Positions 1 to 64,000 of a stretch of 64,000 nucleotides of DNA are shown here, piece by piece. The notes beneath the pieces were generated by a model that was not told where the DNA came from, ran no database searches, and saw only the letters and a list, made by a program, of their open reading frames with translations. Origin of the DNA: Pseudomonadota bacterium (GTDB taxonomy: Bacteria > Pseudomonadota > Gammaproteobacteria > Pseudomonadales > Oceanobacteraceae); NCBI GenBank assembly GCA_030145845.1, contig JAIXHJ010000002.1:248001-312000 (forward strand). The letters are read 5' to 3'. A program made the translations under genes and the position numbers. The stretch's first letter is position 1, and every line of letters starts with the position of its first letter.

Positions 1-2
1 AA

Positions 3-836
3 GTTGCCAAAGCGAGCTTTATGGGCAGTAACGCTGCGCCACTGCAGCAGCTGAAAAATATGGCGACAACCGCGCAGGATCAGGCGAAGGGATGGCTTAA
101 TGATCTGGCGGATGGCTCCTGGGTGGCACTGATGCGGAAGGCCAAGGTGCATGTGGATACCGTATGGCGTTATCAGGTTTACGATAATTACCGTAACAAC
201 CTGTACGACCGTTATCCGTTATCGCGTGGACGTCAGACCGAGGCATCGGTTACGGCATTTAATGATTTCTTCAAACCCGGTGGCATACAGCAGGCATTTG
301 TTAATGAATATATTGCACCGTTTGTGGACACCTTCCGCTGGAAGCCCAAAAGTTATGCTGGTGTATCGCTGGGGCTGAGTACCGATACCCTGACCCAATT
401 CCGCCGTGCAGATAACATCCGTCGTGCTTATTTTTCCAAAGGCGAAAGTGCCGCTGTTGCCTTCCGGGCCGAACCGATGCGGCTCAGCTCGTCGGTACGT
501 CTGTTTACGCTGGAAGTCGGATCCTCCCGTACAACCTATTCGCATGGTCCGAGGATTGCGGACAGCATGGTCTGGACCGCAGGAGAGGACAGCCGTGCCC
601 GGCTGATTTTTGAAGACCTTAATGAAAATGTAAATTCTGAACAGTATGACGGTGGCTGGTCCTTTATCCGCCTGCTGGATGATTCTGGAATTTCTGCGAC
701 AGCCAGCTCTGCCAGTCGTGATTTAACGTTTGAGAAAGACGGATTTAATGCCATTTTCCGCGTGACCTCAGCCACCAATATCAATGCGTTTGATCTCGGT
801 CTGCTGCGTAACTATCGCTGTACCGAAGTGCTTTGA
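3..836 (+). CDS. tssM: TssM (IcmF/VasK) C-terminal part, type VI secretion membrane-complex protein
   Basis: The frame is open from the window edge, so this is only the last ~277 residues of a protein normally over 1,100 residues long. The visible part has the C-terminal domain of the TssM/IcmF family: the helical stretch ending in VWRYQVYDNYRNNLYDRYP, then FNDFFKPGGIQQAFVNEYI, then a beta-rich tail (VEPM-type region here read as AEPMRLSSSV) that ends at LRNYRC. In the family this domain is periplasmic and contacts TssJ and TssL in the envelope-spanning complex. It is followed at once by tagF and tssA, which fits a T6SS locus. The N-terminal membrane segments and the GTPase-like domain lie outside the window, so intactness cannot be judged. 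Confidence 0.9.
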   Translation, partial: VAKASFMGSNAAPLQQLKNMATTAQDQAKGWLNDLADGSWVALMRKAKVHVDTVWRYQVYDNYRNNLYDRYPLSRGRQTEASVTAFNDFFKPGGIQQAFVNEYIAPFVDTFRWKPKSYAGVSLGLSTDTLTQFRRADNIRRAYFSKGESAAVAFRAEPMRLSSSVRLFTLEVGSSRTTYSHGPRIADSMVWTAGEDSRARLIFEDLNENVNSEQYDGGWSFIRLLDDSGISATASSASRDLTFEKDGFNAIFRVTSATNINAFDLGLLRNYRCTEVL

Positions 837-847
837 CCGGGGGACGA

Positions 848-1522
848 ATGAGCAAAACAGGCCTGTTCGGAAAACTGCCCGCGCACGGTGACTTTATCAG
901 CCGGCGTCTGCCACAGAGTTTTATCTCGGTATGGGATGAATGGCTGCAGTGTTCTGTTGCCGGTAGCCAGGAATTACTGGCTGATGACTGGCTGGATCTG
1001 TTTCTGACCGGCGCTATATGGCGCTTTGCGCTCAGGCCCGGCGTAATTGATGATTCGGGCTGGGCCGGAATTCTGGTGCCCAGTGTTGACAGTGTCGGGC
1101 GCTATTTCCCGCTGACGCTGGTGCGTCCGCTGGTGCGCGGAACGGACTTCCTTGATTTTATCGCCGCGGCCGACGGCTGGTTTGCTGCAATGGAGGGCAT
1201 CGCAATATCGGCGTTGCAGGATCAGCTGAACGCTGATCAGGTTCTGGTTCTTATGGATGAGACAGAAAGTTCGGTAATGCAGAATTATGGCGTAATAAAT
1301 AAACCATCGGTGAATACGATTGCCAATGGCAGCATGATTCTGAGCGGTGAAAATATGGCGTCGCAATTTATTGAACTTGCCAGAACATCGTCAGAATTCG
1401 CCGGCGCGATGGGTGTCTGGTTTTGTCAGAAAACTGATTATTCAGATTCTCATACTTTGTTACGAAAAGGTCTGCCCGAACCGGGTGAATATACCGCAAT
1501 GATCAGTGGCCGTTTTTATTAA
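848..1522 (+). CDS. tagF: TagF, T6SS-associated protein (DUF2094 family)
   Basis: A 224-residue protein starting MSKTGLFGKLPAHGDFISR, the typical opening of TagF proteins (FGKLPxxGDF). In Pseudomonas and Agrobacterium TagF is a post-translational repressor of T6SS assembly, acting on the Fha/threonine-phosphorylation control step. Here it is a stand-alone TagF without the PppA-type phosphatase fusion found in some species. A TTG at 833 in the same frame overlaps the tssM stop, but the ATG at 848 sits just behind a GGGGGA stretch and gives the conserved N-terminus, so I chose it; the spacing of 3 nt is short. A 139-bp gap follows before tssA. Confidence 0.88.
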   Translation: MSKTGLFGKLPAHGDFISRRLPQSFISVWDEWLQCSVAGSQELLADDWLDLFLTGAIWRFALRPGVIDDSGWAGILVPSVDSVGRYFPLTLVRPLVRGTDFLDFIAAADGWFAAMEGIAISALQDQLNADQVLVLMDETESSVMQNYGVINKPSVNTIANGSMILSGENMASQFIELARTSSEFAGAMGVWFCQKTDYSDSHTLLRKGLPEPGEYTAMISGRFY

Positions 1523-1661
1523 CAGAAAAGTATTAGACCTGCAAACTGATAAATGCGGATGGCGACACACTGAGACCAGTTTTACAGACTGTTAAATTTT
1601 TTTTCAGGGGTGTAAGCTTGTGCGCCTTGGAAAATGATCGACTATGAAGGGATGCAGCATA

Positions 1662-2948
1662 ATGTCATTTAGCCATGTTGTTGATATTGATCGACTGGTA
1701 TCACCGGTAAGTGATGATGCCCCGCAGGGAACGGATATCCGCGCTGACCGCTCGCCGGCGTCAGACTATTACACAATTAAAGATGCGCGTAACGCCGCGC
1801 GTGCAGCCGAACGTTCCGCTATGTTCGGTGATGAAGACTCCGGCGACAGTTATTCTTCCTGGCAGACCGTGTCAGAAGTCGCCGAAAAAATCCTGACCTC
1901 CACATCCAAAGACCTTGAAGTTGCCGCCTGGTATATGGAAAGCCTCGTGCGTATGCAGGGGCTGGCGGGTCTGCGTGACGGCTTCCTTATTATCCAGAAA
2001 CTGGTCAATGAACATTGGGATGGCCTTTTCCCTGAGCCGGATGAAGATGGTATTGAAACCCGCGTGGCACCGCTGACCGGCCTTAACGGCGACGGTGGTG
2101 AGGGCACGCTGCTGGCTCCCCTGCGTAATGTGGCCATTACCGAGGAAGGCGATCAGGGGGAGTTCACTTACTGGCAGTACCTGCAGGCACGCGATGCTGA
2201 ACGTATCGAAGATGAAGACAAGAAAGCAGAACGTGTTGCTTCGCTTGGTTACAGTCTGAGCCAGTTCAATAACACCATCGCCGCGATGAGTGCCGACAGC
2301 TGCCGTAACTATGTCACTACCCTCGAAGAGTGCTCGTCAGTTTTTAAAGACACCAGTGCAAAACTGCGCGAGCTGTGTGGTGCGGATGCACCCCCGAGTT
2401 CAAAAATCTCTGAGTTGCTGGATGAATTAACGCGTACCGTCCGCTTCGTTTATAAAGAAAAAATTGAGGCGGCAGATGCTGCTGCAGCGGCGGCGGAAGC
2501 CTCGGCTGCGGAAGAGAGTGCGGAAGCCGGAGCGGCTGATAATAGTCATGCGCAGACCGGACAGGTCATTCAGCTGGCTGGCGGAGTACGTAACGGCCCG
2601 ATCGCCAGCCGCGAAGATGCACTGAAAGCCATGGAAAGTGCAGCCAGATATTTCCGTCAGTATGAACCTCACACGCCGTTGGCTCCAGGCCTGGAGCGCC
2701 TGATTGCCTGGGGACGTATGACGGTGGCAGAGCTGATGATGGAACTGATTCCGGATGGTTCGGCCCGCAGCCTGTTTTCCCAGTATACCGGCGTTAAACT
2801 GGATGGCACCGATACTGCCTCTTATGTTGCGCCGCCGGTGACTGCACCGGCAGCAGAAGCACAGACAGAAACCGATTCGCAAGAAACCAGAGCAGAGCCT
2901 GCGCCTGCGGCTCCACAGCCTGAAAAAAGTTCAGGGATGGGCTGGTAA
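1662..2948 (+). CDS. tssA: TssA, T6SS cap/priming protein (ImpA_N domain)
   Basis: A 428-residue protein with an ImpA_N domain at about residues 5-140 (VSDDAPQGTDIR, then the acidic motif LFPEPDEDGIETRVAPL). It is followed by an Ala/Glu-rich linker near residues 265-300 and a C-terminal domain with REDALKAMESAARYF and PHTPLAPGLERLIAW. This is the long TssA class with a C-terminal domain that in other bacteria binds the baseplate or the distal sheath end. The last ~50 residues are low-complexity (Ala, Pro, Glu). An in-frame ATG at 1644 exists, but the AAGGG at about 1647-1651 correctly spaces the ATG at 1662 (MSFSHVVDIDRL). Confidence 0.9.
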   Translation: MSFSHVVDIDRLVSPVSDDAPQGTDIRADRSPASDYYTIKDARNAARAAERSAMFGDEDSGDSYSSWQTVSEVAEKILTSTSKDLEVAAWYMESLVRMQGLAGLRDGFLIIQKLVNEHWDGLFPEPDEDGIETRVAPLTGLNGDGGEGTLLAPLRNVAITEEGDQGEFTYWQYLQARDAERIEDEDKKAERVASLGYSLSQFNNTIAAMSADSCRNYVTTLEECSSVFKDTSAKLRELCGADAPPSSKISELLDELTRTVRFVYKEKIEAADAAAAAAEASAAEESAEAGAADNSHAQTGQVIQLAGGVRNGPIASREDALKAMESAARYFRQYEPHTPLAPGLERLIAWGRMTVAELMMELIPDGSARSLFSQYTGVKLDGTDTASYVAPPVTAPAAEAQTETDSQETRAEPAPAAPQPEKSSGMGW

Positions 2949-3004
2949 ATTTTAACCGATCAGACGACGGGGTAAGACCGTTGTGACCTTAAAAGGAGTT
3001 GAGT

Positions 3005-3523
3005 ATGTCCGAAAGTATTCACAATAAGTTAAAACGTGTCCGCAAACCTCGTGTGCATATAACTTATGACGTTGAGACCAACGGCGCTGAAGTTAAAAAA
3101 GAGCTGCCATTTGTCACCGGTGTGATGGGTGATTATTCCGGTGATAACGCGGAGAACCGCAAAGCACTGAAAGAGCGTAAATTCGTGCAGGTTGACCGTG
3201 ATAACTTCAATGAAGTGATGGCCAAGGTGAATCCTAAGCTGAACCTGCAGGTGGAAAACACCCTGAGCGGCGATGGCAGCAAGATGGCTGTGGATCTCGA
3301 CTTCCGTAAAATGGACGACTTCTCTCCGGAAGCTGTGGTTGATCAGGTTGAACCGCTGAAAAAACTGCTGGATGCGCGTAACAAACTGCGTGATCTGCTG
3401 AGTAAGGCAGACCGTTCCGAAGATCTGGAAAACGTACTCGAAGAAATTCTGAAGAACACGGATAACGTTACCGAAATTTCCCAGCAACTGGGCCTCGGTG
3501 AAGAAAAAGAAGGGAGCGAATAA
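3005..3523 (+). CDS. tssB: TssB (VipA), T6SS sheath small subunit
   Basis: A 172-residue protein with the family hallmarks: [20 protein letters not shown] at the N-terminus, [13 protein letters not shown] at about residues 38-50, and the helical C-terminal half [20 protein letters not shown]. TssB and TssC interlock to form the contractile sheath. A strong AAAAGGAG ends 7-8 nt before the ATG at 3005, which rules out the TTG six bases upstream. It is followed after 3 nt by tssC, as in nearly all T6SS loci. Confidence 0.97.
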
Positions 3524-3526
3524 TCG

Positions 3527-5014
3527 ATGGCTACTGAAGAATTAGAGAGCGCGGTTGGCGCAGAAGCAGAAGAACAGTCAGTCAGCCTGCTGGAGCAGGC
3601 GATTTCATCCACCAAACAGACCAAGCGTGAAGAAACCCAGGACCTGATTGCCAATCTGACGGAACAGGTTCTGAAAGGTACTGTCAGCTGGGACCGCAAC
3701 CTGACCAACACGATCAAGAATGCGGTACAGGCGATTGATGAAGCCATGTCGCGTCAGCTGACGGCGATTCTGCACGATGAAAAATTCCAGAAGCTGGAAG
3801 GTTCATGGCGTGGTCTGAATCATCTGGTGATGAACTCCGAAACCGGTTCGACGCTGAAAATCCGTATGCTCAACCTGTCCAAGCGTGAGCTGTTCCGCGA
3901 TCTGGATAAGGCCGTTGAGTTCGATCAGAGTCAGACCTTCAAAAAACTGTACGAAGAAGAATTCGGCACTGCCGGTGGTGAGCCTTATGGTGCACTGATC
4001 GGTGATTTCGAATTTACCAGCCACCCGGAAGATATCGAACTGCTGAGCAAAATGTCGAATGTGGCCGCCGCCGCTTTCTGTCCGTTTATCTCCGCCGCTG
4101 GTCCGGGTATGTTCGGTTTTGACGACTTTACCGAGCTGTCCAAACCACGTGATCTGGGCTCCATTTTTGAAGCACAGGAATACATCAAATGGCGCAGCTT
4201 CCGCGACAGCGATGATTCCCGTTTTGTGACCCTGGTTATGCCCCGCGTTCTGGCCCGTCTGCCGTATGGTGAAGCGTCCAAACCGGTCGAAAGCTTCAAT
4301 TTTGAAGAGTTTGATCAGGATGATTCCGGCATGTCGAAAGCAGCTGCACATGATGATTACTGCTGGATGAATGCAGCTTACGTGATGGGTACAACCCTGA
4401 CCCGGGCTTTCTCTGAAACCTCCTGGTGTACTGCCATCCGTGGTGCTGAAGGTGGCCGGGTTGAAGGTCTGCCTTCCCACATCTTTAAAAGTGATGACGG
4501 CGATACTGACCAGAAGTGTCCGACCGAAGTGGGTATCACTGACCGCCGTGAAGCCGAGCTGTCCAATCAGGGGTTCCTGCCGCTGTGTCACTATAAGAAT
4601 ACTGATTACTCTGTGTTCTTTGGTGCTCAGACCGCACAGAAGCAGAAGGTTTACGATGACCCGGATGCCACTTCCAACGCGGCGATCTCAGCCCGTCTGC
4701 CATACCTGATGGCGACTTCGCGTATTGCGCATTATCTGAAAGTGATGGCACGCGATAAAGTTGGTTCCTTTATGCAGGCTGAAAGCTGTGAACGCTGGCT
4801 GAACCAGTGGATTTCACAGTACACCAACTCTAACCCGGACGCTTCGCCGGAAATGAAAGCCAAGTATCCGCTGGCTGAAGCCCGTGTTGAAGTGAAGGAA
4901 ATCCCTGGCCAGCCAGGTGCCTACAGTGCTGTAGCGTACCTGAAACCATGGCTGCAGATGGAGGAGCTGACGACCTCCCTGCGTATGGTGGCCAATATTC
5001 CACAGCCTAAGTAA
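3527..5014 (+). CDS. tssC: TssC (VipB), T6SS sheath large subunit
   Basis: A 495-residue TssC with the conserved blocks [62 protein letters not shown] and the C-terminal [23 protein letters not shown]. Length is typical of VipB. It pairs with TssB in the contractile sheath and is disassembled by ClpV, encoded at 10044. It is the first of two TssC-family genes in tandem; a short G+C-rich inverted repeat lies directly behind its stop codon. Confidence 0.97.
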
Positions 5015-5022
5015 ACAGGAGT

Positions 5023-5039
5023 GGGGCGCTCTGCGCCCC
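5023..5039 (+). promoter_or_regulatory. Hairpin between the two tssC genes
   Basis: GGGGCGC-TCT-GCGCCCC forms a 7-bp G+C stem with a 3-nt loop, 9 nt after the first tssC stop codon. Only a poor T-rich stretch (CTGTTT) follows, so it looks like a weak terminator, attenuator or mRNA-processing barrier. It could make the second tssC gene less expressed than tssB and tssC. Function is inferred from structure alone. Confidence 0.5.
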
Positions 5040-5068
5040 CTGTTTCAGCAGTGATTAAGGGATCTGAT

Positions 5069-6586
5069 GTGCTGACTGATACTTCCGCCCCCGATGGGCT
5101 GCGTCAGGCCCCGTCTTCTGTCCGTTCTCCGCAGGAATCTGATTACTCAACCGGTGTCGACGCCTTTCTTGCTGCTGGCGATCCGGTGCGTGCCTTTACC
5201 CTGTGGAGCGATAACTTTGCCGCTGACGCGGAGCGCAGTGCCTTTACCGCACGGCGCTGGCTCAACCGCCAGATCGCGTTGATTGATGAGCTGATCAGTG
5301 AGCAGATTAATGCCGTCATTCATCATCCGTCCTTTCAGCAGCTGGAGAGCTCATGGCGGGGTTTGTGGTTTCTGGTGGATGCGCTGACCAACACGGAAAA
5401 TACCAGAATCCGCCTGCTCGATGTCAGCTGGAAAGAGTTGTCCAGGGATATGGAAAGAGCGCCGGATTTTGATCAGAGCGGCCTGTTTCATCTGGTTTAT
5501 AACCAGGAGTTCGGTACCCCCGGTGGTGAGCCGTTCAGTATTCTGCTCGGCGATTATTACGTCGCCCATCAGCCGTTTGATGGTCACCCGTTTGATGATG
5601 TGTTTACCCTGCAGGGCATCAGCCGTACGGCCGCGGCGGCTTTCTGTCCTTTTGTCTGCAGTGCGGCACCACAGCTGTTCGGGCTGGACAGTTATGACAG
5701 CCTTGGCCTGCCGATTAATTTTGATGAAGTCTTCCGGTCAAAAGAATATATCCGCTGGCGCTCGCTGCGTGAGCATGAAGACAGCCGCTTTCTGGCGCTG
5801 ACTTTACCGCAGGTGTTACTGCGCGAACCCTATCAGCCATCAACCCGCTCACGACTGGGGCTGAATTTTACTGAGTCGGTAAACGGTCGTGACAGCAGCC
5901 GTTATCTGTGGGGTAACGCCTGCTTTGCACTCGGTACGGTACTGATCCGCGAGTTTTCCGAAGTCGGCTGGTTCAGCCATATCCGGGGTGTCCCGCGCGA
6001 TCATTACGGCGGCGGACTGGTTACCCAGTTTCCATCGCTGCCGTTCACAACCGATCCGGCGTCTGGTTCGGTAAAAATGTTCACTTCCGTAGCGATTACC
6101 GACCAGCTGGAGCGGCAGTTAAGTGATATCGGGCTGATTTCGTTGTGTCACAGTTTTCAGACGCCCTATGCCGCCTTCAATAACTGCCCGTCGCTGCAGA
6201 TTTCAAAAAACTATGGCAGTAAGTCGGCCAACGCCAACGCCCGTATCAGTGCCATGATGCAGCAGATTCTGTGTGGCTCCCGCTTTGCGCAGTACATCAA
6301 GGTGATCGTGCGCGATAAGGTCGGTTCCTATATTACTGCCGAAGCCTGTGAGCGTTATCTGCAGAACTGGCTGGATGATTATTCCACCGGCAGGGATGAC
6401 CTGTCGTGGGAAATGATGGCCCGCTATCCGCTGCGCGAAGCCAGGGTCCGGGTTGAGGAAGAACCAGGAAAACCGGGGCATTACTCCAGCATTGTGCATC
6501 TGAAAACCCATTACTCGGTTGATCATCTGGTATCCGAACTCAGGCTCACCACATCGCTGAACCAGCTGGATACAGGAAAAGTTTAA
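5069..6586 (+). CDS. Second TssC-family sheath protein (TssC/ImpD-like paralogue)
   Basis: About 505 residues, clearly homologous to the preceding Tss[71 protein letters not shown], and a similar C-terminus ARVRVEEEPGKPGHYSSIVHLK. The sequence has diverged throughout and the N-terminus is unrelated to tssC. A tandem second TssC also occurs in the imp loci of rhizobia (impC, impD). The GTG at 5069 has a good AAGGGA six bases upstream; longer GTG starts at 5021 and 5051 would run through the hairpin and lack a ribosome site. Whether it enters the sheath or has a separate assembly role is not known from sequence. Confidence 0.85.
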   Translation: MLTDTSAPDGLRQAPSSVRSPQESDYSTGVDAFLAAGDPVRAFTLWSDNFAADAERSAFTARRWLNRQIALIDELISEQINAVIHHPSFQQLESSWRGLWFLVDALTNTENTRIRLLDVSWKELSRDMERAPDFDQSGLFHLVYNQEFGTPGGEPFSILLGDYYVAHQPFDGHPFDDVFTLQGISRTAAAAFCPFVCSAAPQLFGLDSYDSLGLPINFDEVFRSKEYIRWRSLREHEDSRFLALTLPQVLLREPYQPSTRSRLGLNFTESVNGRDSSRYLWGNACFALGTVLIREFSEVGWFSHIRGVPRDHYGGGLVTQFPSLPFTTDPASGSVKMFTSVAITDQLERQLSDIGLISLCHSFQTPYAAFNNCPSLQISKNYGSKSANANARISAMMQQILCGSRFAQYIKVIVRDKVGSYITAEACERYLQNWLDDYSTGRDDLSWEMMARYPLREARVRVEEEPGKPGHYSSIVHLKTHYSVDHLVSELRLTTSLNQLDTGKV

Positions 6587-6587
6587 G

Positions 6588-7067
6588 ATGAAAGAATACC
6601 GCGAAAAACGCCTGATCCCACCGGTGCTGGATCGCCTGCTGGAGCAGAATCAGAATGCTGATTTCCGCCAGAGCCACCACATCGTACGCTGTATCCGCGA
6701 GAGCATCCGCCGGGATCTGGAGAACCTGTTCAATACCCGTTACTGCTGTGTTTCACCGCCACCGGAATACCGTAATCTGGACGATTCGGTGCTGAATTAT
6801 GGCCTGCCGGATCTGTCGACCATCAATATGACCACCTTCGATAACCGCAATGAATTCTGCCGCAAGATGGAAAAAACGATTCTGAAATTTGAACCCAGAA
6901 TCAAGACCGTTAAGGTGAAAACAGAAGCCGTGCTGGATAACGAAGATCCGACCATTCATTTCCGTGTTGAAGCCACACTGAATGTGAACCCACTGCAGGA
7001 ACTGATTATTTTTGAATCCATGCTTAATCCGGTCAATCAGACCGTCGATGTTTCGGAGATTTTCTGA
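6588..7067 (+). CDS. tssE: TssE, T6SS baseplate protein (gp25-like)
   Basis: A 159-residue gpW/gp25-family protein, homologous to the T4 phage wedge protein gp25. The typical run SIRRDLENLFNTR at about residues 37-49 is followed by LNYGLPDLSTINM, and the C-terminal half carries the EPRI and hydrophobic beta segment of the family. It starts 1 nt after the previous gene, and its TGA shares one base with the tssF ATG, so translation of the baseplate genes is probably coupled. Confidence 0.95.
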   Translation: MKEYREKRLIPPVLDRLLEQNQNADFRQSHHIVRCIRESIRRDLENLFNTRYCCVSPPPEYRNLDDSVLNYGLPDLSTINMTTFDNRNEFCRKMEKTILKFEPRIKTVKVKTEAVLDNEDPTIHFRVEATLNVNPLQELIIFESMLNPVNQTVDVSEIF

Positions 7068-8899
7068 TGAGTGACCGACTTCTTTATCACTATGAAAAAG
7101 AGCTGGCCTTCATCAAACAGTCGGCCGGCGACTTTGCCCGTCAGCATCCTTCTGTTGCCGAAAGCCTGAAGCTGGGCAGTGATGCGGTTGATGATCCTCT
7201 GGTCGCACGTCTGCTGTCCGGTTTTGCGTTTCTGAATGCCAGAATTCAGCAGAAGTTGAGTGATGATTTTCCTGAACTTACCGATGCCATGCTGGAAACG
7301 CTTTATCCTCATTACCTGCGGCCGATTCCATCCATGGCGATTGTGCAGTTTTCCCCGGCGGAAGATCTTGATGGGCGGGAAACCGTTCCTGCCGGTACGC
7401 TGCTGGATACTACGGCCCAGGATGGACAGGAGTGCCGTTTTTCCAGCAGTTATCCGGTTGAGCTGTGGCCTCTGCGGATTGAGTCTGCTCAGCTGATGCC
7501 ACGGCCATTTATTGCTCCGGGCAGTTTTGATATCCAGGGGGCAGCAGCGGTACTGAAAATTTCGCTGAAAACCCTCAGTGCCGATCTGAATATTGCTGAG
7601 ATGGGACTTTCACAGCTGCGTTTCTTCCTGCGCGGACAGGCGCAGCACGTTCATCCGTTATATGACCTGATTCTGACCAAATGTTTCAAAGTGGTGATTG
7701 CCAATGGTGAGGGTGACCCTCATCCGGTGATTTTCAATCCCGACTGTCTGCAGCAGGTCGGCTTCGGTACCGATGAAGGCATTCTGCCTTATCCGCAGGA
7801 GTCGTTTAAAGGTTACCGTCTGCTGACGGAATTCTTCGCCTTTCAGGAAAAATTCCAGTTTATTGATGTGACTCAGCTCGATCAGGCGATCAGGGATTCC
7901 TACTCCGATACGCTGAATATTTATCTCTATCTGCGCGAGAGCGACAGCGAGCTGGAGCATCAGGTCAATGCCGGTGCTTTTGCCCTCAACTGCACCCCTG
8001 TGGTTAATCTGTTTGAAATGTCTGCCGATCCGGTACCGCTGACGCATACTGAGTCGCGTTACCCCGTGGTGCCGGACTCCCGCCGGCGAGAAGGGCTTGA
8101 GGTGTACAGCATTCTCGAAGCAGGGGCCACCGACAGCGATGGGAACTATATTCCTTACCGGCCGTTTTACGGTATCAATCACAGCCGTAATCAGGATAAG
8201 AAAGCCGCTTTCTGGCTGACCCACCGCCGTCAGGTGATGGAAGGCGATCACCGTAATGAGCTGGCTTCGGAAACGGACATCAGCCTAGTTGACCTGAACT
8301 TCAATCCGTTCGCCGTCAGTGATCAGAACCTCGAACTCAGGCTGCTCTGTTCCAACCGTAACCTGCCGAAAAAACTGCCATCCGGGGCGGGCCAGCCGCT
8401 GTTTGAAGTGGTCGATGATGAATACCCGACGGAAAGAATTTCCTGTGTGGTGGCGCCGGGGGCGACCATCCGCCCTCCCTTGCGTGAGCGCGGCTACTGG
8501 CGGCTGATTTCCCATCTCAACCTGAACCACCTGTCACTCAGTCAGGGCAGTGGTTCCGTCGATGCCCTGAAGGAAATTCTGCGCCTTTATGATTTCCGTG
8601 ATTCGGCCAGTACGCGCAATATGATTGATGCCATCGTCGCCATTCACACCAAACCGGTGACGGCGCCGATCCAGATTGATGGCATGGTTGCCATGTGCCG
8701 TGGAACGCAGATTGAGCTGGTGCTCGACCCGGTCATGCTGGCCGGTACCAGTACGATGATTTTTTCCAGTGTCCTGGAGCATTTCTTCGGTCTGTACGGC
8801 TCAATTAATTCCTTTACCAAACTGATTGTTACCCTGAACGGTAAAGTCGGAGAGTTTAAACGATGGCCACCACGCGCCGGCGAAAAAGCCTTAATTTAA
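7067..8899 (+). CDS. tssF: TssF (VasA), T6SS baseplate wedge protein
   Basis: A 610-residue protein with the family start LLYHYEKELAFIKQSAGDFARQHP and the block DPLVARLLSGFAFLNARIQ, then LTDAMLETLYPHYLRPIPSM. The C-terminus ends in the usual SFTKLIVTLNGKVGEFKRWPPRAG. TssF forms the baseplate wedge with TssG, TssE and TssK. Its first base overlaps the tssE stop and its last 37 nt overlap tssG, which is common for this gene pair. Confidence 0.96.
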   Translation: MSDRLLYHYEKELAFIKQSAGDFARQHPSVAESLKLGSDAVDDPLVARLLSGFAFLNARIQQKLSDDFPELTDAMLETLYPHYLRPIPSMAIVQFSPAEDLDGRETVPAGTLLDTTAQDGQECRFSSSYPVELWPLRIESAQLMPRPFIAPGSFDIQGAAAVLKISLKTLSADLNIAEMGLSQLRFFLRGQAQHVHPLYDLILTKCFKVVIANGEGDPHPVIFNPDCLQQVGFGTDEGILPYPQESFKGYRLLTEFFAFQEKFQFIDVTQLDQAIRDSYSDTLNIYLYLRESDSELEHQVNAGAFALNCTPVVNLFEMSADPVPLTHTESRYPVVPDSRRREGLEVYSILEAGATDSDGNYIPYRPFYGINHSRNQDKKAAFWLTHRRQVMEGDHRNELASETDISLVDLNFNPFAVSDQNLELRLLCSNRNLPKKLPSGAGQPLFEVVDDEYPTERISCVVAPGATIRPPLRERGYWRLISHLNLNHLSLSQGSGSVDALKEILRLYDFRDSASTRNMIDAIVAIHTKPVTAPIQIDGMVAMCRGTQIELVLDPVMLAGTSTMIFSSVLEHFFGLYGSINSFTKLIVTLNGKVGEFKRWPPRAGEKALI

Positions 8900-10002
8900 T
8901 CGAGCAGCTGCAGTCAGAGCCGTATCGCTTCGATTTTTTTCAGGCGGTACGTTTGCTAGAACGGGCTGCTCATCAGCCTCAGGATGATGAGGAAATCGCT
9001 GCCGACAGCGTCGGCGGTCTTGCCCGTCCTGATCAGGAAGCCGTGCATTTCTCTGCTGATCCCGGACTGGCCTTCCACGGCAGTGATGTTACCCGGGTGA
9101 CACAGAAACGGATTCACAGCCGCGAAACGGAAGAATCATCCGTACTGCAGTGGCAGATGAATGTTGCCATGATGGGGCTGACCGGCAGTCAGGGGGTGAT
9201 GCCTTATGCCTTCAGCGAAATGGTGCTGGGTGAACTGCGTAAGAAAAACCGGGCGCTGAGTGATTTCTTTGATCTGTTCAATCACAGAATCATCTCGATG
9301 TTTTATGAAGCCTGGCATAAATACCAGATGGTGCCGGAATACGAACGGGCGCAACAGAACGGTTCACTGAAAAATGACCTGTTTACCGAATCCCTGTTAT
9401 CCATTTCCGGCCTGGGGTTGTCAGAGCTCAGATTCAGGACCGCCGTCAGTGATGAACACATGGCCCGCTATGCCGGCCATCTGGGGCGCGGTATCTGTTC
9501 AGCCGAATCCCTGCGCAGTGCCATCGAAGGTATGTTTGGCTTTGATACCCACATTGAGCAGTTCCGTGGTGAATGGTACGAGCTGCCGGAAGATGTGCGC
9601 TGCCGCCTGCCGGACGAGGATCACCCGCAGGGGGTTAACAATCAGCTGGGCATGAGTACCGTGATTGGTTCGGTCTGTTATCAGATTCAGAACAAATTTG
9701 GTGTGGTGATTACGCCACGGTCAAAAGATGAGTTTATGTCTCTGGCGCCCGGCTCGAAGACACTGGAAGAACTCAGATCCTTTATCCGTATGAGTGCCGG
9801 CAGTGAACAGGACTTTGAAATTGAAGTACGTCTGAACGATGACAACCTGTCGCTCAGAAACCTGCTGGAAAGCGACGGAAATATGGGGCTGCTGGGCTGG
9901 AATACCCACGTGAACCCGGAAAACCTCGACGGGAAAATGATTTCAATCCGGTTGTCGCAGGAAATACCGACGCCGCTTGATGCATTGCCGATGGCCTATT
10001 AA
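8863..10002 (+). CDS. tssG: TssG (VasB), T6SS baseplate wedge protein
   Basis: A 379-residue TssG. The N-terminal YRFDFFQAVRLLERA, the central GSQGVMPYAFSEMVL and DFFDLFNHRIISMFYEAWHKY blocks are diagnostic. TssG bridges two TssF copies in each wedge. The gene begins inside tssF behind GGAGAG, so the two are probably translated together. A 41-bp gap separates it from clpV. Confidence 0.96.
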   Translation: MATTRRRKSLNLIEQLQSEPYRFDFFQAVRLLERAAHQPQDDEEIAADSVGGLARPDQEAVHFSADPGLAFHGSDVTRVTQKRIHSRETEESSVLQWQMNVAMMGLTGSQGVMPYAFSEMVLGELRKKNRALSDFFDLFNHRIISMFYEAWHKYQMVPEYERAQQNGSLKNDLFTESLLSISGLGLSELRFRTAVSDEHMARYAGHLGRGICSAESLRSAIEGMFGFDTHIEQFRGEWYELPEDVRCRLPDEDHPQGVNNQLGMSTVIGSVCYQIQNKFGVVITPRSKDEFMSLAPGSKTLEELRSFIRMSAGSEQDFEIEVRLNDDNLSLRNLLESDGNMGLLGWNTHVNPENLDGKMISIRLSQEIPTPLDALPMAY

Positions 10003-10043
10003 TCAGTCCGTTAATCAACCGGATAAGACAAGGAACCCAACCT

Positions 10044-12704
10044 ATGATTAACATTAATCTGAAGTCGCTGGTCGACAAGATGTCACCCTATATGCGTGAC
10101 TCGCTGGAAGGCGCTGCGGGTCTGTGCCTGGCCTATAACCAGTACAATGTTGAGCTGGAACACTGGCTGCTTAAACTGCTGGATATTCCGGATACGGATT
10201 TTGTCCAGCTGCTGGAAAAACACGATGTGAATCCCGCCGATCTGGCCAAACAGCTGGCAGGTGTCATCGCGCGCTTCCGCAATGGCAGCACACGCCCGGC
10301 GGCACTGGCGCCATCCATCGTTGATGCGGCCAAAAATGCCTGGATGCTGGCATCGGTTGATTATCAGCACGGCATGATCAGCTCCGGTCATCTGCTGGCA
10401 GCATTGCTGCTGGAAGACAGCTCGCGCCGCCAGCTGCTGGAAAGCTGCCCGGCACTGAAAGCCATCGCGCCGGAATCCATCCGTGAAACTGCCCGTGCCA
10501 TCTTCGGTACCACAGGTGAGACCGATCACCTGGTGAAGGGCAATGAACCGGGTGCCGGTAATGCCGGAACCGCCAATGTCGCGGCGTCGAAAACGCCGGC
10601 ACTGGATAAGTACACGGTTAACCTTACTGAGCGGGCGAAAAACGGCGAGATTGATCCGGTGCTGGGGCGTGATGAAGAAATCCGCCAGTGCATTGATATT
10701 CTCACCCGTCGGCGTCAGAACAACCCGATCATGACCGGGGAAGCGGGTGTCGGTAAAACCGCTGTGGTTGAGGGCTTTGCGCTGCGTATCGCCGCCGGGG
10801 ATGTGCCTGATCCGCTGAAAAATGTGGCCGTACGGACACTGGATCTGGGGCTGCTGCAGGCCGGTGCCAGTGTGAAAGGCGAATTTGAAAACCGTCTCAA
10901 ATCGGTGATTGAAGAAGTCCGCGCTTCTGTCACACCGATTATTCTGTTTATCGACGAAGCCCACACCATGATCGGTGCCGGTGGTAAAGAAGGGCAGGGC
11001 GATGCCGCCAACCTGCTGAAACCGGCTCTGGCCCGTGGTGAGCTGCGCACTATTGCCGCCACCACCTGGGCTGAATACAAAAAATATTTTGAACGTGACC
11101 CGGCTCTGACCCGCCGCTTCCAGGTGGTGAAAGTGGAAGAGCCATCGGAAGAAAAAGCCATTGATATGATGCGTGGTATTGCTGAATCCCTGCAGCAGCA
11201 CCACCATGTCCGCATTCTGGATGAAGCCATCGTGGCGTCGGTTAAATTATCCCACCGTTATATTCCCGGCCGGCAGCTGCCGGATAAATCCGTCAGCCTG
11301 CTGGATACCGCCTGCGCGCGCGTGGCTCTGAGCCAGTCTTCCACGCCGGGCGCAATTGAAGATGCCGGCCGCCGTATTCAGCGCGCCAGCATCACCATTC
11401 ATAAACTGGAACGTGAAGCCGCGGCGACCGGCGAGCACGAAGAACGGCTGGCCGCTCTGTATGAAGAAAAGCAGACCGCGGAACAGGAACTTGCACAACT
11501 GGAAAACCAGTATCAGCAGGAAAATGAACTGATTACCCGCATCCGCGAATGCCGTGATCAGATTGACAAAAACTTCCTGAATAAGGAAGAAGACAAGCTG
11601 CCGGCAGCGGAAATCGACCAACTCAAACAGCAGCTGAAAGCGCTGACTGCTGAGCTGATGGAGATTCAGGGTGAAACCCCGCTGATGCAGGCCAACGTGG
11701 ACGAGCAGGCAATTGCCGAAGTGATTGCCAACTGGACCGGTATTCCGGTCGGCAAAATGGTCAGCGATCAGATCACGGCAGTGAAAACCCTGGCCGACCG
11801 ACTGGGTAAACGGGTGATTGGTCAGCCTCATGCATTGGAAGCCATCGCCCAGGTGATCCGGACTTCCCGCGCCGGGCTGACCGACCCGCGTAAACCGATG
11901 GGGGTCTTCCTCTTCTGTGGTACCAGTGGTGTCGGTAAAACCGAAACCGCGCTGGCGCTGGCGGATGAACTGTTCGGCGGTGAACAGAATATCACCACCA
12001 TCAACATGTCGGAGTTCAAGGAAGAGCATAAGGTTTCCATGCTGCTGGGCTCCCCTCCGGGTTACGTCGGCTATGGTGAAGGCGGTGTGCTGACCGAAGC
12101 CGCCCGCCGTAAACCATACTCAGTGATTCTGCTGGATGAGATGGAAAAAGCGCATCAGGGCGTACAGGATATTTTCTACAACCTGTTCGACAAGGGCACG
12201 ATCAAGGATGGTGAAGGGCGCGATATCGACTTCAAAAATACCATCATCATCATGACCTCAAACGCCGGTGAGGATGCCATCCGCGCGATCTTCAATCAGG
12301 TGGAAGAAAAACCCGATCCGGAAGTTCTGCTGGACAATATCCGTCCTTACCTGCTGCAGAGTTTTAAGCCGGCTTTTATGGGCCGGGTCAACACCATCGC
12401 CTATTACCCGCTGGACGATGAAAACCTGATGGAAATTGCAGCCATCAATATGCGAAAAATCGAAAAACGGGTATACGAGAAATATGGCGCTCCCTTCACC
12501 TACGATGAAGATGTGCTGGTTAATATTGTTGCCCGCTGCCAGGAATCGGATACCGGTGCGCGTAATATTGAAACCATTCTCAGCCGCACCCTGCTGCCGG
12601 CACTGGCATCCGAATGCCTCGACAGAATGGCCAACGGCGAAGAAATCAGCAAAGTACACGTTGGTGCAACGGAGGATGGCGACTTCACTTATGAGGTGGC
12701 CTGA
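10044..12704 (+). CDS. clpV: TssH (ClpV), AAA+ ATPase that recycles the T6SS sheath
   Basis: An 886-residue Clp/Hsp100-family ATPase. It has a Clp_N-type domain at about residues 1-160, a first AAA+ module (Walker A GEAGVGKT near 232, Walker B ILFIDEAHT near 300), a coiled-coil middle region near 440-540, and a second module (Walker A GTSGVGKT near 626, later LLDEMEKAH). The N-terminus INLKSLVDKMSPYMRDSLEGAA is that of ClpV rather than housekeeping ClpB. ClpV unfolds TssC in contracted sheaths so that subunits can be reused. It is the last gene of the locus in this window and is followed by an intrinsic terminator; hcp, vgrG, tssJ, tssK and tssL are not seen here. Confidence 0.96.
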   Translation: MININLKSLVDKMSPYMRDSLEGAAGLCLAYNQYNVELEHWLLKLLDIPDTDFVQLLEKHDVNPADLAKQLAGVIARFRNGSTRPAALAPSIVDAAKNAWMLASVDYQHGMISSGHLLAALLLEDSSRRQLLESCPALKAIAPESIRETARAIFGTTGETDHLVKGNEPGAGNAGTANVAASKTPALDKYTVNLTERAKNGEIDPVLGRDEEIRQCIDILTRRRQNNPIMTGEAGVGKTAVVEGFALRIAAGDVPDPLKNVAVRTLDLGLLQAGASVKGEFENRLKSVIEEVRASVTPIILFIDEAHTMIGAGGKEGQGDAANLLKPALARGELRTIAATTWAEYKKYFERDPALTRRFQVVKVEEPSEEKAIDMMRGIAESLQQHHHVRILDEAIVASVKLSHRYIPGRQLPDKSVSLLDTACARVALSQSSTPGAIEDAGRRIQRASITIHKLEREAAATGEHEERLAALYEEKQTAEQELAQLENQYQQENELITRIRECRDQIDKNFLNKEEDKLPAAEIDQLKQQLKALTAELMEIQGETPLMQANVDEQAIAEVIANWTGIPVGKMVSDQITAVKTLADRLGKRVIGQPHALEAIAQVIRTSRAGLTDPRKPMGVFLFCGTSGVGKTETALALADELFGGEQNITTINMSEFKEEHKVSMLLGSPPGYVGYGEGGVLTEAARRKPYSVILLDEMEKAHQGVQDIFYNLFDKGTIKDGEGRDIDFKNTIIIMTSNAGEDAIRAIFNQVEEKPDPEVLLDNIRPYLLQSFKPAFMGRVNTIAYYPLDDENLMEIAAINMRKIEKRVYEKYGAPFTYDEDVLVNIVARCQESDTGARNIETILSRTLLPALASECLDRMANGEEISKVHVGATEDGDFTYEVA

Positions 12705-12728
12705 TACGTTAATTCGCTGAAAGCAGAA

Positions 12729-12754
12729 ACGGGGCTCAGGCCCCGTTTTTATTT
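12729..12754 (+). terminator. Intrinsic terminator after clpV
   Basis: ACGGGGC-TCAG-GCCCCGT, a 7-bp stem with a 4-nt loop, followed by TTTTATTT. It lies 25 bases behind the clpV stop and marks the end of the T6SS transcription unit and the left side of the defence island. Confidence 0.92.
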
Positions 12755-12953
12755 GCTGTGGCGCAGGGGCAGAAGACAGGGCTGCTCATGGATACTTGTT
12801 AGTGACATAGAAGTACAGGGTTTAAACTGCGGGTTCTGATAGGACGTGATAGCAACAATGGATATTAGCTGTTGTTGTAGACAGCCCTCTCTGCGGCTTG
12901 ACCATTTGAGTAGCAATCGCCGTAGCTCTGGACATACCGGCTTCGGTCTCCTT

Positions 12954-13103
12954 TCATACGTACAGAGGCTTGCGGCCGCCAAACGGACGGAAGTAATGCA
13001 CTCCCTCCAGCAGAACAGAATCCTTCAGTTGGTTACGGATAGTGCGTGCGTCGTACTTGATGCGTTGAGCCAGTTCTTCGGTGGTTAAGTAGGTCTGTGA
13101 CAT
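12954..13103 (-). pseudogene. Excisionase/AlpA-like helix-turn-helix fragment
   Basis: A 49-codon minus-strand frame opens with MSQTYLTTEELAQRIKYDAR and ends GVHYFRPFGGRKPLYV-stop. The TTEELA-RIKYDARTIRNQLKD segment is a winged-helix motif of the kind seen in small excisionase-like proteins next to phage integrases. As I remember them, such proteins continue with a Trp after the LY-hydrophobic step; here a TGA stands where TGG would be expected, and the frame behind it stays open for about 35 more codons. I therefore read it as a truncated relic, although a functional 49-residue protein is possible. No integrase gene is present. It is transcribed away from the Xre gene at 13234. Confidence 0.55.
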
Positions 13104-13233
13104 AAAGGTCGTCGTCTAGTAAAGTAAATCCAACTCATAGAAACCAAAATGATCTTCTATAGATCATATCGATTTGCAAATGATCTTTTGCAGGAATTTT
13201 TAATCTGCAGGAGATAAAAAAGGTCTTTTAAAG
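13104..13233. promoter_or_regulatory. Divergent control region with GATCTT-type operator repeats
   Basis: At 13151-13167 lies TGATCTTCTATAGATCA, a dyad of TGATCT and AGATCA around five bases. Related half sites follow at 13182-13190 (TGATCTTTT) and in 13221-13236 (GGTCTTTTAAAGATGA). The region separates the minus-strand excisionase-like relic from the Xre regulator, so these are likely operators for that regulator acting on its own operon. The binding role is inferred from position and symmetry. Confidence 0.55.
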
Positions 13234-13467
13234 ATGATTAAGTGTCATTTGTCTCGCATCATGGGCGAGAAAAAGTTGAAGATTGCTGATGTGGCTCGTG
13301 ACACGGGTATCAATAGAGGTACTATCACCAGGCTCTATCAGGAAACTGCCGTGCGTGTAGAATTTGATGTGTTGGAGCAGCTTTGCCGATATCTGGAGTG
13401 TGATATCTCTGACTTGTTAGAGCTACAGGCTGAGGCTGCAACCAATGAAGGAAGCGACCGCAAGTGA
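13234..13467 (+). CDS. Xre/Cro-type transcriptional regulator at the head of the defence island
   Basis: A 77-residue helix-turn-helix protein. The layout is that of small YozG/Cro-like regulators: KLKIADVARDTGINRGTITRLYQ is the HTH (about residues 14-35) and VEFDVLEQLCRYLECDISDLLEL the family's C-terminal half. Its TGA overlaps the GTG start of the methyltransferase gene (GTGA), so the two are co-transcribed. It probably controls the island through the GATCTT dyads just upstream, a common arrangement for restriction-type genes that need timed expression. The ribosome site is weak. Confidence 0.85.
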   Translation: MIKCHLSRIMGEKKLKIADVARDTGINRGTITRLYQETAVRVEFDVLEQLCRYLECDISDLLELQAEAATNEGSDRK

Positions 13468-16229
13468 ACGCTGTTGAAATTGAAGTAGCCATTTCTGATC
13501 TGGCGCAACAGCCATTTGATGCTGAAGAATTCCCTTATGAGTTTCTGCGTGCCTTCGGGAACAAAGAAACCACCATCAAAAAACTCAGATCCGGCAGTAC
13601 CAACAAGTCCGATGTTGGCGGTGTGCTGCAGCGAAACAATATCCATATCCTCGTCAGCGAGCGGGGCCAGGTTGCCGAGGCGTTAAAAGCGCTGCGTGAC
13701 AGCCCGGCTACCGCCAAAAACAAAGTGAAGTTCATTCTGGCGACTGACGGTGAAACTTTTGAGGCCGAAGCGCTCGATAGTGGTGAAACTGTTGCCTGTG
13801 AATACACCAAATTTCCGGATCACTTCAGTTTCTTTTTACAACTGGCAGGTATCAGCACGGTAAAGCAGATACGTGAAAATGCCTTTGATATCCGCGCCAC
13901 CAGTCGTTTAAACCGCCTATACGTCGAGTTGCTGAAAGATAACCCGGAATGGGGCAGCGCTGCCCAGCGCCATGAAATGAACCATTTTATGGCGCGCCTG
14001 ATCTTCTGTTTCTTTGCCGAAGATACCGACATCTTTAATGGTAATGATCTGTTTACCGCCACCATCGAACAGATGAGTGCGCGCGACAGTTCCAATACCC
14101 ATGAAGTCATCAGCGAAATGTTCCGGGCGATGAACACAAAAATCGCTGATCGGGCAACGTCGGGCTTGCGCCCTTGGGCAGATCAATTCCCGTATGTAAA
14201 TGGTGGTCTGTTTTCGGGCAGTACCCTTTCCGGCGAAATAGAGGTACCGCGCTTCAGCAAAATCGCCCGCTCGTATCTGCTGCACATCGGTAACCTGGAC
14301 TGGACCCAGATCAACCCGGATATCTTTGGCTCGATGATTCAGGCGGTCGCCGATGACGAAGAGCGTGGCGAACTGGGCATGCACTACACCAGTGTGCCCA
14401 ATATCCTTAAAGTGTTGAATCCGTTGTTTCTGGATGATCTGCGTAGCAAGCTCGAAGAAGCCGGTGACAACGCCCGCAAACTGTTAAACCTGCGCAAGCG
14501 TCTGGAGCGTATTCGTGTGTTCGACCCGGCCTGTGGCTCGGGCAATTTTCTCGTCATTGCCTATAAGCAAATGCGCGAGATTGAAAACACCATTAACGAA
14601 CGCCGGGGCGAGGCCGGGCGTAAAAGCGATATTCCACTGAATAACTTTCGTGGTATCGAACTACGGGATTTTTCTGCGGAAATCGCCCGCCTTGCGTTGA
14701 TTATTGCCGAGTACCAGTGCGACGTCAGTTATCGTGGCCAGAAAGAAGCGTTGGTGGAGTTTTTACCATTGAACAACCAGAACTGGATCACCAGCGGCAA
14801 TGCTCTGCAGGTCGACTGGGAATTGGCCTGCCCAGCCGAAGGCACAAGTGTAAAGCTCTATGCGGATGATCTGTTTGAAACCCCGTTAGATCAGAGTGAA
14901 ATCGACTTCGAAAACGAAGGCGGCGAGGTCTATATCTGTGGCAACCCGCCGTATCTTGGGTCCTCACAGCAGTCGAGAGAGCAGAAGGCCGACCTGGAAA
15001 CGATTTTTGATAAGCGAGTAAAAAGCTGGAAGTCGCTCGATTATGTCGCCGGCTGGTTTATGAAGGCCGCCGACTATTGTGCACGCCATACCGCGAGTGC
15101 CGCTTTCGTATCCACCAACTCCATTTGTCAGGGGCAGCAGGTACCGATTTTATGGCCGGAGGTATTTTCAACTGGCTGTCAGATTGAATTTGCTCATACC
15201 TCATTTAAGTGGGCTAACCTTGCCGCTAATAATGCGGGCGTGACGGTTGCTATTGTCGGAATTTCAGCAGTAGTTAGTAATATTAAGAACTTGTTCTCTA
15301 CGGGTGTTGATGGTCAGGTTATAGAGAAGAAATGCGACTTTATAAATGCGTATCTGGTATCTAGTAGTAATATTTTTATCTCAAAATCTTCTAGGTCCAT
15401 ATCTGGATTGACTGAAATGAGCTATGGTAATTATCCCGGTGATGGAAATTATTTGACTTTAAATAGAGTAGAGCGAGAGAGTTTAATAGATAGCTACCCT
15501 GAAAGTGAATTTTTAATTCGTCCAGTTTATGGTGCGCAAGAGTTTATAAAAGGCCTAGTTAGGTACTGTTTGTGGATTGATGATGAGTTTTTAGAATTAG
15601 CTAAATCAGTACCAGAAATAAAAATTCGAATCTCCTCAGTAGAAGAACATCGTAATAGAAGTAAGGATATATCTTTAAATAATCTGGCATATAGGCCGCA
15701 CCAGTATAGAGACCGAAAAAGTGCTAAAGGGCATCTCCTGTTAGTTCCTACTGTATCATCTGAGCAGCGTGAATATGTGCCAGTAGAGCTCAAAGATGCG
15801 GTGGCAGTTACAACAAATCAAGCCTTTGCATTGTACGACGCCCCTCTCTGGAATATGGCCCTGATCGCCTCCCGTATTCATCTGGTCTGGATCGGGACGG
15901 TCTGTGGGAAAATGAAAACAGATTTCCGTTATTCCAATACGATGGGCTGGAACACCTTCCCAGTGCCTAAACTGACGGAGAAAAACAAAGAAGACCTGAC
16001 CCGCTGCGCAGAAGATATTCTGCTTGCCCGTGAACGCCACTTTCCGGCGACGATTGCTGACCTGTATAAACCTGAAGATATGCCCGCTGATCTACGCGCC
16101 GCTCATGAACGCAACGATGAAGTATTGGAACGCATCTACATTGGTCGCCGCTTCCGCAATGACACCGAGCGGCTGGAAAAGCTGTTTGAGATGTACAGTA
16201 AGATGACCGTAGATAAAAAAGGAGCTTAA
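13464..16229 (+). CDS. MmeI-like class I DNA adenine methyltransferase (restriction/defence type)
   Basis: A 921-residue SAM-dependent DNA methyltransferase laid out like MmeI/type IIL proteins: N-terminal domain (about 1-150), helical spacer, catalytic domain with motif I FDPACGSGNFL near 353 and motif IV CGNPPYLG near 493 (NPPY, N6-adenine type), a target-recognition domain (about 560-790), and a C-terminal domain with MGWNTFPVPKLTEK. I see no PD-D/ExK nuclease signature in the N-terminal domain, where MmeI has one, so it probably only modifies DNA. The recognition domain is visibly AT-rich, with AGA, AGG and ATA codons unlike its flanks, which suggests replacement of that segment. Start is GTG at 13464, overlapping the regulator stop. 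An AlbA-type gene follows after 11 bp. Confidence 0.88.
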   Translation: MNAVEIEVAISDLAQQPFDAEEFPYEFLRAFGNKETTIKKLRSGSTNKSDVGGVLQRNNIHILVSERGQVAEALKALRDSPATAKNKVKFILATDGETFEAEALDSGETVACEYTKFPDHFSFFLQLAGISTVKQIRENAFDIRATSRLNRLYVELLKDNPEWGSAAQRHEMNHFMARLIFCFFAEDTDIFNGNDLFTATIEQMSARDSSNTHEVISEMFRAMNTKIADRATSGLRPWADQFPYVNGGLFSGSTLSGEIEVPRFSKIARSYLLHIGNLDWTQINPDIFGSMIQAVADDEERGELGMHYTSVPNILKVLNPLFLDDLRSKLEEAGDNARKLLNLRKRLERIRVFDPACGSGNFLVIAYKQMREIENTINERRGEAGRKSDIPLNNFRGIELRDFSAEIARLALIIAEYQCDVSYRGQKEALVEFLPLNNQNWITSGNALQVDWELACPAEGTSVKLYADDLFETPLDQSEIDFENEGGEVYICGNPPYLGSSQQSREQKADLETIFDKRVKSWKSLDYVAGWFMKAADYCARHTASAAFVSTNSICQGQQVPILWPEVFSTGCQIEFAHTSFKWANLAANNAGVTVAIVGISAVVSNIKNLFSTGVDGQVIEKKCDFINAYLVSSSNIFISKSSRSISGLTEMSYGNYPGDGNYLTLNRVERESLIDSYPESEFLIRPVYGAQEFIKGLVRYCLWIDDEFLELAKSVPEIKIRISSVEEHRNRSKDISLNNLAYRPHQYRDRKSAKGHLLLVPTVSSEQREYVPVELKDAVAVTTNQAFALYDAPLWNMALIASRIHLVWIGTVCGKMKTDFRYSNTMGWNTFPVPKLTEKNKEDLTRCAEDILLARERHFPATIADLYKPEDMPADLRAAHERNDEVLERIYIGRRFRNDTERLEKLFEMYSKMTVDKKGA

Positions 16230-16240
16230 GGACAGCCGTT

Positions 16241-17911
16241 ATGAGCAATACAGTCATCCCCGCATCTGAATCCCTCACGGTCGAATTTAAAAGCGACCGC
16301 AAGCGTCTGCATGATGATGAGCTTGTACAGGCTTTGGTGTGCTTAGCCAATACAGAAGGTGGTGAATTGTGGCTGGGTGTTGAAGATGACGCCACGCCAA
16401 CCGGCCTGCATGCAGATCATGTGAATTTAACCGGCTTGCCGGGGTTAATTGCTGCCCGCACGTCACCTGCGCTGCAGGTCAAGGTTGAGTCTTTTGATGT
16501 CAATGGCGTGATTGTGGCCCGTATTCTGGTGTCTAAAGCAACGCACTCTGAAATTGCCACAACGTCTGGCCAATATTTACATCGTCGTATTAAACAGGAT
16601 GGCACGCCTGAATGTGTTGCCATGCTGCCACATGAACGCTCCAGCCGGTCTTCCAGTATTGGTATTTCTGATGCCTCTGCACAGGTTGTAGCTGGGGCAA
16701 CGGTTGCCGATTTTGACCCGATTGAACGCGAGCGCCTGCGCCAGGCAGTGCAACATTATGGTGGTGATCGGGTATTGCTGGAGCTGGACGACGAACAATT
16801 GGATGCTGCACTTGGGTTTACTGCCCGGTCGGCCGCTGGTGAGCGCCTGCCAACACTGACCGGCTTACTGGTGATTGGCCGGGAAATGGCGATTCGTGAT
16901 TTTGTGCCCACCCATGAGCTGGCGTTTCAGGTACTAGAGCGGGAAGACGTTCGTTTTAATGAGTTCCGGCGGTTTCCTTTATTAAAGGCGCTTGAGTGGT
17001 TAGAAACCAACTTCCGTCCGTATAACCCTGAGCGTGAAATCCAGGTGGGTTTGTTCCGCGTGCCCGTACCCATGGTGGATATGGGCGCGTTCCGCGAGGC
17101 GGTCGCTAATGCGTTGGTGCACCGCGATTATCATCGCCTTGGTGCGGTGCATGTGCGTTTAAACGATAACAGCCTGACCATCAGTAACCCCGGAGGGCTG
17201 GTAGATGGGGTGACGATCGGTAACCTTCTCAGTACCGAGCCACGCCCGCGTAACCCCAGATTAGCGGATGTGATGAAGCGCATCGGTGTGGTTGAGCGCT
17301 CGGGCCGAGGGGTCGATAAGATTTATCGCGGTATGTTGCGTTTTGGTCGTCCGCAACCCGACTACAGCAGGACGGATTACAACAACGTGATTTTGCGCCT
17401 GGAAACGGTGGAGGCTGATGAAGTCTTTCTGCGTTTAGTGATCGAGCAGGAAAACCAGCGGGGCAGTTTGCCCGTAGATAGCTTGATCGTGCTTTCGGCA
17501 CTAAAAGGCCAGAAGCGTATGAACGTGGAAGAGCTGGCCGGGCTTGTTCAGCAGGATGTTGCTGTTGCTAAACGCACCGTCGAGTCACTGGTTGAAGCCG
17601 GATTGGTAGAAGCACATGGCAAGACCCGTGGTAGAAGTTACACCTTATCTGCAGCCATGTATCAGGCTAAGGGTGATAAAGCTGCGTATACCCGTCAGGC
17701 GGGCTTTAGCAAACTGCAGAATGAGCAGATGGTTCTGAATTACGTTCAGCAACACGGTCAGATTCGCAGATCCGAAGTTATGGAGTTGTGTCACTTGACC
17801 AAAGATCAGGCGGCTCAACTGCTTAGCGCGCTGAAGAGTGAAGGTCATATTGTTCAACATGGTGAACGGCGGTGGGCGTACTATTCATTTGGTGATGCTA
17901 AGGGTGAGTAG
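16241..17911 (+). CDS. AlbA_2 / GHKL-type ATP-binding protein with winged-helix tail
   Basis: A 556-residue protein of the group often annotated as RecG-like or Schlafen AlbA_2 ATP-binding proteins. The N-terminal AlbA_2 domain shows VEFKSDRK and LVCLANTEGGELWLGVEDD (about residues 13-50). A GHKL-like ATP-binding block follows at about 282-340 (FREAVANALVHRDYHR, then LTISNPGGLVDGV and RSGRGVDKIYR). The C-terminal third looks like two winged-helix units. Such proteins occur in defence islands and as regulators; the precise role here is unknown. It could be a regulator or a DNA-binding partner of the methyltransferase upstream. A tandem repeat array starts 10 bp after its stop. Confidence 0.82.
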   Translation: MSNTVIPASESLTVEFKSDRKRLHDDELVQALVCLANTEGGELWLGVEDDATPTGLHADHVNLTGLPGLIAARTSPALQVKVESFDVNGVIVARILVSKATHSEIATTSGQYLHRRIKQDGTPECVAMLPHERSSRSSSIGISDASAQVVAGATVADFDPIERERLRQAVQHYGGDRVLLELDDEQLDAALGFTARSAAGERLPTLTGLLVIGREMAIRDFVPTHELAFQVLEREDVRFNEFRRFPLLKALEWLETNFRPYNPEREIQVGLFRVPVPMVDMGAFREAVANALVHRDYHRLGAVHVRLNDNSLTISNPGGLVDGVTIGNLLSTEPRPRNPRLADVMKRIGVVERSGRGVDKIYRGMLRFGRPQPDYSRTDYNNVILRLETVEADEVFLRLVIEQENQRGSLPVDSLIVLSALKGQKRMNVEELAGLVQQDVAVAKRTVESLVEAGLVEAHGKTRGRSYTLSAAMYQAKGDKAAYTRQAGFSKLQNEQMVLNYVQQHGQIRRSEVMELCHLTKDQAAQLLSALKSEGHIVQHGERRWAYYSFGDAKGE

Positions 17912-17920
17912 AATGGTTAT

Positions 17921-17990
17921 AAGTTCCTATGAGTTTCTATGAGTTCCTATGAGTTCCTATGAGTTCCTATGAGTTCCTATGAGTTCCTAT
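17921..17990. repeat. Seven tandem copies of a 10-bp unit (GAGTTCCTAT)
   Basis: Seven head-to-tail 10-bp units lie between the AlbA-type gene and the helicase: AAGTTCCTAT, GAGTTTCTAT, then five exact GAGTTCCTAT copies, followed by GAG. The first two units each differ by one base, so the array grows cleaner toward the helicase. It is non-coding here. Perfect short tandem arrays change copy number by slippage, so this could alter mRNA spacing or a binding-site count between the two halves of the module. Confidence 0.9.
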
Positions 17991-17999
17991 GAGGCGTTG

Positions 18000-18059
18000 T
18001 TCGAGATTCCGCTCGAAGCAATTCGACGATATTCAACTGTCAAGGACTCCTTAACAGTT
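18000..18059. promoter_or_regulatory. Two inverted repeats upstream of the helicase gene
   Basis: TTCGAG-ATTCCG-CTCGAA at 18000-18017 is a perfect 6-bp dyad. At 18035-18059 a 25-bp dyad (AACTGT arms, then AAGGA pairing with TCCTT around one central base) has a single mismatched pair. Both lie between the 10-bp repeat array and the helicase start at 18136. They may be protein-binding sites or an RNA hairpin that divides the operon; no T-tract follows the second, so it is not a typical terminator. Confidence 0.55.
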
Positions 18060-18135
18060 CGGTTACAAACACCAATGGCGGGCATGAGGCCTGTTTAATC
18101 AGCCAGGGCAACTTTTAAACATTCAGGCGAAGCGT

Positions 18136-20217
18136 ATGAATAAGAATGTTCCTTCTGTGTCGGTATCGTATGCACAGAGCGGTAAGACCAACAAATCCAA
18201 CGAGTTAGGCATGCGCCCGATGCAGGAGCGTGCCTATGAGTATCGGGGTGAGCAATATCTGCTGATCAAGTCGCCACCGGCCTCAGGTAAGAGCCGGGCT
18301 CTGATGTTTATTGCACTCGATAAGTTGCACAATCAGGGCTTACGCAAGGCGATTATTACCGTGCCTGAGAAGTCCATTGGCTCCAGCTTTGCCGATGAAC
18401 CGCTGACGAAGTTCGGCTTCTGGGCCGACTGGCACGTTGAGCCGAAGTGGAACTTGTGTAACAGCCCCGGCGAAGGCAGCAAAGCCGATTCGGTAGGGAG
18501 CTTTCTGGCCGGTGACGATCAGGTGCTGGTGTGCCCGCACGCGACGTTTCGCAATGCGGTTGAAAAGTTTGGTATCGAGGCGTTTGACGGCTGCCTGATT
18601 GCGGTCGATGAGTTCCATCATGTGTCCGCGAACCCGGAGAACCGTTTGGGTGCGCAACTGGCCGAGCTGATGGCACGCGATAAGGTGCATATTGTCGCGA
18701 TGACGGGGTCGTATTTCCGTGGCGACGCTGAGGCGGTACTCGCCCCTGAAGACGAAGCGCGTTTTGAGTCGGTTACCTATACCTACTACGAGCAACTCAA
18801 TGGCTATGAGCACCTGAAGACGCTGGATATTGGTTACTTTTTTTACACCGGCCCGTACGCGGATGACCTGCTGAAAGTGCTCGACCCGGATGAGAAGACC
18901 ATTATTCATATTCCGAGTGTCAACTCGCGTGAAAGCACCAAAGATAAAATCCGCGAAGTGGAGCATATTATTGAAGAGCTGGGCGAATGGCAGGGTACGG
19001 ATGACAACACGGGCTTTCAGTTAGTTAAGGCAAAATCAGGTCGTATTTTGAAAATCGCTGATTTGGTGGATGATGATGCCAGCAAGCGTGACAAGGTGTC
19101 TGCGTCGCTCAAAGACCCAACTCAGAAGAACAACCGCGATCATGTCGATATTATTATTGCCCTGGGCATGGCGAAAGAAGGCTTTGACTGGATCTGGTGC
19201 GAACATGCGTTAACGGTGGGGTATCGTGCGAGTCTGACCGAGGTTGTCCAGATCATTGGTCGTGCCACCCGCGATGCACCGGGTAAAACCAAAGCCCGCT
19301 TTACCAATTTAATTGCCGAACCAGACGCCAGCGAAGACGCGGTGGCCGAAGCGATTAATGATACGTTAAAAGCGATTTCGGCCAGTTTGCTGATGGAGCA
19401 GGTGCTGGCTCCACGCTTTGAGTTTCGGCCAAAAAATCCGACCAACGAACCGACTCCGGGCTTTGATTACGGTGACGAGGGTTATAAACCGGATAAAACC
19501 AATGTTGGCTTTAATCAGGAGACGGGCCAGTTTCAGATTGAAATCAACGGTCTGGTCATGCCTAAAACCGAAGAAGCCACACGTATCTGTCGCGAAGATC
19601 TTAACGAAGTGATAGCGACCTTTGTGCAGGACAAGCCGACCATAGAACGCGGCTTGTTTGATGAAGAGACCGTGCCGCAGGAACTCACTCAGGTACGCAT
19701 GGGCAAGATCATTAAAGAGCGCTACCCAGAGCTGGATGATGAAGATCAGGAGGCCGTACGTCAGCATGCGATTACGGCGTTAAACCTGATTCAGCAGGGT
19801 AAACAGGTGGCGCTGGATATCGCCGGGCAGGATGGCATGTTGACTGATCCGGGGGCCCCCGGCGAGCCTGGACCGAATACGGCGCTGATTCAGGGGATTC
19901 GTAAGTTTTCGATGGACGTGCGTGAGCTGGATATTGACTTGATCGATAGTATCAATCCATTCAGCGAGGCGTATTCGATTCTGTCGGTCGCGATGAATGA
20001 AGATACGTTAAAGCAGGTCGCCGCGGCGATCGCGGCGAAGAAGACCCGCCTGACCCCAGAAGAAGCGAAAGAGCTGGCATTACGGGCAATAAAATTCAAG
20101 AAGGAGCGCGGACGTTTACCGTCTATAAATGCGCAGGATGCCTGGGAACGAACAATGGCCGAAGGTGCAGCTGCCTTCGTTCGATTTAAAGATGAGGGTC
20201 GCTACGATGGATCTTGA
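18136..20217 (+). CDS. DEAD/DEAH-box superfamily 2 helicase of a defence module
   Basis: A 693-residue SF2 helicase. Walker A is SPPASGKSRA near residue 46, motif II is VDEFHH near 157, motif III-like MTGSYFRGD near 189, and motif VI QIIGRATRDAPG near 371. The core resembles type I and type III restriction translocases, but no nuclease domain is fused to it. The C-terminal ~300 residues are mostly helical and end with a short block, LALRAIKFKKERGRLPSINA, like the helicase-associated repeats. The next gene overlaps its last 11 nt and encodes a GIY-YIG nuclease, the likely cleaving partner. ATP-driven translocation or DNA unwinding is expected from the family; the target is unknown. Confidence 0.88.
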   Translation: MNKNVPSVSVSYAQSGKTNKSNELGMRPMQERAYEYRGEQYLLIKSPPASGKSRALMFIALDKLHNQGLRKAIITVPEKSIGSSFADEPLTKFGFWADWHVEPKWNLCNSPGEGSKADSVGSFLAGDDQVLVCPHATFRNAVEKFGIEAFDGCLIAVDEFHHVSANPENRLGAQLAELMARDKVHIVAMTGSYFRGDAEAVLAPEDEARFESVTYTYYEQLNGYEHLKTLDIGYFFYTGPYADDLLKVLDPDEKTIIHIPSVNSRESTKDKIREVEHIIEELGEWQGTDDNTGFQLVKAKSGRILKIADLVDDDASKRDKVSASLKDPTQKNNRDHVDIIIALGMAKEGFDWIWCEHALTVGYRASLTEVVQIIGRATRDAPGKTKARFTNLIAEPDASEDAVAEAINDTLKAISASLLMEQVLAPRFEFRPKNPTNEPTPGFDYGDEGYKPDKTNVGFNQETGQFQIEINGLVMPKTEEATRICREDLNEVIATFVQDKPTIERGLFDEETVPQELTQVRMGKIIKERYPELDDEDQEAVRQHAITALNLIQQGKQVALDIAGQDGMLTDPGAPGEPGPNTALIQGIRKFSMDVRELDIDLIDSINPFSEAYSILSVAMNEDTLKQVAAAIAAKKTRLTPEEAKELALRAIKFKKERGRLPSINAQDAWERTMAEGAAAFVRFKDEGRYDGS

Positions 20218-21424
20218 TGATCTGCGTGCAGAGCTTGATGAGTATGCAAAACCGGAGAAAAAACAAACGTTGTCAGCGAAAGAGCAGCGTATTGTGGCCG
20301 GTTTTGAAGACATACAGCGCTTTTACGATGAGCACAACCGTATTCCGCAACATGGTGAAGGTGGCGATATTTTTGAGCGCTTGTATGCCACGCGTTTAGA
20401 TCGTTTGCGTGCATTAACAGAGTGCGCAGAGTTATTAACGCCTCTGGATCATCAGGGGATACTGAACGGGACTGCTGAATCGACTTCGTTGGATGCAGCG
20501 ACCAGCGTAAGAGAAGAACCACCGGGTTATGGTAATGACGAATCTTCTGGCCCCAGCGATGATGAGCTTCTGGCTGAGTTGGGTGAGATTGCTGGTGGTT
20601 CATTAACCGAGCTTAAGCATGTGCGCAGTGCGGCGCAAAAGCGTGAAGTCGACGAAGTAGCTAAGCGTGAAGTCTGTGAAGATTTTGACGACTTTCAGCT
20701 GATTTTTGAACGGGTGGAGCGCGAGATTAAAAATGGATTACGCGTGACCCGACGTTTTAAAGAAGATGCCAGCATTGAGCGAACCAATCTGTTTATTCTG
20801 GGTGGTCAGATGGCGTATGTCGCAGAAGTCGGCGAGACCATTAAAGCGCCAAACGGAGATAACGATGCCCGCTTGCGCGTGATTTACTCCAACGGCACTG
20901 AGAGCAATATTCTGCGTCGGTCACTACAGCGTGCGCTGTATAAGGACGATACTGGCCGTCGTGTGACCGAGCCTGATGCAGGCCCTTTGTTCAGCAACCA
21001 GTGGGAAGATGAAGACGTTGAAAGCGGAACGATTTATGTGCTGCGCAGTCAGTCGGATCATCCGACGGTTGCTAGCCATCGCGAGTTAATTCATAAGATT
21101 GGCGTCACTGGGGGTAAGGTAGAAACACGAATCGCCAATGCAGAAAACGATGCGACGTATTTATTGGCAAAAGTTGATGTGGTAGCGACCTATAAACTTG
21201 CTGGCATTAACCGCACCAAGCTTGAGAACCTGCTACACCGCATGCTGGCCCCGGCGCAACTGGAGCTGGTGATTAATGACCGCTTCGGCAAGCCAGTAAA
21301 GCCACGGGAGTGGTTCTTGCTACCACTGAAGGTGATAGATGAAGCCGTTGAGCGAATCCGGACGGGGCGGGTCGAGGGCGTAGTGTATGATCCGGAACAA
21401 GCCACCCTGGTGGAGTCGAGTTAA
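20207..21424 (+). CDS. GIY-YIG nuclease-domain protein (T5orf172/Mug113 type)
   Basis: About 405 residues, with a C-terminal GIY-YIG domain of the T5orf172 type: IYVLRS near residue 276 (GIY position), HKIGVTGGKVETRI near 296-309 (YIG position and catalytic Arg), LENLLHRML near 338 (catalytic Glu), and KPREWFLLPL near 364. The N-terminal FEDIQRFYDEHNRIPQHGEG resembles the end of the helicase protein. I chose the ATG at 20207, which has GAGGG at 20194-20198 and gives MDLDDLRAELDEYAKP; a longer frame opens at 20129 but lies deep inside the helicase gene. Stop to jetA start is only 24 bp. It is probably the nuclease of the module. Confidence 0.85.
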   Translation: MDLDDLRAELDEYAKPEKKQTLSAKEQRIVAGFEDIQRFYDEHNRIPQHGEGGDIFERLYATRLDRLRALTECAELLTPLDHQGILNGTAESTSLDAATSVREEPPGYGNDESSGPSDDELLAELGEIAGGSLTELKHVRSAAQKREVDEVAKREVCEDFDDFQLIFERVEREIKNGLRVTRRFKEDASIERTNLFILGGQMAYVAEVGETIKAPNGDNDARLRVIYSNGTESNILRRSLQRALYKDDTGRRVTEPDAGPLFSNQWEDEDVESGTIYVLRSQSDHPTVASHRELIHKIGVTGGKVETRIANAENDATYLLAKVDVVATYKLAGINRTKLENLLHRMLAPAQLELVINDRFGKPVKPREWFLLPLKVIDEAVERIRTGRVEGVVYDPEQATLVESS

Positions 21425-21448
21425 TCAGACTGAGGGAACGGAGGCCTG

Positions 21449-22951
21449 ATGCAGGATAACCCAGCACGACAACTCGCCCGCAAATATATCAGTGCGCGTC
21501 ATAATCATGCGGCATGGCGCCTGCTTGCCTCTCCGCGTGCGCCGTTGATTGCCGGTTGCCTGTCTGTTTTGTTTGATGGGGCTCAGGATGGTGTCGCGGA
21601 AGAAGATGCGCTGCAGGCGCTGTCTGATATGTTGTCGTCGTTTGCGACGCACGATGAATTTAACATCGATACAGATCAGGTGCTGCAACAGGCCGGACGC
21701 GAACTTCGTGAATGGATTAAGCGCGGGCTTGTGATTGAGCGTGGTCAGCGTATTTATGAAACCGATGCACTGCGCAGTGCGATGCATTTTGTGGAGTCGC
21801 TGGATAATCGCATTATGACTTCCACTGCCTCGCGTTTGTCGGTTGTTCAGCAGCAGATTGAGCAGCTTGAAACCGGTATGAACCCTGACCCTGCCAGTCG
21901 TGTGGCGTCAATTAAGCGCAAAATCCGTCAACTTGAATATGAATTGGCCGATGCCGAGGCCGGTAATATTCCCGTCTTCTCGGAAGCTCAGGCTATTGAA
22001 GCAATACGGGAAGTATTTGCACTGGCAACAGGTTTAAGTGCTGATTTTCGCCGGGTTGAAGATTCCTGGCGGGAGGCTGATATGCAGTTGCGACAAAAAG
22101 TGGTGGCTGAAGGCACGCACCGGGGAGACGTACTGGACCGGCTTCTTGATAGCCAGGAAGCTCTTCTGAACACATCCGAAGGACAAGTCTTTGACGCATT
22201 TCTGCGCCAACTGCGTGAAACGACTCGACTTGAAGAAATGAACCATCGTCTGCGTACGATACTGGCACACCCAGCTGCGCGTAAGGCGCTTAGCAGGAGC
22301 CAGATAACGGACCTGAAATGGCTCCGTCTTAAACTCACCCAGGAAAGCCGCACTGTTATCACAGCGAGATCTCGCAGCGAGCAGGATGTCCGCAGTTTTA
22401 TTAAAACCGGATTGGCCAGTGAACATCATCGCGTAGGTATTTTACTGGCTGAGGTATTTAAAGCTGCCCAAGGCATGAATTGGGATAAGCAGAGCATCAG
22501 GAGGCAGGCGTCCTCACTACCTCCGCTTGGGTTTAACACCTCTAACCTGCCAGTGATAGAGCGCCTTCGCTATCGGGCTGCGCCTCAGGGCGATGACTCT
22601 GCATTGGATTTCTCGCAGCCGGATGTCGGTCTTGAAGGCGTGGACGAGGAATTTTGGACCGCGTTGGATGGTTTGGATCGGGAAGCATTGATTACCAGCA
22701 CCCTTGAGCGTATTCGGGTCGCGGGAAAGCCGGTGATGTTGTCGGAACTACTTGATCTGCTGCCACCCGCCCATGACCTTGAGACGCTGGCTTTATGGAT
22801 CAGTATGGCCAGAGAGGCTGAGATTCAGATTATTTCTGAAGATACGGAGTGTTTCGAATTAACCGATGAACATGGCCGGCGCTGGGAATACACGGTGCCC
22901 AGGGTTTCTATGGATGAGCAGGCGTTAGCTGGGGTGGATTGGGATCTTTGA
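21449..22951 (+). CDS. jetA: Wadjet type I JetA (DUF3375), kleisin-side condensin-like subunit
   Basis: A 500-residue DUF3375 protein starting MQDNPARQLARKYISARHNH, typical of JetA in type I Wadjet. JetA is the kleisin-like (MukF-like) partner of the JetC SMC protein. Winged-helix-like N- and C-terminal parts flank a helical region with LSVVQQQIEQLETGMNPDPASR near 133. The GGAGG at 21439-21443 fits the ATG. Its TGA overlaps the jetB ATG (TGATG). With JetB, JetC and JetD it makes a complex that detects circular DNA by loop extrusion and cleaves plasmids. Confidence 0.93.
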   Translation: MQDNPARQLARKYISARHNHAAWRLLASPRAPLIAGCLSVLFDGAQDGVAEEDALQALSDMLSSFATHDEFNIDTDQVLQQAGRELREWIKRGLVIERGQRIYETDALRSAMHFVESLDNRIMTSTASRLSVVQQQIEQLETGMNPDPASRVASIKRKIRQLEYELADAEAGNIPVFSEAQAIEAIREVFALATGLSADFRRVEDSWREADMQLRQKVVAEGTHRGDVLDRLLDSQEALLNTSEGQVFDAFLRQLRETTRLEEMNHRLRTILAHPAARKALSRSQITDLKWLRLKLTQESRTVITARSRSEQDVRSFIKTGLASEHHRVGILLAEVFKAAQGMNWDKQSIRRQASSLPPLGFNTSNLPVIERLRYRAAPQGDDSALDFSQPDVGLEGVDEEFWTALDGLDREALITSTLERIRVAGKPVMLSELLDLLPPAHDLETLALWISMAREAEIQIISEDTECFELTDEHGRRWEYTVPRVSMDEQALAGVDWDL

Positions 22952-23691
22952 TGAAAAGCATATTTGATGAATTGACGGCGGCAGATGGTGAAACTGATCA
23001 AGCGAATGTCGATCAGCCTGCTACACAGAAGACACTATCGACAGAACCTGATCCGGATCGTACCGACGCTTCTTTGCGTGCCGCCGCACAGCAGTTACTT
23101 GCCTCGGGCCTGATTGAGGCTACGACAGCCGGGCATCTATATCAGCAATTACTGACTTCAATGGAGGACGTTAATCGTATTCTGGAGCCACTGGACTTAT
23201 ATGCTCGCGCCGATGATGTGCGTGGTCTGGTGTATCTTGCCGTGCGTAAAAGGCCGGACGATGCTGAAGATGAATGGTCGCATCCGTTGGTGCGTCGTCA
23301 GCGCCTGACGCTGGAGCAGTCTTTGCTGGTGGCGATTTTACGTCAGTATTTCATCAGTTATGAGCAGGACAGCGGAATCGGGCGCGGAGAAGCGCGGGTC
23401 ACTCTGGATGAGTTAATGGCCCAGTTGCAGGTATATCTCGGTGATCCAGGCAGTGAGAGTAAAGAGCGTAAGCGTCTGAGTAATTTACTTGATCAATTAA
23501 AAGGTCATGGCTTGGTGGGAACGCCAGATGCGCATGGCCGGGTCGAGATTCGCCCTATGATTGCGCACGTTGCCAATCCTGAAAATCTTAAATCATTACT
23601 GGCAGATTTTATTGCCATGAATGCGGAAAGTCATACGGCTGATGGTTTAGATGATACGGATATCCATACGGATGAAGAGGAACAAGGATGA
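22951..23691 (+). CDS. jetB: Wadjet type I JetB (DUF4194), KITE-like subunit
   Basis: A 246-residue DUF4194 protein. Recognisable parts are LLASGLIEATTAGHLYQQLL near residue 50, YARADDVRGLVYLAVRK near 85, and LRQYFISYEQDSGIGRGEARVTLDELM in the middle. JetB corresponds to the MukE/KITE subunit that binds the kleisin JetA. The tail is acidic (DDTDIHTDEEEQG). I took the ATG at 22951, which overlaps the jetA stop, over a TTG at 22939. The jetC ATG overlaps its stop (ATGA). Confidence 0.93.
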   Translation: MKSIFDELTAADGETDQANVDQPATQKTLSTEPDPDRTDASLRAAAQQLLASGLIEATTAGHLYQQLLTSMEDVNRILEPLDLYARADDVRGLVYLAVRKRPDDAEDEWSHPLVRRQRLTLEQSLLVAILRQYFISYEQDSGIGRGEARVTLDELMAQLQVYLGDPGSESKERKRLSNLLDQLKGHGLVGTPDAHGRVEIRPMIAHVANPENLKSLLADFIAMNAESHTADGLDDTDIHTDEEEQG

Positions 23692-26600
23692 GCACACAGG
23701 TCGTCATGCCGGGCTTTGAAGAGACCTTTCGCCTGTCGAAGTTGGAGTTGTTCAATTGGGGCGGATTTTCAGGCCCGCAAGAGGTTGAGTTTGACCCTAT
23801 GGGTACGGCAATTGTGGGGCCGACGGGCAGTGGTAAAACGACACTCATAGACGCGTTGATGACGCTGTTGACGGCCAATCCCAAATACAATCTTGCTTCA
23901 ACCGGTGGGCACGAGAGCGACCGTGACCTCGTTTCTTACGTAAGAGGGGTATCTGGGGCTGGGAATGGTTCGGTGTCGCAGGAACATGTGTTACGTCAGG
24001 GAAAAGTGATTTCTGGCTTATGTGCGACCCTGGATAACGGCGTAAAAACCGTAAAACTTGGCGCGGTGCTATCCATAGACGATACGAGTTTTTCCGCAAA
24101 GGATCTGAAAAAATATTGGATATTCTCTCAGTCAGAATCGATAAACGAAAAGGCTACTGACCAAGACCATTTGACAACCCTTCGCCAATGGCTCGAGCTG
24201 TATGATCAGGGTGGGAGTAAAGCACTAACGCGGGAAGGAAAGGTGAGCTCCAATCTGGCGGTCTATGCTGCGAAGAAAAATTATCTTGCCAGAGTCCGGG
24301 ATTATTTTGAGGTGGGGCAGAATGCGTTTGACCTGCTCAATCGTGCGGCTGGGTTAAAGCAACTTAACAGTATCGACGAAATCTTCAGGACTCTGGTGCT
24401 GGATGATGAATCACAGTTTCAACAGGCCGCCGAAGTCGCCAGCAGTTTTGATGACCTGAAAATTATTTATGAAGAGCTGGAGCTGGCTCGGCGTCAGATC
24501 GCTTCTCTTGAACCCGTTAAGAAATACTGGGACCAGTATGAGAAAGCCAAGATCGACCGTGACGATATGCGGCATTTACTCGCCGTACTTCCCGTATGGT
24601 TCGCTGAAGGTATGTATAAACGCTGGAAGGAAGAAGCGGAGCGTTTAAAGCGTCTTTCTTCAGAATGTACCGCTCGAAAAGCTGAGCTGGATGAAATATA
24701 TCAGTTAAAAACATCAGAAAAAGACGAACTCTATGCCCGTTACTTACGTTCTGGTGGTAACGATCTTCAGACCATTGAAGAACATATTACGTTGCTTGAA
24801 AAAGACGTTTACGCGTGTCGGGGCCGGGCAGATATTTATCTGAAAAAAGTGCAGTCTCTTGGGTTAGATGAGGATCTGACACGAGTGACCTTTGAGCGCA
24901 ATCAGGCACATCTGGATAACATTATCGAAAAACTGGAGCAGGCGTTCACTCAGGCAGAGCATCTTCATTTTACTTCAGGTTCTGAATTAATGGGGGTAGA
25001 GAACCAGTTCCGGGAACTCAGGGAAGAAATAAAAGAAGCTGAGAATGTACCGGGTTCGAACATACCCGGACAGTTCCTGAAGTTCCGGTCTGTGTTGGCA
25101 GAAGGCCTGGGGTTGCCGGAGTCGGAGCTGCCGTTCGTTGCGGAAATGATTCAGGTGAAGCCTGAGGCGGCAGAGTGGCACGGTGCTATTGAGCGGGCCA
25201 TTGGTAGTCACCGATTGCGTATCATGGTTCCTGAAAGTGATATGAAACTTGCATTGCGATGGGTTAATCAGCGTAACAACCAATTGCATGTCCGGCTGTA
25301 TGAGGTAAAGGTCGTCTCAGGTCAGACCGCCTTTTATGACGATGGTTTTACCCGGAAACTAAACTACAAAGCACACCCGTACAGAGAGGCCGTAAAAGAG
25401 CTTCTTGCGGGTATCGACCGGCATTGTGTATCAACCGCTGAGGAATTACAGCACACCCCTCATGCCCTGACCCGGGAAGGGATGATGTCGGGTAAGGCGC
25501 GTTTCTTTGAAAAACAGGACCAGAGGCGTCTGACAGATGACTGGATGACAGGATTCGATAATACGATTCGTCTGATGCAGTTAAAAAAGCGCTTAGAAAC
25601 TCAGGCAGACCAGCTTGCGGAACTTCAGGCCGTAGAACGAAAAAGGCGCTCTGATAAAGAAGAATGCCAGCGACAGTTGGCATTTGCGCAATCGCTTAAA
25701 GAAGTCACTTTCGACAGTATCAATGTTGAATCATTGGAAGCACAGATCCGGTTGAAGAAAGAGCATCTGGAAAATCTGATGTCACCGGATTCGGATGTTG
25801 CAAAGATCAAAGCGGAACTTGAAAAGATAAAACAGGAATGCAGCAACATTGATGATCAGCGCAACACACTGATCGAAGAGAAGACGAGGGCGGATACTCA
25901 ACTTGATATTGCTGAGGCCGAAGTTTCAAGGTTATTTGTGCTGGCTGAATCCGGACTGAAAAGTGACGATCGTGCGGTGATTGATCGCTATTTTAAGACG
26001 ATTGCGAAAGCAGGTGACGATCTTATTGCTACGGCAGAACTGCAGCACATGAAGTCTTTGGAAGAGACAAGTCTACTTGATGTGCGTCAGCGCCAGGAAA
26101 AGCTGGATAAGCAGGTTGGGGATCTTTCAAAACAATTGGTCAGGGCGATGGAAGTTGCCAAACGCGAGGACAGAGGGGCTTTGGTCGAGGCTGGATCTGA
26201 TGTAGAAGATGTTCCTGCTTATCTTGAACGCCTGCATACATTGACTGAAGAAGCATTGCCGGAGAAACAGAAGCGTTTCCGCGAGTATCTGAACCGTTCA
26301 TCCGATGATAGTGTGACTACTTTGCTTGAAGGCCTGGAAGGAGGTGTCGCCAAGATCCGGGATAAACTGGAAGACGTCAACTACACGCTTCGTCGGGTAG
26401 ACTTTCAGCCTGGGCATTATTTGCAGCTTATTGCCAACGACGTTGTTCACGAAAGTATCAGAACATTTTCCCGCCAGATGAGAGAGTTACGCGCAGCTCA
26501 GCTGGCTGCTGATGACGGTGAAAGTCATTACCGGGCCTTACAGGTGGTGGTGGCCTCACTGCGTAACCATTATGAGAAGAGCCATACTGCACCAGCAAAG

Positions 26601-27059
26601 GCGCTACTCGACCCTCGTTTCAGATTGGAATTTAAGGTGAATGTTATTGCCCGCAGCAATGGAGAAATCTTACACACGCTGAGCGGCTCGCAGGGGGGCA
26701 GTGGCGGTGAAAAAGAAATCATCGCTTCATATGTTCTGACTGCCTCACTGTCTTATGCGCTGTGTCCGGACGGCAGCAATAAACCACTGTTCGGCACCAT
26801 TGTTCTTGATGAGGCATTCTCGCGTAGTTCCCACGCGGTAGCAGGCAGAATTATTAGTGCATTAACTGAGTTTGGTCTTAGCGCGCTGTTTGTGACTCCA
26901 AATAAAGAAATGCGCTTGTTAAGAAGCCATACCCGCTCAGCGATTGTTGTACATCGTAAGGGTGATCAATCAAGTTTAACGACATTGACCTGGAAAGAAC
27001 TGGAACAGGCTGCTACTCAGCGCCGGACAGAAGGAGAGCGCCGGGATGCACTCCCCTGA
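23688..27059 (+). CDS. jetC: Wadjet type I JetC, SMC-like ATPase
   Basis: An 1123-residue SMC/SbcC/MukB-like ATPase. The head halves are at the two ends: Walker A GPTGSGKTTLIDA near residue 44, ABC signature LSGSQGGSGGEKE near 998 and Walker B GTIVLDEAFSRSS near 1036. Long coiled-coil segments lie between (about 255-460 and 640-900), with a hinge-like globular region in the middle. JetC is the motor of the Wadjet complex and extrudes DNA loops. It overlaps jetB by 4 nt and jetD by 14 nt, so all four genes are translationally coupled. The signature motif and both Walker boxes look intact. Confidence 0.95.
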   Translation: MSTQVVMPGFEETFRLSKLELFNWGGFSGPQEVEFDPMGTAIVGPTGSGKTTLIDALMTLLTANPKYNLASTGGHESDRDLVSYVRGVSGAGNGSVSQEHVLRQGKVISGLCATLDNGVKTVKLGAVLSIDDTSFSAKDLKKYWIFSQSESINEKATDQDHLTTLRQWLELYDQGGSKALTREGKVSSNLAVYAAKKNYLARVRDYFEVGQNAFDLLNRAAGLKQLNSIDEIFRTLVLDDESQFQQAAEVASSFDDLKIIYEELELARRQIASLEPVKKYWDQYEKAKIDRDDMRHLLAVLPVWFAEGMYKRWKEEAERLKRLSSECTARKAELDEIYQLKTSEKDELYARYLRSGGNDLQTIEEHITLLEKDVYACRGRADIYLKKVQSLGLDEDLTRVTFERNQAHLDNIIEKLEQAFTQAEHLHFTSGSELMGVENQFRELREEIKEAENVPGSNIPGQFLKFRSVLAEGLGLPESELPFVAEMIQVKPEAAEWHGAIERAIGSHRLRIMVPESDMKLALRWVNQRNNQLHVRLYEVKVVSGQTAFYDDGFTRKLNYKAHPYREAVKELLAGIDRHCVSTAEELQHTPHALTREGMMSGKARFFEKQDQRRLTDDWMTGFDNTIRLMQLKKRLETQADQLAELQAVERKRRSDKEECQRQLAFAQSLKEVTFDSINVESLEAQIRLKKEHLENLMSPDSDVAKIKAELEKIKQECSNIDDQRNTLIEEKTRADTQLDIAEAEVSRLFVLAESGLKSDDRAVIDRYFKTIAKAGDDLIATAELQHMKSLEETSLLDVRQRQEKLDKQVGDLSKQLVRAMEVAKREDRGALVEAGSDVEDVPAYLERLHTLTEEALPEKQKRFREYLNRSSDDSVTTLLEGLEGGVAKIRDKLEDVNYTLRRVDFQPGHYLQLIANDVVHESIRTFSRQMRELRAAQLAADDGESHYRALQVVVASLRNHYEKSHTAPAKALLDPRFRLEFKVNVIARSNGEILHTLSGSQGGSGGEKEIIASYVLTASLSYALCPDGSNKPLFGTIVLDEAFSRSSHAVAGRIISALTEFGLSALFVTPNKEMRLLRSHTRSAIVVHRKGDQSSLTTLTWKELEQAATQRRTEGERRDALP

Positions 27060-28179
27060 AGAGTTGATTTTAAAGTTGTCGAAGCAGTGGTGTCAGGCGA
27101 ATATTCGGGAGGCTCGCCTGCTGTCGTCTTCTAGCTGGCCGCTGGAGCTTAACATTGGTAAGCCAACGGCTCAGCAGGCAGTAAAGAAAACAGCAGATGT
27201 GAAGCGTCATATAGAACACTGGCAAAGCATTCAAATCGGGGAGGTAATCTACGATACCGTTAAATACCGTGACTTTGCTGAGCCTGTCGTCGTTCCTATC
27301 GTATGGCGCTTACGGCAGCCCAGTGAATGGATATCTGCTATCAATGACCCGGCGATTACCGAAGAATTTCACAGGTTAAGTCATATCATATCCGTTGCCG
27401 ATCAAAAGTATCACCGACTGCTGATCCGGCAACGAGCGCTGTGGCTGAGTAAAACCGTTGAAGAAGTTATTGCTGCGTTGCAGCTGGTCGATAAGTTGAC
27501 GCCGGGAATTGCTTCAGGCCGGCCTTTGCGGTTGTTATCGGGGATGGGCGTTGATACGAAATTCTTTGAGCGACATTTTACTCTGATTGAGAAGCTTCTT
27601 GATGTTCGTTATACCGGAGCTGTAGTAGAAGTTGGGTTGCTGGCATTTCTTGGAGCCCCTCCAGAGAAAGATCATTGGCTTTTAGTAAAACCGCTTTCTG
27701 CTGGAATTCTCCCTTTCGAGCGTATCCGGCTGACTTCGAAGGAGTTGGAGGCTCTTGATCTTCCCGCGCATCGAATTCTTTTGGTAGAAAATGAACAGTG
27801 TGAACATTTGTTGCCTGATGTTCATGATTGCATTGCGATACTGGGGGCGGGACTAGATTTGGGGTGGCTGGCTGGAGAGGCCTGGCAAAGCAAAGAGCTT
27901 CTGTACTGGGGAGACATTGATAGTTGGGGGCTTTTGATGCTCGCGCGCGCCCGTGAAGCCCAGCCGGGGGTGCGCAGTATTTTGATGAGCCTTACGGTTT
28001 ATGACAGTAATAAGGACCATGCGGTATCAGAACCTGTAAAAGCTCAGGATCGTAGTCCTCTGAACCTGACTGCTGAGGAGAAGGGCTTGTATGAGCAACT
28101 CGTGACCTGCGATAAGGGGCGTCTGGAACAAGAGTTTATTTCAGCAGACCAAGTCAAGGACGCGATTAGTGGCTTATAA
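27046..28179 (+). CDS. jetD: Wadjet type I JetD, Toprim nuclease subunit (DUF3322/DUF2220)
   Basis: A 377-residue protein with an N-terminal DUF3322-type part and a C-terminal DUF2220 Toprim domain related to topoisomerase VI/Spo11. The Toprim metal motifs are visible: LLVENEQCE near residue 245 (catalytic Glu) and YWGDIDSWG near 287 (DxD). JetD makes the double-strand cut once the JetABC motor recognises a small circular DNA. Its start overlaps jetC by 14 nt. It is the last gene of the island; about 120 bp later comes the integration scar. Confidence 0.94.
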   Translation: MHSPEELILKLSKQWCQANIREARLLSSSSWPLELNIGKPTAQQAVKKTADVKRHIEHWQSIQIGEVIYDTVKYRDFAEPVVVPIVWRLRQPSEWISAINDPAITEEFHRLSHIISVADQKYHRLLIRQRALWLSKTVEEVIAALQLVDKLTPGIASGRPLRLLSGMGVDTKFFERHFTLIEKLLDVRYTGAVVEVGLLAFLGAPPEKDHWLLVKPLSAGILPFERIRLTSKELEALDLPAHRILLVENEQCEHLLPDVHDCIAILGAGLDLGWLAGEAWQSKELLYWGDIDSWGLLMLARAREAQPGVRSILMSLTVYDSNKDHAVSEPVKAQDRSPLNLTAEEKGLYEQLVTCDKGRLEQEFISADQVKDAISGL

Positions 28180-28233
28180 AAAAGTAGGGCAGTAGTCATA
28201 GTCGCGAGGCCGTTTAATTACTACGAGTCCGTG

Positions 28234-28253
28234 TGGTCACTATCTGGTCACTA
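28234..28253. repeat. Direct repeats TGGTCACTA near the att-like site
   Basis: Two exact copies of TGGTCACTA, at 28234-28242 and 28245-28253, are 11 bp apart, about one helical turn. They lie 44 bp from the partial tRNA copy at 28297. This spacing is typical of arm-type integrase or excisionase binding sites, which is an inference from position. Confidence 0.45.
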
Positions 28254-28296
28254 CTGAAATTTTGTAAGTGGTAACTAACCGGGAAAGGCGCGAAGC

Positions 28297-28317
28297 AATG
28301 GCCCGCCCGAGAGGATT
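28297..28317 (-). repeat. Partial duplicate of the tRNA-Arg 3' end (att-like site)
   Basis: These 21 bases are identical to 28522-28542, the 3' terminal part of the tRNA-Arg gene plus two flanking bases (core GGCCCGCCCGAGAGGA). Identity stops abruptly on the inner side. Duplicated tRNA 3' ends are produced by tyrosine-recombinase integration, so this is an old attachment site. The 225-bp distance to the tRNA is far too short for a full element, so it points to a deletion or to tandem integrations. Confidence 0.82.
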
Positions 28318-28490
28318 ACTGTCGGCCTGTGGCCCATCGTCGCGGGCTCCAATGTTCTCTCCGCTCGCAGGCTCACACGATTGTCTCTCCGGTGTCCTGC
28401 CTTCGCCCCTTCGGGCGCCTGCGGCGGACCAAATTGCTCCCGGCAATTTGTCGAACCTGTCAGAGGTTCTCGTCCATCTCAAGCGGGCAT
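28318..28490. other. Non-coding segment between the att-like site and tRNA-Arg
   Basis: No supported gene. It holds a hairpin at 28430-28450 (CAAATTGC and GCAATTTG around five bases), a small G+C hairpin near 28405-28418, and at about 28451-28471 an echo of a tRNA T-arm (TCGAACCT and AGAGGTTC). A frame of 74 codons crosses it but lacks any recognisable protein feature. It is best read as the remnant of an integrated element or of a decayed tRNA-end copy. Confidence 0.5.
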
Positions 28491-28515
28491 AAAAAAACCG
28501 ACATGAAGTCGGTTT
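28491..28515 (-). terminator. Intrinsic terminator of tRNA-Arg
   Basis: AAACCGAC-ATGAA-GTCGGTTT, an 8-bp stem with a 5-nt loop at 28495-28515. On the minus strand it is followed by a T run (28491-28497 complement). It lies 9 bp past the tRNA 3' end and is the natural end of that transcript. Confidence 0.88.
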
Positions 28516-28523
28516 CTTTAAAA

Positions 28524-28600
28524 TGGCCCGCCCGAGAGGATTCGAACCTCTGACCTTTGCCTCCGGAGGGCAACGCTCTATCCAGCTGAGCTACGGGCGG
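28524..28600 (-). tRNA. tRNA-Arg (anticodon CCG)
   Basis: On the minus strand a 77-nt cloverleaf starts CCGCCCGTAGCTCAGCTGG and ends CGGGCGG-G-CCA with encoded CCA. The acceptor stem pairs CCGCCCG with CGGGCGG. The D-loop AGCTGGATAG, anticodon loop CCTCCGGAG (CCG) and T-arm with GGTTCGAATCC are all present. It closely resembles the gammaproteobacterial tRNA-Arg(CCG). Its 3' end was used as an integration site, as shown by the copy at 28297. Confidence 0.96.
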
Positions 28601-28808
28601 ATCGGTTGTCCGCAGAGAGCGGATAACGTAAGTGCGCGCATTGTATACGTTTTTTTTGCCCGCCTCTACTCCTGTGCCGCAGTCTCTGCAGCAGCCCGGT
28701 GATGGCTGCGGGCCGCGGCCGGATCACTGTGTTTCCCGGCCGGCGTTGCAGCCTGGGGGAGGTGGGCATACAGTGCAGCCTGTAACTGACAGCAGAAGAG
28801 ATACTTCC

Positions 28809-29207
28809 ATGAGTGATGCGTATGAAAAAGGCCTGGAAATCCGCAAGAGCGTGATGGGCGATGACTTTGTGGAGAAGGCGTTCAGCAACGCAACGTCGTT
28901 CACCATGCCGCTGCAGAAGCTGGTCACCGAGAATTGCTGGGGCGATGTGTGGGGCCGGGATGGCCTGTCAAAGCGTGACCGCAGCCTGGTCAATCTGGCG
29001 ATGATTTCGGTGCTTAACCGCCAGCAGGAGCTGGGCGGGCATGTCCGCGGGGCGATCCGCAACGGTGTGACGGTGGAGGAAATCCGTGAAGTGCTGCTGC
29101 AGGTGATGGCTTACGCCGGCGCACCGGCCGCGATTGATTCCTTCCGCACGGCATCGGCCATGCTGAAGGATCTGGGCATTGACCTGGATGATATGCCGGC
29201 GGAATAA
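28809..29207 (+). CDS. Carboxymuconolactone decarboxylase family protein (PcaC-like)
   Basis: A 132-residue CMD/AhpD-fold protein. The sequence is very close to PcaC-type proteins: YEKGLEIRKSVMGDDFVEKAF, then the core CWGDVWGRDGLSKRDRSLVNLAM and ELGGHVRGAIRNGVT, then EVLLQVMAYAGAPAAIDSFR. PcaC itself decarboxylates 4-carboxymuconolactone in the protocatechuate branch of the beta-ketoadipate pathway. No other pca gene is near, so the substrate is uncertain. The longer frame from 28632 is ignored because the ATG at 28809 has an AGAAGAG upstream and gives the conserved N-terminus. It converges on paaX with 6 bp between stops. Confidence 0.85.
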   Translation: MSDAYEKGLEIRKSVMGDDFVEKAFSNATSFTMPLQKLVTENCWGDVWGRDGLSKRDRSLVNLAMISVLNRQQELGGHVRGAIRNGVTVEEIREVLLQVMAYAGAPAAIDSFRTASAMLKDLGIDLDDMPAE

Positions 29208-29213
29208 GCCGGC

Positions 29214-30137
29214 TTATTTCAGTCCGCCGAAGCGTTGCCAGAAGGCGCTGGAGACCACGGGCAGCGGCCCTTCAGCGGTTTCCAGCGATTCTGCCAGCCA
29301 CAGTTCAGCCCCGGGAGTCAGGCGGCGGTAGATATTGCGGCACAGTTGCCGGGCGGCGCGGCCTTCCCAGTCACCCGGCAGCAGCTCATCCGGCAGCAAC
29401 GGATCGCGCAGCACCAGTTTGCGGTATTCGTGAATCAGCAGGGTGCGGGCGAGGAAGCAGTCCTGCGGGCGGATGTCCTCTTTCTCACTCAGCTCCTGCC
29501 ACACCGGGCGGAACAGGGTCAGAAATTCCTCATACTGACGGCCAAGGGATTCCAGATCCCAGCTTTCCTTCACCAGCAGCCGCACCGGCCGGCCGGCGAG
29601 TTCTTCCTGTGGCCGGGTTTCAAACAGCACCACATCGTTTTCCAGCCCGGCTGAGCTGATGGCGCTGTGCACGTGGCCGGTATTGCAGTTGGGGCTGCCG
29701 TACAGCTGGCCGGTCAGCGCAGCAAAGCCCTGCCACGACAGGTCGTCCAGCAGTTGCTTGCGTTGTTCCGGGGTCAGCTGGTTGGTCATCAGCAGGCACC
29801 AGGAACCGTCCCAGGGCTGATTGTTGCTGCGGTAAACGCGGCGGAAGGCCTGCTCAAAGCGGCGCCGGCCGGGGCCGGTCAGGCTGTAATAGCTGCGCCG
29901 GCCGACGCGGTCACTCATCAGCCAGCCTTCCTGAGTGAGGCGGAAGATGGTGGTGCGCATCAGGCGCTCGTTAATGCCCATCGGTTCCAGCAGCTTGATC
30001 AGGCTGCCGAGCCAGACCGTGCCGCCATGCGGTTCGATGGAATCACCGTATACCGTAATCACCAGGGATGACGCGCGCAGCGGCTTCTGATGGCGGAAGC
30101 GCTCCGTCAGGCTTTCCAGCGTGTTGAGTTTCGTCAT
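29214..30137 (-). CDS. paaX: PaaX, phenylacetyl-CoA-responsive repressor
   Basis: A 307-residue PaaX-family regulator with an N-terminal winged helix (MTKLNTLESLTERFRHQKPL, then YGDSIEPHGGTVWLGSLIKLLEPMG and RTTIFRLTQEGWL) and the PaaX C-terminal domain. In E. coli PaaX represses the paa promoters and is released by phenylacetyl-CoA. The frame extends 20 codons upstream, but the ATG at 30137 gives the usual start. Two GATAC motifs lie at its own 5' side (30150-30154 and 30208-30212), so it may repress itself. It is separated by about 110 bp from paaY, which lies upstream on the same strand. Confidence 0.92.
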   Translation of the reverse strand: MTKLNTLESLTERFRHQKPLRASSLVITVYGDSIEPHGGTVWLGSLIKLLEPMGINERLMRTTIFRLTQEGWLMSDRVGRRSYYSLTGPGRRRFEQAFRRVYRSNNQPWDGSWCLLMTNQLTPEQRKQLLDDLSWQGFAALTGQLYGSPNCNTGHVHSAISSAGLENDVVLFETRPQEELAGRPVRLLVKESWDLESLGRQYEEFLTLFRPVWQELSEKEDIRPQDCFLARTLLIHEYRKLVLRDPLLPDELLPGDWEGRAARQLCRNIYRRLTPGAELWLAESLETAEGPLPVVSSAFWQRFGGLK

Positions 30138-30145
30138 TGGCAAGT

Positions 30146-30212
30146 GGTTGTATCGTCCGTTGTGATGCGCAGCTGTGGATGAACGGGGCTGCCGCATCCT
30201 GAGAAAAGATAC
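30146..30212 (-). promoter_or_regulatory. paaX upstream region with GATAC motifs
   Basis: GATACAACC occurs on the minus strand with its GATAC at 30150-30154 and GATACAACA on the plus strand at 30208-30212. The same core occurs in the paaY-paaF and paaK-paaA intergenic regions. Candidate autoregulatory PaaX sites; the binding is inferred. Confidence 0.4.
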
Positions 30213-30248
30213 AACAGGTTACCAGTGGCGTCGCAGATATGCATCATA

Positions 30249-30842
30249 TCAGCGGCTTTTCAGCGGTTCGTGTTCGCCGGTCTGCAGCGTTGGCCGCTCC
30301 TCTTCCACGGCGGTCAGCGGCTGACATTCGACCATGCCTGCCAGACTGCGCCGGGTGAGCTCGATGTACTGTTGCGTACCGGTCTGTTTCCACGCCAGTT
30401 CCTGATCCGACACCTGACGGCGCACCTCGGCCGGTGAGCCCATGACCATTGAGCGTGGCGGGCAGCTGAAGCGGGCTTTGACAAAGGATGAGGCGGCCAC
30501 AATCGAGGCGGCACCGATGTCGGCATAATCCATCACCACGGCATTCATACCGACCAGGGTGTCTTCACCAATCACACAGCCGTGCAGGATCGCGCCGTGG
30601 CCGATGTGACCGTGGCGTTTAATCAGCGTCACTGTGTCGGGGAAGCCGTGCACCGTGCAGTTGTCCTGCATATTGGCTTCTTCTTCCATCACGATACGGC
30701 CGAAGTCACCGCGCAGGCTGGCGCAGGGGCCGACATAACAGCCGGCGCCGATGATCACATCGCCGATCAGAACGGCAGTGGGGTGCACGTAGGCAGTGGG
30801 GTGAACCACAGGCGTCACGCCATCGATTCTGTAACAGGGCAT
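30249..30842 (-). CDS. paaY: PaaY, gamma-carbonic-anhydrase-like thioesterase of phenylacetate catabolism
   Basis: A 197-residue left-handed beta-helix protein starting MPCYRIDGVTPVVHPTAYVH. Hexapeptide repeats run through the first 140 residues. The zinc ligands of the gamma-CA fold are visible as His in NCTVHGFP and the two in GHIGHGAILHG. In E. coli PaaY acts as a thioesterase that clears dead-end CoA esters such as 2-hydroxycyclohepta-1,4,6-triene-1-formyl-CoA. A frame from ATG 30851 adds MYS, but the GAGGA upstream fits the ATG at 30842 better. It is divergent from the paaF operon. Confidence 0.92.
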   Translation of the reverse strand: MPCYRIDGVTPVVHPTAYVHPTAVLIGDVIIGAGCYVGPCASLRGDFGRIVMEEEANMQDNCTVHGFPDTVTLIKRHGHIGHGAILHGCVIGEDTLVGMNAVVMDYADIGAASIVAASSFVKARFSCPPRSMVMGSPAEVRRQVSDQELAWKQTGTQQYIELTRRSLAGMVECQPLTAVEEERPTLQTGEHEPLKSR

Positions 30843-31317
30843 GGAGTACATCCTCAGTCGGGTGTATCGCTTCTGCGTCCGCCGGCCAGGGATTCCACGG
30901 CTGAGGCGGGGCGTAATCGGATGCTGCGCGGCATGCGGTTTAAAGCAATACGTTATTTTTATTTATTTTGATTTTTATGTATCAAAACATACTTTTCCGG
31001 CCGGTGGAAGTCACTGATTACGTACCGGCGTGGGTGTTTATTAGTCGGTATGTGTATCAATTCGGGCCATATTCCCCCGCGTCGAATAGGGTCATTAATC
31101 TCTCTGAGCCCCGCCGTTACTGCATTCTTATGGAATGTTAGCCTAAAGTGATACGTAAAATATAAAAATAAATGTTGTTTTGTATCTTAACTTCATGCAG
31201 TTTGAATAAAAGCGATACACCAATTCAGCACAATCTGTCAGCGCAGAAACTAAAAAACGAATGTGATCGCGACCGACCCGCTACAAAAACAACACCGGGC
31301 AGGTAACAGGTACTCAA
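30843..31317. promoter_or_regulatory. Divergent paaY-paaF control region with repeated GATAC motifs
   Basis: No gene. Five GATAC cores are spread over 240 bp: minus strand at 30979-30983 (within the dyad TATGT-ATCAAA-ACATA, 30976-30991), 31054-31058 and 31182-31186, plus strand at 31150-31154 and 31214-31218. Most carry a flanking T and trailing A-rich bases (TGATAC-A). The E. coli PaaX site contains TGATTC, so these are good candidates for PaaX half sites. The region 31155-31175 is strongly A+T-rich and could hold a promoter. Confidence 0.5.
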
Positions 31318-32103
31318 ATGACAAGCGATAATTACCAGACTCTGACCGTTGCAACGGCCGGAGCAGGGGTTCAGCTTATCCGGCTGAACCGTCCCCAGGC
31401 ACTGAACGCCCTGACCACTGAACTGTTAGGCGAGCTGAGTGCCGTGCTCGATGCCGCCGAAGCGGCCGACGATGTGCGTGCTGTGGTTATCACCGGCAGC
31501 GCCCGTGCGTTTGCCGCCGGGGCCGACATCAACGAGATGGCGGCGCTGGATATGGTCGGCATCCTCAATGATCCGCGCCAGCAGCACTGGCAGCGCATTA
31601 CCCGTTTCAGCAAGCCGCTGATCGCCGCCGTGAATGGTTTCTGTCTCGGTGGTGGCTGCGAGCTGGCCATGCATGCCGACATTCTGATTGCCGGCAGCGA
31701 TGCGAAATTCGGCCAGCCGGAAATCAATCTCGGCATCATTCCCGGTGCTGGTGGCACCCAGCGTCTGCTGCGGGCGGTGGGTAAATCCATGGCCATGCAG
31801 ATGGTGCTCAGTGGTCAGCCGATCACAGCCCAACAGGCCCTGCACAGCGGCCTGATCAGCGAAATCACCCAACCCGAATTTACCGTCGAACGCGCGCTGG
31901 CGCTGGCGGCGGATATTGCCGCCAAGGCACCGCTGGCTGTGCGGCTGGCGAAAGAAGCCATCCTGCGCGGCATGGATGCGGATCTGGCCACCGGCCTGCG
32001 CTTTGAGCGTCAGGCCTTCACGGTACTGGCCGGCACCGACGACCGTAACGAAGGCATCGCCGCCTTCCGGGAAAAACGCAAACCCGGTTTCAGCGGTCGC
32101 TGA
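31318..32103 (+). CDS. paaF: PaaF, 2,3-dehydroadipyl-CoA hydratase
   Basis: A 261-residue crotonase-fold enzyme. It has RLNRPQALNAL at about residues 22-32, the oxyanion-hole segment ARAFAAGADINEMA, and the catalytic glutamate region VNGFCLGGGCELAMHADI and GQPEINLGIIPGAGGTQRL, where the Glu of GGCELA and that of QPEI are both present as in active hydratases. In the pathway it hydrates 2,3-dehydroadipyl-CoA to 3-hydroxyadipyl-CoA. It is first of the + strand run, with paaG 30 bp downstream. Confidence 0.9.
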   Translation: MTSDNYQTLTVATAGAGVQLIRLNRPQALNALTTELLGELSAVLDAAEAADDVRAVVITGSARAFAAGADINEMAALDMVGILNDPRQQHWQRITRFSKPLIAAVNGFCLGGGCELAMHADILIAGSDAKFGQPEINLGIIPGAGGTQRLLRAVGKSMAMQMVLSGQPITAQQALHSGLISEITQPEFTVERALALAADIAAKAPLAVRLAKEAILRGMDADLATGLRFERQAFTVLAGTDDRNEGIAAFREKRKPGFSGR

Positions 32104-32132
32104 AGCCAGAACCGGACCGGAGTGATCTCTCC

Positions 32133-32924
32133 ATGACTTTTGAACACATTATTTATTCAGTGGATGACGGGGTGGCGCTGCTGAGCCTGAACCGCCCGCA
32201 GGCGCTGAACAGCTTTAACGAAGCCATGCACCTGGAGGTGCGTGAGGCGCTGAAAATGACCGCCGAAAACCCGGAAGCGCGGGTGCTGCTGTTAACCGCC
32301 GAAGGCCGGGGTTTCTGCGCCGGTCAGGATCTGTCTGACCGTAACGTGGCACCGGACGCCGATATGCCCGATCTGGGTCTGTCGATCGAGAAATTCTACA
32401 ACCCGATGATCCGCCGTCTGCAGCAGCTGCCGATGCCGGTGATCTGCGCGGTGAATGGTGTGGCTGCCGGTGCCGGCGCCAATATCCCGCTGGCCTGTGA
32501 TCTGGTGCTGGCGGCGCGCTCGGCAAAATTTATTCAGGCCTTCTGCAAGATCGGTCTGGTGCCGGATTCTGCGGGTACCTGGTTTCTGCCGCGCCTGGTG
32601 GGTCTGGCGCGGGCCAAACAGCTGGCCTTACTGGGCGAGCCGTTAAGCGCGGAACAGGCGCTGGAGTGGGGCATGATTTACCGCGTTACCGACGACGAAG
32701 CACTGCGCGATGAAGCACTGGTGCTGGCGCGCCAGCTGGCGACTCAGCCGACGGTGGGGCTGGGCTATATCAAACGCGCCCTGAACGACAGTCTGAGCAA
32801 CCGCTTTGACGAGCAGCTGACGCTGGAGCGCGATCTGCAGCGCCTGGCCGGCCGTACCGACGATTACCGCGAAGGCGTGGCGGCGTTTATGGCCAAACGC
32901 CCGGCTGAATTTAAGGGGCGCTGA
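32133..32924 (+). CDS. paaG: PaaG, 1,2-epoxyphenylacetyl-CoA isomerase
   Basis: A 263-residue crotonase-fold protein with SLNRPQALNSFNEAMH and the signature EGRGFCAGQDLSDRNV, ending AFMAKRPAEFKGR. PaaG converts ring-1,2-epoxyphenylacetyl-CoA to the seven-membered oxepin-CoA and also shifts a double bond in a later step. Unlike PaaF the segment after CAVNGVAAGAGAN has Asn in place of the hydratase glutamate, and the second acid is Asp of LVPDSAGTW, as expected of an isomerase. The paaH gene starts 1 nt after its stop. Confidence 0.93.
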   Translation: MTFEHIIYSVDDGVALLSLNRPQALNSFNEAMHLEVREALKMTAENPEARVLLLTAEGRGFCAGQDLSDRNVAPDADMPDLGLSIEKFYNPMIRRLQQLPMPVICAVNGVAAGAGANIPLACDLVLAARSAKFIQAFCKIGLVPDSAGTWFLPRLVGLARAKQLALLGEPLSAEQALEWGMIYRVTDDEALRDEALVLARQLATQPTVGLGYIKRALNDSLSNRFDEQLTLERDLQRLAGRTDDYREGVAAFMAKRPAEFKGR

Positions 32925-32925
32925 G

Positions 32926-34452
32926 ATGAAAGCTCTGGATTCTGCTGTTGTTGTTGGTGTGATCGGTGCCGGTGCCATGGGCGCCGGTATTGCTCAGGTG
33001 GCTGCACAGGCCGGTCATCTGGTGTTCCTGTATGACAACCGCGAGGGCGCGGCACAGGCTGCCATCGACGGTATTCAGCGCCAGCTGACGCGGCTGGTGG
33101 AAAAAGGCAAATTCACCGCAGAAGAGGTGGCGGCCATCGTTGCCCGCCTGCAACCGGCGGCAGCGCTGAGCGATTTTGCCGGCTGTGGTCTGGTGCTGGA
33201 AGCCATCGTCGAAAACCTCGATGTGAAACGCGGCTTGCTGGAACAGCTGGAAAGCATCTGCAGCGCCGACTGCATTCTGGCCACCAATACCTCATCACTG
33301 TCGGTCACCAGTCTGGGGGCCGGGCGTCAGCGGCCGCAGCGTATTGTCGGCATGCACTTCTTCAATCCGGCGCCGGTGATGAAGCTGGTGGAAGTGGTCT
33401 CCGGGCTGGAAACCGATAACGCCGTTGCCGACTGTGTGTTTGCCACCGCCAAAGCCTGGGGTAAGCAACCGGTATCTGCGCGTTCAACCCCGGGCTTTAT
33501 CGTCAATCGCGTGGCCCGGCCGTTTTACGCTGAAAGTCTGCGCTTACTGCAGGAACAGGCCGCCGACTGCGCCACGCTGGATGCGGTTATGCGCGACGGC
33601 GGTGGCTTCCGCATGGGCGCGTTTGAACTCACCGATATGATCGGTCACGACGTGAATTACGCCGTCACCCATTCGGTGTTTGATGGCTATTACGGCGACT
33701 TCCGCTTCCAGCCTTCCCTGATGCAGAAAGAGCTGGTGGACGCCGGCCTGCTGGGGCGTAAATCCGGCCGCGGCTTTTATTCCTATTCTGAGAACGCCGT
33801 TAAACCCGAGCCGCAGAGCGTAAGTGTGAGCGGTGATCCCGTACCCGGCTGCGTGGCACTGGGTGACAGCGGTGTTCTCAGTCCTCTTCTGTCACGGCTG
33901 GCGGACGCCGGCGTGATGCTGAGCTCAGAATCTTCGTCTGACGATGGCGTGCTGCGCATCGGCAGTGCCACGGTGGCGCTGACCGATGGCCGCATGGCCT
34001 GCCAGCGTGCCGGCGAAGAGGGTCTGCACAATCTGGTGCTGGTGGATCTGGCGCTGGACTACGGCAAAGCCACACGGCTGGCGGTCAGTCGTGCACACAA
34101 CACGTCCGATGAAGCCCTGCAGCAGGTGGCTGACTGTTTCGCCCGGGCGGATATCCGTATCAGTGAAATCAGCGACGTGCCCGGACTGGTGGTGATGCGC
34201 ACCGTGGCCATGCTGGCCAACGAAGGTGCTGACACCGTGCTGCACGGCGTGGCCAGTGCGGCGGACGTCGATACCGCCATGCGGGCCGGGGTGAACTATC
34301 CGCGGGGTCCGCTGCAGTGGGCGGATCAGCTGGGACTGCCGGCCGTACTGACCACGCTTGAACATCTGCAGCAGGCCAGTGGCGAAGACAGATACCGTCC
34401 GTCGCTGCTGCTGCGTCGCCTGGCACTGCAGGGAGGAAGTTTCCATGCCTGA
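32926..34452 (+). CDS. paaH: PaaH, 3-hydroxyadipyl-CoA dehydrogenase
   Basis: A 508-residue NAD-dependent 3-hydroxyacyl-CoA dehydrogenase. The N-terminal Rossmann motif is GVIGAGAMGAGIAQ (about 12-25), the substrate-binding block is GMHFFNPAPVMKLVEVV, and ARSTPGFIVNRVARPFY marks the start of the helical domain. A second C-terminal dehydrogenase-like helical unit follows (VNYPRGPLQWADQLG), as in the long PaaH/PaaC proteins of pseudomonads. It oxidises 3-hydroxyadipyl-CoA to 3-oxoadipyl-CoA. Its end overlaps paaI by 8 nt. Confidence 0.94.
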   Translation: MKALDSAVVVGVIGAGAMGAGIAQVAAQAGHLVFLYDNREGAAQAAIDGIQRQLTRLVEKGKFTAEEVAAIVARLQPAAALSDFAGCGLVLEAIVENLDVKRGLLEQLESICSADCILATNTSSLSVTSLGAGRQRPQRIVGMHFFNPAPVMKLVEVVSGLETDNAVADCVFATAKAWGKQPVSARSTPGFIVNRVARPFYAESLRLLQEQAADCATLDAVMRDGGGFRMGAFELTDMIGHDVNYAVTHSVFDGYYGDFRFQPSLMQKELVDAGLLGRKSGRGFYSYSENAVKPEPQSVSVSGDPVPGCVALGDSGVLSPLLSRLADAGVMLSSESSSDDGVLRIGSATVALTDGRMACQRAGEEGLHNLVLVDLALDYGKATRLAVSRAHNTSDEALQQVADCFARADIRISEISDVPGLVVMRTVAMLANEGADTVLHGVASAADVDTAMRAGVNYPRGPLQWADQLGLPAVLTTLEHLQQASGEDRYRPSLLLRRLALQGGSFHA

Positions 34453-34924
34453 TCTGAGCGTTGTGAAAAACAATCCGGCGGAGATGAACGCCGCCGAACT
34501 GGCGCAGGCCTGTGCCGATGAACTCTTCCGCCGGGATGACGCCAGCCAGTTTCTGGGTATGCGTATCAGCGGGGTGGCGCCGGGTGCCGCAACACTGACC
34601 ATGGTGGTGCAGGAATTTATGTTGCAGGGCCACAAAACCTGCCACGGCGGTTACCTGTTCACCCTGGCGGATTCGGCTTTTGCCTTCGCCTGTAATACCT
34701 ACAACCAGGTGACCGTGGCCATTGGCTGCAGCATTGATTACGTCGCTCCGGCCTATGCCGGCGACCAGCTGGCGGCCAGCGCGGTGGAGAAATCCCGCAG
34801 CGGCCGTACCGGTAATTACGACGTGGAAATCCGCAATCAGGACGGCAGTCTGATTGCCATTTTCCACGGTAAGTCCTATCGCGTTCGCGGCGAGATCCTG
34901 CCGCAGGAGACAACAGATGAGTGA
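34445..34924 (+). CDS. paaI: PaaI, hydroxyphenylacetyl-CoA thioesterase
   Basis: A 159-residue hot-dog thioesterase starting MPDLSVVKNNPAEMNAAELA. The active-site block KTCHGGYLFTLADSAFAFACN holds the HGG-type motif and the catalytic Asp of PaaI. It hydrolyses (hydroxy)phenylacetyl-CoA esters and so rescues CoA trapped in dead-end compounds. It overlaps paaH at the front by 8 nt and paaJ at the end by 8 nt. Confidence 0.94.
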   Translation: MPDLSVVKNNPAEMNAAELAQACADELFRRDDASQFLGMRISGVAPGAATLTMVVQEFMLQGHKTCHGGYLFTLADSAFAFACNTYNQVTVAIGCSIDYVAPAYAGDQLAASAVEKSRSGRTGNYDVEIRNQDGSLIAIFHGKSYRVRGEILPQETTDE

Positions 34925-36128
34925 TGCTCTGATTATTGATGCTATCCGTACGCCGATCGGCCGTTATGGCGGTGCCTTATCCGCTGTGCGGGCTGATGAC
35001 CTTGGTGCGGTGCCGATGAAAGCGCTGATGGCGCGTCATCCGGCGCTGGACTGGTCGCAGCTGGATGACGTGATTTACGGCTGCGCCAACCAGGCCGGCG
35101 AAGACAACCGCAACGTGGCGCGCATGTCTGCCCTGCTGGCGGGTCTGCCGGTGACGGTACCGGGCACCACAGTGAACCGTCTGTGTGGTTCCGGTATGGA
35201 TGCCATCGGTATTGCCGCGCGCTCTATCCGCGCCGGTGAAACCGGGCTGATGCTGGCTGGCGGGGTGGAATCCATGTCGCGGGCGCCGTTTGTGCTGGGC
35301 AAGGCCGAGCAGGCTTTCAGCCGCAGCGCTGAGATGTTTGATACCACCATCGGCTGGCGCTTTGTGAACCGGTTGATGAAATCGGATTTCGGCATCGATT
35401 CGATGCCGGAAACCGCGGAAAACGTGGCTGAGGACTTCAGCATCAACCGCGAAGATCAGGACCTGTTTGCCCTGCGCTCGCAGCAGAAAACCGCGGCCGC
35501 GCAGCAGAATGGCCGGCTGGCACAGGAAATCACCCCGGTCACCATTCCACAGCGCAAAGGCGACGCGCTGGTGGTCGACACCGATGAACACCCGCGCGCG
35601 TCCACCACGCTGGACGCGCTGGCGAAACTGGGTACGCCCTTCCGCAGCGATGGCAAAGGCACCGTCACCGCCGGTAACGCCTCCGGGGTTAACGATGGCG
35701 CCTGTGCCGTACTGCTGGCCAGCGAAGCCGCCGCGCAGCAGCACGGCCTGAAAGCCCGTGGCCGCGTGCTGGGCATGGCCACCGCTGGTGTGGAGCCGCG
35801 CATTATGGGCATCGGCCCGGCGCCGGCCACGCGCAAGGTGCTGGCGCAGACCGGACTGACGCTGGCGGATATGGATGTGATCGAACTGAATGAAGCCTTT
35901 GCCGCACAGGGACTGGCGGTGCTGCGCGATCTCGGCCTGGCCGATGATGATCCGCGCGTGAATCCCAACGGTGGCGCCATTGCGCTGGGGCACCCGCTGG
36001 GGATGAGCGGCGCGCGGCTGATCACCACTGCCCTGCATGAGCTGGACGCGCAGCAGAAGCGCTATGCGCTGTGCACCATGTGCATCGGCGTTGGTCAGGG
36101 CATCGCCATGATTATTGAGCGCCTGTAA
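34917..36128 (+). CDS. paaJ: PaaJ, 3-oxoadipyl-CoA/3-oxo-5,6-dehydrosuberyl-CoA thiolase
   Basis: A 403-residue thiolase. Catalytic residues are in place: the nucleophilic Cys in NRLCGSGMDAIG near residue 90, the His in NPNGGAIALGHPLG near 357, and the Cys of CTMCIGVGQG near 387. It cleaves both 3-oxo-5,6-dehydrosuberyl-CoA and 3-oxoadipyl-CoA to acetyl-CoA and, at the end, succinyl-CoA. The frame opens upstream at 34854, but MSDALIIDAIRTPIG at 34917 is the standard thiolase start and overlaps paaI as expected. Confidence 0.95.
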   Translation: MSDALIIDAIRTPIGRYGGALSAVRADDLGAVPMKALMARHPALDWSQLDDVIYGCANQAGEDNRNVARMSALLAGLPVTVPGTTVNRLCGSGMDAIGIAARSIRAGETGLMLAGGVESMSRAPFVLGKAEQAFSRSAEMFDTTIGWRFVNRLMKSDFGIDSMPETAENVAEDFSINREDQDLFALRSQQKTAAAQQNGRLAQEITPVTIPQRKGDALVVDTDEHPRASTTLDALAKLGTPFRSDGKGTVTAGNASGVNDGACAVLLASEAAAQQHGLKARGRVLGMATAGVEPRIMGIGPAPATRKVLAQTGLTLADMDVIELNEAFAAQGLAVLRDLGLADDDPRVNPNGGAIALGHPLGMSGARLITTALHELDAQQKRYALCTMCIGVGQGIAMIIERL

Positions 36129-36244
36129 GCCAGTAACACAGTGCCTGCCATCAGACACATAAGTATAAAGGATGAGGCAGGCTGTTTTCCGTCATAATCC
36201 ATGAGGCCATGCCCATGAGAACAAAAATAACAGAGAGACTCAGC

Positions 36245-37561
36245 ATGAATATCCGTCAGCAATTCAAGCCGGATCAGCTCGATCCGATGGAAACCGCCAG
36301 TATTGATGAACTGCGTGCGCACCAGCTGGAGCGTCTGCAGTGGAGCGTTGCCCACGCGTACGAGAACGTACCTCTGTACCGCCAGCGCTTCGATGAAGCC
36401 GGTATCCACCCGCAGGACATCCGTACGCTGGATGATCTGGCCAAACTGCCGTTCACCACCAAGAACGACCTGCGCGACAACTACCCTTACGGCATGTTTG
36501 CCACGCCGATGGACGATATCGTGCGCCTGCATGCCTCCAGTGGCACCACAGGTAAGCCGACCGTGGTCGGTTATACCCAGCGTGATATCGACACCTGGGC
36601 CAACATCGTCGCCCGTTCCATCCGCGCTGCCGGTGGCCGCAGCAGCGATAAAGTGCATATTTCTTACGGCTATGGCCTGTTTACCGGCGGTCTCGGTGCC
36701 CACTACGGCGCTGAGCGGCTGGGCTGCACTGTGATCCCGATGTCCGGTGGCCAGACCGAGAAGCAGGTGCGCCTGATCCGCGACTTTGATCCGGACATCA
36801 TCATGGTGACCCCGTCTTACATGCTCAATATCGCCGACGAGATGGAACGTCAGGGCATTGATCCGCACAAGCTCAGCCTGCGTCTGGGTATTTTCGGCGC
36901 CGAGCCCTGGACCCACGAACTGCGCCGCTCGGTGGAGGAGCGTATGGGCATCCGCGCCATGGATATTTACGGTCTGTCAGAAATTATGGGGCCGGGGGTG
37001 GCGATGGAATGTGCGGAAACCCAGGACGGCCCGACCGTATGGGAAGACCATTTCTATCCCGAGATCATCGACCCCAATACCGGCGAAGTACTGCCGGATG
37101 GTGAGATGGGCGAGCTGGTGTTCACCACATTGACCAAGGAAGCACTGCCGATGATCCGTTACCGCACCCGCGATCTGACCCGCCTGCTGCCGGGTACAGC
37201 ACGCCGCATGCGCCGCATCGACAAGATCACCGGACGCAGTGACGACATGATGATTATCCGCGGCGTTAACGTGTTCCCGACCCAGATCGAAGAAGAAGTG
37301 GTAAAAGTTAAACAGTTTTCAGATGAATATGAAATCAACCTGTATCGCAATGGCAACATGGACAGCATGGAAGTGCACGTTGAGCTGCGCCCGGAATTCA
37401 GCCATCTGAACGATGCTGAGACCCGTGATCTGATCGGTCAGCTGCGTCACCATGTGAAGTCCTCCGTCGGTATCACGGTGGCGGTTAACGTGTTCAAAAG
37501 CGGACAGATAGCGCGTTCTGAGGGTAAAGCGAAGCGGGTGTTCGACAAACGCAACGACTGA
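36245..37561 (+). CDS. paaK: PaaK, phenylacetate-CoA ligase
   Basis: A 438-residue adenylate-forming enzyme, very close to E. coli PaaK: LDPMETASIDELRAHQLERL, HASSGTTGKPTVVGYTQ (P-loop), GYGLFTGGLGAHYGAERLGC, LSEIMGPGVAMECAETQDGP and ending RSEGKAKRVFDKRND. It activates phenylacetate with ATP and CoA, the committed first step. Three in-frame ATGs precede the body (36209, 36215, 36245); GAGGCC at 36203 could serve the second, but the 36245 start behind AGAGAGA gives the N-terminal length known in the family, so it is preferred. Confidence 0.96.
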   Translation: MNIRQQFKPDQLDPMETASIDELRAHQLERLQWSVAHAYENVPLYRQRFDEAGIHPQDIRTLDDLAKLPFTTKNDLRDNYPYGMFATPMDDIVRLHASSGTTGKPTVVGYTQRDIDTWANIVARSIRAAGGRSSDKVHISYGYGLFTGGLGAHYGAERLGCTVIPMSGGQTEKQVRLIRDFDPDIIMVTPSYMLNIADEMERQGIDPHKLSLRLGIFGAEPWTHELRRSVEERMGIRAMDIYGLSEIMGPGVAMECAETQDGPTVWEDHFYPEIIDPNTGEVLPDGEMGELVFTTLTKEALPMIRYRTRDLTRLLPGTARRMRRIDKITGRSDDMMIIRGVNVFPTQIEEEVVKVKQFSDEYEINLYRNGNMDSMEVHVELRPEFSHLNDAETRDLIGQLRHHVKSSVGITVAVNVFKSGQIARSEGKAKRVFDKRND

Positions 37562-37749
37562 CAGCGGCGGCTGACGGATAGCCGGCGGCTTCTGCCTGCC
37601 GTCGCTTATCCTCTGTTGCTGCATTTCGCGCCATGGGCGTTTTACACTCTAAATATGATACAAAAAACGGTTTAAATATTTATTTTTAGTGTCATTATAG
37701 AGGCAAATGAGCGAATAAAGGCTCCCGTGAGCCAAGCGGAGATTGGGTT
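37562..37749. promoter_or_regulatory. paaK-paaA intergenic region with a GATAC motif
   Basis: 188 bp without a gene. TGATACAAAAAACGG starts at 37656, the same GATAC-A-rich core as in the paaY-paaF region, and A+T-rich sequence follows (37665-37690). This suggests a second PaaX-controlled promoter, for the paaABCDEZ part. The match is by eye. Confidence 0.45.
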
Positions 37750-38739
37750 ATGTATGCACAAATGGTTGAGACCGGCGTTAAGAAGGTAAAAGGCCTGGAT
37801 GAGATGAGCGCCGAGGAGCGCGCCTTCCAGGAGAAGATCGATGCCGAGATCAAGATTGAACCGAAAAACTGGATGCCGGATGCGTACCGTAAAACGCTGA
37901 TCCGTCAGATTTCCCAGCACGCACACTCGGAAGTGGTGGGCATGCTGCCGGAAGGCAACTGGGTGACCCGGGCGCCGACCTTCAAGCGCAAACTGCAGCT
38001 GATGGCGAAAATTCAGGACGAGGCCGGTCACGGTCTGTACCTCTACAGTGCCATGGAAACACTGGGGGCTGACCGCGATGAAGAAATTGAAAAGCTGCAC
38101 AGCGGGCGCGCCAAGTATTCCAGCATCTTTAATTATCCGACCCTGAACTGGGCAGATATGGGGGCCGTGGGCTGGCTGGTGGACGGTGCCGCCATTGTCA
38201 ACCAGGTGGTTTTACAGCGCACCTCTTATGGCCCGTATTCGCGCGCCATGATCCGTATCTGTAAGGAAGAAAGTTTCCATCAGCGTCAGGGTTACGAAAT
38301 CCTGCTGCACATGATGCAGCACGGCAATGACGCCCAGAAAGAGATGGTGCAGGACGCCATTAACCGTCTGTGGTGGCCGGCGCTGATGATGTTTGGTCCG
38401 AGCGATGCAGATTCACCGAACAGCGCACAGTCGATGGCGTGGAAAATCAAACGTCACACCAACGATGAACTGCGTCAGCGCTTTATTGACCAGACCGTCC
38501 CTCAGCTGGAATTCCTCGGCTGCACCGCACCGGACCCGGAGCTGAAGTGGAATGAAGAACGCGGTCATTACGATTTCGGCGACATTCAGTGGCAGGAATT
38601 TTACGACGTGATTGCCGGCCATGGCCCGTGCAACCGTGAGCGCGTGGAAACCCGCCGCAAAGCCATTGACGACGGCGCCTGGGTACGTGAAGCCGCGGTC
38701 GCACACGCGAAAAAGAAAAAACAACAGGCAGCTGCCTGA
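37750..38739 (+). CDS. paaA: PaaA, phenylacetyl-CoA epoxidase catalytic subunit
   Basis: A 329-residue ferritin-like di-iron protein. Iron-ligand motifs are visible as [15 protein letters not shown] near residue 90 and [16 protein letters not shown] near 174. It is the oxygenase subunit that epoxidises phenylacetyl-CoA with PaaC as structural partner. Around residue 205 the block [15 protein letters not shown] matches the PaaA family. It begins the ABCDE set, 50 bp before paaB. Confidence 0.96.
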
Positions 38740-38788
38740 AAAGACAATAAATAAAAGCCGCAACAATCAGGCTTGGGAGATAACGCTT

Positions 38789-39070
38789 ATGTCTCAGTGG
38801 ACACTCTTTGAAGTTTTTGTACGCAGTAAACACGGCCTTAACCACAAACACGTGGGCAGTGTACATGCTGCCGATGCGCAGATGGCCATCGAAAATGCAC
38901 GCGATCTTTATACCCGTCGCAACGAAGGCGTCAGTATCTGGGTGGTGCCATCGGCAGAAATTACTGCCACCGCGACCGATGAAAAAGAACCGCTGTTCGA
39001 CCCGTCGGAAGATAAGGTTTACCGCCACGCCAGCTTTTACGAGCTGCCGGATGAAGTCGGACATATGTGA
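38789..39070 (+). CDS. paaB: PaaB, phenylacetyl-CoA epoxidase subunit B
   Basis: A 93-residue PaaB: MSQWTLFEVFVRSKHGLNHKHVGSVHAAD and ending in FYELPDEVGHM. GGGAGA at about 38775-38780 and the ATG at 38789 match the family start; the longer frame from 38612 is inside paaA. PaaB bridges the epoxidase dimers or helps electron delivery. Confidence 0.96.
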   Translation: MSQWTLFEVFVRSKHGLNHKHVGSVHAADAQMAIENARDLYTRRNEGVSIWVVPSAEITATATDEKEPLFDPSEDKVYRHASFYELPDEVGHM

Positions 39071-39081
39071 GGTAGCCGGTC

Positions 39082-39843
39082 ATGACGAAATACGATGAGC
39101 TGACAGAATTTCTGCTGCTGCTTGGTGACAGCGCCATGGTCCAGGGCCAGCGCCTGTGCGAATGGTGTGGTCGGGCGCCGGCGGTGGAAGAAGAAATGGC
39201 ATTAATGAACGTGGGCCTCGACCTGGTGGGGCAGGCGCGCAACTGGCTGGAATACGCGGCTGAACGGATTAACGACGGACGCGATGCCGACATGCTGGCG
39301 TTCCGCCGGGATGAACGTGCTTACCGCAATTTACTGCTGGTTGAGCAGCCGAACGGTGACTTTGCCGTCACCATGGTGAAACAGTTCCTGTACGACGCCT
39401 GGCAGTATCACCTGCTGGAAGCGCTGACGGAATCCGCCGATGAACAGGTGGCTGCGATTGCGAAAAAATCGCTGAAAGAAGTGACCTATCACCTGCGCCG
39501 TTCGTCCGAATGGATGGAGCGTCTGGGTGACGGTACTGAAGAAAGTCATGCCCGTATGGAAGCCGCCATCGACACGGTATGGCGTTTTACCTTCGAACTA
39601 CACCGCTGTGATGCGGGCATGCAGGCACTGGCAGCTGCCGGCGTTATTCCGCAGGCGGATGAGCTGGCACAACGCTGGCAGACCACGGTGGCTGACGTGC
39701 TGGAAAAATCCACACTGACGATGCCGGAAGCGGCGCGCAGTTTTTATCTTAATGGCCGCGATGGCATGCACAGCGAGCACCTGGGCATTCTGCTGGCTGA
39801 AATGCAGTTTCTGCAACGGGCGTATCCGGATGCGAGCTGGTGA
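39082..39843 (+). CDS. paaC: PaaC, phenylacetyl-CoA epoxidase structural subunit
   Basis: A 253-residue ferritin-like protein related to PaaA but without the full di-iron ligand set. Family blocks are LLLLGDSAMVQGQRLCEWCG, LMNVGLDLVGQARNWLEYAA, RNLLLVEQPNGDFAVTMVKQ and EHLGILLAEMQFLQRAYPDASW. It stabilises PaaA in the epoxidase. The next gene starts inside its last codons. Confidence 0.96.
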   Translation: MTKYDELTEFLLLLGDSAMVQGQRLCEWCGRAPAVEEEMALMNVGLDLVGQARNWLEYAAERINDGRDADMLAFRRDERAYRNLLLVEQPNGDFAVTMVKQFLYDAWQYHLLEALTESADEQVAAIAKKSLKEVTYHLRRSSEWMERLGDGTEESHARMEAAIDTVWRFTFELHRCDAGMQALAAAGVIPQADELAQRWQTTVADVLEKSTLTMPEAARSFYLNGRDGMHSEHLGILLAEMQFLQRAYPDASW

Positions 39844-40378
39844 TCTGATCGGTACTGACCGTTCTTCTGCCAGCGGGCAGAGACGGGAAGGTACTGCAGC
39901 GGACATTGACTATGCCTGGCAGGTACTGGCGGATGTGCCCGATCCGGAAGTACCGGCAGTCAGTGTGGTCGAGCTGGGGATCGTGCGTGAGGTCAGCTGG
40001 CAGGATGGTCATCTGCATGTGCTGGTGACGCCGACGTATTCCGGTTGCCCGGCAACGGAATTTATTGAGCAGCTGATCCGCGAAGCACTGGAAGACGCCG
40101 GTTTTGCAGAGCCGCAGCTGCAACAGAAGCTGGACCCGGCCTGGACCACAGACTGGATTACGGACGCCGGGCGGGAAAAGCTACGGGCTTTTGGCATTGC
40201 GCCGCCGGTGGGCAGTTCCAGTAAACGCTCACTGCTGGGGGAAGCCCCGCAGGTGCAGTGCCCGCATTGCGGCAGTGAGCATACGGAACAGATCAGCGAA
40301 TTCGGTTCCACCGCCTGTAAGGCACTGTACCGCTGCCGCGACTGTCTGGAGCCGTTTGATTATTTCAAATGTATCTAG
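39830..40378 (+). CDS. paaD: PaaD, epoxidase-associated Fe-S assembly-like protein
   Basis: About 182 residues. An MIP18/DUF59-like domain (DVPDPEVPAVSVVELGIV, then TPTYSGCPATEFIEQLI) is followed by a C-terminal zinc ribbon, CPHCGSEH and CRDCLEPFDYFKCI, as in PaaD of E. coli. PaaD is thought to help mature the cofactors of the epoxidase. I chose the ATG at 39830, overlapping paaC by 14 nt; a ribosome site is not obvious, and the first ~20 residues are not conserved, so a GTG slightly downstream is possible. Confidence 0.9.
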   Translation: MRAGDLIGTDRSSASGQRREGTAADIDYAWQVLADVPDPEVPAVSVVELGIVREVSWQDGHLHVLVTPTYSGCPATEFIEQLIREALEDAGFAEPQLQQKLDPAWTTDWITDAGREKLRAFGIAPPVGSSSKRSLLGEAPQVQCPHCGSEHTEQISEFGSTACKALYRCRDCLEPFDYFKCI

Positions 40379-40448
40379 TCGACGGCGCCGGCAGTGAGCT
40401 AAAAAATTCAACGCCACACATAACAACAAAGTGGCACTGGAGATGACA

Positions 40449-41525
40449 ATGACACAATTTCATTCTCTTACGGTTTCCGATATGCGTCGTGAAACCCGGG
40501 ATTCAGTTTCCATGGCCTTTGCCGTGCCACAGGAACTGGCAGCGGATTTCCGTTTTAAGCAGGGTCAGTATCTGACGCTGCGCACTCAGCTTAATGGTGA
40601 AGAAGTGCGCCGTTCCTATTCCATCTGCAGTGGTGTTAACGACGGTGAACTGCGTGTTGCCGTCAAACGTGTGCCGGGTGGTTTATTTTCTTCCTTTGCC
40701 AACGACTCCCTCTCTGTTGGCGATGCCCTTGAGGTGATGCCACCCATGGGCTCTTTTTATTCCGAGCTTGATCCGGCACGCCAGGGCCACTATCTGCTGG
40801 TGGCCGCCGGCAGTGGTATTACGCCGATTCTGTCGATTGCCCGCACCACACTGGAAGCGGAACCGGACAGCGAAGTAACACTGCTGTACGGTAACCGCGC
40901 CACTGCGTCCACCATGTTCCGCGAGCAGCTGGAAGATCTGAAAAATGATTACCTCGGCCGCTTCAACCTGATTTTTGTATTCAGCCGCGAACAGCAGGAC
41001 ATCGATTTATACAACGGTCATATTGACGCCGATAAATGCCGCACCCTGTTCAGCCGCTGGATTGATGTCAGAAACCTCGACGGTGCCTTTATCTGTGGCC
41101 CGCAGGCGATGACAGAAACCGTGCGCGATGTGCTGCAGGAATGCGGTGCGGCAGCAGACAAAATTCATTTTGAACTGTTTGCCAGTGCCGGCAGTGAACA
41201 CAAACGCGAAGCGCGTGCGGCGGCCGCCGCAGAACGCACGGATATGTCTGCCGTGACCGTAATCCGTGACGGTCATGCCATGACCTTTGATCTCGCTCAG
41301 AACACCCAGAGCCTGCTTGAAGCCGGTAATGAACACGGTGCGGATCTGCCGTACTCCTGTAAAGCCGGTGTCTGTTCCACCTGTAAATGTAAAGTGATTG
41401 AAGGTGAAGTGGAGATGGATGTCAGCATCGGCCTGGAAGATTACGAAGTGGAAGCCGGCTATGTGCTGTCCTGTCAGTCTTATCCGGTGACGAAAAAAGT
41501 CGTGCTGGATTTTGACGAGATCTGA
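40449..41525 (+). CDS. paaE: PaaE, phenylacetyl-CoA epoxidase reductase
   Basis: A 358-residue flavoprotein reductase. Order of domains: FAD-binding (EEVRRSYSICSG), NAD(P)-binding (LLVAAGSGITPILSIA), then a C-terminal plant-type 2Fe-2S ferredoxin (YSCKAGVCSTCKCKV near residue 300, last Cys in GYVLSCQSYP). It passes electrons from NADPH to PaaA. GGAG at 40439-40442 points to ATG 40449 rather than the GTG at 40431 or the ATG at 40443. Confidence 0.96.
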   Translation: MTQFHSLTVSDMRRETRDSVSMAFAVPQELAADFRFKQGQYLTLRTQLNGEEVRRSYSICSGVNDGELRVAVKRVPGGLFSSFANDSLSVGDALEVMPPMGSFYSELDPARQGHYLLVAAGSGITPILSIARTTLEAEPDSEVTLLYGNRATASTMFREQLEDLKNDYLGRFNLIFVFSREQQDIDLYNGHIDADKCRTLFSRWIDVRNLDGAFICGPQAMTETVRDVLQECGAAADKIHFELFASAGSEHKREARAAAAAERTDMSAVTVIRDGHAMTFDLAQNTQSLLEAGNEHGADLPYSCKAGVCSTCKCKVIEGEVEMDVSIGLEDYEVEAGYVLSCQSYPVTKKVVLDFDEI

Positions 41526-41589
41526 CGGCGCAGCACGGCACAGAACAATAACTCAACGCAGAACATTCACATAATAAGCGGAGGCAAGT

Positions 41590-43638
41590 ATGTCAGCCCC
41601 GACACTACAGAGTTTTATCGCCGGCGAATGGGTTGGTCAGGAAGCCGCTCAGGCACTGACCAGCGCGGTTAACGGTGACGTGATTTATCACACCCATGCC
41701 GAGTCCATTGATTTCGGCCGTTCACTGGATTATGCCCGCAGCAAAGGGCACCGCTCACTGCTGGATATGGATTTTCAGTCACGCGCCTCCTGCCTGCGTG
41801 CACTGGGAAAATACCTGCTGGAACATAAAGAAAGTCTGTATGAAATTTCGGCCTTAACCGGTGCCACCCGTGCCGACAGCTGGGTGGATATTGAAGGCGG
41901 TGCCGGCACTCTGTTTGCCTATGCCAGCCTTGGCCGCCGCGAACTGCCATCCGGTAATTTAATTCATGAAGGCGATGCCATGCCGCTGGGCCGTGAAGGC
42001 CAGTTCTGTGGTTCGCATATTCTGGTACCGCGCCGCGGGGTGGCGGTGCACATCAACGCCTTTAACTTCCCGGTGTGGGGCATGCTGGAGAAATTCGCAC
42101 CGAATTTCCTCGCCGGTATGCCCTGTATCGTCAAGCCGGCCTCGGCCACCAGTTATCTGACCGAAGCGGCTGTACGTCTGATGCAGAATTCCGGTCTGCT
42201 GCCGGAAGGCAGTCTGCAGCTGGTGATCGGCCGTACCGGTGATCTGCTCGATCGTCTGGACGGTCAGGACATGGTCACCTTTACCGGCTCTGCCAGCACC
42301 GCGGCGATGCTGCGTCATAACGAAAATCTGATTAAAAATTCTGTGCCTTTCAATGCAGAAGCCGATTCACTGAACTGTGCCATTCTGGCGCCGGATGTGA
42401 CGCCGGATGATGCCGAGTTCGATCTGTTTGTGAAAGAAGTGGTGCGCGAAATGACGGTCAAAGCGGGGCAGAAATGTACCGCTATCCGCCGTGTGCTGGT
42501 GCCGGAAAACCGGATGGATGCAGTGGCTGAAAAACTGGCGGAACGGCTGGCAAAAATTAAGGTCGGCGATCCGTCAGTGGACGGCGTGCGTATGGGGGCT
42601 CTGGCTTCCCACGCGCAGCAGAAAGATGTTGCCCATCAGCTGGAAGCGCTGATGGCCGGCTGTGAAGTGGTATGCGGTAACAACCGTGATTTTGCCGCAG
42701 TGGGTGAGGGAACAGACAAAGGTGCCTTCTTTGAACCGACCCTGCTGCTGAATAAAACACCGGATGGTGAATGCGGTGCACACGATATTGAAGCCTTTGG
42801 TCCGGTGAGCACCGTGATGCCATACCGCGATCTGGAACATGCCGTTGATCTGGCTGCCCGCGGTAAAGGCTCACTGGTATCCACGCTGGTGACCCGGGAT
42901 CCGGCAGTGGCCGGGCAGGTTGTGCCGGCGCTGGCGTCCTGGCATGGCCGGGTACATATTCTGGATGAAAAAGCAGCCAAAGAATCCACCGGTCACGGTT
43001 CACCACTGCCGCTGCTGAAGCACGGTGGTCCGGGCCGCGCCGGTGGTGGCGAAGAGCTGGGCGGCATCCGCGCGGTGAAGCATTATCTGCAGCGCGCTGC
43101 GGTGCAGGGTTCACCGACCATGCTGACCGCCGTGACGCGCGAATATGTCCGCGGTGGCGATACCTATGAAACCGAAGTCCATCCGTTCCGCCGCCATTTT
43201 GAAGACGTGAAAATTGCAGAATCCCTGCTGACACACCGGCGTACGGTGACCGAAGCGGATATCGTCAATTTCGGCTGTCTGTCCGGTGATCATTTCTATA
43301 TGCATTTTGATGAGCTGGCGGCGCGGGATTCGCAGTTTGAACAGCGTATCGCACACGGCTATTTCGTGCTGTCGGCCGCGGCCGGGTTATTTGTTTCCCC
43401 GGGGGTTGGTCCGGTACTGGCAAACTACGGCCTTGATAATCTGCGCTTCATTACCCCGGTGGGTATCGGTGACACCATTCAGGCGCGTCTGACCTGCAAA
43501 CGTAAAATCGATCAGGGTAAAGAGAGTCCGAAAGGCGAACCACAGGGCGTGGTGGCCTGGGATGTTCAGGTAACCAATCAGAAAGATGAGCTGGTGGCGA
43601 GCTACGACATCCTGACCTTAGTGAAGAAACGCGACTGA
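41590..43638 (+). CDS. paaZ: PaaZ, oxepin-CoA hydrolase / 3-oxo-5,6-dehydrosuberyl-CoA semialdehyde dehydrogenase
   Basis: A 682-residue fusion of an aldehyde dehydrogenase (residues 1 to about 520, catalytic Cys in [11 protein letters not shown] near 298, Glu in [10 protein letters not shown]) and a C-terminal MaoC-type hydratase ([15 protein letters not shown] near 560). Both halves look complete. It opens the oxepin ring of oxepin-CoA and oxidises the aldehyde. It ends the paa run; a hairpin and a porin gene follow. Confidence 0.96.
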
Positions 43639-43648
43639 GCCCGCGTGT

Positions 43649-43672
43649 ATTTCCCTGCCCTGGCAGGGAAAT
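43649..43672 (+). promoter_or_regulatory. Strong hairpin between paaZ and the porin gene
   Basis: ATTTCCCTGCC and its perfect complement GGCAGGGAAAT form an 11-bp stem around CT. No T-run follows on either strand, so it is not a canonical terminator; it may shield the upstream mRNA or mark a processing point between paaZ and the porin gene. Confidence 0.55.
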
Positions 43673-43716
43673 ACTTCAGCGCTCATAAAAATATAACAAA
43701 GAGAGAAGGTACCTGT

Positions 43717-44910
43717 ATGACAAAAATAAAAACACACGGCTATATTCCGGCACTGCTGATGACTGCTGCTTACGCATCATCGGCAATGGCTGCCGACAGT
43801 GCTGATCTGGAATCGCGTCTGGCGGAACTGGAAAGCAAGCTGGCGACCATGGAACAGAGCAGCGTCACCAGTTCTGATAAAGGCGGCTTTGTGATCGGTG
43901 ATACCACCGTCAGCATCGGCGGGTATGTCAAAGCCGATATGGTTTATAAAAATCACGGTAACGTCGGTGCCAATGCCACCATCTTCGCCCGTCAGCATGT
44001 CGCGGCAGTGGATGAAGATGCAGAAAGCACCATTGATATGACAGCCCGTGAATCACGCCTGTGGGTAAAAACCAGCAGTATGCAGGGTGGCAAACCACTG
44101 ACCACTTACATGGAACTGGATTTTTACGGTTCTGACGGCAGTGAAATGGTATCCAACAACTTTGATCCACGTCTGCGTCATGCCTACGGTTCCTGGGGCA
44201 ACCTGCTGATCGGTCAGACCTGGTCAACCTTCGTCGACCCGGCCCACTTCGGTGAGCTGAATGCCTTCGGTCAGCACGCCTCAACCATTTTTATCCGTCA
44301 GACCCAGGTCCGTTACACCCAACCGTTTTCTGGTGGCAGCGTGATGCTGGCTCTGGAAAACCCGCAGGATGGTGATGACACCAGCAAAACACCGGACATG
44401 GTGGTACGGGTGAATTTTGACGGCGACTGGGGTCACGCATCGCTGGGTGCACTGGGCCGTGAACTGTCGGATGGTGATGACCAGAGTTTTGAATCGGCTT
44501 ACAGCCTGACCGCGAAACTGAATCTGCCCACCGGTGGTGACATCCGTGCTCAGTACAATACAGGTAACCTCGGCCGTTACATGGGCGTGGCAGCGTATCC
44601 GGATGAGGATGCCACAGCTACCGATCTGTCAGGCTTTGAAAGCACCGGTTATTCCGTTGCCCTGCGTCATCCGTGGAGCAAGCAGTTTGCTTCCAACGTC
44701 ATGTACTCAGCAACCGAAGCCGACAGCGATGTCAGCATCGGTGGTCTGGAATCCTCATCATCACTGCACGTTAACCTGATGTATTACGCCACGCCGAAAA
44801 TCCGTTTCGGTGCGGAATACGCGCAATGGGAAACTGAAAGCCTGACTGCTGCCGGCACCGACGATAAGTCACTCGATGTCGTGCAGCTGTCGACCCGTTT
44901 CCTGTTCTGA
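43717..44910 (+). CDS. DcaP-like trimeric outer-membrane porin
   Basis: A 397-residue precursor with a signal peptide (MTKIKTHGYIPALLMTAAYA, cleavage after SAMA), then a short coiled coil DLESRLAELESKLATMEQ, then GGFVIGDTTVSIGGYVKADMVYKN, a start typical of DcaP-family trimeric porins. The body shows the barrel pattern and ends in an aromatic residue (LSTRFLF), needed for BAM-dependent assembly. Acinetobacter DcaP takes up dicarboxylic and aromatic acids. Here its place between paaZ and the TRAP genes suggests entry of phenylacetate or a related acid. The AGAGAAGG upstream supports ATG 43717 over the frame start at 43645. Confidence 0.82.
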   Translation: MTKIKTHGYIPALLMTAAYASSAMAADSADLESRLAELESKLATMEQSSVTSSDKGGFVIGDTTVSIGGYVKADMVYKNHGNVGANATIFARQHVAAVDEDAESTIDMTARESRLWVKTSSMQGGKPLTTYMELDFYGSDGSEMVSNNFDPRLRHAYGSWGNLLIGQTWSTFVDPAHFGELNAFGQHASTIFIRQTQVRYTQPFSGGSVMLALENPQDGDDTSKTPDMVVRVNFDGDWGHASLGALGRELSDGDDQSFESAYSLTAKLNLPTGGDIRAQYNTGNLGRYMGVAAYPDEDATATDLSGFESTGYSVALRHPWSKQFASNVMYSATEADSDVSIGGLESSSSLHVNLMYYATPKIRFGAEYAQWETESLTAAGTDDKSLDVVQLSTRFLF

Positions 44911-44927
44911 TCTGATCAGTCAGGAAT

Positions 44928-44967
44928 GCGTGATATCTGTTTTCTCCTTTCAGATATCACGCGTTTT
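44928..44967 (+). terminator. Terminator between the porin gene and the TRAP operon
   Basis: GCGTGATATCTG and CAGATATCACGC, 12-bp perfect arms around an 11-nt loop (TTTTCTCCTTT), followed by GTTTT. It lies 17 bp after the porin stop. The long loop and short T run make it somewhat unusual; it could be a partial terminator so that some transcription reaches dctP. Confidence 0.72.
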
Positions 44968-44998
44968 AAAACAATAATTACATAGCAAGGTATTGGCC

Positions 44999-46030
44999 AT
45001 GATTTCACTGAAAAAGATTGCTTCTGCCGGCCTGCTGGCCGCGACACTGTTTTCATCATTCACTGCTTCGGCGGAAACCGTACTGCGCGTCGGTACCTGG
45101 CTGCCGCCCACAGACAAACAGAACGAGGTTGTCTGGCCGACATGGGCAAAATGGGTGGAAGAAGCCACCGAGGGACGGGTAAAAGTTAAACTCGAATATG
45201 GTCTGGGTCATCCGAAAACCATGTTCCAGCTGGTGGAAGACGGCATTGTGGATGCTTCCTTCAGCTTCCACGGTTATGTGCCGGGCCGTTTCAAACTGCC
45301 ACAGATTGTTGAGGAGCCGGGGCTGGGTGTCGGTGCAGAAGCTGCGTCGGTGGCGCTGTGGCGTGTGTATGACCAGCAGCTGCGTCAGGCCGGTGAATTT
45401 GAAGGCCTGCAGGTACTGGCGATGTTTTCTCATGGTCCGGGCACCATTCAGTCCAATTTCCCGGTCAACAGTCTGGCCGATCTGGAAGGCAAAAAAATCC
45501 GCGTCGGCGGCGGTGTACAGTCTGAACTGGCAGAGCGCATGAAGCTGACGCCGGTTGGTGCACCAGCCACCAAAGCGTATGAAATGCTGCAGCAGGGTGT
45601 GATTGACGGCATCTTTATGCCGATGGCACAGCAGAAAAGTCTGCGTCTGAACGAAGTGACCAAATACATCACCATTTTCCCGGCCGGTATGTATATGGGC
45701 AGCTTCTCCATGTTCATTAACCCTGAGTTTATGGAAGATCTGGACGAGCGTGACCGTCAGGCGATTCTGTCGGTATCCGGGGAAAAACTGTCCGCCATGG
45801 CAGGTCGTGCCTGGGAAGCCGGCGATAAGGAAGGTTTTGCCGCCGCCCGTGAGGCCGGTGTTGAAATCAACGAGCTGAGTGCAGATTCTCCGCTGGCGCA
45901 AGAATTTGAGCAGATGATCAGCGGCATGGACGCTATCTGGGTTAAGTCTGTGGCTGACCGTGATGTGAATGCTGAAGCGGCGATGAAAGAGCTGCGTGAT
46001 ATTGCTCACCATTATTCTGCGGAAAAGTAA
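44999..46030 (+). CDS. TRAP transporter substrate-binding protein (DctP family)
   Basis: A 343-residue periplasmic binding protein with a signal peptide (MISLKKIASAGLLAATLFSS, cleavage near ASA-ETV). Features of DctP/TAXI-type P subunits are visible: LRVGTWLPPTDKQN, GKKIRVGGGVQSELAERM and the ARG-equivalent region before LQQGVIDGIFMP. The ligand is not predictable from sequence, but the paa cluster next door suggests an aromatic or carboxylic acid. AAGG spaced 8 nt from ATG 44999 excludes the TTG at 44993. Confidence 0.9.
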   Translation: MISLKKIASAGLLAATLFSSFTASAETVLRVGTWLPPTDKQNEVVWPTWAKWVEEATEGRVKVKLEYGLGHPKTMFQLVEDGIVDASFSFHGYVPGRFKLPQIVEEPGLGVGAEAASVALWRVYDQQLRQAGEFEGLQVLAMFSHGPGTIQSNFPVNSLADLEGKKIRVGGGVQSELAERMKLTPVGAPATKAYEMLQQGVIDGIFMPMAQQKSLRLNEVTKYITIFPAGMYMGSFSMFINPEFMEDLDERDRQAILSVSGEKLSAMAGRAWEAGDKEGFAAAREAGVEINELSADSPLAQEFEQMISGMDAIWVKSVADRDVNAEAAMKELRDIAHHYSAEK

Positions 46031-46032
46031 TT

Positions 46033-46548
46033 ATGTCAGTGTCTGAATGGGTTTCAGAACACTATCAGGAAGAGGGGCCGGTCAAATGGCTGGCCTTTTT
46101 CCTCGAAAGTGTGACGGGTGCTGTGCTGCTGGGGCTGGTATTGCTGACCTGTGCGGATGTCGGTGGCCGCTACTTTTTCGGCAATGCGGTAAACGGCAGT
46201 ACGGAATTAACGGAAATTGCCCTGGCGGTGATTGTGTTCGCCGAAATGCCGGTGATCACCTGGCGTGGCGGGCATGTGATTGTCGATCTTCTCGACCGCT
46301 ATATGAATTACTGGCTGGTAAAAGCACTGGGGCTGTTGTCTGTGTTGCTGGTTGCCAGCGCGTTTTATGCACTTGCCAGCCGTATGTGGTATCTGGCTGA
46401 GCGTTCTTTACGCAGGGATGTGGTAACAGAATATCTGGAAATCCCGACAGGCTATATCGTGCAGTATATCTCAGTAATGAGTTATATCTGTGCAGCCATG
46501 ATGATCAGTTATGGTCTGTACCGGGTGATTAAAGAAAAGAACGGATAA
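46033..46548 (+). CDS. TRAP transporter small permease (DctQ family)
   Basis: A 171-residue membrane protein with four predicted transmembrane segments (near residues 18-38, 55-72, 95-115, 135-155) and the family pattern LTCADVGGRYFFGNAVNGSTELTEIAL. It pairs with the large permease. It begins 2 nt after the dctP stop, so it is in the same operon. Confidence 0.92.
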   Translation: MSVSEWVSEHYQEEGPVKWLAFFLESVTGAVLLGLVLLTCADVGGRYFFGNAVNGSTELTEIALAVIVFAEMPVITWRGGHVIVDLLDRYMNYWLVKALGLLSVLLVASAFYALASRMWYLAERSLRRDVVTEYLEIPTGYIVQYISVMSYICAAMMISYGLYRVIKEKNG

Positions 46549-46577
46549 TAATAACCGGCTTTCTATTAGGTTGTCTT

Positions 46578-47906
46578 ATGACTGTTGCTCTGATTGGTTT
46601 TGTAATCCTTTTGTTTCTGATTATTGTGGTCCGTATTCCCATTGCCTTTGCGATGGGGTTTACCGGATTTTTCGGCTTTGCTTACCTGCAGGGGCTGAGT
46701 TTTGATAACCTGCTGGACTTCCGCTGGAGTGGGGTGCTGTCCATGGCCTCCAACCGCGTGATTGATACGGTGCAGGAATACGGTCTGTCGGTTATTCCGC
46801 TGTTTATTCTGATGGGGAATCTGGTCACCAATTCCGGCCTGTCGCAGGCGCTGTACCGCGCGTCCAATGCGTTTCTTGGTCATCACAAAGGCGGGCTGTC
46901 GATGGCAACGGTGGTTGCCTGCGGTGGTTTCTCGGCCATCTGTGGTTCTTCGCTGGCGACCTCTGCCACCATGGCCAAGGTGGCAATGCCGCCGATGCGT
47001 CAGTATGGCTACGCCGATTCGCTGGCAACCGCTTCCATTGCCGCCGGAGGTACGCTGGGGATTCTGATTCCGCCCAGTGTCATTCTGGTGATTTATGGTC
47101 TGCTGACCGAAACCAGTATCCGTGAGTTATTTGCTGCCGGTTTTATTCCGGGGCTGCTCGGTGTGCTGCTGTATCTGGGCGCGGTGAAATATGTGGTGTG
47201 GCGTAATCCGGATGCCGGTCCGGCCGGGGAAAAATTAACCTGGTCACAGCGCATGCTGGCGATGAAAGGTGTCTGGGGTGTGGTTGTTCTGTTCACACTG
47301 GTGATGGGTGGGATTTATCTGGGTATTTTCACCCCGACAGAAGCCGCCGGCATCGGTGCCGGTGGTGCTTTCCTGATTGCGGTACTGCGGCGTACGCTGT
47401 CGGCCGGTTCGTTGTTCACGGCGTTAAGTGATACCGGGCGCACCTCGGCCATGCTGTTTTCCGTGGTGATCGGTGCACTGATTTTTTCCGACTTTATTAA
47501 CCGCGCGGGTCTGCCGGATGACCTGCTGACCTTTGTGACCTCTCTGGATGTCAGCCCGATGGGCGTGATTCTGGTGATTCTCGGTATTTATATCGTCCTC
47601 GGTATGGTGTTTGAGAGTCTGTCGATGCTGCTGCTGACAGTACCGATTTTTTATCCGCTGGTGCAGAGCCTGGGCTTTGATCTGGTGTGGTTCGGTATTG
47701 TGGTGGTGGTGGTCACGGAAATCAGCCTGATTACTCCACCGGTGGGGATGAATATATTCGTGCTGAATGCCGTCATCAGAAATATTAATCCGGCCACCAT
47801 TTTTAAAGGGGTTACCCCGTTCTGGTGTGCCGATATTGTCCGCCTGGCACTGATCACCCTGATTCCGGTGATTACTCTGGTGCTGCCTGACCTGCTTTAC
47901 CGCTGA
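46578..47906 (+). CDS. TRAP transporter large permease (DctM family)
   Basis: A 442-residue, highly hydrophobic permease with about 12 membrane segments. Family motifs include FAMGFTGFFGFA, VIPLFILMGNLVTNSGLS, GGFSAICGSSLATSATMAKVAMP, IAAGGTLGILIPPSV and EISLITPPVGMNIFVLNA. Together with DctP and DctQ it drives Na+-coupled uptake. Confidence 0.94.
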   Translation: MTVALIGFVILLFLIIVVRIPIAFAMGFTGFFGFAYLQGLSFDNLLDFRWSGVLSMASNRVIDTVQEYGLSVIPLFILMGNLVTNSGLSQALYRASNAFLGHHKGGLSMATVVACGGFSAICGSSLATSATMAKVAMPPMRQYGYADSLATASIAAGGTLGILIPPSVILVIYGLLTETSIRELFAAGFIPGLLGVLLYLGAVKYVVWRNPDAGPAGEKLTWSQRMLAMKGVWGVVVLFTLVMGGIYLGIFTPTEAAGIGAGGAFLIAVLRRTLSAGSLFTALSDTGRTSAMLFSVVIGALIFSDFINRAGLPDDLLTFVTSLDVSPMGVILVILGIYIVLGMVFESLSMLLLTVPIFYPLVQSLGFDLVWFGIVVVVVTEISLITPPVGMNIFVLNAVIRNINPATIFKGVTPFWCADIVRLALITLIPVITLVLPDLLYR

Positions 47907-47917
47907 GGAGAAGACTG

Positions 47918-48403
47918 ATGCTTCCGGGTGTAAAACGTATTCTGTATGCCTCCGATCTCCGTGAAGGCTCACGCCCGGCATTCCGGGCGGCGGTCAGCCT
48001 GTGTGGTCATTACCAGTCACATATTACGTATCTGCATGTGATTGAATCACCGGGAACCCAGGCTGAGAAAATCGTTCATGAAATGATGGCCAGGGATGCA
48101 TCGCTGAAAGCGATGCACGACAGCTGTGTGAAGGAAGTCCACGACGGTATTTATCAGCGTGTGCAGGCGTTCTGTGATGCTGAACTGGATGAGGATGAGC
48201 AACTGCAGCCTGATCAGCTGGATGCCCGGGTGGTGGAAGGTGAAACCTGGCGGGAAATTCTGCGGGTGGCCGATGAAATCCGCGCCAGTGTGATCGTTAT
48301 GGGCACCCGGCATGATCATCGTCTGGGTAAAGTCCTGATCGGTTCCACCGCCGTGAAGGTGATGGAACACAGCAAAAGGCCGGTACTGGTGGTACCTCTG
48401 TAA
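47918..48403 (+). CDS. Universal stress protein (UspA family)
   Basis: A 161-residue UspA-fold protein. The N-terminus KRILYASDLREGSRPAFRAA is the family start, and the ATP-binding motif G-x2-G-x9-GS is seen in the C-terminal MGTRHDHRLGKVLIGSTA, ending RPVLVVPL. It starts 11 nt after dctM; UspA genes often follow TRAP transporter genes (as TeaD with teaABC), where they modulate transport in response to ATP. Confidence 0.92.
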   Translation: MLPGVKRILYASDLREGSRPAFRAAVSLCGHYQSHITYLHVIESPGTQAEKIVHEMMARDASLKAMHDSCVKEVHDGIYQRVQAFCDAELDEDEQLQPDQLDARVVEGETWREILRVADEIRASVIVMGTRHDHRLGKVLIGSTAVKVMEHSKRPVLVVPL

Positions 48404-48434
48404 TAAAAAATAAGGCGGCCATTGGCCGCCTTAT
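48404..48434. terminator. Bidirectional terminator between the usp gene and a convergent gene
   Basis: ATAAGGCGGCC-ATT-GGCCGCCTTAT, an 11-bp stem with 3-nt loop. On the minus strand a run of Ts (complement of 48404-48410) follows, so it ends the gene at 48438-49217 well. On the plus strand it serves the TRAP-usp operon less well. Confidence 0.85.
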
Positions 48435-48437
48435 CCG

Positions 48438-49217
48438 TCAGAACATCACGTCCATTTTTATACCGCTCAGATCCATCTGCTGCTGGTCGAAAAAGATCCG
48501 CCGCAGCTGCAGTCCGGCACGGATACGCGGGCTGAAGCGGTAATCGGCTGCGAGTCCGGCCACCGGCGCCAGGCCGCCACCGAAATTTACGTCCAGGCCG
48601 TCGCGGGCGGTATCAATTTTTCCCTGCCACCAGAGGTAGCCGGCGCTGGCCGAGAGCCCGGCCCGCTCTGACAAAGGCAGAGTAAAACGCTGCGCCAGCA
48701 TCCAGCCGCTGCCACCGACCGGGTAATAATCTTTCAGCGCCGGGCGTACTTCGGTGGCGCTGTCAGTGCTGGTCAGTTCCGCTTCTGCGCGGCCCAGATC
48801 AAGGTAACTGAACTCCACAGCACCCCAGCTCAGGTAGCGGTAACCCAGGCCCAGTTCTTTGACCATGCGCGTTGTATCGTACTGACTGAAACTGACATAG
48901 AGTCCGTCAGCGGCCATATCCTGTTCCAGCTCTGACTGACTGATGCTGCTGTTGCCCTGATACAGGCCGGCAATCAGATAAGCGCCCCGTTCGCTGGTGT
49001 CTGCGCTGACGTGGGTCACAGGTGACAGCGTCAGGCTGGCAAAACTTGTGCGTAATGTCTGCAGTCGGGTGGCAGCGGTTATATCCGTCTGGTTCAGCTG
49101 CATTAACTGCTGCCGGAGTGACTGATTTAACAGACTCTGGGTGGTCGCATCCGGTTCCGCGTCTGCATACTCTGCCGCTGGCGGGCGGCCTGAAATATCC
49201 TGTGGTCTGGCAAACAT
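48438..49217 (-). CDS. Outer-membrane beta-barrel-like protein without a signal peptide
   Basis: A 259-residue protein. Residues 1-70 are Gln/Ala/Asp-rich and hydrophilic, with a helical NQSLRQQLMQLNQTDI segment; residues 75-259 show alternating strands with many aromatics, as in a small OmpA-like or Omp85-unrelated barrel (GAYLIAGLYQGN, ELGLGYRYLSWGAVEFSYLDLGRAE, PRIRAGLQLRRIFF). It ends in Phe, as barrel proteins do. An in-frame TAA stands 10 codons upstream of the ATG, and no hydrophobic leader is encoded. Either it is not exported by Sec, or the leader was lost. I do not recognise a named family. Confidence 0.6.
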   Translation of the reverse strand: MFARPQDISGRPPAAEYADAEPDATTQSLLNQSLRQQLMQLNQTDITAATRLQTLRTSFASLTLSPVTHVSADTSERGAYLIAGLYQGNSSISQSELEQDMAADGLYVSFSQYDTTRMVKELGLGYRYLSWGAVEFSYLDLGRAEAELTSTDSATEVRPALKDYYPVGGSGWMLAQRFTLPLSERAGLSASAGYLWWQGKIDTARDGLDVNFGGGLAPVAGLAADYRFSPRIRAGLQLRRIFFDQQQMDLSGIKMDVMF

Positions 49218-49293
49218 CCTGTTGTCCTTTTTGCTTTTTATGTCCTGTTACTTATTTCTGCTGCTGGCCGGCACATGAGCAATTATTTTTTTA

Positions 49294-49902
49294 TCAACAC
49301 AGCTCCGCAGCGGTTTCCAGTGGGCAGACTTTGCTGAGACGGTTTTGCAGCCACTGATTGACCATCACATCCAGCACCAGATGAACGCGGCTGAGCGGGC
49401 TGTTATTAATGACTTCATGTTCTTCGGCGGCATTGATGTACCAGCATTCGCCCACCGCCATCGGCACAGCTTCACCGGCCACATAAAAAGCGACGCGGTT
49501 ATCACTGATAATGGGGAAGTGCAGCCGCGCTTCCCCCTGTTGCCAGCTGCCAATGGGATCGCGGTGAGGAAAAATATGCGCGCCGGCATCGAGACGCATC
49601 AGCCGGGCTGACTTTAGCCGGCAGTCGTTTTCGATGAACTGATCAAGGCAATCCATTAATGCCGGCTGAGATTTCAGGACGGGCAAATTAATCCACTGGC
49701 CGGAATCAGAATGCAGCTGAAATGACTGTAAAACCGGATGGGCAGTGGCATGGCCGGCGGCACAACGCAGGGGCAATACCTGCCAGCCTCCCTGATAAAT
49801 AGATTGATGAACGTGCGCCTGCCAGAGGTCTTCCGTCAGGCTCTGCAGGCCGGATAAAACTGCGGGTATATCAATCGCTGTATTGAGCCTGGCGCAACGC
49901 AT
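49294..49902 (-). CDS. Aspartyl/asparaginyl beta-hydroxylase-like dioxygenase
   Basis: A 202-residue protein of the Asp/Asn beta-hydroxylase (Asp_Arg_Hydrox) family. The cupin-type iron site is HxD...H: AHIFPHRDPIG (His-Arg-Asp) at about 109-119 and AAEEHEVINNSPLSRVHLVLD at about 158-178 (second His and the 2-oxoglutarate-binding Arg). The fold acts with Fe(II) and 2-oxoglutarate. The target protein is unknown. A 76-bp gap separates it from the barrel-like gene downstream. Confidence 0.82.
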   Translation of the reverse strand: MRCARLNTAIDIPAVLSGLQSLTEDLWQAHVHQSIYQGGWQVLPLRCAAGHATAHPVLQSFQLHSDSGQWINLPVLKSQPALMDCLDQFIENDCRLKSARLMRLDAGAHIFPHRDPIGSWQQGEARLHFPIISDNRVAFYVAGEAVPMAVGECWYINAAEEHEVINNSPLSRVHLVLDVMVNQWLQNRLSKVCPLETAAELC

Positions 49903-50277
49903 GGCTTACTCCCGCTTGTGCTTATTATCATCCATGACCCTCAAGGGGCAGCCTGTCTCCCGCGGTATGGCGGGTTGTTCTGGGCAGGCATTTTCTGCAG
50001 CCATTACGCCTATCGTCTGAGATATGTCTGGAGTGCTGATATATTTTTATGAATAAGCACCCCGGTTGCAGGTCTCTATATAAAATCAGCCAGAATAGAT
50101 GTTCAAATTGAGTTCGCTCCGGTTAGTGAAAATACCTGACATCTGTCATCATATTGAGCCAAAGAACGTGGTTTGCTTCATCCGGTTGGACTGAGCAGTT
50201 GACCATCCTTTACTCCGTCGCGGCCGGCGGCGGGTTATTATCGGCACTTTATAATTAATCTGATCAGGGAATTACTT
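49903..50277. other. Intergenic region before the cytochrome b561 gene
   Basis: 375 bp with no supported gene. A TATAAT at 50250-50255 lies 23 bp before the cytochrome start and could be a -10 box, but no good -35 is seen 17 bp upstream. Nothing repetitive was found. Confidence 0.4.
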
Positions 50278-50961
50278 ATGACCACGTCTGTTGAGGTCAG
50301 GACTGTCAGGGTCTGGGATGTTTTTGTCCGTCTGTTTCACTGGCTGCTGGTGGCTGCTATCGGCTTTGCCTGGTGGAGCGGTGAACAGGGCGGAGAATGG
50401 ATGGTCTGGCACATGCGTGCCGGTTATACCGTTCTCGGGCTGGTTATTTTCCGTCTGCTGTGGGGATTCGCCGGCAGCTTTTATGCCCGCTTCAGCCAGT
50501 TTGTGCAGTCACCCGGAACCGTGCTGAGCTACGCCGGTAAACTGGTTAAAGGACAAGAAGCACATTATGCCGGCCATAATCCGGTCGGTGGCTGGGCGGT
50601 ATTACTGCTGTTGCTGCTGTGTGCGCTGCAGGCCGTAACCGGGTTGTTTGCCAATGATGAAATTTTTACCGAAGGCCCACTGGTGCACCTGATCAGTTAT
50701 GACCTGAGTGTTGAAATTACCCGCTGGCATAAAATGTTGTTTAACGGGTTGCTGGCGGTGATTGGTGTACACCTGCTGGGCGTGATGTTTCATCAGTTTC
50801 TGCGTAAGGAGAAACTGGTTCCGGCGATGGTTACCGGCAATAAAAAGGTGGCAGAGATTGCCGATGCAGCGCCTGCCACCGCACCAGGCTCACGCATGAT
50901 CGTGGGCCTGATGCTGGTACTGGCGGCAGGTCTGCTGGTGTGGGGAATAATCAGTCTTTGA
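50278..50961 (+). CDS. Cytochrome b561-type membrane protein
   Basis: A 227-residue di-heme b561/Ni-Fe hydrogenase cytochrome b-like protein. It has four or five membrane segments, and candidate heme His residues in VRLFHWLLVA (His near 21), VWHMRAGY (near 43), RWHKMLF (near 148) and VIGVHLLGVMFHQF (near 162 and 168). It may pass electrons between the quinone pool and the cytochrome c' that is encoded convergently next door. The last 11 nt overlap that gene. Start ATG follows AGGGAATTACTT. Confidence 0.85.
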   Translation: MTTSVEVRTVRVWDVFVRLFHWLLVAAIGFAWWSGEQGGEWMVWHMRAGYTVLGLVIFRLLWGFAGSFYARFSQFVQSPGTVLSYAGKLVKGQEAHYAGHNPVGGWAVLLLLLLCALQAVTGLFANDEIFTEGPLVHLISYDLSVEITRWHKMLFNGLLAVIGVHLLGVMFHQFLRKEKLVPAMVTGNKKVAEIADAAPATAPGSRMIVGLMLVLAAGLLVWGIISL

Positions 50962-51397
50962 ACTGATCGTGGCAGCCTTTGCAGGTTTTGGCGACCTGCA
51001 TAAAGGCTGGTCCGATTTCACCTTTATCACCGGTTTTGGCTGCTTCTGCCAGAGCCGCGCTGGCGGTCTGGAAACTTTCCATACCTTTGGCAAAGGTTTC
51101 CCAGTCGTCTTCGATCGCCGGCAGGGCAGCGGTTTTGCTGCTGTATGTACCGGCTACAAAACCTTCCAGCGGCATTTTGCTCAGTGCGGCCAGATTATCT
51201 GCACGGCTTTTGAATTCTTCCGCATTAAATTCGGTTTTACCTTTCATCATGTCGCCCATGGGACCGAAATTCCATTTCACGGCTTTGAAGATACCCTGAC
51301 GGTATTCAATGGCTTCAAAAGGTTTTGGTGCTGCCAGGGCTGCGCTGCTGATGCCTGCCAGAGCGGCCGTCAGGCCCAGAACTGCTAATTTTTTCAT
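50951..51397 (-). CDS. Cytochrome c', periplasmic
   Basis: A 148-residue precursor with a signal peptide (MKKLAVLGLTAALAGISSAA, cleavage at ALA-APK) and a single CKGCH heme site at the C-terminal end (about residues 140-144), the class II cytochrome c arrangement. The four-helix-bundle spacing (EAIEYRQGIFKAVKWNFGPMGDMMKG) is typical of cytochrome c'. These bind NO and help in its detoxification. Adjacent pairing with a cytochrome b561 is frequent. Confidence 0.92.
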   Translation of the reverse strand: MKKLAVLGLTAALAGISSAALAAPKPFEAIEYRQGIFKAVKWNFGPMGDMMKGKTEFNAEEFKSRADNLAALSKMPLEGFVAGTYSSKTAALPAIEDDWETFAKGMESFQTASAALAEAAKTGDKGEIGPAFMQVAKTCKGCHDQFKD

Positions 51398-51564
51398 GAT
51401 GATATTCCTCTCTCATCGGTTGGGAGTGCAGCCAGTCTAACCGCTGGGCCAGAGGGCGCACAGTGGACTGTCTGACAAACAAACTAACCATTACCTTACT
51501 TTACACTCATGGCAAGCCTGAACAGCCGTATGATGATGTCAGTGCAACAATGGAGTAACGATTT

Positions 51565-52749
51565 TTGCTGACAGCCATACCGATCGTCCTGAGTCTGATG
51601 CTTCTGTCGGGCGCACTGCAGGGCTGTGCCAATGCGGCACCGGAACCGCCGGTGCCGGCGATGCCACTGGGGCAGCAGAGTTTTCAGGCATACCGTGCCG
51701 ATATGATCCGCTGGCTGCAGCAGCGGCGCGATATTCAGAGCGCTGACCGGCAGCAGGAAATTCTCTGGAACGCACCGGCAGAATGGCGTCCGCAGCAGAG
51801 TAATGGCAAAGGTATTCTGCTGGTGCACGGGCTGGGGGATTCGCCCTGGTCCTATCACGATATCGGTGCCAGTCTGGCGCAACAGGGCTTTCTGGTGCGC
51901 AGTGTGCTGCTGCCCGGACACGGCACCCGGCCGCAGGATATGCTGACCACCCGGCTGGCGGAGTGGCAGCAGGTGGTGCGCGAGCAGGCCGGGATTCTGG
52001 CGGATGAAACGGACCAGCTGTATCTGGGCGGTTTTTCCACCGGCGCCAATCTGGTGCTGAGCTATGCCATGCAGCATGACAGCGTCAGTGGTCTGCTGTT
52101 GTTTTCGCCGGCGTTTGAATCGGATTCCGGTTTCGACTGGCTGACGCCTTACCTGAGTAAAATCCGGCCCTGGCTGTTACCCAATGACGGTTCCCGGCCA
52201 CTGCAGAATGCGGTGCGCTATCTGACCGTGCCGACCAATGGCTTCGGCCAGTTTTACCTGAGCAGTGCCGACGCCCGCGATTATCTGGCAGAGCAGGTGT
52301 TCAGCCGGCCGGTACTGATGGTGGTGAGTGAGCATGATTCGGTGCTGGATACCGGTTACCTGCGTGATACCTTCAGCGCCCGTTTCACCCATCCGCACAG
52401 CCGTCTGATCTGGTATGGCGACACCTCATGGCCGGTCAGTGACGCCCGGATTCTGCAGCGCAGTGATTACCTGCCGGAGTACCGTATCAGCCAGTTTTCG
52501 CATATGGGGATTCTGTTCCGTCCGGATAACCCCCTGTATGGCAGGGATGGCAGTCTGCGCATCTGCTGGAACGGACAAAGCGAAACCCGGACTCAGGCCT
52601 GTCAGCAGGGGGCAGAGGTCTGGTATTCCGCCTGGGGCCTGCAGGACGATGAACACATTCATGCGCGGCTGACATTCAACCCTTATTACGACTGGCAGAT
52701 GAATGTGATCGCTGAGGTGCTGAGTGCCGCTGCACCGGGTGTGCAATAA
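51565..52749 (+). CDS. Lipoprotein alpha/beta hydrolase
   Basis: A 394-residue protein that begins at TTG 51565, 9 nt behind GGAG. A leader IPIVLSLMLLSGALQGC has a lipobox (LQGC) at about residue 21, so it is probably a lipoprotein. The hydrolase core shows GILLVHGLGDSPWSYHD, the nucleophile elbow YLGGFSTGANL, the acid in VVSEHDSVLD and the His of SQFSHMGI. Family: serine esterase/lipase-like. The substrate is unknown. The next gene is also an alpha/beta hydrolase. Confidence 0.82.
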   Translation: MLTAIPIVLSLMLLSGALQGCANAAPEPPVPAMPLGQQSFQAYRADMIRWLQQRRDIQSADRQQEILWNAPAEWRPQQSNGKGILLVHGLGDSPWSYHDIGASLAQQGFLVRSVLLPGHGTRPQDMLTTRLAEWQQVVREQAGILADETDQLYLGGFSTGANLVLSYAMQHDSVSGLLLFSPAFESDSGFDWLTPYLSKIRPWLLPNDGSRPLQNAVRYLTVPTNGFGQFYLSSADARDYLAEQVFSRPVLMVVSEHDSVLDTGYLRDTFSARFTHPHSRLIWYGDTSWPVSDARILQRSDYLPEYRISQFSHMGILFRPDNPLYGRDGSLRICWNGQSETRTQACQQGAEVWYSAWGLQDDEHIHARLTFNPYYDWQMNVIAEVLSAAAPGVQ

Positions 52750-52782
52750 TCGCCTTTTTATTTACCTGCCGGAGGAAATGCA

Positions 52783-53880
52783 GTGAGCGGATGGATGATG
52801 GTGATTGCCGTGCTGGTTGCCGGGGCTCTGTATTACCGGCTGACGGCAGTACGCCGGCCGCAGCTGATTTATCAGGACAATGCTTTTCAGCAGCAGCTGT
52901 TAAAACGATTACCCCGCCTGCAGCGCCATTTCTGGCCGACGCCGTGGATGTTTAATACGCATCTGCAGCTGATCGCATTGGGACTGAAAAAAGGGTTGGG
53001 AAAAAAACTGACCTATGACCAGTCGGACGTTCTCACCATGGCCGATGGTGGCACCACCGCACTGCACTGGCTGGGGCAGGACCTGCCGGCCACGGCACCG
53101 ACGCTGGTGGTGCTGCATACCATTACCGGCTCGCCGCACAGTATGCGTGGCATCGTGCGCGACCTGCATCATTTCACCGGCTGGCGGGTGGTGCTCTGTC
53201 AGCGCCGCGGGCATGGTGACCTGCCGTTAACCGTAGCGCGCATCAATACCATGGGTGATACCGCCGACCTGCGTGAACAACTGGCTGTGATTACGGCCCG
53301 TTATCCGGATTCCCCGCTGTATGCCATCGGTATTTCCGCCGGCTCCGGCCTGCTGGTGCGCTATCTGGGCGAAGCCGGTGAACAGACCCCGGTTAAGGGC
53401 GCGATGGCGTATTGTCCCGGTTATAACATCGAAACGGCTTTCAGCCGGGCGCAGCCTTTTTACAGCCGCATGATGGCGAAAAAACTGATCCGTCAGTTTA
53501 TTACCTCGCATGTGCCGCAGTTCTCCGGTCTGCGGACTTACGAAGCCTGCATTCAGTCGCAGGATCTGCACGAATTTCATCAGAACCTGTATGAGTTTGC
53601 CGGCTTTGCCACGTTGCAGGATTTTATGGATGCCAGTAATCCGATGAAGGTGATTGATCAGATCCGCGTGCCGCTGCTGATTCTGAACGCGGAAGATGAT
53701 CCGGTGTGCCATATCGATAACGCGTGGGAACACGAACAGCAGATCCGCACCATGCCCACAACCTTACTGGCGGTTACAAGGCGCGGCAGTCACTGTGCCT
53801 ATTTTTCCGGGCTGACGGCTTCGCCCTGGGCCAACCATCTGGCGGCGGAATATTTTATGGCGCTGGACAATACGCACTGA
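52783..53880 (+). CDS. YheT-like alpha/beta hydrolase
   Basis: A 365-residue hydrolase of the YheT/COG0429 group with an N-terminal membrane anchor (MSGWMMVIAVLVAGALYYRL). The nucleophile elbow is IGISAGSGLLVRYLGE, the acid is in LILNAEDDPVC and the His in RRGSHCAYF, with QRRGHGDLPL typical of the group. GTG start at 52783 with GGAGGA upstream. It converges with no gap on the FAN1-like gene. Confidence 0.86.
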   Translation: MSGWMMVIAVLVAGALYYRLTAVRRPQLIYQDNAFQQQLLKRLPRLQRHFWPTPWMFNTHLQLIALGLKKGLGKKLTYDQSDVLTMADGGTTALHWLGQDLPATAPTLVVLHTITGSPHSMRGIVRDLHHFTGWRVVLCQRRGHGDLPLTVARINTMGDTADLREQLAVITARYPDSPLYAIGISAGSGLLVRYLGEAGEQTPVKGAMAYCPGYNIETAFSRAQPFYSRMMAKKLIRQFITSHVPQFSGLRTYEACIQSQDLHEFHQNLYEFAGFATLQDFMDASNPMKVIDQIRVPLLILNAEDDPVCHIDNAWEHEQQIRTMPTTLLAVTRRGSHCAYFSGLTASPWANHLAAEYFMALDNTH

Positions 53881-55617
53881 TTATTCATAGCTGACGTAAC
53901 AGACTTCCGCCGTCATGCCCTGCTGCAGGAAAAATTCCAGCCACAGCCGCTGGTGATCCTGCAGCCGGTCACCCGGTCCTTTCACTTCAATTAACTGCCA
54001 GCCGGCGCTGGCGTTGTCGCCGAGGTGGATTAAATCCGGCAGACCGCGGCTGTGATGGCGCAGGTCCGTAAGCAGATGACGGAAAATGACGCTCAGCTGC
54101 CCGGCGCTGATAACCTCCAGCGCCTGAGTGATTAATGCTTCGTCTAACGACGGCCAGTGAATCAGGGGACAGCTGATGCCCTGTTTGCTGCGCCAGTGAG
54201 TCAGGATGATTGTGCGGTAGGAGCCGTCCTCTAAGGCGGCAAAGGCGGCCTGAATTTCATGGCGGCGCGCACCGGCAAAATCATCCCGGAACAGATCCGC
54301 CGGCCCGCTCTGAAACGGATGAAAAAACGCCCCGGCAACCGGTTTATACAGGGCCGGCCAGAACAGCAGGGCAAATAACGCCGGAAACAGGGTGTTTTCC
54401 ACATACCAGCAGCGGCCGCTGTGCCGGGTGTTGTAATAATCCAGTACCTGATATTCGACCCGCTGCGGGTGCCCGCCGGGCAGCGTCAGCTGGCGGGCCG
54501 GAACATCGCGGACGGGCCGGGGCAGACTGAGCGCCGGGGCCGGCAGTCCGGCTTTACGACAGGCACGCTGCCGTATGCGCTGAATACTGATACGGGATTC
54601 CGGCTGCTCAATGTGCTGCAGAGCGTCAGTGGCCTGTTGTGCGAGGGTGCTGAAATCCTTGTCACTGGCGGCCAGCCGTTCCAGCACGCGCAGCCGGCGG
54701 ACACCGGCGTCACGGTGCAGGCTGCTGTGGTAAGTGTCCAGCGCGCTGTGCAGGTCGCCATAACGCTCAAGCTCGCGGCCGCTGCGGGCCATGGCTTTAT
54801 GCCAGCTGTGCTGCAGCCAGGCCGTATCCGGCAGGGTTAATGAGCGCAGCGTCTGCACCTGTTGGCAGATAGCCTGTGCCGCCGCGGATTTGCTCAGCTG
54901 CCGCTCTTTGACCGCCTGGCTGAGCTGGTAACGGTCATCGTTCACGGCACTCAGGCGGCGGAAAAATTCAACCTCTTTGCGGCTTTGGAAGGCCCGGGAA
55001 TCCCGGCTCAGCGGCACACTTTCATAGTGCTGGTGGCCGAGTTCGGTGAGCACAAATTCAGACCAGTCCTGCCAGCTGTTGCCGAAGAACAACAGCCGTA
55101 CGGTATCGAACAGCGGCATACTGTGCAGCTGAATCATGGCGTCATGATTCCGCAGCCAGCCATGCAGGGTGGCGCTTTTAGCGGCGCTGATCTGTTGCTC
55201 TGCCAGCCTTGCCAGTGCTGTCTTTTTCAGGCCGGATAAGGCGGTCGTTTGTGGTCCGCCATGCTGCTCCAGCAGCCGGATCAGTTCGGCTTTGCGCAGG
55301 CGTGGCAGCAGTTCCGTCACTGGCAGGGTGGCATCGCTGTGACAGAAAGCCGCCTGCTGCAGTGCCTGCAGGGCGGCGGTCTGATCGGGTATTTCCGCAT
55401 AGTTCAGCGCCGAGTGGCGGAAGTATTCACCTTTGCGCATCACCATCCTCAGCAACAGCGCCTGTGCCGTCGGCGGCAGCTGCTGAAACTGCGCGATCTG
55501 CTGCTGTTCCTGCGCGCTGAATAAATCGCCGCTGTGGCGGCTTACCCAGTTCAGGGCGGTGTGGAAATTGTGCAGGTAGTAAAAGGGCTGATTAACATCG
55601 GCGCCGGCCGGATTCAT
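53881..55617 (-). CDS. VRR-NUC nuclease, FAN1-like
   Basis: A 578-residue bacterial FAN1-type protein. A helical N-terminal region includes LRLMVMRKGEYFRHSALNY-like (LLLRMVMRKGEYFRHSALNY), an SAP-like DNA-binding helix (ELIRLLEQHGGPQTTALSGL), and a C-terminal VRR-NUC domain with LPDLIHLGD and WQLIEVKGPGDRLQDHQRLW (catalytic Asp, Glu, Lys, near residues 528-560). FAN1 proteins cut flap structures in DNA cross-link repair. The CLCA_X-like gene overlaps its start by 4 nt, so the two are an operon. Confidence 0.9.
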   Translation of the reverse strand: MNPAGADVNQPFYYLHNFHTALNWVSRHSGDLFSAQEQQQIAQFQQLPPTAQALLLRMVMRKGEYFRHSALNYAEIPDQTAALQALQQAAFCHSDATLPVTELLPRLRKAELIRLLEQHGGPQTTALSGLKKTALARLAEQQISAAKSATLHGWLRNHDAMIQLHSMPLFDTVRLLFFGNSWQDWSEFVLTELGHQHYESVPLSRDSRAFQSRKEVEFFRRLSAVNDDRYQLSQAVKERQLSKSAAAQAICQQVQTLRSLTLPDTAWLQHSWHKAMARSGRELERYGDLHSALDTYHSSLHRDAGVRRLRVLERLAASDKDFSTLAQQATDALQHIEQPESRISIQRIRQRACRKAGLPAPALSLPRPVRDVPARQLTLPGGHPQRVEYQVLDYYNTRHSGRCWYVENTLFPALFALLFWPALYKPVAGAFFHPFQSGPADLFRDDFAGARRHEIQAAFAALEDGSYRTIILTHWRSKQGISCPLIHWPSLDEALITQALEVISAGQLSVIFRHLLTDLRHHSRGLPDLIHLGDNASAGWQLIEVKGPGDRLQDHQRLWLEFFLQQGMTAEVCYVSYE

Positions 55618-56468
55618 TGGTCCTGTTCCCGTCTGGCCTGCGCCAGCAGGCTGTCGCTGAGCGCGGAAAAATAACGCTGAAACGCCATATTGATACGCAC
55701 CCGCTGTAATTTCTGCGGATAGAGGCCGAGCTGTGCTTCAGCGGATTTTTTGGTGCCTTTGACCAGAAATGCATTGCGGATACCGGCATCCTGAATAAAG
55801 GCTTCAAAGGCGCGCGCGCACAGTTCTTCCGGCTGGCTGTAATAGAAAATGCCGAGCTTTTTATCCTGTGCGGCGGACGCGTGAAAAAGCTCACTCGGCG
55901 CGTTGCCTTCCTGATCGAGCAGGATGGCCGCGAAGCACTGTACCAGCAGGGCCGTCAGGCGGTGCTGGCGGATGCTGCTGTCGTTAAGCCAGAGGGCGGA
56001 GGCAAAGCTGGTTTTTTTGCCGTCGCTGAAACTCTTGCCGGCAATGTAGTGATCGAAGGCGTGAAACCATTCGTGGGCAATGCTGCCGGGACCGGCATTT
56101 TTGGCCAGCGAGAACGTCCGCTGCAGCGGTACATAATGGGCGGACACGCCGGGGCGTCCGCCTTTACCGTACTGCAGTGCCAGCGTCCCGCGCAGGGAAA
56201 TCAATTGCTGGCCCAGCAGCAGATTGTCGGCGGCACTGAGCATACGCCCGGAAAGAATCTGGCTGAGGTCGCAGAGGGCATCGAAAAACAGTCCGGCGGC
56301 CTGTTCCTGTTCCGCCTGCGTCACCCACTTGCCGATCTCCACAGTGCGGAAACTGAACCACTGGCGGATGGTGAGAAAATCGGGAATGACGCCGCCCAGC
56401 AGCTGCCGGTGATCCGGTCCGGCGCGGTAAAACGCGCGTTTCAGCAGTGGGGAAGGGGAATCGGCCAT
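55614..56468 (-). CDS. CLCA_X-like protein with HExxH metalloprotease motif
   Basis: A 284-residue protein with the zinc motif AHEWFHAFDHY near residue 132 (HEWFH), matching what is annotated as the CLCA_X family in gammaproteobacteria, and a later PEELCARAFEAFIQD that could give the third ligand. No signal peptide. It is placed directly upstream of the FAN1-like gene and overlaps it by 4 nt. The biochemical function is not established to my knowledge. Confidence 0.72.
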   Translation of the reverse strand: MADSPSPLLKRAFYRAGPDHRQLLGGVIPDFLTIRQWFSFRTVEIGKWVTQAEQEQAAGLFFDALCDLSQILSGRMLSAADNLLLGQQLISLRGTLALQYGKGGRPGVSAHYVPLQRTFSLAKNAGPGSIAHEWFHAFDHYIAGKSFSDGKKTSFASALWLNDSSIRQHRLTALLVQCFAAILLDQEGNAPSELFHASAAQDKKLGIFYYSQPEELCARAFEAFIQDAGIRNAFLVKGTKKSAEAQLGLYPQKLQRVRINMAFQRYFSALSDSLLAQARREQDQ

Positions 56469-56521
56469 GGTGCATCAGGGCGTTAAGGGTAACGCCCTGA
56501 TTATGCCACAGACACGCTGCT

Positions 56522-57856
56522 TCAGCGCATTTCAAACAGTTCCTGATGGAAACGGCCGGATGCCAGTCCGTGGGCACTGAAATCCTTGTGCAGGGCATGT
56601 CCGAAGGCTGACGGCCCGCAGAACCAGAGACTGGCCTGCTGCCAGCCGGGTACGGTGGCGCGGATCAGATCACCGTCCAGCCGGCGGCCATCTTTACTGG
56701 CCAGAACGTGCAAAGTGATACCGGCGGCGTCGGCGTCGGCGGTCAGTTTGTCGATGGCTGCCTGTTCATACTGGCCGGTGGGGTGGAACAGATGAATCGT
56801 GCGGCCATCCGGTTCTGCTGCCAGCTGCTTCATGCGGGCAATAAAGGGCGTAATACCGATGCCGGCGCCGACCCAGATCTGCTGCCGGCAGTCGTCATCG
56901 AAGGTGAAGCAGCCGTACGGCCCTTCAACACTGACTTCCATGCCCTGCTGCAGATACTCCGGCAGACGGCTGGTGTGATCGCCCAGCGCTTTGGTGACAA
57001 AGGTGATATGGCCATCTTCCGCCTGCCAGGCAGAGGCAATGGTGTAAGGGTGTGCGCCTTCGCGTTTATCCGAGGTCACAAAGGCAAACTGTCCGGCTTT
57101 ATGGCCGGGCCAGCCGGGTTGCAGCTGAATGCGGGTTTCCATCACTTTCAGTTCCGGATACCAGTGCAGCTGTTCGATGTGGCCGCTGACGGTGCGGTTA
57201 TGACCGCTGCGGCCAAGCAGGATCAGCACCGCGGCGGCTGAGCCACCGGCCAGCAGAATGGCCATGACCCAGCCGACGGGCTGAGTCCAGTAACTGAATT
57301 CCACCAGAATCAGCGAATGGTAGGCCAGCAGCAGATAAGCCACCGCCATCAGCTTGTGCGTTTTGGCAAACAGGCGGTAGGGCACGGCTTTGATCAGGGC
57401 GACAATCATCAGTATCGCGGCAGCATAGAAGGTCCACTCACCGATGGTTTCTGCCAGCCCGCGCTGGTCGCGGAATAACCCTTCAATCAGCCCCAGCGTT
57501 TCTTCGCCGCGCGGCCCACGTGCCGGTTTTTCCAGCCAGCCCCAGCCGACCATCCATTTGGTGCCTTTGGCGAACCACCAGTGCAGGATGGACACCACCA
57601 GGGCGGTAATGCCCAGCCATTTGTGCAGGCGGTACATTTTATCCAGCCCGTTCAGGCGCAGTTCCGGCCAGCGCGGGCGCAGGGCAATCAGCATGGCAAT
57701 GCTCATGGCGCCCATGGCAATAACGCCGCTGTACTGCACAAACACATGGCGGAAGGAAAAATAGGTAAAGGGGTCCGGCAACAGACTGTCGGCCAGCAGC
57801 CATAACAGTGTCAGCAGCAGAAGAATAACGGGAAAGGTGAAGCGGATGGCCTTCAT
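56522..57856 (-). CDS. Ferric-reductase-like flavoprotein
   Basis: A 444-residue membrane flavoprotein. The N-terminal half has six membrane segments with heme His candidates (RLHKWLGI, SILHWW, KTHKLMAVAY, AYHSLIL). The C-terminal half has an FAD-binding part (HPYTIASAW) and an NAD-binding part (IWVGAGIGITPFIARM, WFCGPSAFG). The family transfers electrons across the membrane to metals or oxygen. Substrate unknown. Confidence 0.86.
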   Translation of the reverse strand: MKAIRFTFPVILLLLTLLWLLADSLLPDPFTYFSFRHVFVQYSGVIAMGAMSIAMLIALRPRWPELRLNGLDKMYRLHKWLGITALVVSILHWWFAKGTKWMVGWGWLEKPARGPRGEETLGLIEGLFRDQRGLAETIGEWTFYAAAILMIVALIKAVPYRLFAKTHKLMAVAYLLLAYHSLILVEFSYWTQPVGWVMAILLAGGSAAAVLILLGRSGHNRTVSGHIEQLHWYPELKVMETRIQLQPGWPGHKAGQFAFVTSDKREGAHPYTIASAWQAEDGHITFVTKALGDHTSRLPEYLQQGMEVSVEGPYGCFTFDDDCRQQIWVGAGIGITPFIARMKQLAAEPDGRTIHLFHPTGQYEQAAIDKLTADADAAGITLHVLASKDGRRLDGDLIRATVPGWQQASLWFCGPSAFGHALHKDFSAHGLASGRFHQELFEMR

Positions 57857-58096
57857 GTCAGTGTCCGTGAGGGTTTTCTTAAAGTGGAATAATGCGCCTG
57901 ATGACGGAATTCTGCCCTGATCTGACGCAAAATTCCTGTCAGGACTGCGCAGCCTGAGGCAAAAAAATGTCAGAGCGGCTCTGTTGCCGGCCGGAATAGT
58001 CCGTTCTGGCGCCGGGCGTTGTGCTGTGGCTGTGGCAACGGCATGATGGTGGGTCTGATTCTCTCTGCTGTACCACCGTACCGACCCGGATATTCC

Positions 58097-59290
58097 ATGC
58101 GCCTGCCGTTTTTCTCCCGCCAGCCTTCGCTGGGGCTTTATGCTTTGTCACTGCTGCTGTTTATGGCAGCTTCCAGTGCGCCGACACCACTGTACCGGCT
58201 GTACCAGTCGATGTGGTCGTTTCCGGTGGTGACGCTGACGCTGATTTTTGCCGCCTATATTCTCAGCCTGCTGCTGTCGCTGCTGTGTTTCGGCAGCTGG
58301 TCTGATCATGTCGGCCGGCGGCGCATGGTGACACTGGCGCTGCTGCTGGAGTCTGCGGCCATGGCGTTGTTCCTGCTGGCCCATGGTGAATACTGGCTGA
58401 TTGCTGCGCGTCTGCTGCAGGGCTTTGCCACCGGTCTGGCGATGGCGGCGATGTCGGCAGCGCTGATGGATATCAATCCGCAGCGTGGTGCGACCCTGAA
58501 CAGTCTGATGCCACTCACGGGTATGGGGCTGGGCGCGCTGGGCTGTGGTCTGCTGGCCCGTTATGCACCGCAGCCGACGCAGCTGATTTTTGCCCTTCTG
58601 CTGGCGGCATTTCTGCTGCAGGCACTGCGCACCTGGCGCGCGGCGGATACCGTGGAAGCCGAGCCGGGCGCACAGTTATCGCTGCTGCCGGCCATCACAC
58701 TGCCGCGGCGGTTGTGGTTGCCCATGGCCTGCAGCGTGCTGCCGAATATGGCGTCCTGGGCACTGGGCGGCTTTTTCCTGTCGCTGATGCCTTCTGTTCT
58801 GCGTCAGCTGACACCGGATAATTACACTCTGCTGGGTGGGGTTACCACGGCACTGCTGACCGGCTGTGGCGTACTGTCAATCAGCCTGGCCAGGAACTGG
58901 AACGGTCTGCGCACACTGCAGACTTCCGCCGCCGGGCTGGTGCTGGGCTCAGTGGTACTGCTGCTGGGGCTGGAACAGGATAATGTGCTGATCCTGTTGC
59001 TCGGCTCGGCGGTGGCCGGGCTGGGGTTCGGTCTTGGATTCCTTGGTGCACTGCGCATTATGGTGCCCCGGGTTCATGCCCATGAACGGGCTGGTTTTAT
59101 GGCCGCCCTGTATATTCTCAGTTACTGCGCCAACGCCATCCCGGCGGTAATTGCCGGCTATGCCGTGCAGCATTATGGCCTGCATCTGACCAGCCTGACG
59201 TTTGTGGCCGGTATCCTGGCGGTGGCGCTTTTCAGCCTGCTGCTGTTGCGCCTGCAGCGGGCGCTGGTGGCCTGCCCGGCGGGAAGCTGA
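58097..59290 (+). CDS. MFS transporter
   Basis: A 397-residue MFS protein with 12 predicted membrane segments. The loop 2-3 motif appears as GSWSDHVGRRRMVTLAL. A frame opens at 58019, but the first 26 residues are unlike a membrane protein and ATG 58097 (MRLPFFSRQPSLG) is the better start, although the ribosome site is weak. Substrate unknown; a drug or sugar exporter is possible. Confidence 0.85.
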   Translation: MRLPFFSRQPSLGLYALSLLLFMAASSAPTPLYRLYQSMWSFPVVTLTLIFAAYILSLLLSLLCFGSWSDHVGRRRMVTLALLLESAAMALFLLAHGEYWLIAARLLQGFATGLAMAAMSAALMDINPQRGATLNSLMPLTGMGLGALGCGLLARYAPQPTQLIFALLLAAFLLQALRTWRAADTVEAEPGAQLSLLPAITLPRRLWLPMACSVLPNMASWALGGFFLSLMPSVLRQLTPDNYTLLGGVTTALLTGCGVLSISLARNWNGLRTLQTSAAGLVLGSVVLLLGLEQDNVLILLLGSAVAGLGFGLGFLGALRIMVPRVHAHERAGFMAALYILSYCANAIPAVIAGYAVQHYGLHLTSLTFVAGILAVALFSLLLLRLQRALVACPAGS

Positions 59291-59342
59291 CGGCGTGGAT
59301 TAATCGTGGCGTGGCGGCCGTGTCCGGCGTTATTCTCTGCCT

Positions 59343-60548
59343 ATGCTGAATATTATGATTATTGTGCTGGCCCTGTTGCTGGCCGCTTATCTGGCGTTTT
59401 CCCCACGCCTCAAAGGCTCCGAGCGCTGGCGGGCGACGGTAACGCCGCTGGCCTCCATTATGGGCAGCGGTTTTCTGGTGGTGGCACCTCTGCTGGGAAT
59501 GACCGTCGGGCATTTTGCGCTGCTGTGTATGGCGCTGCTGCTGTTGCTGGCTTATGCCACCGGCGATGCCATCCGCTTTAATATCCGCCATTTTGAACCC
59601 ATCGAAAATGCCAGCGGGCCGGCGCAGCATATTTCCTTTGTCTCGCGCATTGTTCTGGCCGGCGCCTATTTTATTTCGGTGACTTATTACCTGAAATTAC
59701 TGGCGGCTTTTCTGCTTAAGGCGTTCGGCATTCAGGATGATTTATGGGCGGATGTGATCACCACCCTGATTCTGCTGATGATCGGCAGTATCGGTATGTG
59801 GCGCGGGCTGACGGAGCTGGAAAAAATCGAAACCTATGCCGTCAGCCTCAATCTGGGCATGATCGGCGGGCTGCTGATTGCGCTGGCCATTTATAATGTG
59901 CAGCTGCTGGCCGGTGGTCAGTGGCAGCTGCCCGATCTGAATTCGGATATTTCCCTCACTGATCTGCGCGTGTTGCTGGGGCTGCTGATTGTGGTGCAGG
60001 GATTTGAAACCTCGCGCTATCTGCAGGCGGAACATTCTGCCGCCGTGCGCATCGCCACCATGCGCTCGGCGCAGCGTATTTCGTCAGTGATTTATCTGCT
60101 GTTTATTGCGCTGGTCAGTGTACTGTTCCAGCCGCAGATGAGTGCCGATGTCACCGGCATTACGGTGATGGTGCTGCCGGTGGCAGCGGTACTGCCGCTG
60201 CTGATTTCTGTGGCTGCCATCGGCAGTCAGTTTTCAGCCGCGGTGGCGGATACTTCCGGTGCGGGCGGGCTGGTGCAGGATATCGAGCGTCACCGCCTGC
60301 CACTGCGTTACACCTACCTGATGATTATGGTCATCACCATTCTGCTGACCTGGGAAACCCATGTGAATGTTATTATCGCCTGGGCGTCGCGGGCGTTTGC
60401 GCTCTTCTATACCCTGCAGGCGGTGGTGGCGTTTATTGTTGTTCTGCAGAAACCGGAATTACCGCAGCGGCGTAAAAAAATGGCCGCCTTCGCGCTGACG
60501 GCGCTGCTCTGTGCTCTGGTTTTTGCTTTTGGTCTGCCGTCGGAGTAA
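59343..60548 (+). CDS. Multi-pass membrane protein, APC-superfamily-like
   Basis: A 401-residue protein with about 11 membrane segments. The blocks LIVVQGFETSRYLQAEHSAA and SVAAIGSQFSAAVADTSGAGG are like those of amino-acid/polyamine/organocation transporters. I cannot name a substrate. It lies 52 bp after the MFS gene in the same direction. Confidence 0.65.
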   Translation: MLNIMIIVLALLLAAYLAFSPRLKGSERWRATVTPLASIMGSGFLVVAPLLGMTVGHFALLCMALLLLLAYATGDAIRFNIRHFEPIENASGPAQHISFVSRIVLAGAYFISVTYYLKLLAAFLLKAFGIQDDLWADVITTLILLMIGSIGMWRGLTELEKIETYAVSLNLGMIGGLLIALAIYNVQLLAGGQWQLPDLNSDISLTDLRVLLGLLIVVQGFETSRYLQAEHSAAVRIATMRSAQRISSVIYLLFIALVSVLFQPQMSADVTGITVMVLPVAAVLPLLISVAAIGSQFSAAVADTSGAGGLVQDIERHRLPLRYTYLMIMVITILLTWETHVNVIIAWASRAFALFYTLQAVVAFIVVLQKPELPQRRKKMAAFALTALLCALVFAFGLPSE

Positions 60549-60625
60549 CGGCTGCGACTCAGGTGTGATTGTCAGCCCGGGGAATTTTACCTAAGGTATG
60601 GCCTTCCTTTTACGGAGATAAATGT

Positions 60626-60970
60626 ATGTCTGAAGACACTATTTTCGGCAAGATTGCCCGTGGTGAAGCCGAAGCCAATATCGTCTATGAAGATGATATG
60701 TGCCTGGCGTTCCGCGATCTTTATCCGGCGGCACCCATGCATATTCTGCTGATTCCGCGCAAACCGATTCCGCGTCTGTGTGATGCCAGCGCTGCCGATC
60801 AGGCGCTGCTGGGTCATCTGATGCTGACCGCCAATAAAATTGCCGAGCAGGAAGGGCTGGGCGATAAATTCCGTCTGGTGGTGAATAACGGTGAAGGTGC
60901 CGGCCAGTCGGTCTTCCACCTGCACCTGCATATTATCGGCGGCCGTCCGCTGAAGTGGCCTCCGGGCTGA
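60626..60970 (+). CDS. HIT-family nucleotide hydrolase (HinT-like)
   Basis: A 114-residue protein with the histidine triad HLHLHIIGG near residue 98 and the HinT-type start MSEDTIFGKIARGEAEANIVYEDD. It hydrolyses adenosine phosphoramidates and acyl-adenylates. GGAG at 60614-60617 gives the ATG at 60626; the frame from 60569 is ignored. Confidence 0.94.
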   Translation: MSEDTIFGKIARGEAEANIVYEDDMCLAFRDLYPAAPMHILLIPRKPIPRLCDASAADQALLGHLMLTANKIAEQEGLGDKFRLVVNNGEGAGQSVFHLHLHIIGGRPLKWPPG

Positions 60971-61017
60971 AGCCGCGTTATTCTTGCCCCATTCCTGATC
61001 GATTACTGACCTTATAG

Positions 61018-61042
61018 CGGCCGCTGCTGTCTGCAGCGGCCG
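61018..61042 (+). promoter_or_regulatory. G+C-rich hairpin before the modF-like gene
   Basis: CGGCCGCTGC-TGTCT-GCAGCGGCCG, a 10-bp stem, ends 14 bp upstream of the ATG at 61056 in the leader. No T run follows. It could lower translation or end the HIT transcript weakly. Confidence 0.5.
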
Positions 61043-61055
61043 TCCGGATTACGCT

Positions 61056-62498
61056 ATGCATTTCAGAAATATTCTTGCCCGTCTGCATGACGGACGCCAT
61101 CTTCAGGTTGCCGACTGGCAGATGAACCCGGGTGAATTCTGGGCCATCACGGGGACCAACGGCAGCGGTAAAACCGTGCTGTCGCTGCTGCCCGCCGATC
61201 AGCTGGTGCTCAGTCATGGTGACGCCACCGGGCTGCCGGCGCAGGTGGCGTATGTGTCGCTGGAAGCGCAGGCCGCGCAGATCGAAATCGAGCGCAAAGA
61301 AGATGAGAGTGATCTGAATGACATGGCCGATAAAGGCACGCTGATCCGTGACTATCTGGCGCCGCTGGCGGAGGTCAGTGAATGGATTGAAAAACTGGGC
61401 ATCGCGCATCTGCTGGATTCAGGTTTCCGCGATTTATCCACCGGTGAAAGCCGCAAGGTACTGCTGATTCATGCCCTGCGTGAACGGCCGGATCTGCTTG
61501 TGCTCGACGGGCCGCTGGAAGGTCTGGATCAGGGCAGCCGGGCGGTGCTGAGTGAAGCGCTGAGCCAGCTGCAGCAACAGGGGCAGGCGATCCTGTGGGT
61601 GGCCAACCGTCTGGATGAACTGCCGCCATGGATTTCCCATCTGGCCTTTATGCACGATGCACAGCTGTTGTATCAGGGCCCGAAAGACGAGGTGCTGGCC
61701 CGGCCTGAGCTGCAGGGGCTGATGCACTTTGACCGGCCGCTGCCGGACTTCCCGTCCTGTGGCCGGGCACAACTGCAGCTGGCAGAGGGTGATCCGCTGG
61801 TGGGCATGAAAGAGGTGTCCATTATCTATGCTGAGCGGGAATTATTTTCCGGCCTCAACTGGCGCGTGGAGCCGGGCGTGCACTGGGCCATTCAGGGGCC
61901 GAACGGCTGCGGTAAAACCAGCCTGCTGCAACTGATAACCGGTGATAATCCCCAGTGCTACCGCAACGATTTAAAGCTGTTTGGTATTCAGCGCGGCAGC
62001 GGCGAAACCATCTGGGATATCAAAAAACATATCGGTCTGGTGTCGGCATCGCTGCAGTGGGAATACCGCGCCACCACCAATGTACTGAGCACCGTGATTT
62101 CCGGTCTGTACGACAGCATCGGTCTGTATCAGAGTACCGGTGATGACGATAAACAGCTGGCGCTGAAATGGCTGGAAATTATCGGCCTGCGCGACAGAGC
62201 CAATCAGAGTCTGCAGCACCTGTCATACGGCGAACAGCGGCTGGTGCTGATTGCCCGGGCGCTGATCAAGCAGCCACCGCTGCTGATTCTGGACGAGCCC
62301 TGTCAGGGGCTGGATGACCCCAGTCGTATGCTGGTGCTGGCGTTTATTAACCGTCTCGCGGAGCAGCAGGATATTACCCTGCTGTACGTCACTCACCATC
62401 CGACGGAAATCCCGCCAGCGATTGATCACCGGCTGTTATTTACGGCCGTGGATGGTCACAGCACCATTCACCTGCAGCAGCCTTCTGACGGGGCTTAA
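61056..62498 (+). CDS. modF: ModF-like double ABC ATPase
   Basis: A 480-residue protein with two ABC ATPase units. First: Walker A GTNGSGKTVL near 33, signature LSTGESRK near 128, Walker B LLVLDGPLEGLD. Second: Walker A GPNGCGKTSL near 283, signature LSYGEQRL near 389, Walker B LLILDEPCQGLD near 409. The layout and MHFRNILARL start match ModF (PhrA), linked to molybdate in E. coli by name but without a proven transport role. No modABC genes are near. Confidence 0.87.
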   Translation: MHFRNILARLHDGRHLQVADWQMNPGEFWAITGTNGSGKTVLSLLPADQLVLSHGDATGLPAQVAYVSLEAQAAQIEIERKEDESDLNDMADKGTLIRDYLAPLAEVSEWIEKLGIAHLLDSGFRDLSTGESRKVLLIHALRERPDLLVLDGPLEGLDQGSRAVLSEALSQLQQQGQAILWVANRLDELPPWISHLAFMHDAQLLYQGPKDEVLARPELQGLMHFDRPLPDFPSCGRAQLQLAEGDPLVGMKEVSIIYAERELFSGLNWRVEPGVHWAIQGPNGCGKTSLLQLITGDNPQCYRNDLKLFGIQRGSGETIWDIKKHIGLVSASLQWEYRATTNVLSTVISGLYDSIGLYQSTGDDDKQLALKWLEIIGLRDRANQSLQHLSYGEQRLVLIARALIKQPPLLILDEPCQGLDDPSRMLVLAFINRLAEQQDITLLYVTHHPTEIPPAIDHRLLFTAVDGHSTIHLQQPSDGA

Positions 62499-62508
62499 AC
62501 CGCCCCGT
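62488..62508 (+). terminator. Possible terminator at the end of the modF-like gene
   Basis: ACGGGGC and GCCCCGT pair around seven bases that include the TAA stop. The T run behind it is weak, so the call is tentative. Confidence 0.4.
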
Positions 62509-62606
62509 ATCAATGACCGTTTTCCACAACTGGCAAACTGACACTGACCACTTAAACTGAAAGCAGGAGGGCTTTATGCCCTGTTTTTCACTACAGGTGT
62601 GCAGCT

Positions 62607-63896
62607 TTGATCGGTTCTGTTACCACGACACGTGATGGCCGTAAATTCCGTATCAACCGGAGGCATGTCCGCAGGAAACTGGATGTCTCTGAACTGACCG
62701 TCGGGATGTATGTTGTTGAGCTGGACCGGCCATGGGAAGAGTCGCCGTTTTTATTTCAGGGCTTTCTGCTGGAGTCCGAAGACGATATCTACATGCTGCA
62801 GGATGTCTGCAGCTGGGTGTATGTGGATGTGGTGGAAGAAGAGTGGGAGCCGCTCGATCAGCAACCGGGCAAACGCCCGCCAACCCGTACCCGCTATGTT
62901 GAAAAACAGGATGTTGCCCGCCAGCTGACGGAAGCCAACCGTACCTATCAGGCCACCAAAAAGCAGGTCAAACAGCTGATGATGTGCGTGCAGCTGGGGC
63001 AGGGCATGAACCTGCAACAGGCGCAGGCGGTGGTGAAGGACTGCGTCGACCGGGTGGTCCGTAACCCCAATGCCATCCTCTGGCTGACCCGTCTGAAAAA
63101 TCAGGATGAATACACCGCCGAGCATTCGGTGAATGTCTGCCTGCTGGCAATTGCTCTGGGGCAGCAGTGTGACCTTGCCCCCTACGAGCTGGAGAATCTG
63201 GGCATCTGCGGCCTGATGCACGACATCGGCAAGATGAAAGTGCCGGACAGTATTCTCAACAAACCCGGCCGTCTGACGGCGGAAGAATTTGAGGAGATGG
63301 CGCGTCATACCAGCTATGCGCGCAGCCTGCTGATGGGGCGTTCTGATATTTATCCCGGTGCAGTGGATGTGGCCTGGAGTCATCACGAACGGCTGGACGG
63401 CAAGGGTTATCCGCGTGGTGTGGATGGCAGCAAGCTGTCGCTCTTTACCCGCATTGTGACCGTTGTCGATGCTTACGACGCCATGACCAGTGACCGCTGC
63501 TATCAGCCGGGTATGTCGTCGCTGGATGCACTGCGTATTCTGCATCACAACAGCGGCACTCAGTTTGACAGCGATCTGGTGCGCAAATTTGTTGCCATGA
63601 TCGGCCTGTATCCGCCGGGTTATCTGATGGAAATGAGCAATGGTGAGGTGGGGATTATTCTGTCAGCCGAGCGGGGTTTTCAGCTGAAGCCTCGGGTGAT
63701 TATGATTCTCGGCCCGGATAAAGAGCCGCAGCCGGAACGTATTCTTAATCTGGCGCATGCGCCACAGGATGACCGCGGCCATCCTTATGAACCGGCCGGG
63801 GTATTCCGCAGTGGCTGCTTCGGCATTAATGTCAGCGACTATGTGCAGCGCGGCCTGCGGATCAAAGGGTTTGAATACAGCCTGAATGACGACTGA
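62607..63896 (+). CDS. HD-GYP domain c-di-GMP phosphodiesterase with DUF3391
   Basis: A 429-residue protein. An N-terminal DUF3391-type region (LDVSELTVGMYVVELDRPWEESPF) is followed by an HD-GYP domain at about 170-340. The HD pair GLMHDIGKMKVPD and the GYP motif HHERLDGKGYPRG are intact, and EYTAEHSVNVCLLAIALGQ carries the first metal His. Such enzymes hydrolyse cyclic di-GMP, affecting motility and biofilm. The start is TTG 62607 with AGGTG 7 nt upstream; no nearby in-frame ATG exists before residue 34. Confidence 0.88.
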   Translation: MIGSVTTTRDGRKFRINRRHVRRKLDVSELTVGMYVVELDRPWEESPFLFQGFLLESEDDIYMLQDVCSWVYVDVVEEEWEPLDQQPGKRPPTRTRYVEKQDVARQLTEANRTYQATKKQVKQLMMCVQLGQGMNLQQAQAVVKDCVDRVVRNPNAILWLTRLKNQDEYTAEHSVNVCLLAIALGQQCDLAPYELENLGICGLMHDIGKMKVPDSILNKPGRLTAEEFEEMARHTSYARSLLMGRSDIYPGAVDVAWSHHERLDGKGYPRGVDGSKLSLFTRIVTVVDAYDAMTSDRCYQPGMSSLDALRILHHNSGTQFDSDLVRKFVAMIGLYPPGYLMEMSNGEVGIILSAERGFQLKPRVIMILGPDKEPQPERILNLAHAPQDDRGHPYEPAGVFRSGCFGINVSDYVQRGLRIKGFEYSLNDD

Positions 63897-63898
63897 GG

Positions 63899-64000
63899 TT
63901 ATTCCGCCGCGTCAGGCTCTGTGGCTGCGGGTTGCTCTGGAGACCCGGCTTCAGTGGCGCTGCTGTCTTCTGCCGTTATTTCCGCATCTTCGGCGCTGCT
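63899..64000 (-). CDS. C-terminal end of an unknown minus-strand gene
   Basis: A minus-strand frame open from the window edge ends with TAA at 63899-63901, 2 bp behind the HD-GYP stop. Its last 33 residues are very acidic and Ala-rich (AATEPDAAE at the end). Such a composition is common for disordered protein tails. The rest is outside the window, so the protein cannot be named. Confidence 0.5.
   Translation of the reverse strand, partial: SSAEDAEITAEDSSATEAGSPEQPAATEPDAAE

Follow-up and report, generated by a model that had tools for sequence, protein, structure and literature searches.

A DnmA(YeeA)-YeeB-YeeC restriction-modification operon with a probable exchangeable accessory gene between modification and restriction

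Genes and motifs at the locus

The window, by which we mean the whole analysed stretch of 64,000 nucleotides, contains five genes that lie on the plus strand between positions 13234 and 21424, where the original prediction had placed them. The first encodes a putative regulator of the Xre family (13234..13467; Pfam HTH_26, E 2.5e-23), and its end overlaps the start of the next gene by 4 nt. This second gene (13464..16229, GTG start) encodes an MmeI-like adenine methylase of the DnmA/YeeA type, 921 aa long, with the Pfam domains MmeI_N, hel, Mtase, TRD and C and a match to the MmeI structure 5hr4 at E 1.2e-132. Its hypervariable target recognition domain (TRD; Pfam MmeI_TRD) spans aa 634-837 (15363..15974, plus strand). 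The third gene (16241..17911), referred to here as the cargo, encodes a protein of 556 aa in which a Schlafen-type AlbA_2 domain is combined with a GHKL ATPase and two winged helices (matches to SLFN_AlbA_2 and HATPase_c_4). Between the cargo and the helicase lies a tandem array on the plus strand (17918..17993), with 7.6 copies of the 10-bp unit TATGAGTTCC (Tandem Repeats Finder score 138).

The fourth gene (18136..20217) encodes an SF2 helicase of the YeeB type, 693 aa long. Its Pfam matches to DEAD and ResIII are weak; the helicase motifs are kept, and its homologues are annotated as DEAD/DEAH helicases, one of them as YeeB. The fifth encodes a T5orf172/GIY-YIG nuclease of the YeeC type (20207..21424; Pfam T5orf172, E 1.2e-13, and MUG113). 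The longest frame runs from 20129, and a start at 20207 gives an 11-nt overlap with the helicase gene, in keeping with most of nine plasmid relatives, where the annotated overlap is short too; one of these, L013, has a 3-nt gap at this point rather than an overlap. The catalytic motifs proposed in the original prediction are borne out and are kept across aligned relatives: GKS and DEFHH occur in all 125 aligned helicases, the window included, QIIGR in 121 of the 125, and all 133 aligned nucleases longer than 250 aa keep the Tyr, Arg and Glu columns of the GIY-YIG domain. Scans for regulatory signals found four promoter sites, against 9.5 expected, and 13 terminators, against 8.7 expected.

Comparison with named systems

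PADLOC placed just one of the four genes strongly, assigning the methylase to its type IIG model. For the other three it gave weak matches of the AlbA protein to pAgo-associated and CARF models, one weak PbeA match of the helicase (E 1.2e-5) and no match of the nuclease. The type IIG filing was rejected, since a regular-expression scan of the sequence found no D-x7-13-[DE]xK endonuclease motif in the first 170 aa of the window's methylase, and the genes for cleavage and translocation are separate. Among 110 methylases longer than 700 aa, 12 carry some string of this form in the same region, at scattered positions. The type IIG and type IIL arrangement, with nuclease and methylase in one protein, was not found, although the methylase, spacer and TRD domains of MmeI (type IIL) and of type IIG enzymes are homologous to those of the window. 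Type I restriction-modification was set aside because no HsdS or REase_I match occurred among the eight proteins scanned and the methylase's best match was the type IIG model. For BREX, PglX models scored far under cut-off and no PglZ or BrxC match was present among the same eight proteins; for DISARM there was partial DrmMI similarity only, and no DrmA or DrmB match. As far as tested, the mismatch with restriction types I-IV, BREX and DISARM that had been proposed is supported, as is the idea of a restriction-modification module split over separate, conserved proteins.

By the annotation of homologues and by the literature, the methylase, helicase and nuclease of the window are the cluster already named DnmA(YeeA)-YeeB-YeeC, which has been suggested to be a type I-like restriction system. 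DnmA of B. subtilis makes m6A at GACGAG and lacks the MmeI endonuclease motif (PMC7261158), and a type I-like set formed by yeeA, yeeB and yeeC was suggested by Morgan 2009, as cited in PMC7261158. The commonest neighbours of dnmA at +1 and +2 are genes of the yeeB and yeeC types (PMC9973331). In the window the methylase likewise has no detected endonuclease motif and the helicase is followed directly by the T5orf172 nuclease on the same strand, whereas one gene intervenes where the helicase would stand at exactly +1 of the methylase; as the commonest published arrangement, the +1 position was not treated as defining. The window thus shares with the clusters of B. subtilis and V. crassostreae an MmeI-like methylase without endonuclease motif, an SF2 helicase and a T5orf172/GIY-YIG nuclease, all co-directional and in a defence-island setting, and differs from them in the Xre gene in front and the Schlafen-type gene between methylase and helicase.

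A tblastn search with the helicase found matches in 264 plasmid records, in 153 of which one place covers at least 80% of it. By annotation, the order in plasmid homologues is DNA methyltransferase, helicase, GIY-YIG nuclease, and one record, in which a DNA methyltransferase precedes and a GIY-YIG protein follows, names the helicase homologue as the restriction-modification component YeeB. The three-gene set is present in Pseudomonadota, Bacillota (relatives L014 and L015, with helicases 45% and 44% identical), Cyanobacteria and Actinomycetota, and in other phyla by record titles. This restriction machine of three proteins, familiar chiefly through a negative result in B. subtilis, is widespread across phyla. 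Megablast of the four-gene stretch against 5426 E. coli genomes matched three, each partially and over the methylase, and the matches in phage records were two short helicase fragments. Many partial yeeB matches were seen in plasmid records of Acinetobacter baumannii; pieces of yeeA, yeeB and yeeC are described within Tn2006/Tn2009 beside blaOXA-23 (PMC9258068). The main text of PMC11797060 does not contain yeeB.

Surveys of related loci

Two surveys of helicase-bearing loci were made. Survey A comprised nine plasmid loci, the best 80 of 556 genome loci, 43 loci from a viral collection, six related genomes and the window, 139 loci with the helicase in total, the genome loci being biased towards near relatives. 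The methylase was found 5' of the helicase in 127 of the 139; the other 12, whose sequence is cut no more than about 1.1 kb ahead of the helicase, were dropped. The nuclease was found in 135, the exceptions being two loci that reach their ends (L083, L126) and two truncated helicase matches (L131, L138). Some redundancy remains in this set, as one locus appears twice, under L017 and L143, and L114 and L116 have identical helicases. Survey B was drawn evenly from whole genomes at a helicase threshold of E 1e-50, and the helicase was found in 23 of the 398 genomes taken from the phylum and in 12 of the 369 taken from the class, both counts including the window's own genome. Of 32 distinct other loci, 30 were used (G507 and G310 were omitted as partial matches), none of them near-identical to set A. 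A homologue of the Xre gene was detected by tblastn 5' of the methylase, within set A, only in the window and in L017/L143 (one genome), L140, L141, L144 and L145, all of which belong to the window's own family.

The space between methylase and helicase, which we call the slot, was scored as occupied when the gap was at least 120 nt, so that the counts depend on tblastn boundaries and on this threshold. It was occupied in 66 of the 127 loci of set A, or 60 of 112 after dereplication at 97% helicase identity, whereas a gap of this size interrupted the helicase/nuclease junction in none of 135. On a helicase tree of 125 rows, from which L128 and L138 were left out for their short helicases, occupied slots were concentrated in the near clade (62/106, vs 2/19 among distant helicases). 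In set B a slot gap of at least 120 nt was present in 15 of 30 loci, in 14 of the 20 whose helicases are at least 67% identical and in one of the ten more distant. Here one helicase/nuclease gap reached the threshold (L194, 721 nt), the only such locus.

Accessory genes in the slot

Open reading frames of at least 80 aa in the slots of set A fall into 33 clusters (blastp at E 1e-5), a few of them antisense or spurious, leaving about 30 unrelated ones. Pfam was run on 20 representatives and PADLOC on ten. The occupants comprise predicted nucleases, toxin-antitoxin genes, and AbiE and RhuM proteins. A YhcG/DUF1016 nuclease (PADLOC candidate PDC-S02) is present in seven loci; RhuM corresponds to PADLOC candidate PDC-S05, and others include AlbA_2/GHKL proteins of two families, BrnT, Gp49, PIN, AbiEii, DUF559, PDDEXK_4, GmrSD_N, CoiA-like and FRG proteins and a weak second T5orf172. 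A family of 337 aa has weak PADLOC matches and none in Pfam, with a PLD/HKD-like motif read by eye, and four recurrent families (137, 260, 277 and about 288 aa) gave no significant Pfam or PADLOC match. The slot thus also offers a direct way to discover new defence effectors. In four occupied loci of set A (L066, L071, L108, L117) no co-directional frame of at least 80 aa was found. In L173 and L174 the slots extend over about 7 kb and hold many frames between the match to the methylase and the helicase, which looks like an accumulation of cargo.

These genes fit closely into the operon. Seventy of the 77 slot frames of at least 80 aa are co-directional. Of 63 occupied slots, 42 have a first occupant whose start overlaps the end of the methylase gene by exactly 4 nt. 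A 4-nt overlap with the helicase occurs in 12 of the 63 and overlaps at both ends in nine; the same 4-nt overlap joins methylase and helicase directly in 28 of 61 empty slots. We recognised no published description of the slot in a search that covered listings and passages, most subscription papers lying outside its reach, and the passages of a published analysis of dnmA neighbourhoods describe none (PMC9973331). DnmA-YeeB-YeeC is thus a known but little-studied system whose slot between methylase and helicase takes in many unrelated accessory genes.

Turnover of accessory genes and recognition domains

Slot content changes often among close relatives. On the 125-row helicase tree at least 54 changes are needed, compared with 62.9 for shuffled labels (sd 0.96, lowest 60, 300 shuffles), while the occupied or empty state alone takes 28 changes against 41.8. 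Content differs in 46 of 76 pairs with helicases at least 90% identical, and in six of 17 pairs at 97% or above (duplicates included in both counts). The window and Thalassolituus maritimus have helicases that are 95% identical, with the AlbA gene in the former and a 277-aa cargo in the latter. Their nucleotide homology breaks off where the methylase gene ends and starts again about 80 nt short of the helicase, and a second break lies within the recognition domain.

This second break reflects a general pattern. Among 54 pairs with helicases at least 90% identical, median identity was 0.946 for the helicase and 0.89, 0.906 and 0.903 for the N-terminal, catalytic and C-terminal parts of the methylase, as against 0.45 for the recognition domain. 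The GC content of the window's TRD is 0.402, vs 0.513 in aa 1-500 of the methylase. TRD and slot can change separately, as L144 and L145 have the same cargo and different TRDs, and L011 and L056 have different cargo with TRDs 87% identical. The much higher turnover of the TRD and of one accessory gene than of the rest speaks for a functional system that is under selection.

These data bear on the proposal, made for B. subtilis, that the operon is a relic in which DnmA acts as an orphan methylase and the other genes have no function. Deletions in B. subtilis gave no phage phenotype, and the phage and transformation data there are negative (PMC9973331, PMC7261158). In V. crassostreae, however, greater sensitivity to some phages is reported when dnmA and yeeB are deleted (a preprint cited in PMC9973331). 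With the helicase and nuclease catalytic motifs preserved across 125 and 133 aligned proteins, respectively, and with recognition domains exchanged at a rate high enough to point to continued selection on specificity, we consider a relic improbable. A working operon can be taken one step further, to a chassis with two interchangeable modules, the recognition domain and a fail-safe effector. The methylase/helicase junction would then be a dedicated exchange site at which effectors (Schlafen RNases, YhcG, RhuM, PLD-like proteins, toxin-antitoxin and abortive-infection genes) are swapped gene for gene, often with seamless start/stop overlaps, some of them common to type I, type III and BREX operons; our confidence in this extended proposal is evenly balanced.

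The AlbA_2/GHKL protein and the repeat arrays

The protein family found in the window (AlbA1) occurs in seven of the 127 loci of set A, five of them from the window's own family, and in all seven the gene sits between methylase and helicase. A second AlbA family is present in two further loci (L032, L086), and a 61-bit match in the slot of L094 is probably a third; in the 30 loci of set B nothing AlbA-like scored above 50 bits. In a reading that follows the original prediction, the four genes would form one machine with the AlbA/GHKL ATPase as a structural or regulatory subunit, and the constant position of AlbA1 agrees with this. Its rarity argues against it, as do the unrelated genes, or none at all, found there in close relatives and the occurrence of a 73% identical protein in a type I operon with hsdS and an hsdM split in two frames (L158). 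A single four-part machine is thus very improbable, the least probable of the readings weighed here. Conservation as a set extends to three of the genes and leaves out the fourth, so a conserved four-gene system was rejected; because those three already bear the name DnmA-YeeB-YeeC and the fourth is variable, neither the lack of a name nor the joint conservation that had been predicted holds.

For structure prediction of the AlbA protein, a model built with 17 sequences was used, one built with nine being poor (pLDDT 50). The modelled N-terminal domain matches Schlafen and SAMD9 tRNase structures, and in two Schlafen chains (7fex, SLFN11, and 5yd0) the ESxxxEFK and GVDD stretches are the aligned counterparts of residues E10, E15 and D49. 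By domain match and model, the protein has the AlbA_2 fold and the three acidic residues of a Schlafen/AlbA_2 core. Schlafen proteins of BREX loci that also carry a minimal histidine kinase and wHTH have the same domain order (PMC12839542), whereas the window's protein lies within a DnmA-YeeB-YeeC operon. Elsewhere, seven of nine AlbA genes examined outside the operon were in defence neighbourhoods: BREX (two), type I (two), type III (one), OLD/Gabija-like with SoFic (one) and Dsr1 (one). In the window's own genome, about 130 kb away, an AlbA_2/GHKL gene lies between brxC and pglX (L166, C2:103000-118000). We infer that the AlbA protein is a back-up RNase effector, with a role as regulator as the main rival.

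As a transcription regulator, the AlbA_2/GHKL protein would bind near the 10-bp array by its winged helices and delay the helicase and nuclease until methylation is complete. Its two C-terminal winged helices fit this role, as does a whole-length fold match, at 23% identity, to the uncharacterised protein DIP2311 (PDB 3lmm), whose type of C-terminal domain is named a transcriptional regulator domain by Pfam in a match under cut-off. The position of the array, between the AlbA gene and the helicase, would suit it too. Arrays of other 10-11-bp units, however, lie in the same place in L140, L141, L017/L143, L144, L145, L049, L030 and L029, and this type of array also follows different cargoes, a 277-aa protein in L017/L143 and YhcG in L029. 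Most loci have no AlbA gene, and in the window an Xre gene already heads the operon. A regulatory role is accordingly unlikely, though it deserves more weight than a relic or a single machine.

A related motif with 11-bp phasing, close to TTTTGATCGGGTTTTGATC, lies between cargo and helicase in L018, L032, L045, L086 and L094. The exact TTTTGATCGGGTTTTGATC form was found in 13 stretches of the viral collection (L197-L209), mostly beside or between open reading frames, where tblastn detected none of the operon's proteins, and in none of 274 genomes of the class; the motif is for this reason not specific to the operon.

A model for the operon

Overall, the reading that we favour, and consider probable, is a DnmA(YeeA)-YeeB-YeeC restriction-modification operon with an exchangeable accessory gene in the slot between modification and restriction. 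On host DNA, DnmA would mark a single adenine within an asymmetric site and, where DNA is unmarked, it would recruit the YeeB helicase; recruitment by the methylase is suggested because deletion of dnmA is harmless in B. subtilis (PMC7261158). YeeB would then move along the DNA by ATP, and YeeC would cut through its GIY-YIG domain, a division of labour like that of type I or ISP enzymes, spread over separate proteins. The slot gene would stand outside this machine. In the window, the Schlafen-type AlbA_2 domain would be gated by the GHKL ATPase and tied to DNA by the winged helices, acting as a back-up RNase that stops translation once restriction is blocked or overwhelmed, the part that PrrC plays for EcoprrI.

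The type IC system EcoprrI/PrrC likewise embeds an accessory gene in a modification-restriction operon and provides a translation-stopping back-up (PMC3874165, PMC12707154), a role that for the window is proposed. There the accessory protein, PrrC, is of the ABC-HEPN type and is encoded within an hsd operon, whereas the window has a Schlafen-type AlbA_2 and GHKL protein, with a putative guard role, in an operon that is not type I. The idea of restriction plus a fail-safe can be tested with natural swaps on near-identical backgrounds, such as the window and Thalassolituus maritimus.

Genomic surroundings

Further genes flank the operon in the window. The stretch from 1 to 12704, read by eye, resembles a type VI secretion (T6SS) cluster and ends in a ClpV-like ATPase (10044-12704). 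On the other side, PADLOC identified a complete type I Wadjet operon, JetA-JetB-JetC-JetD (21449-28179), which went unmentioned in the original prediction; it is on the same strand and begins 24 nt after the nuclease. In L140, from the same genus, nucleotide similarity runs past the nuclease into the Wadjet region. Just past the Wadjet genes lies a tRNA-Arg (ccg) on the minus strand (28524-28600), a possible island border.
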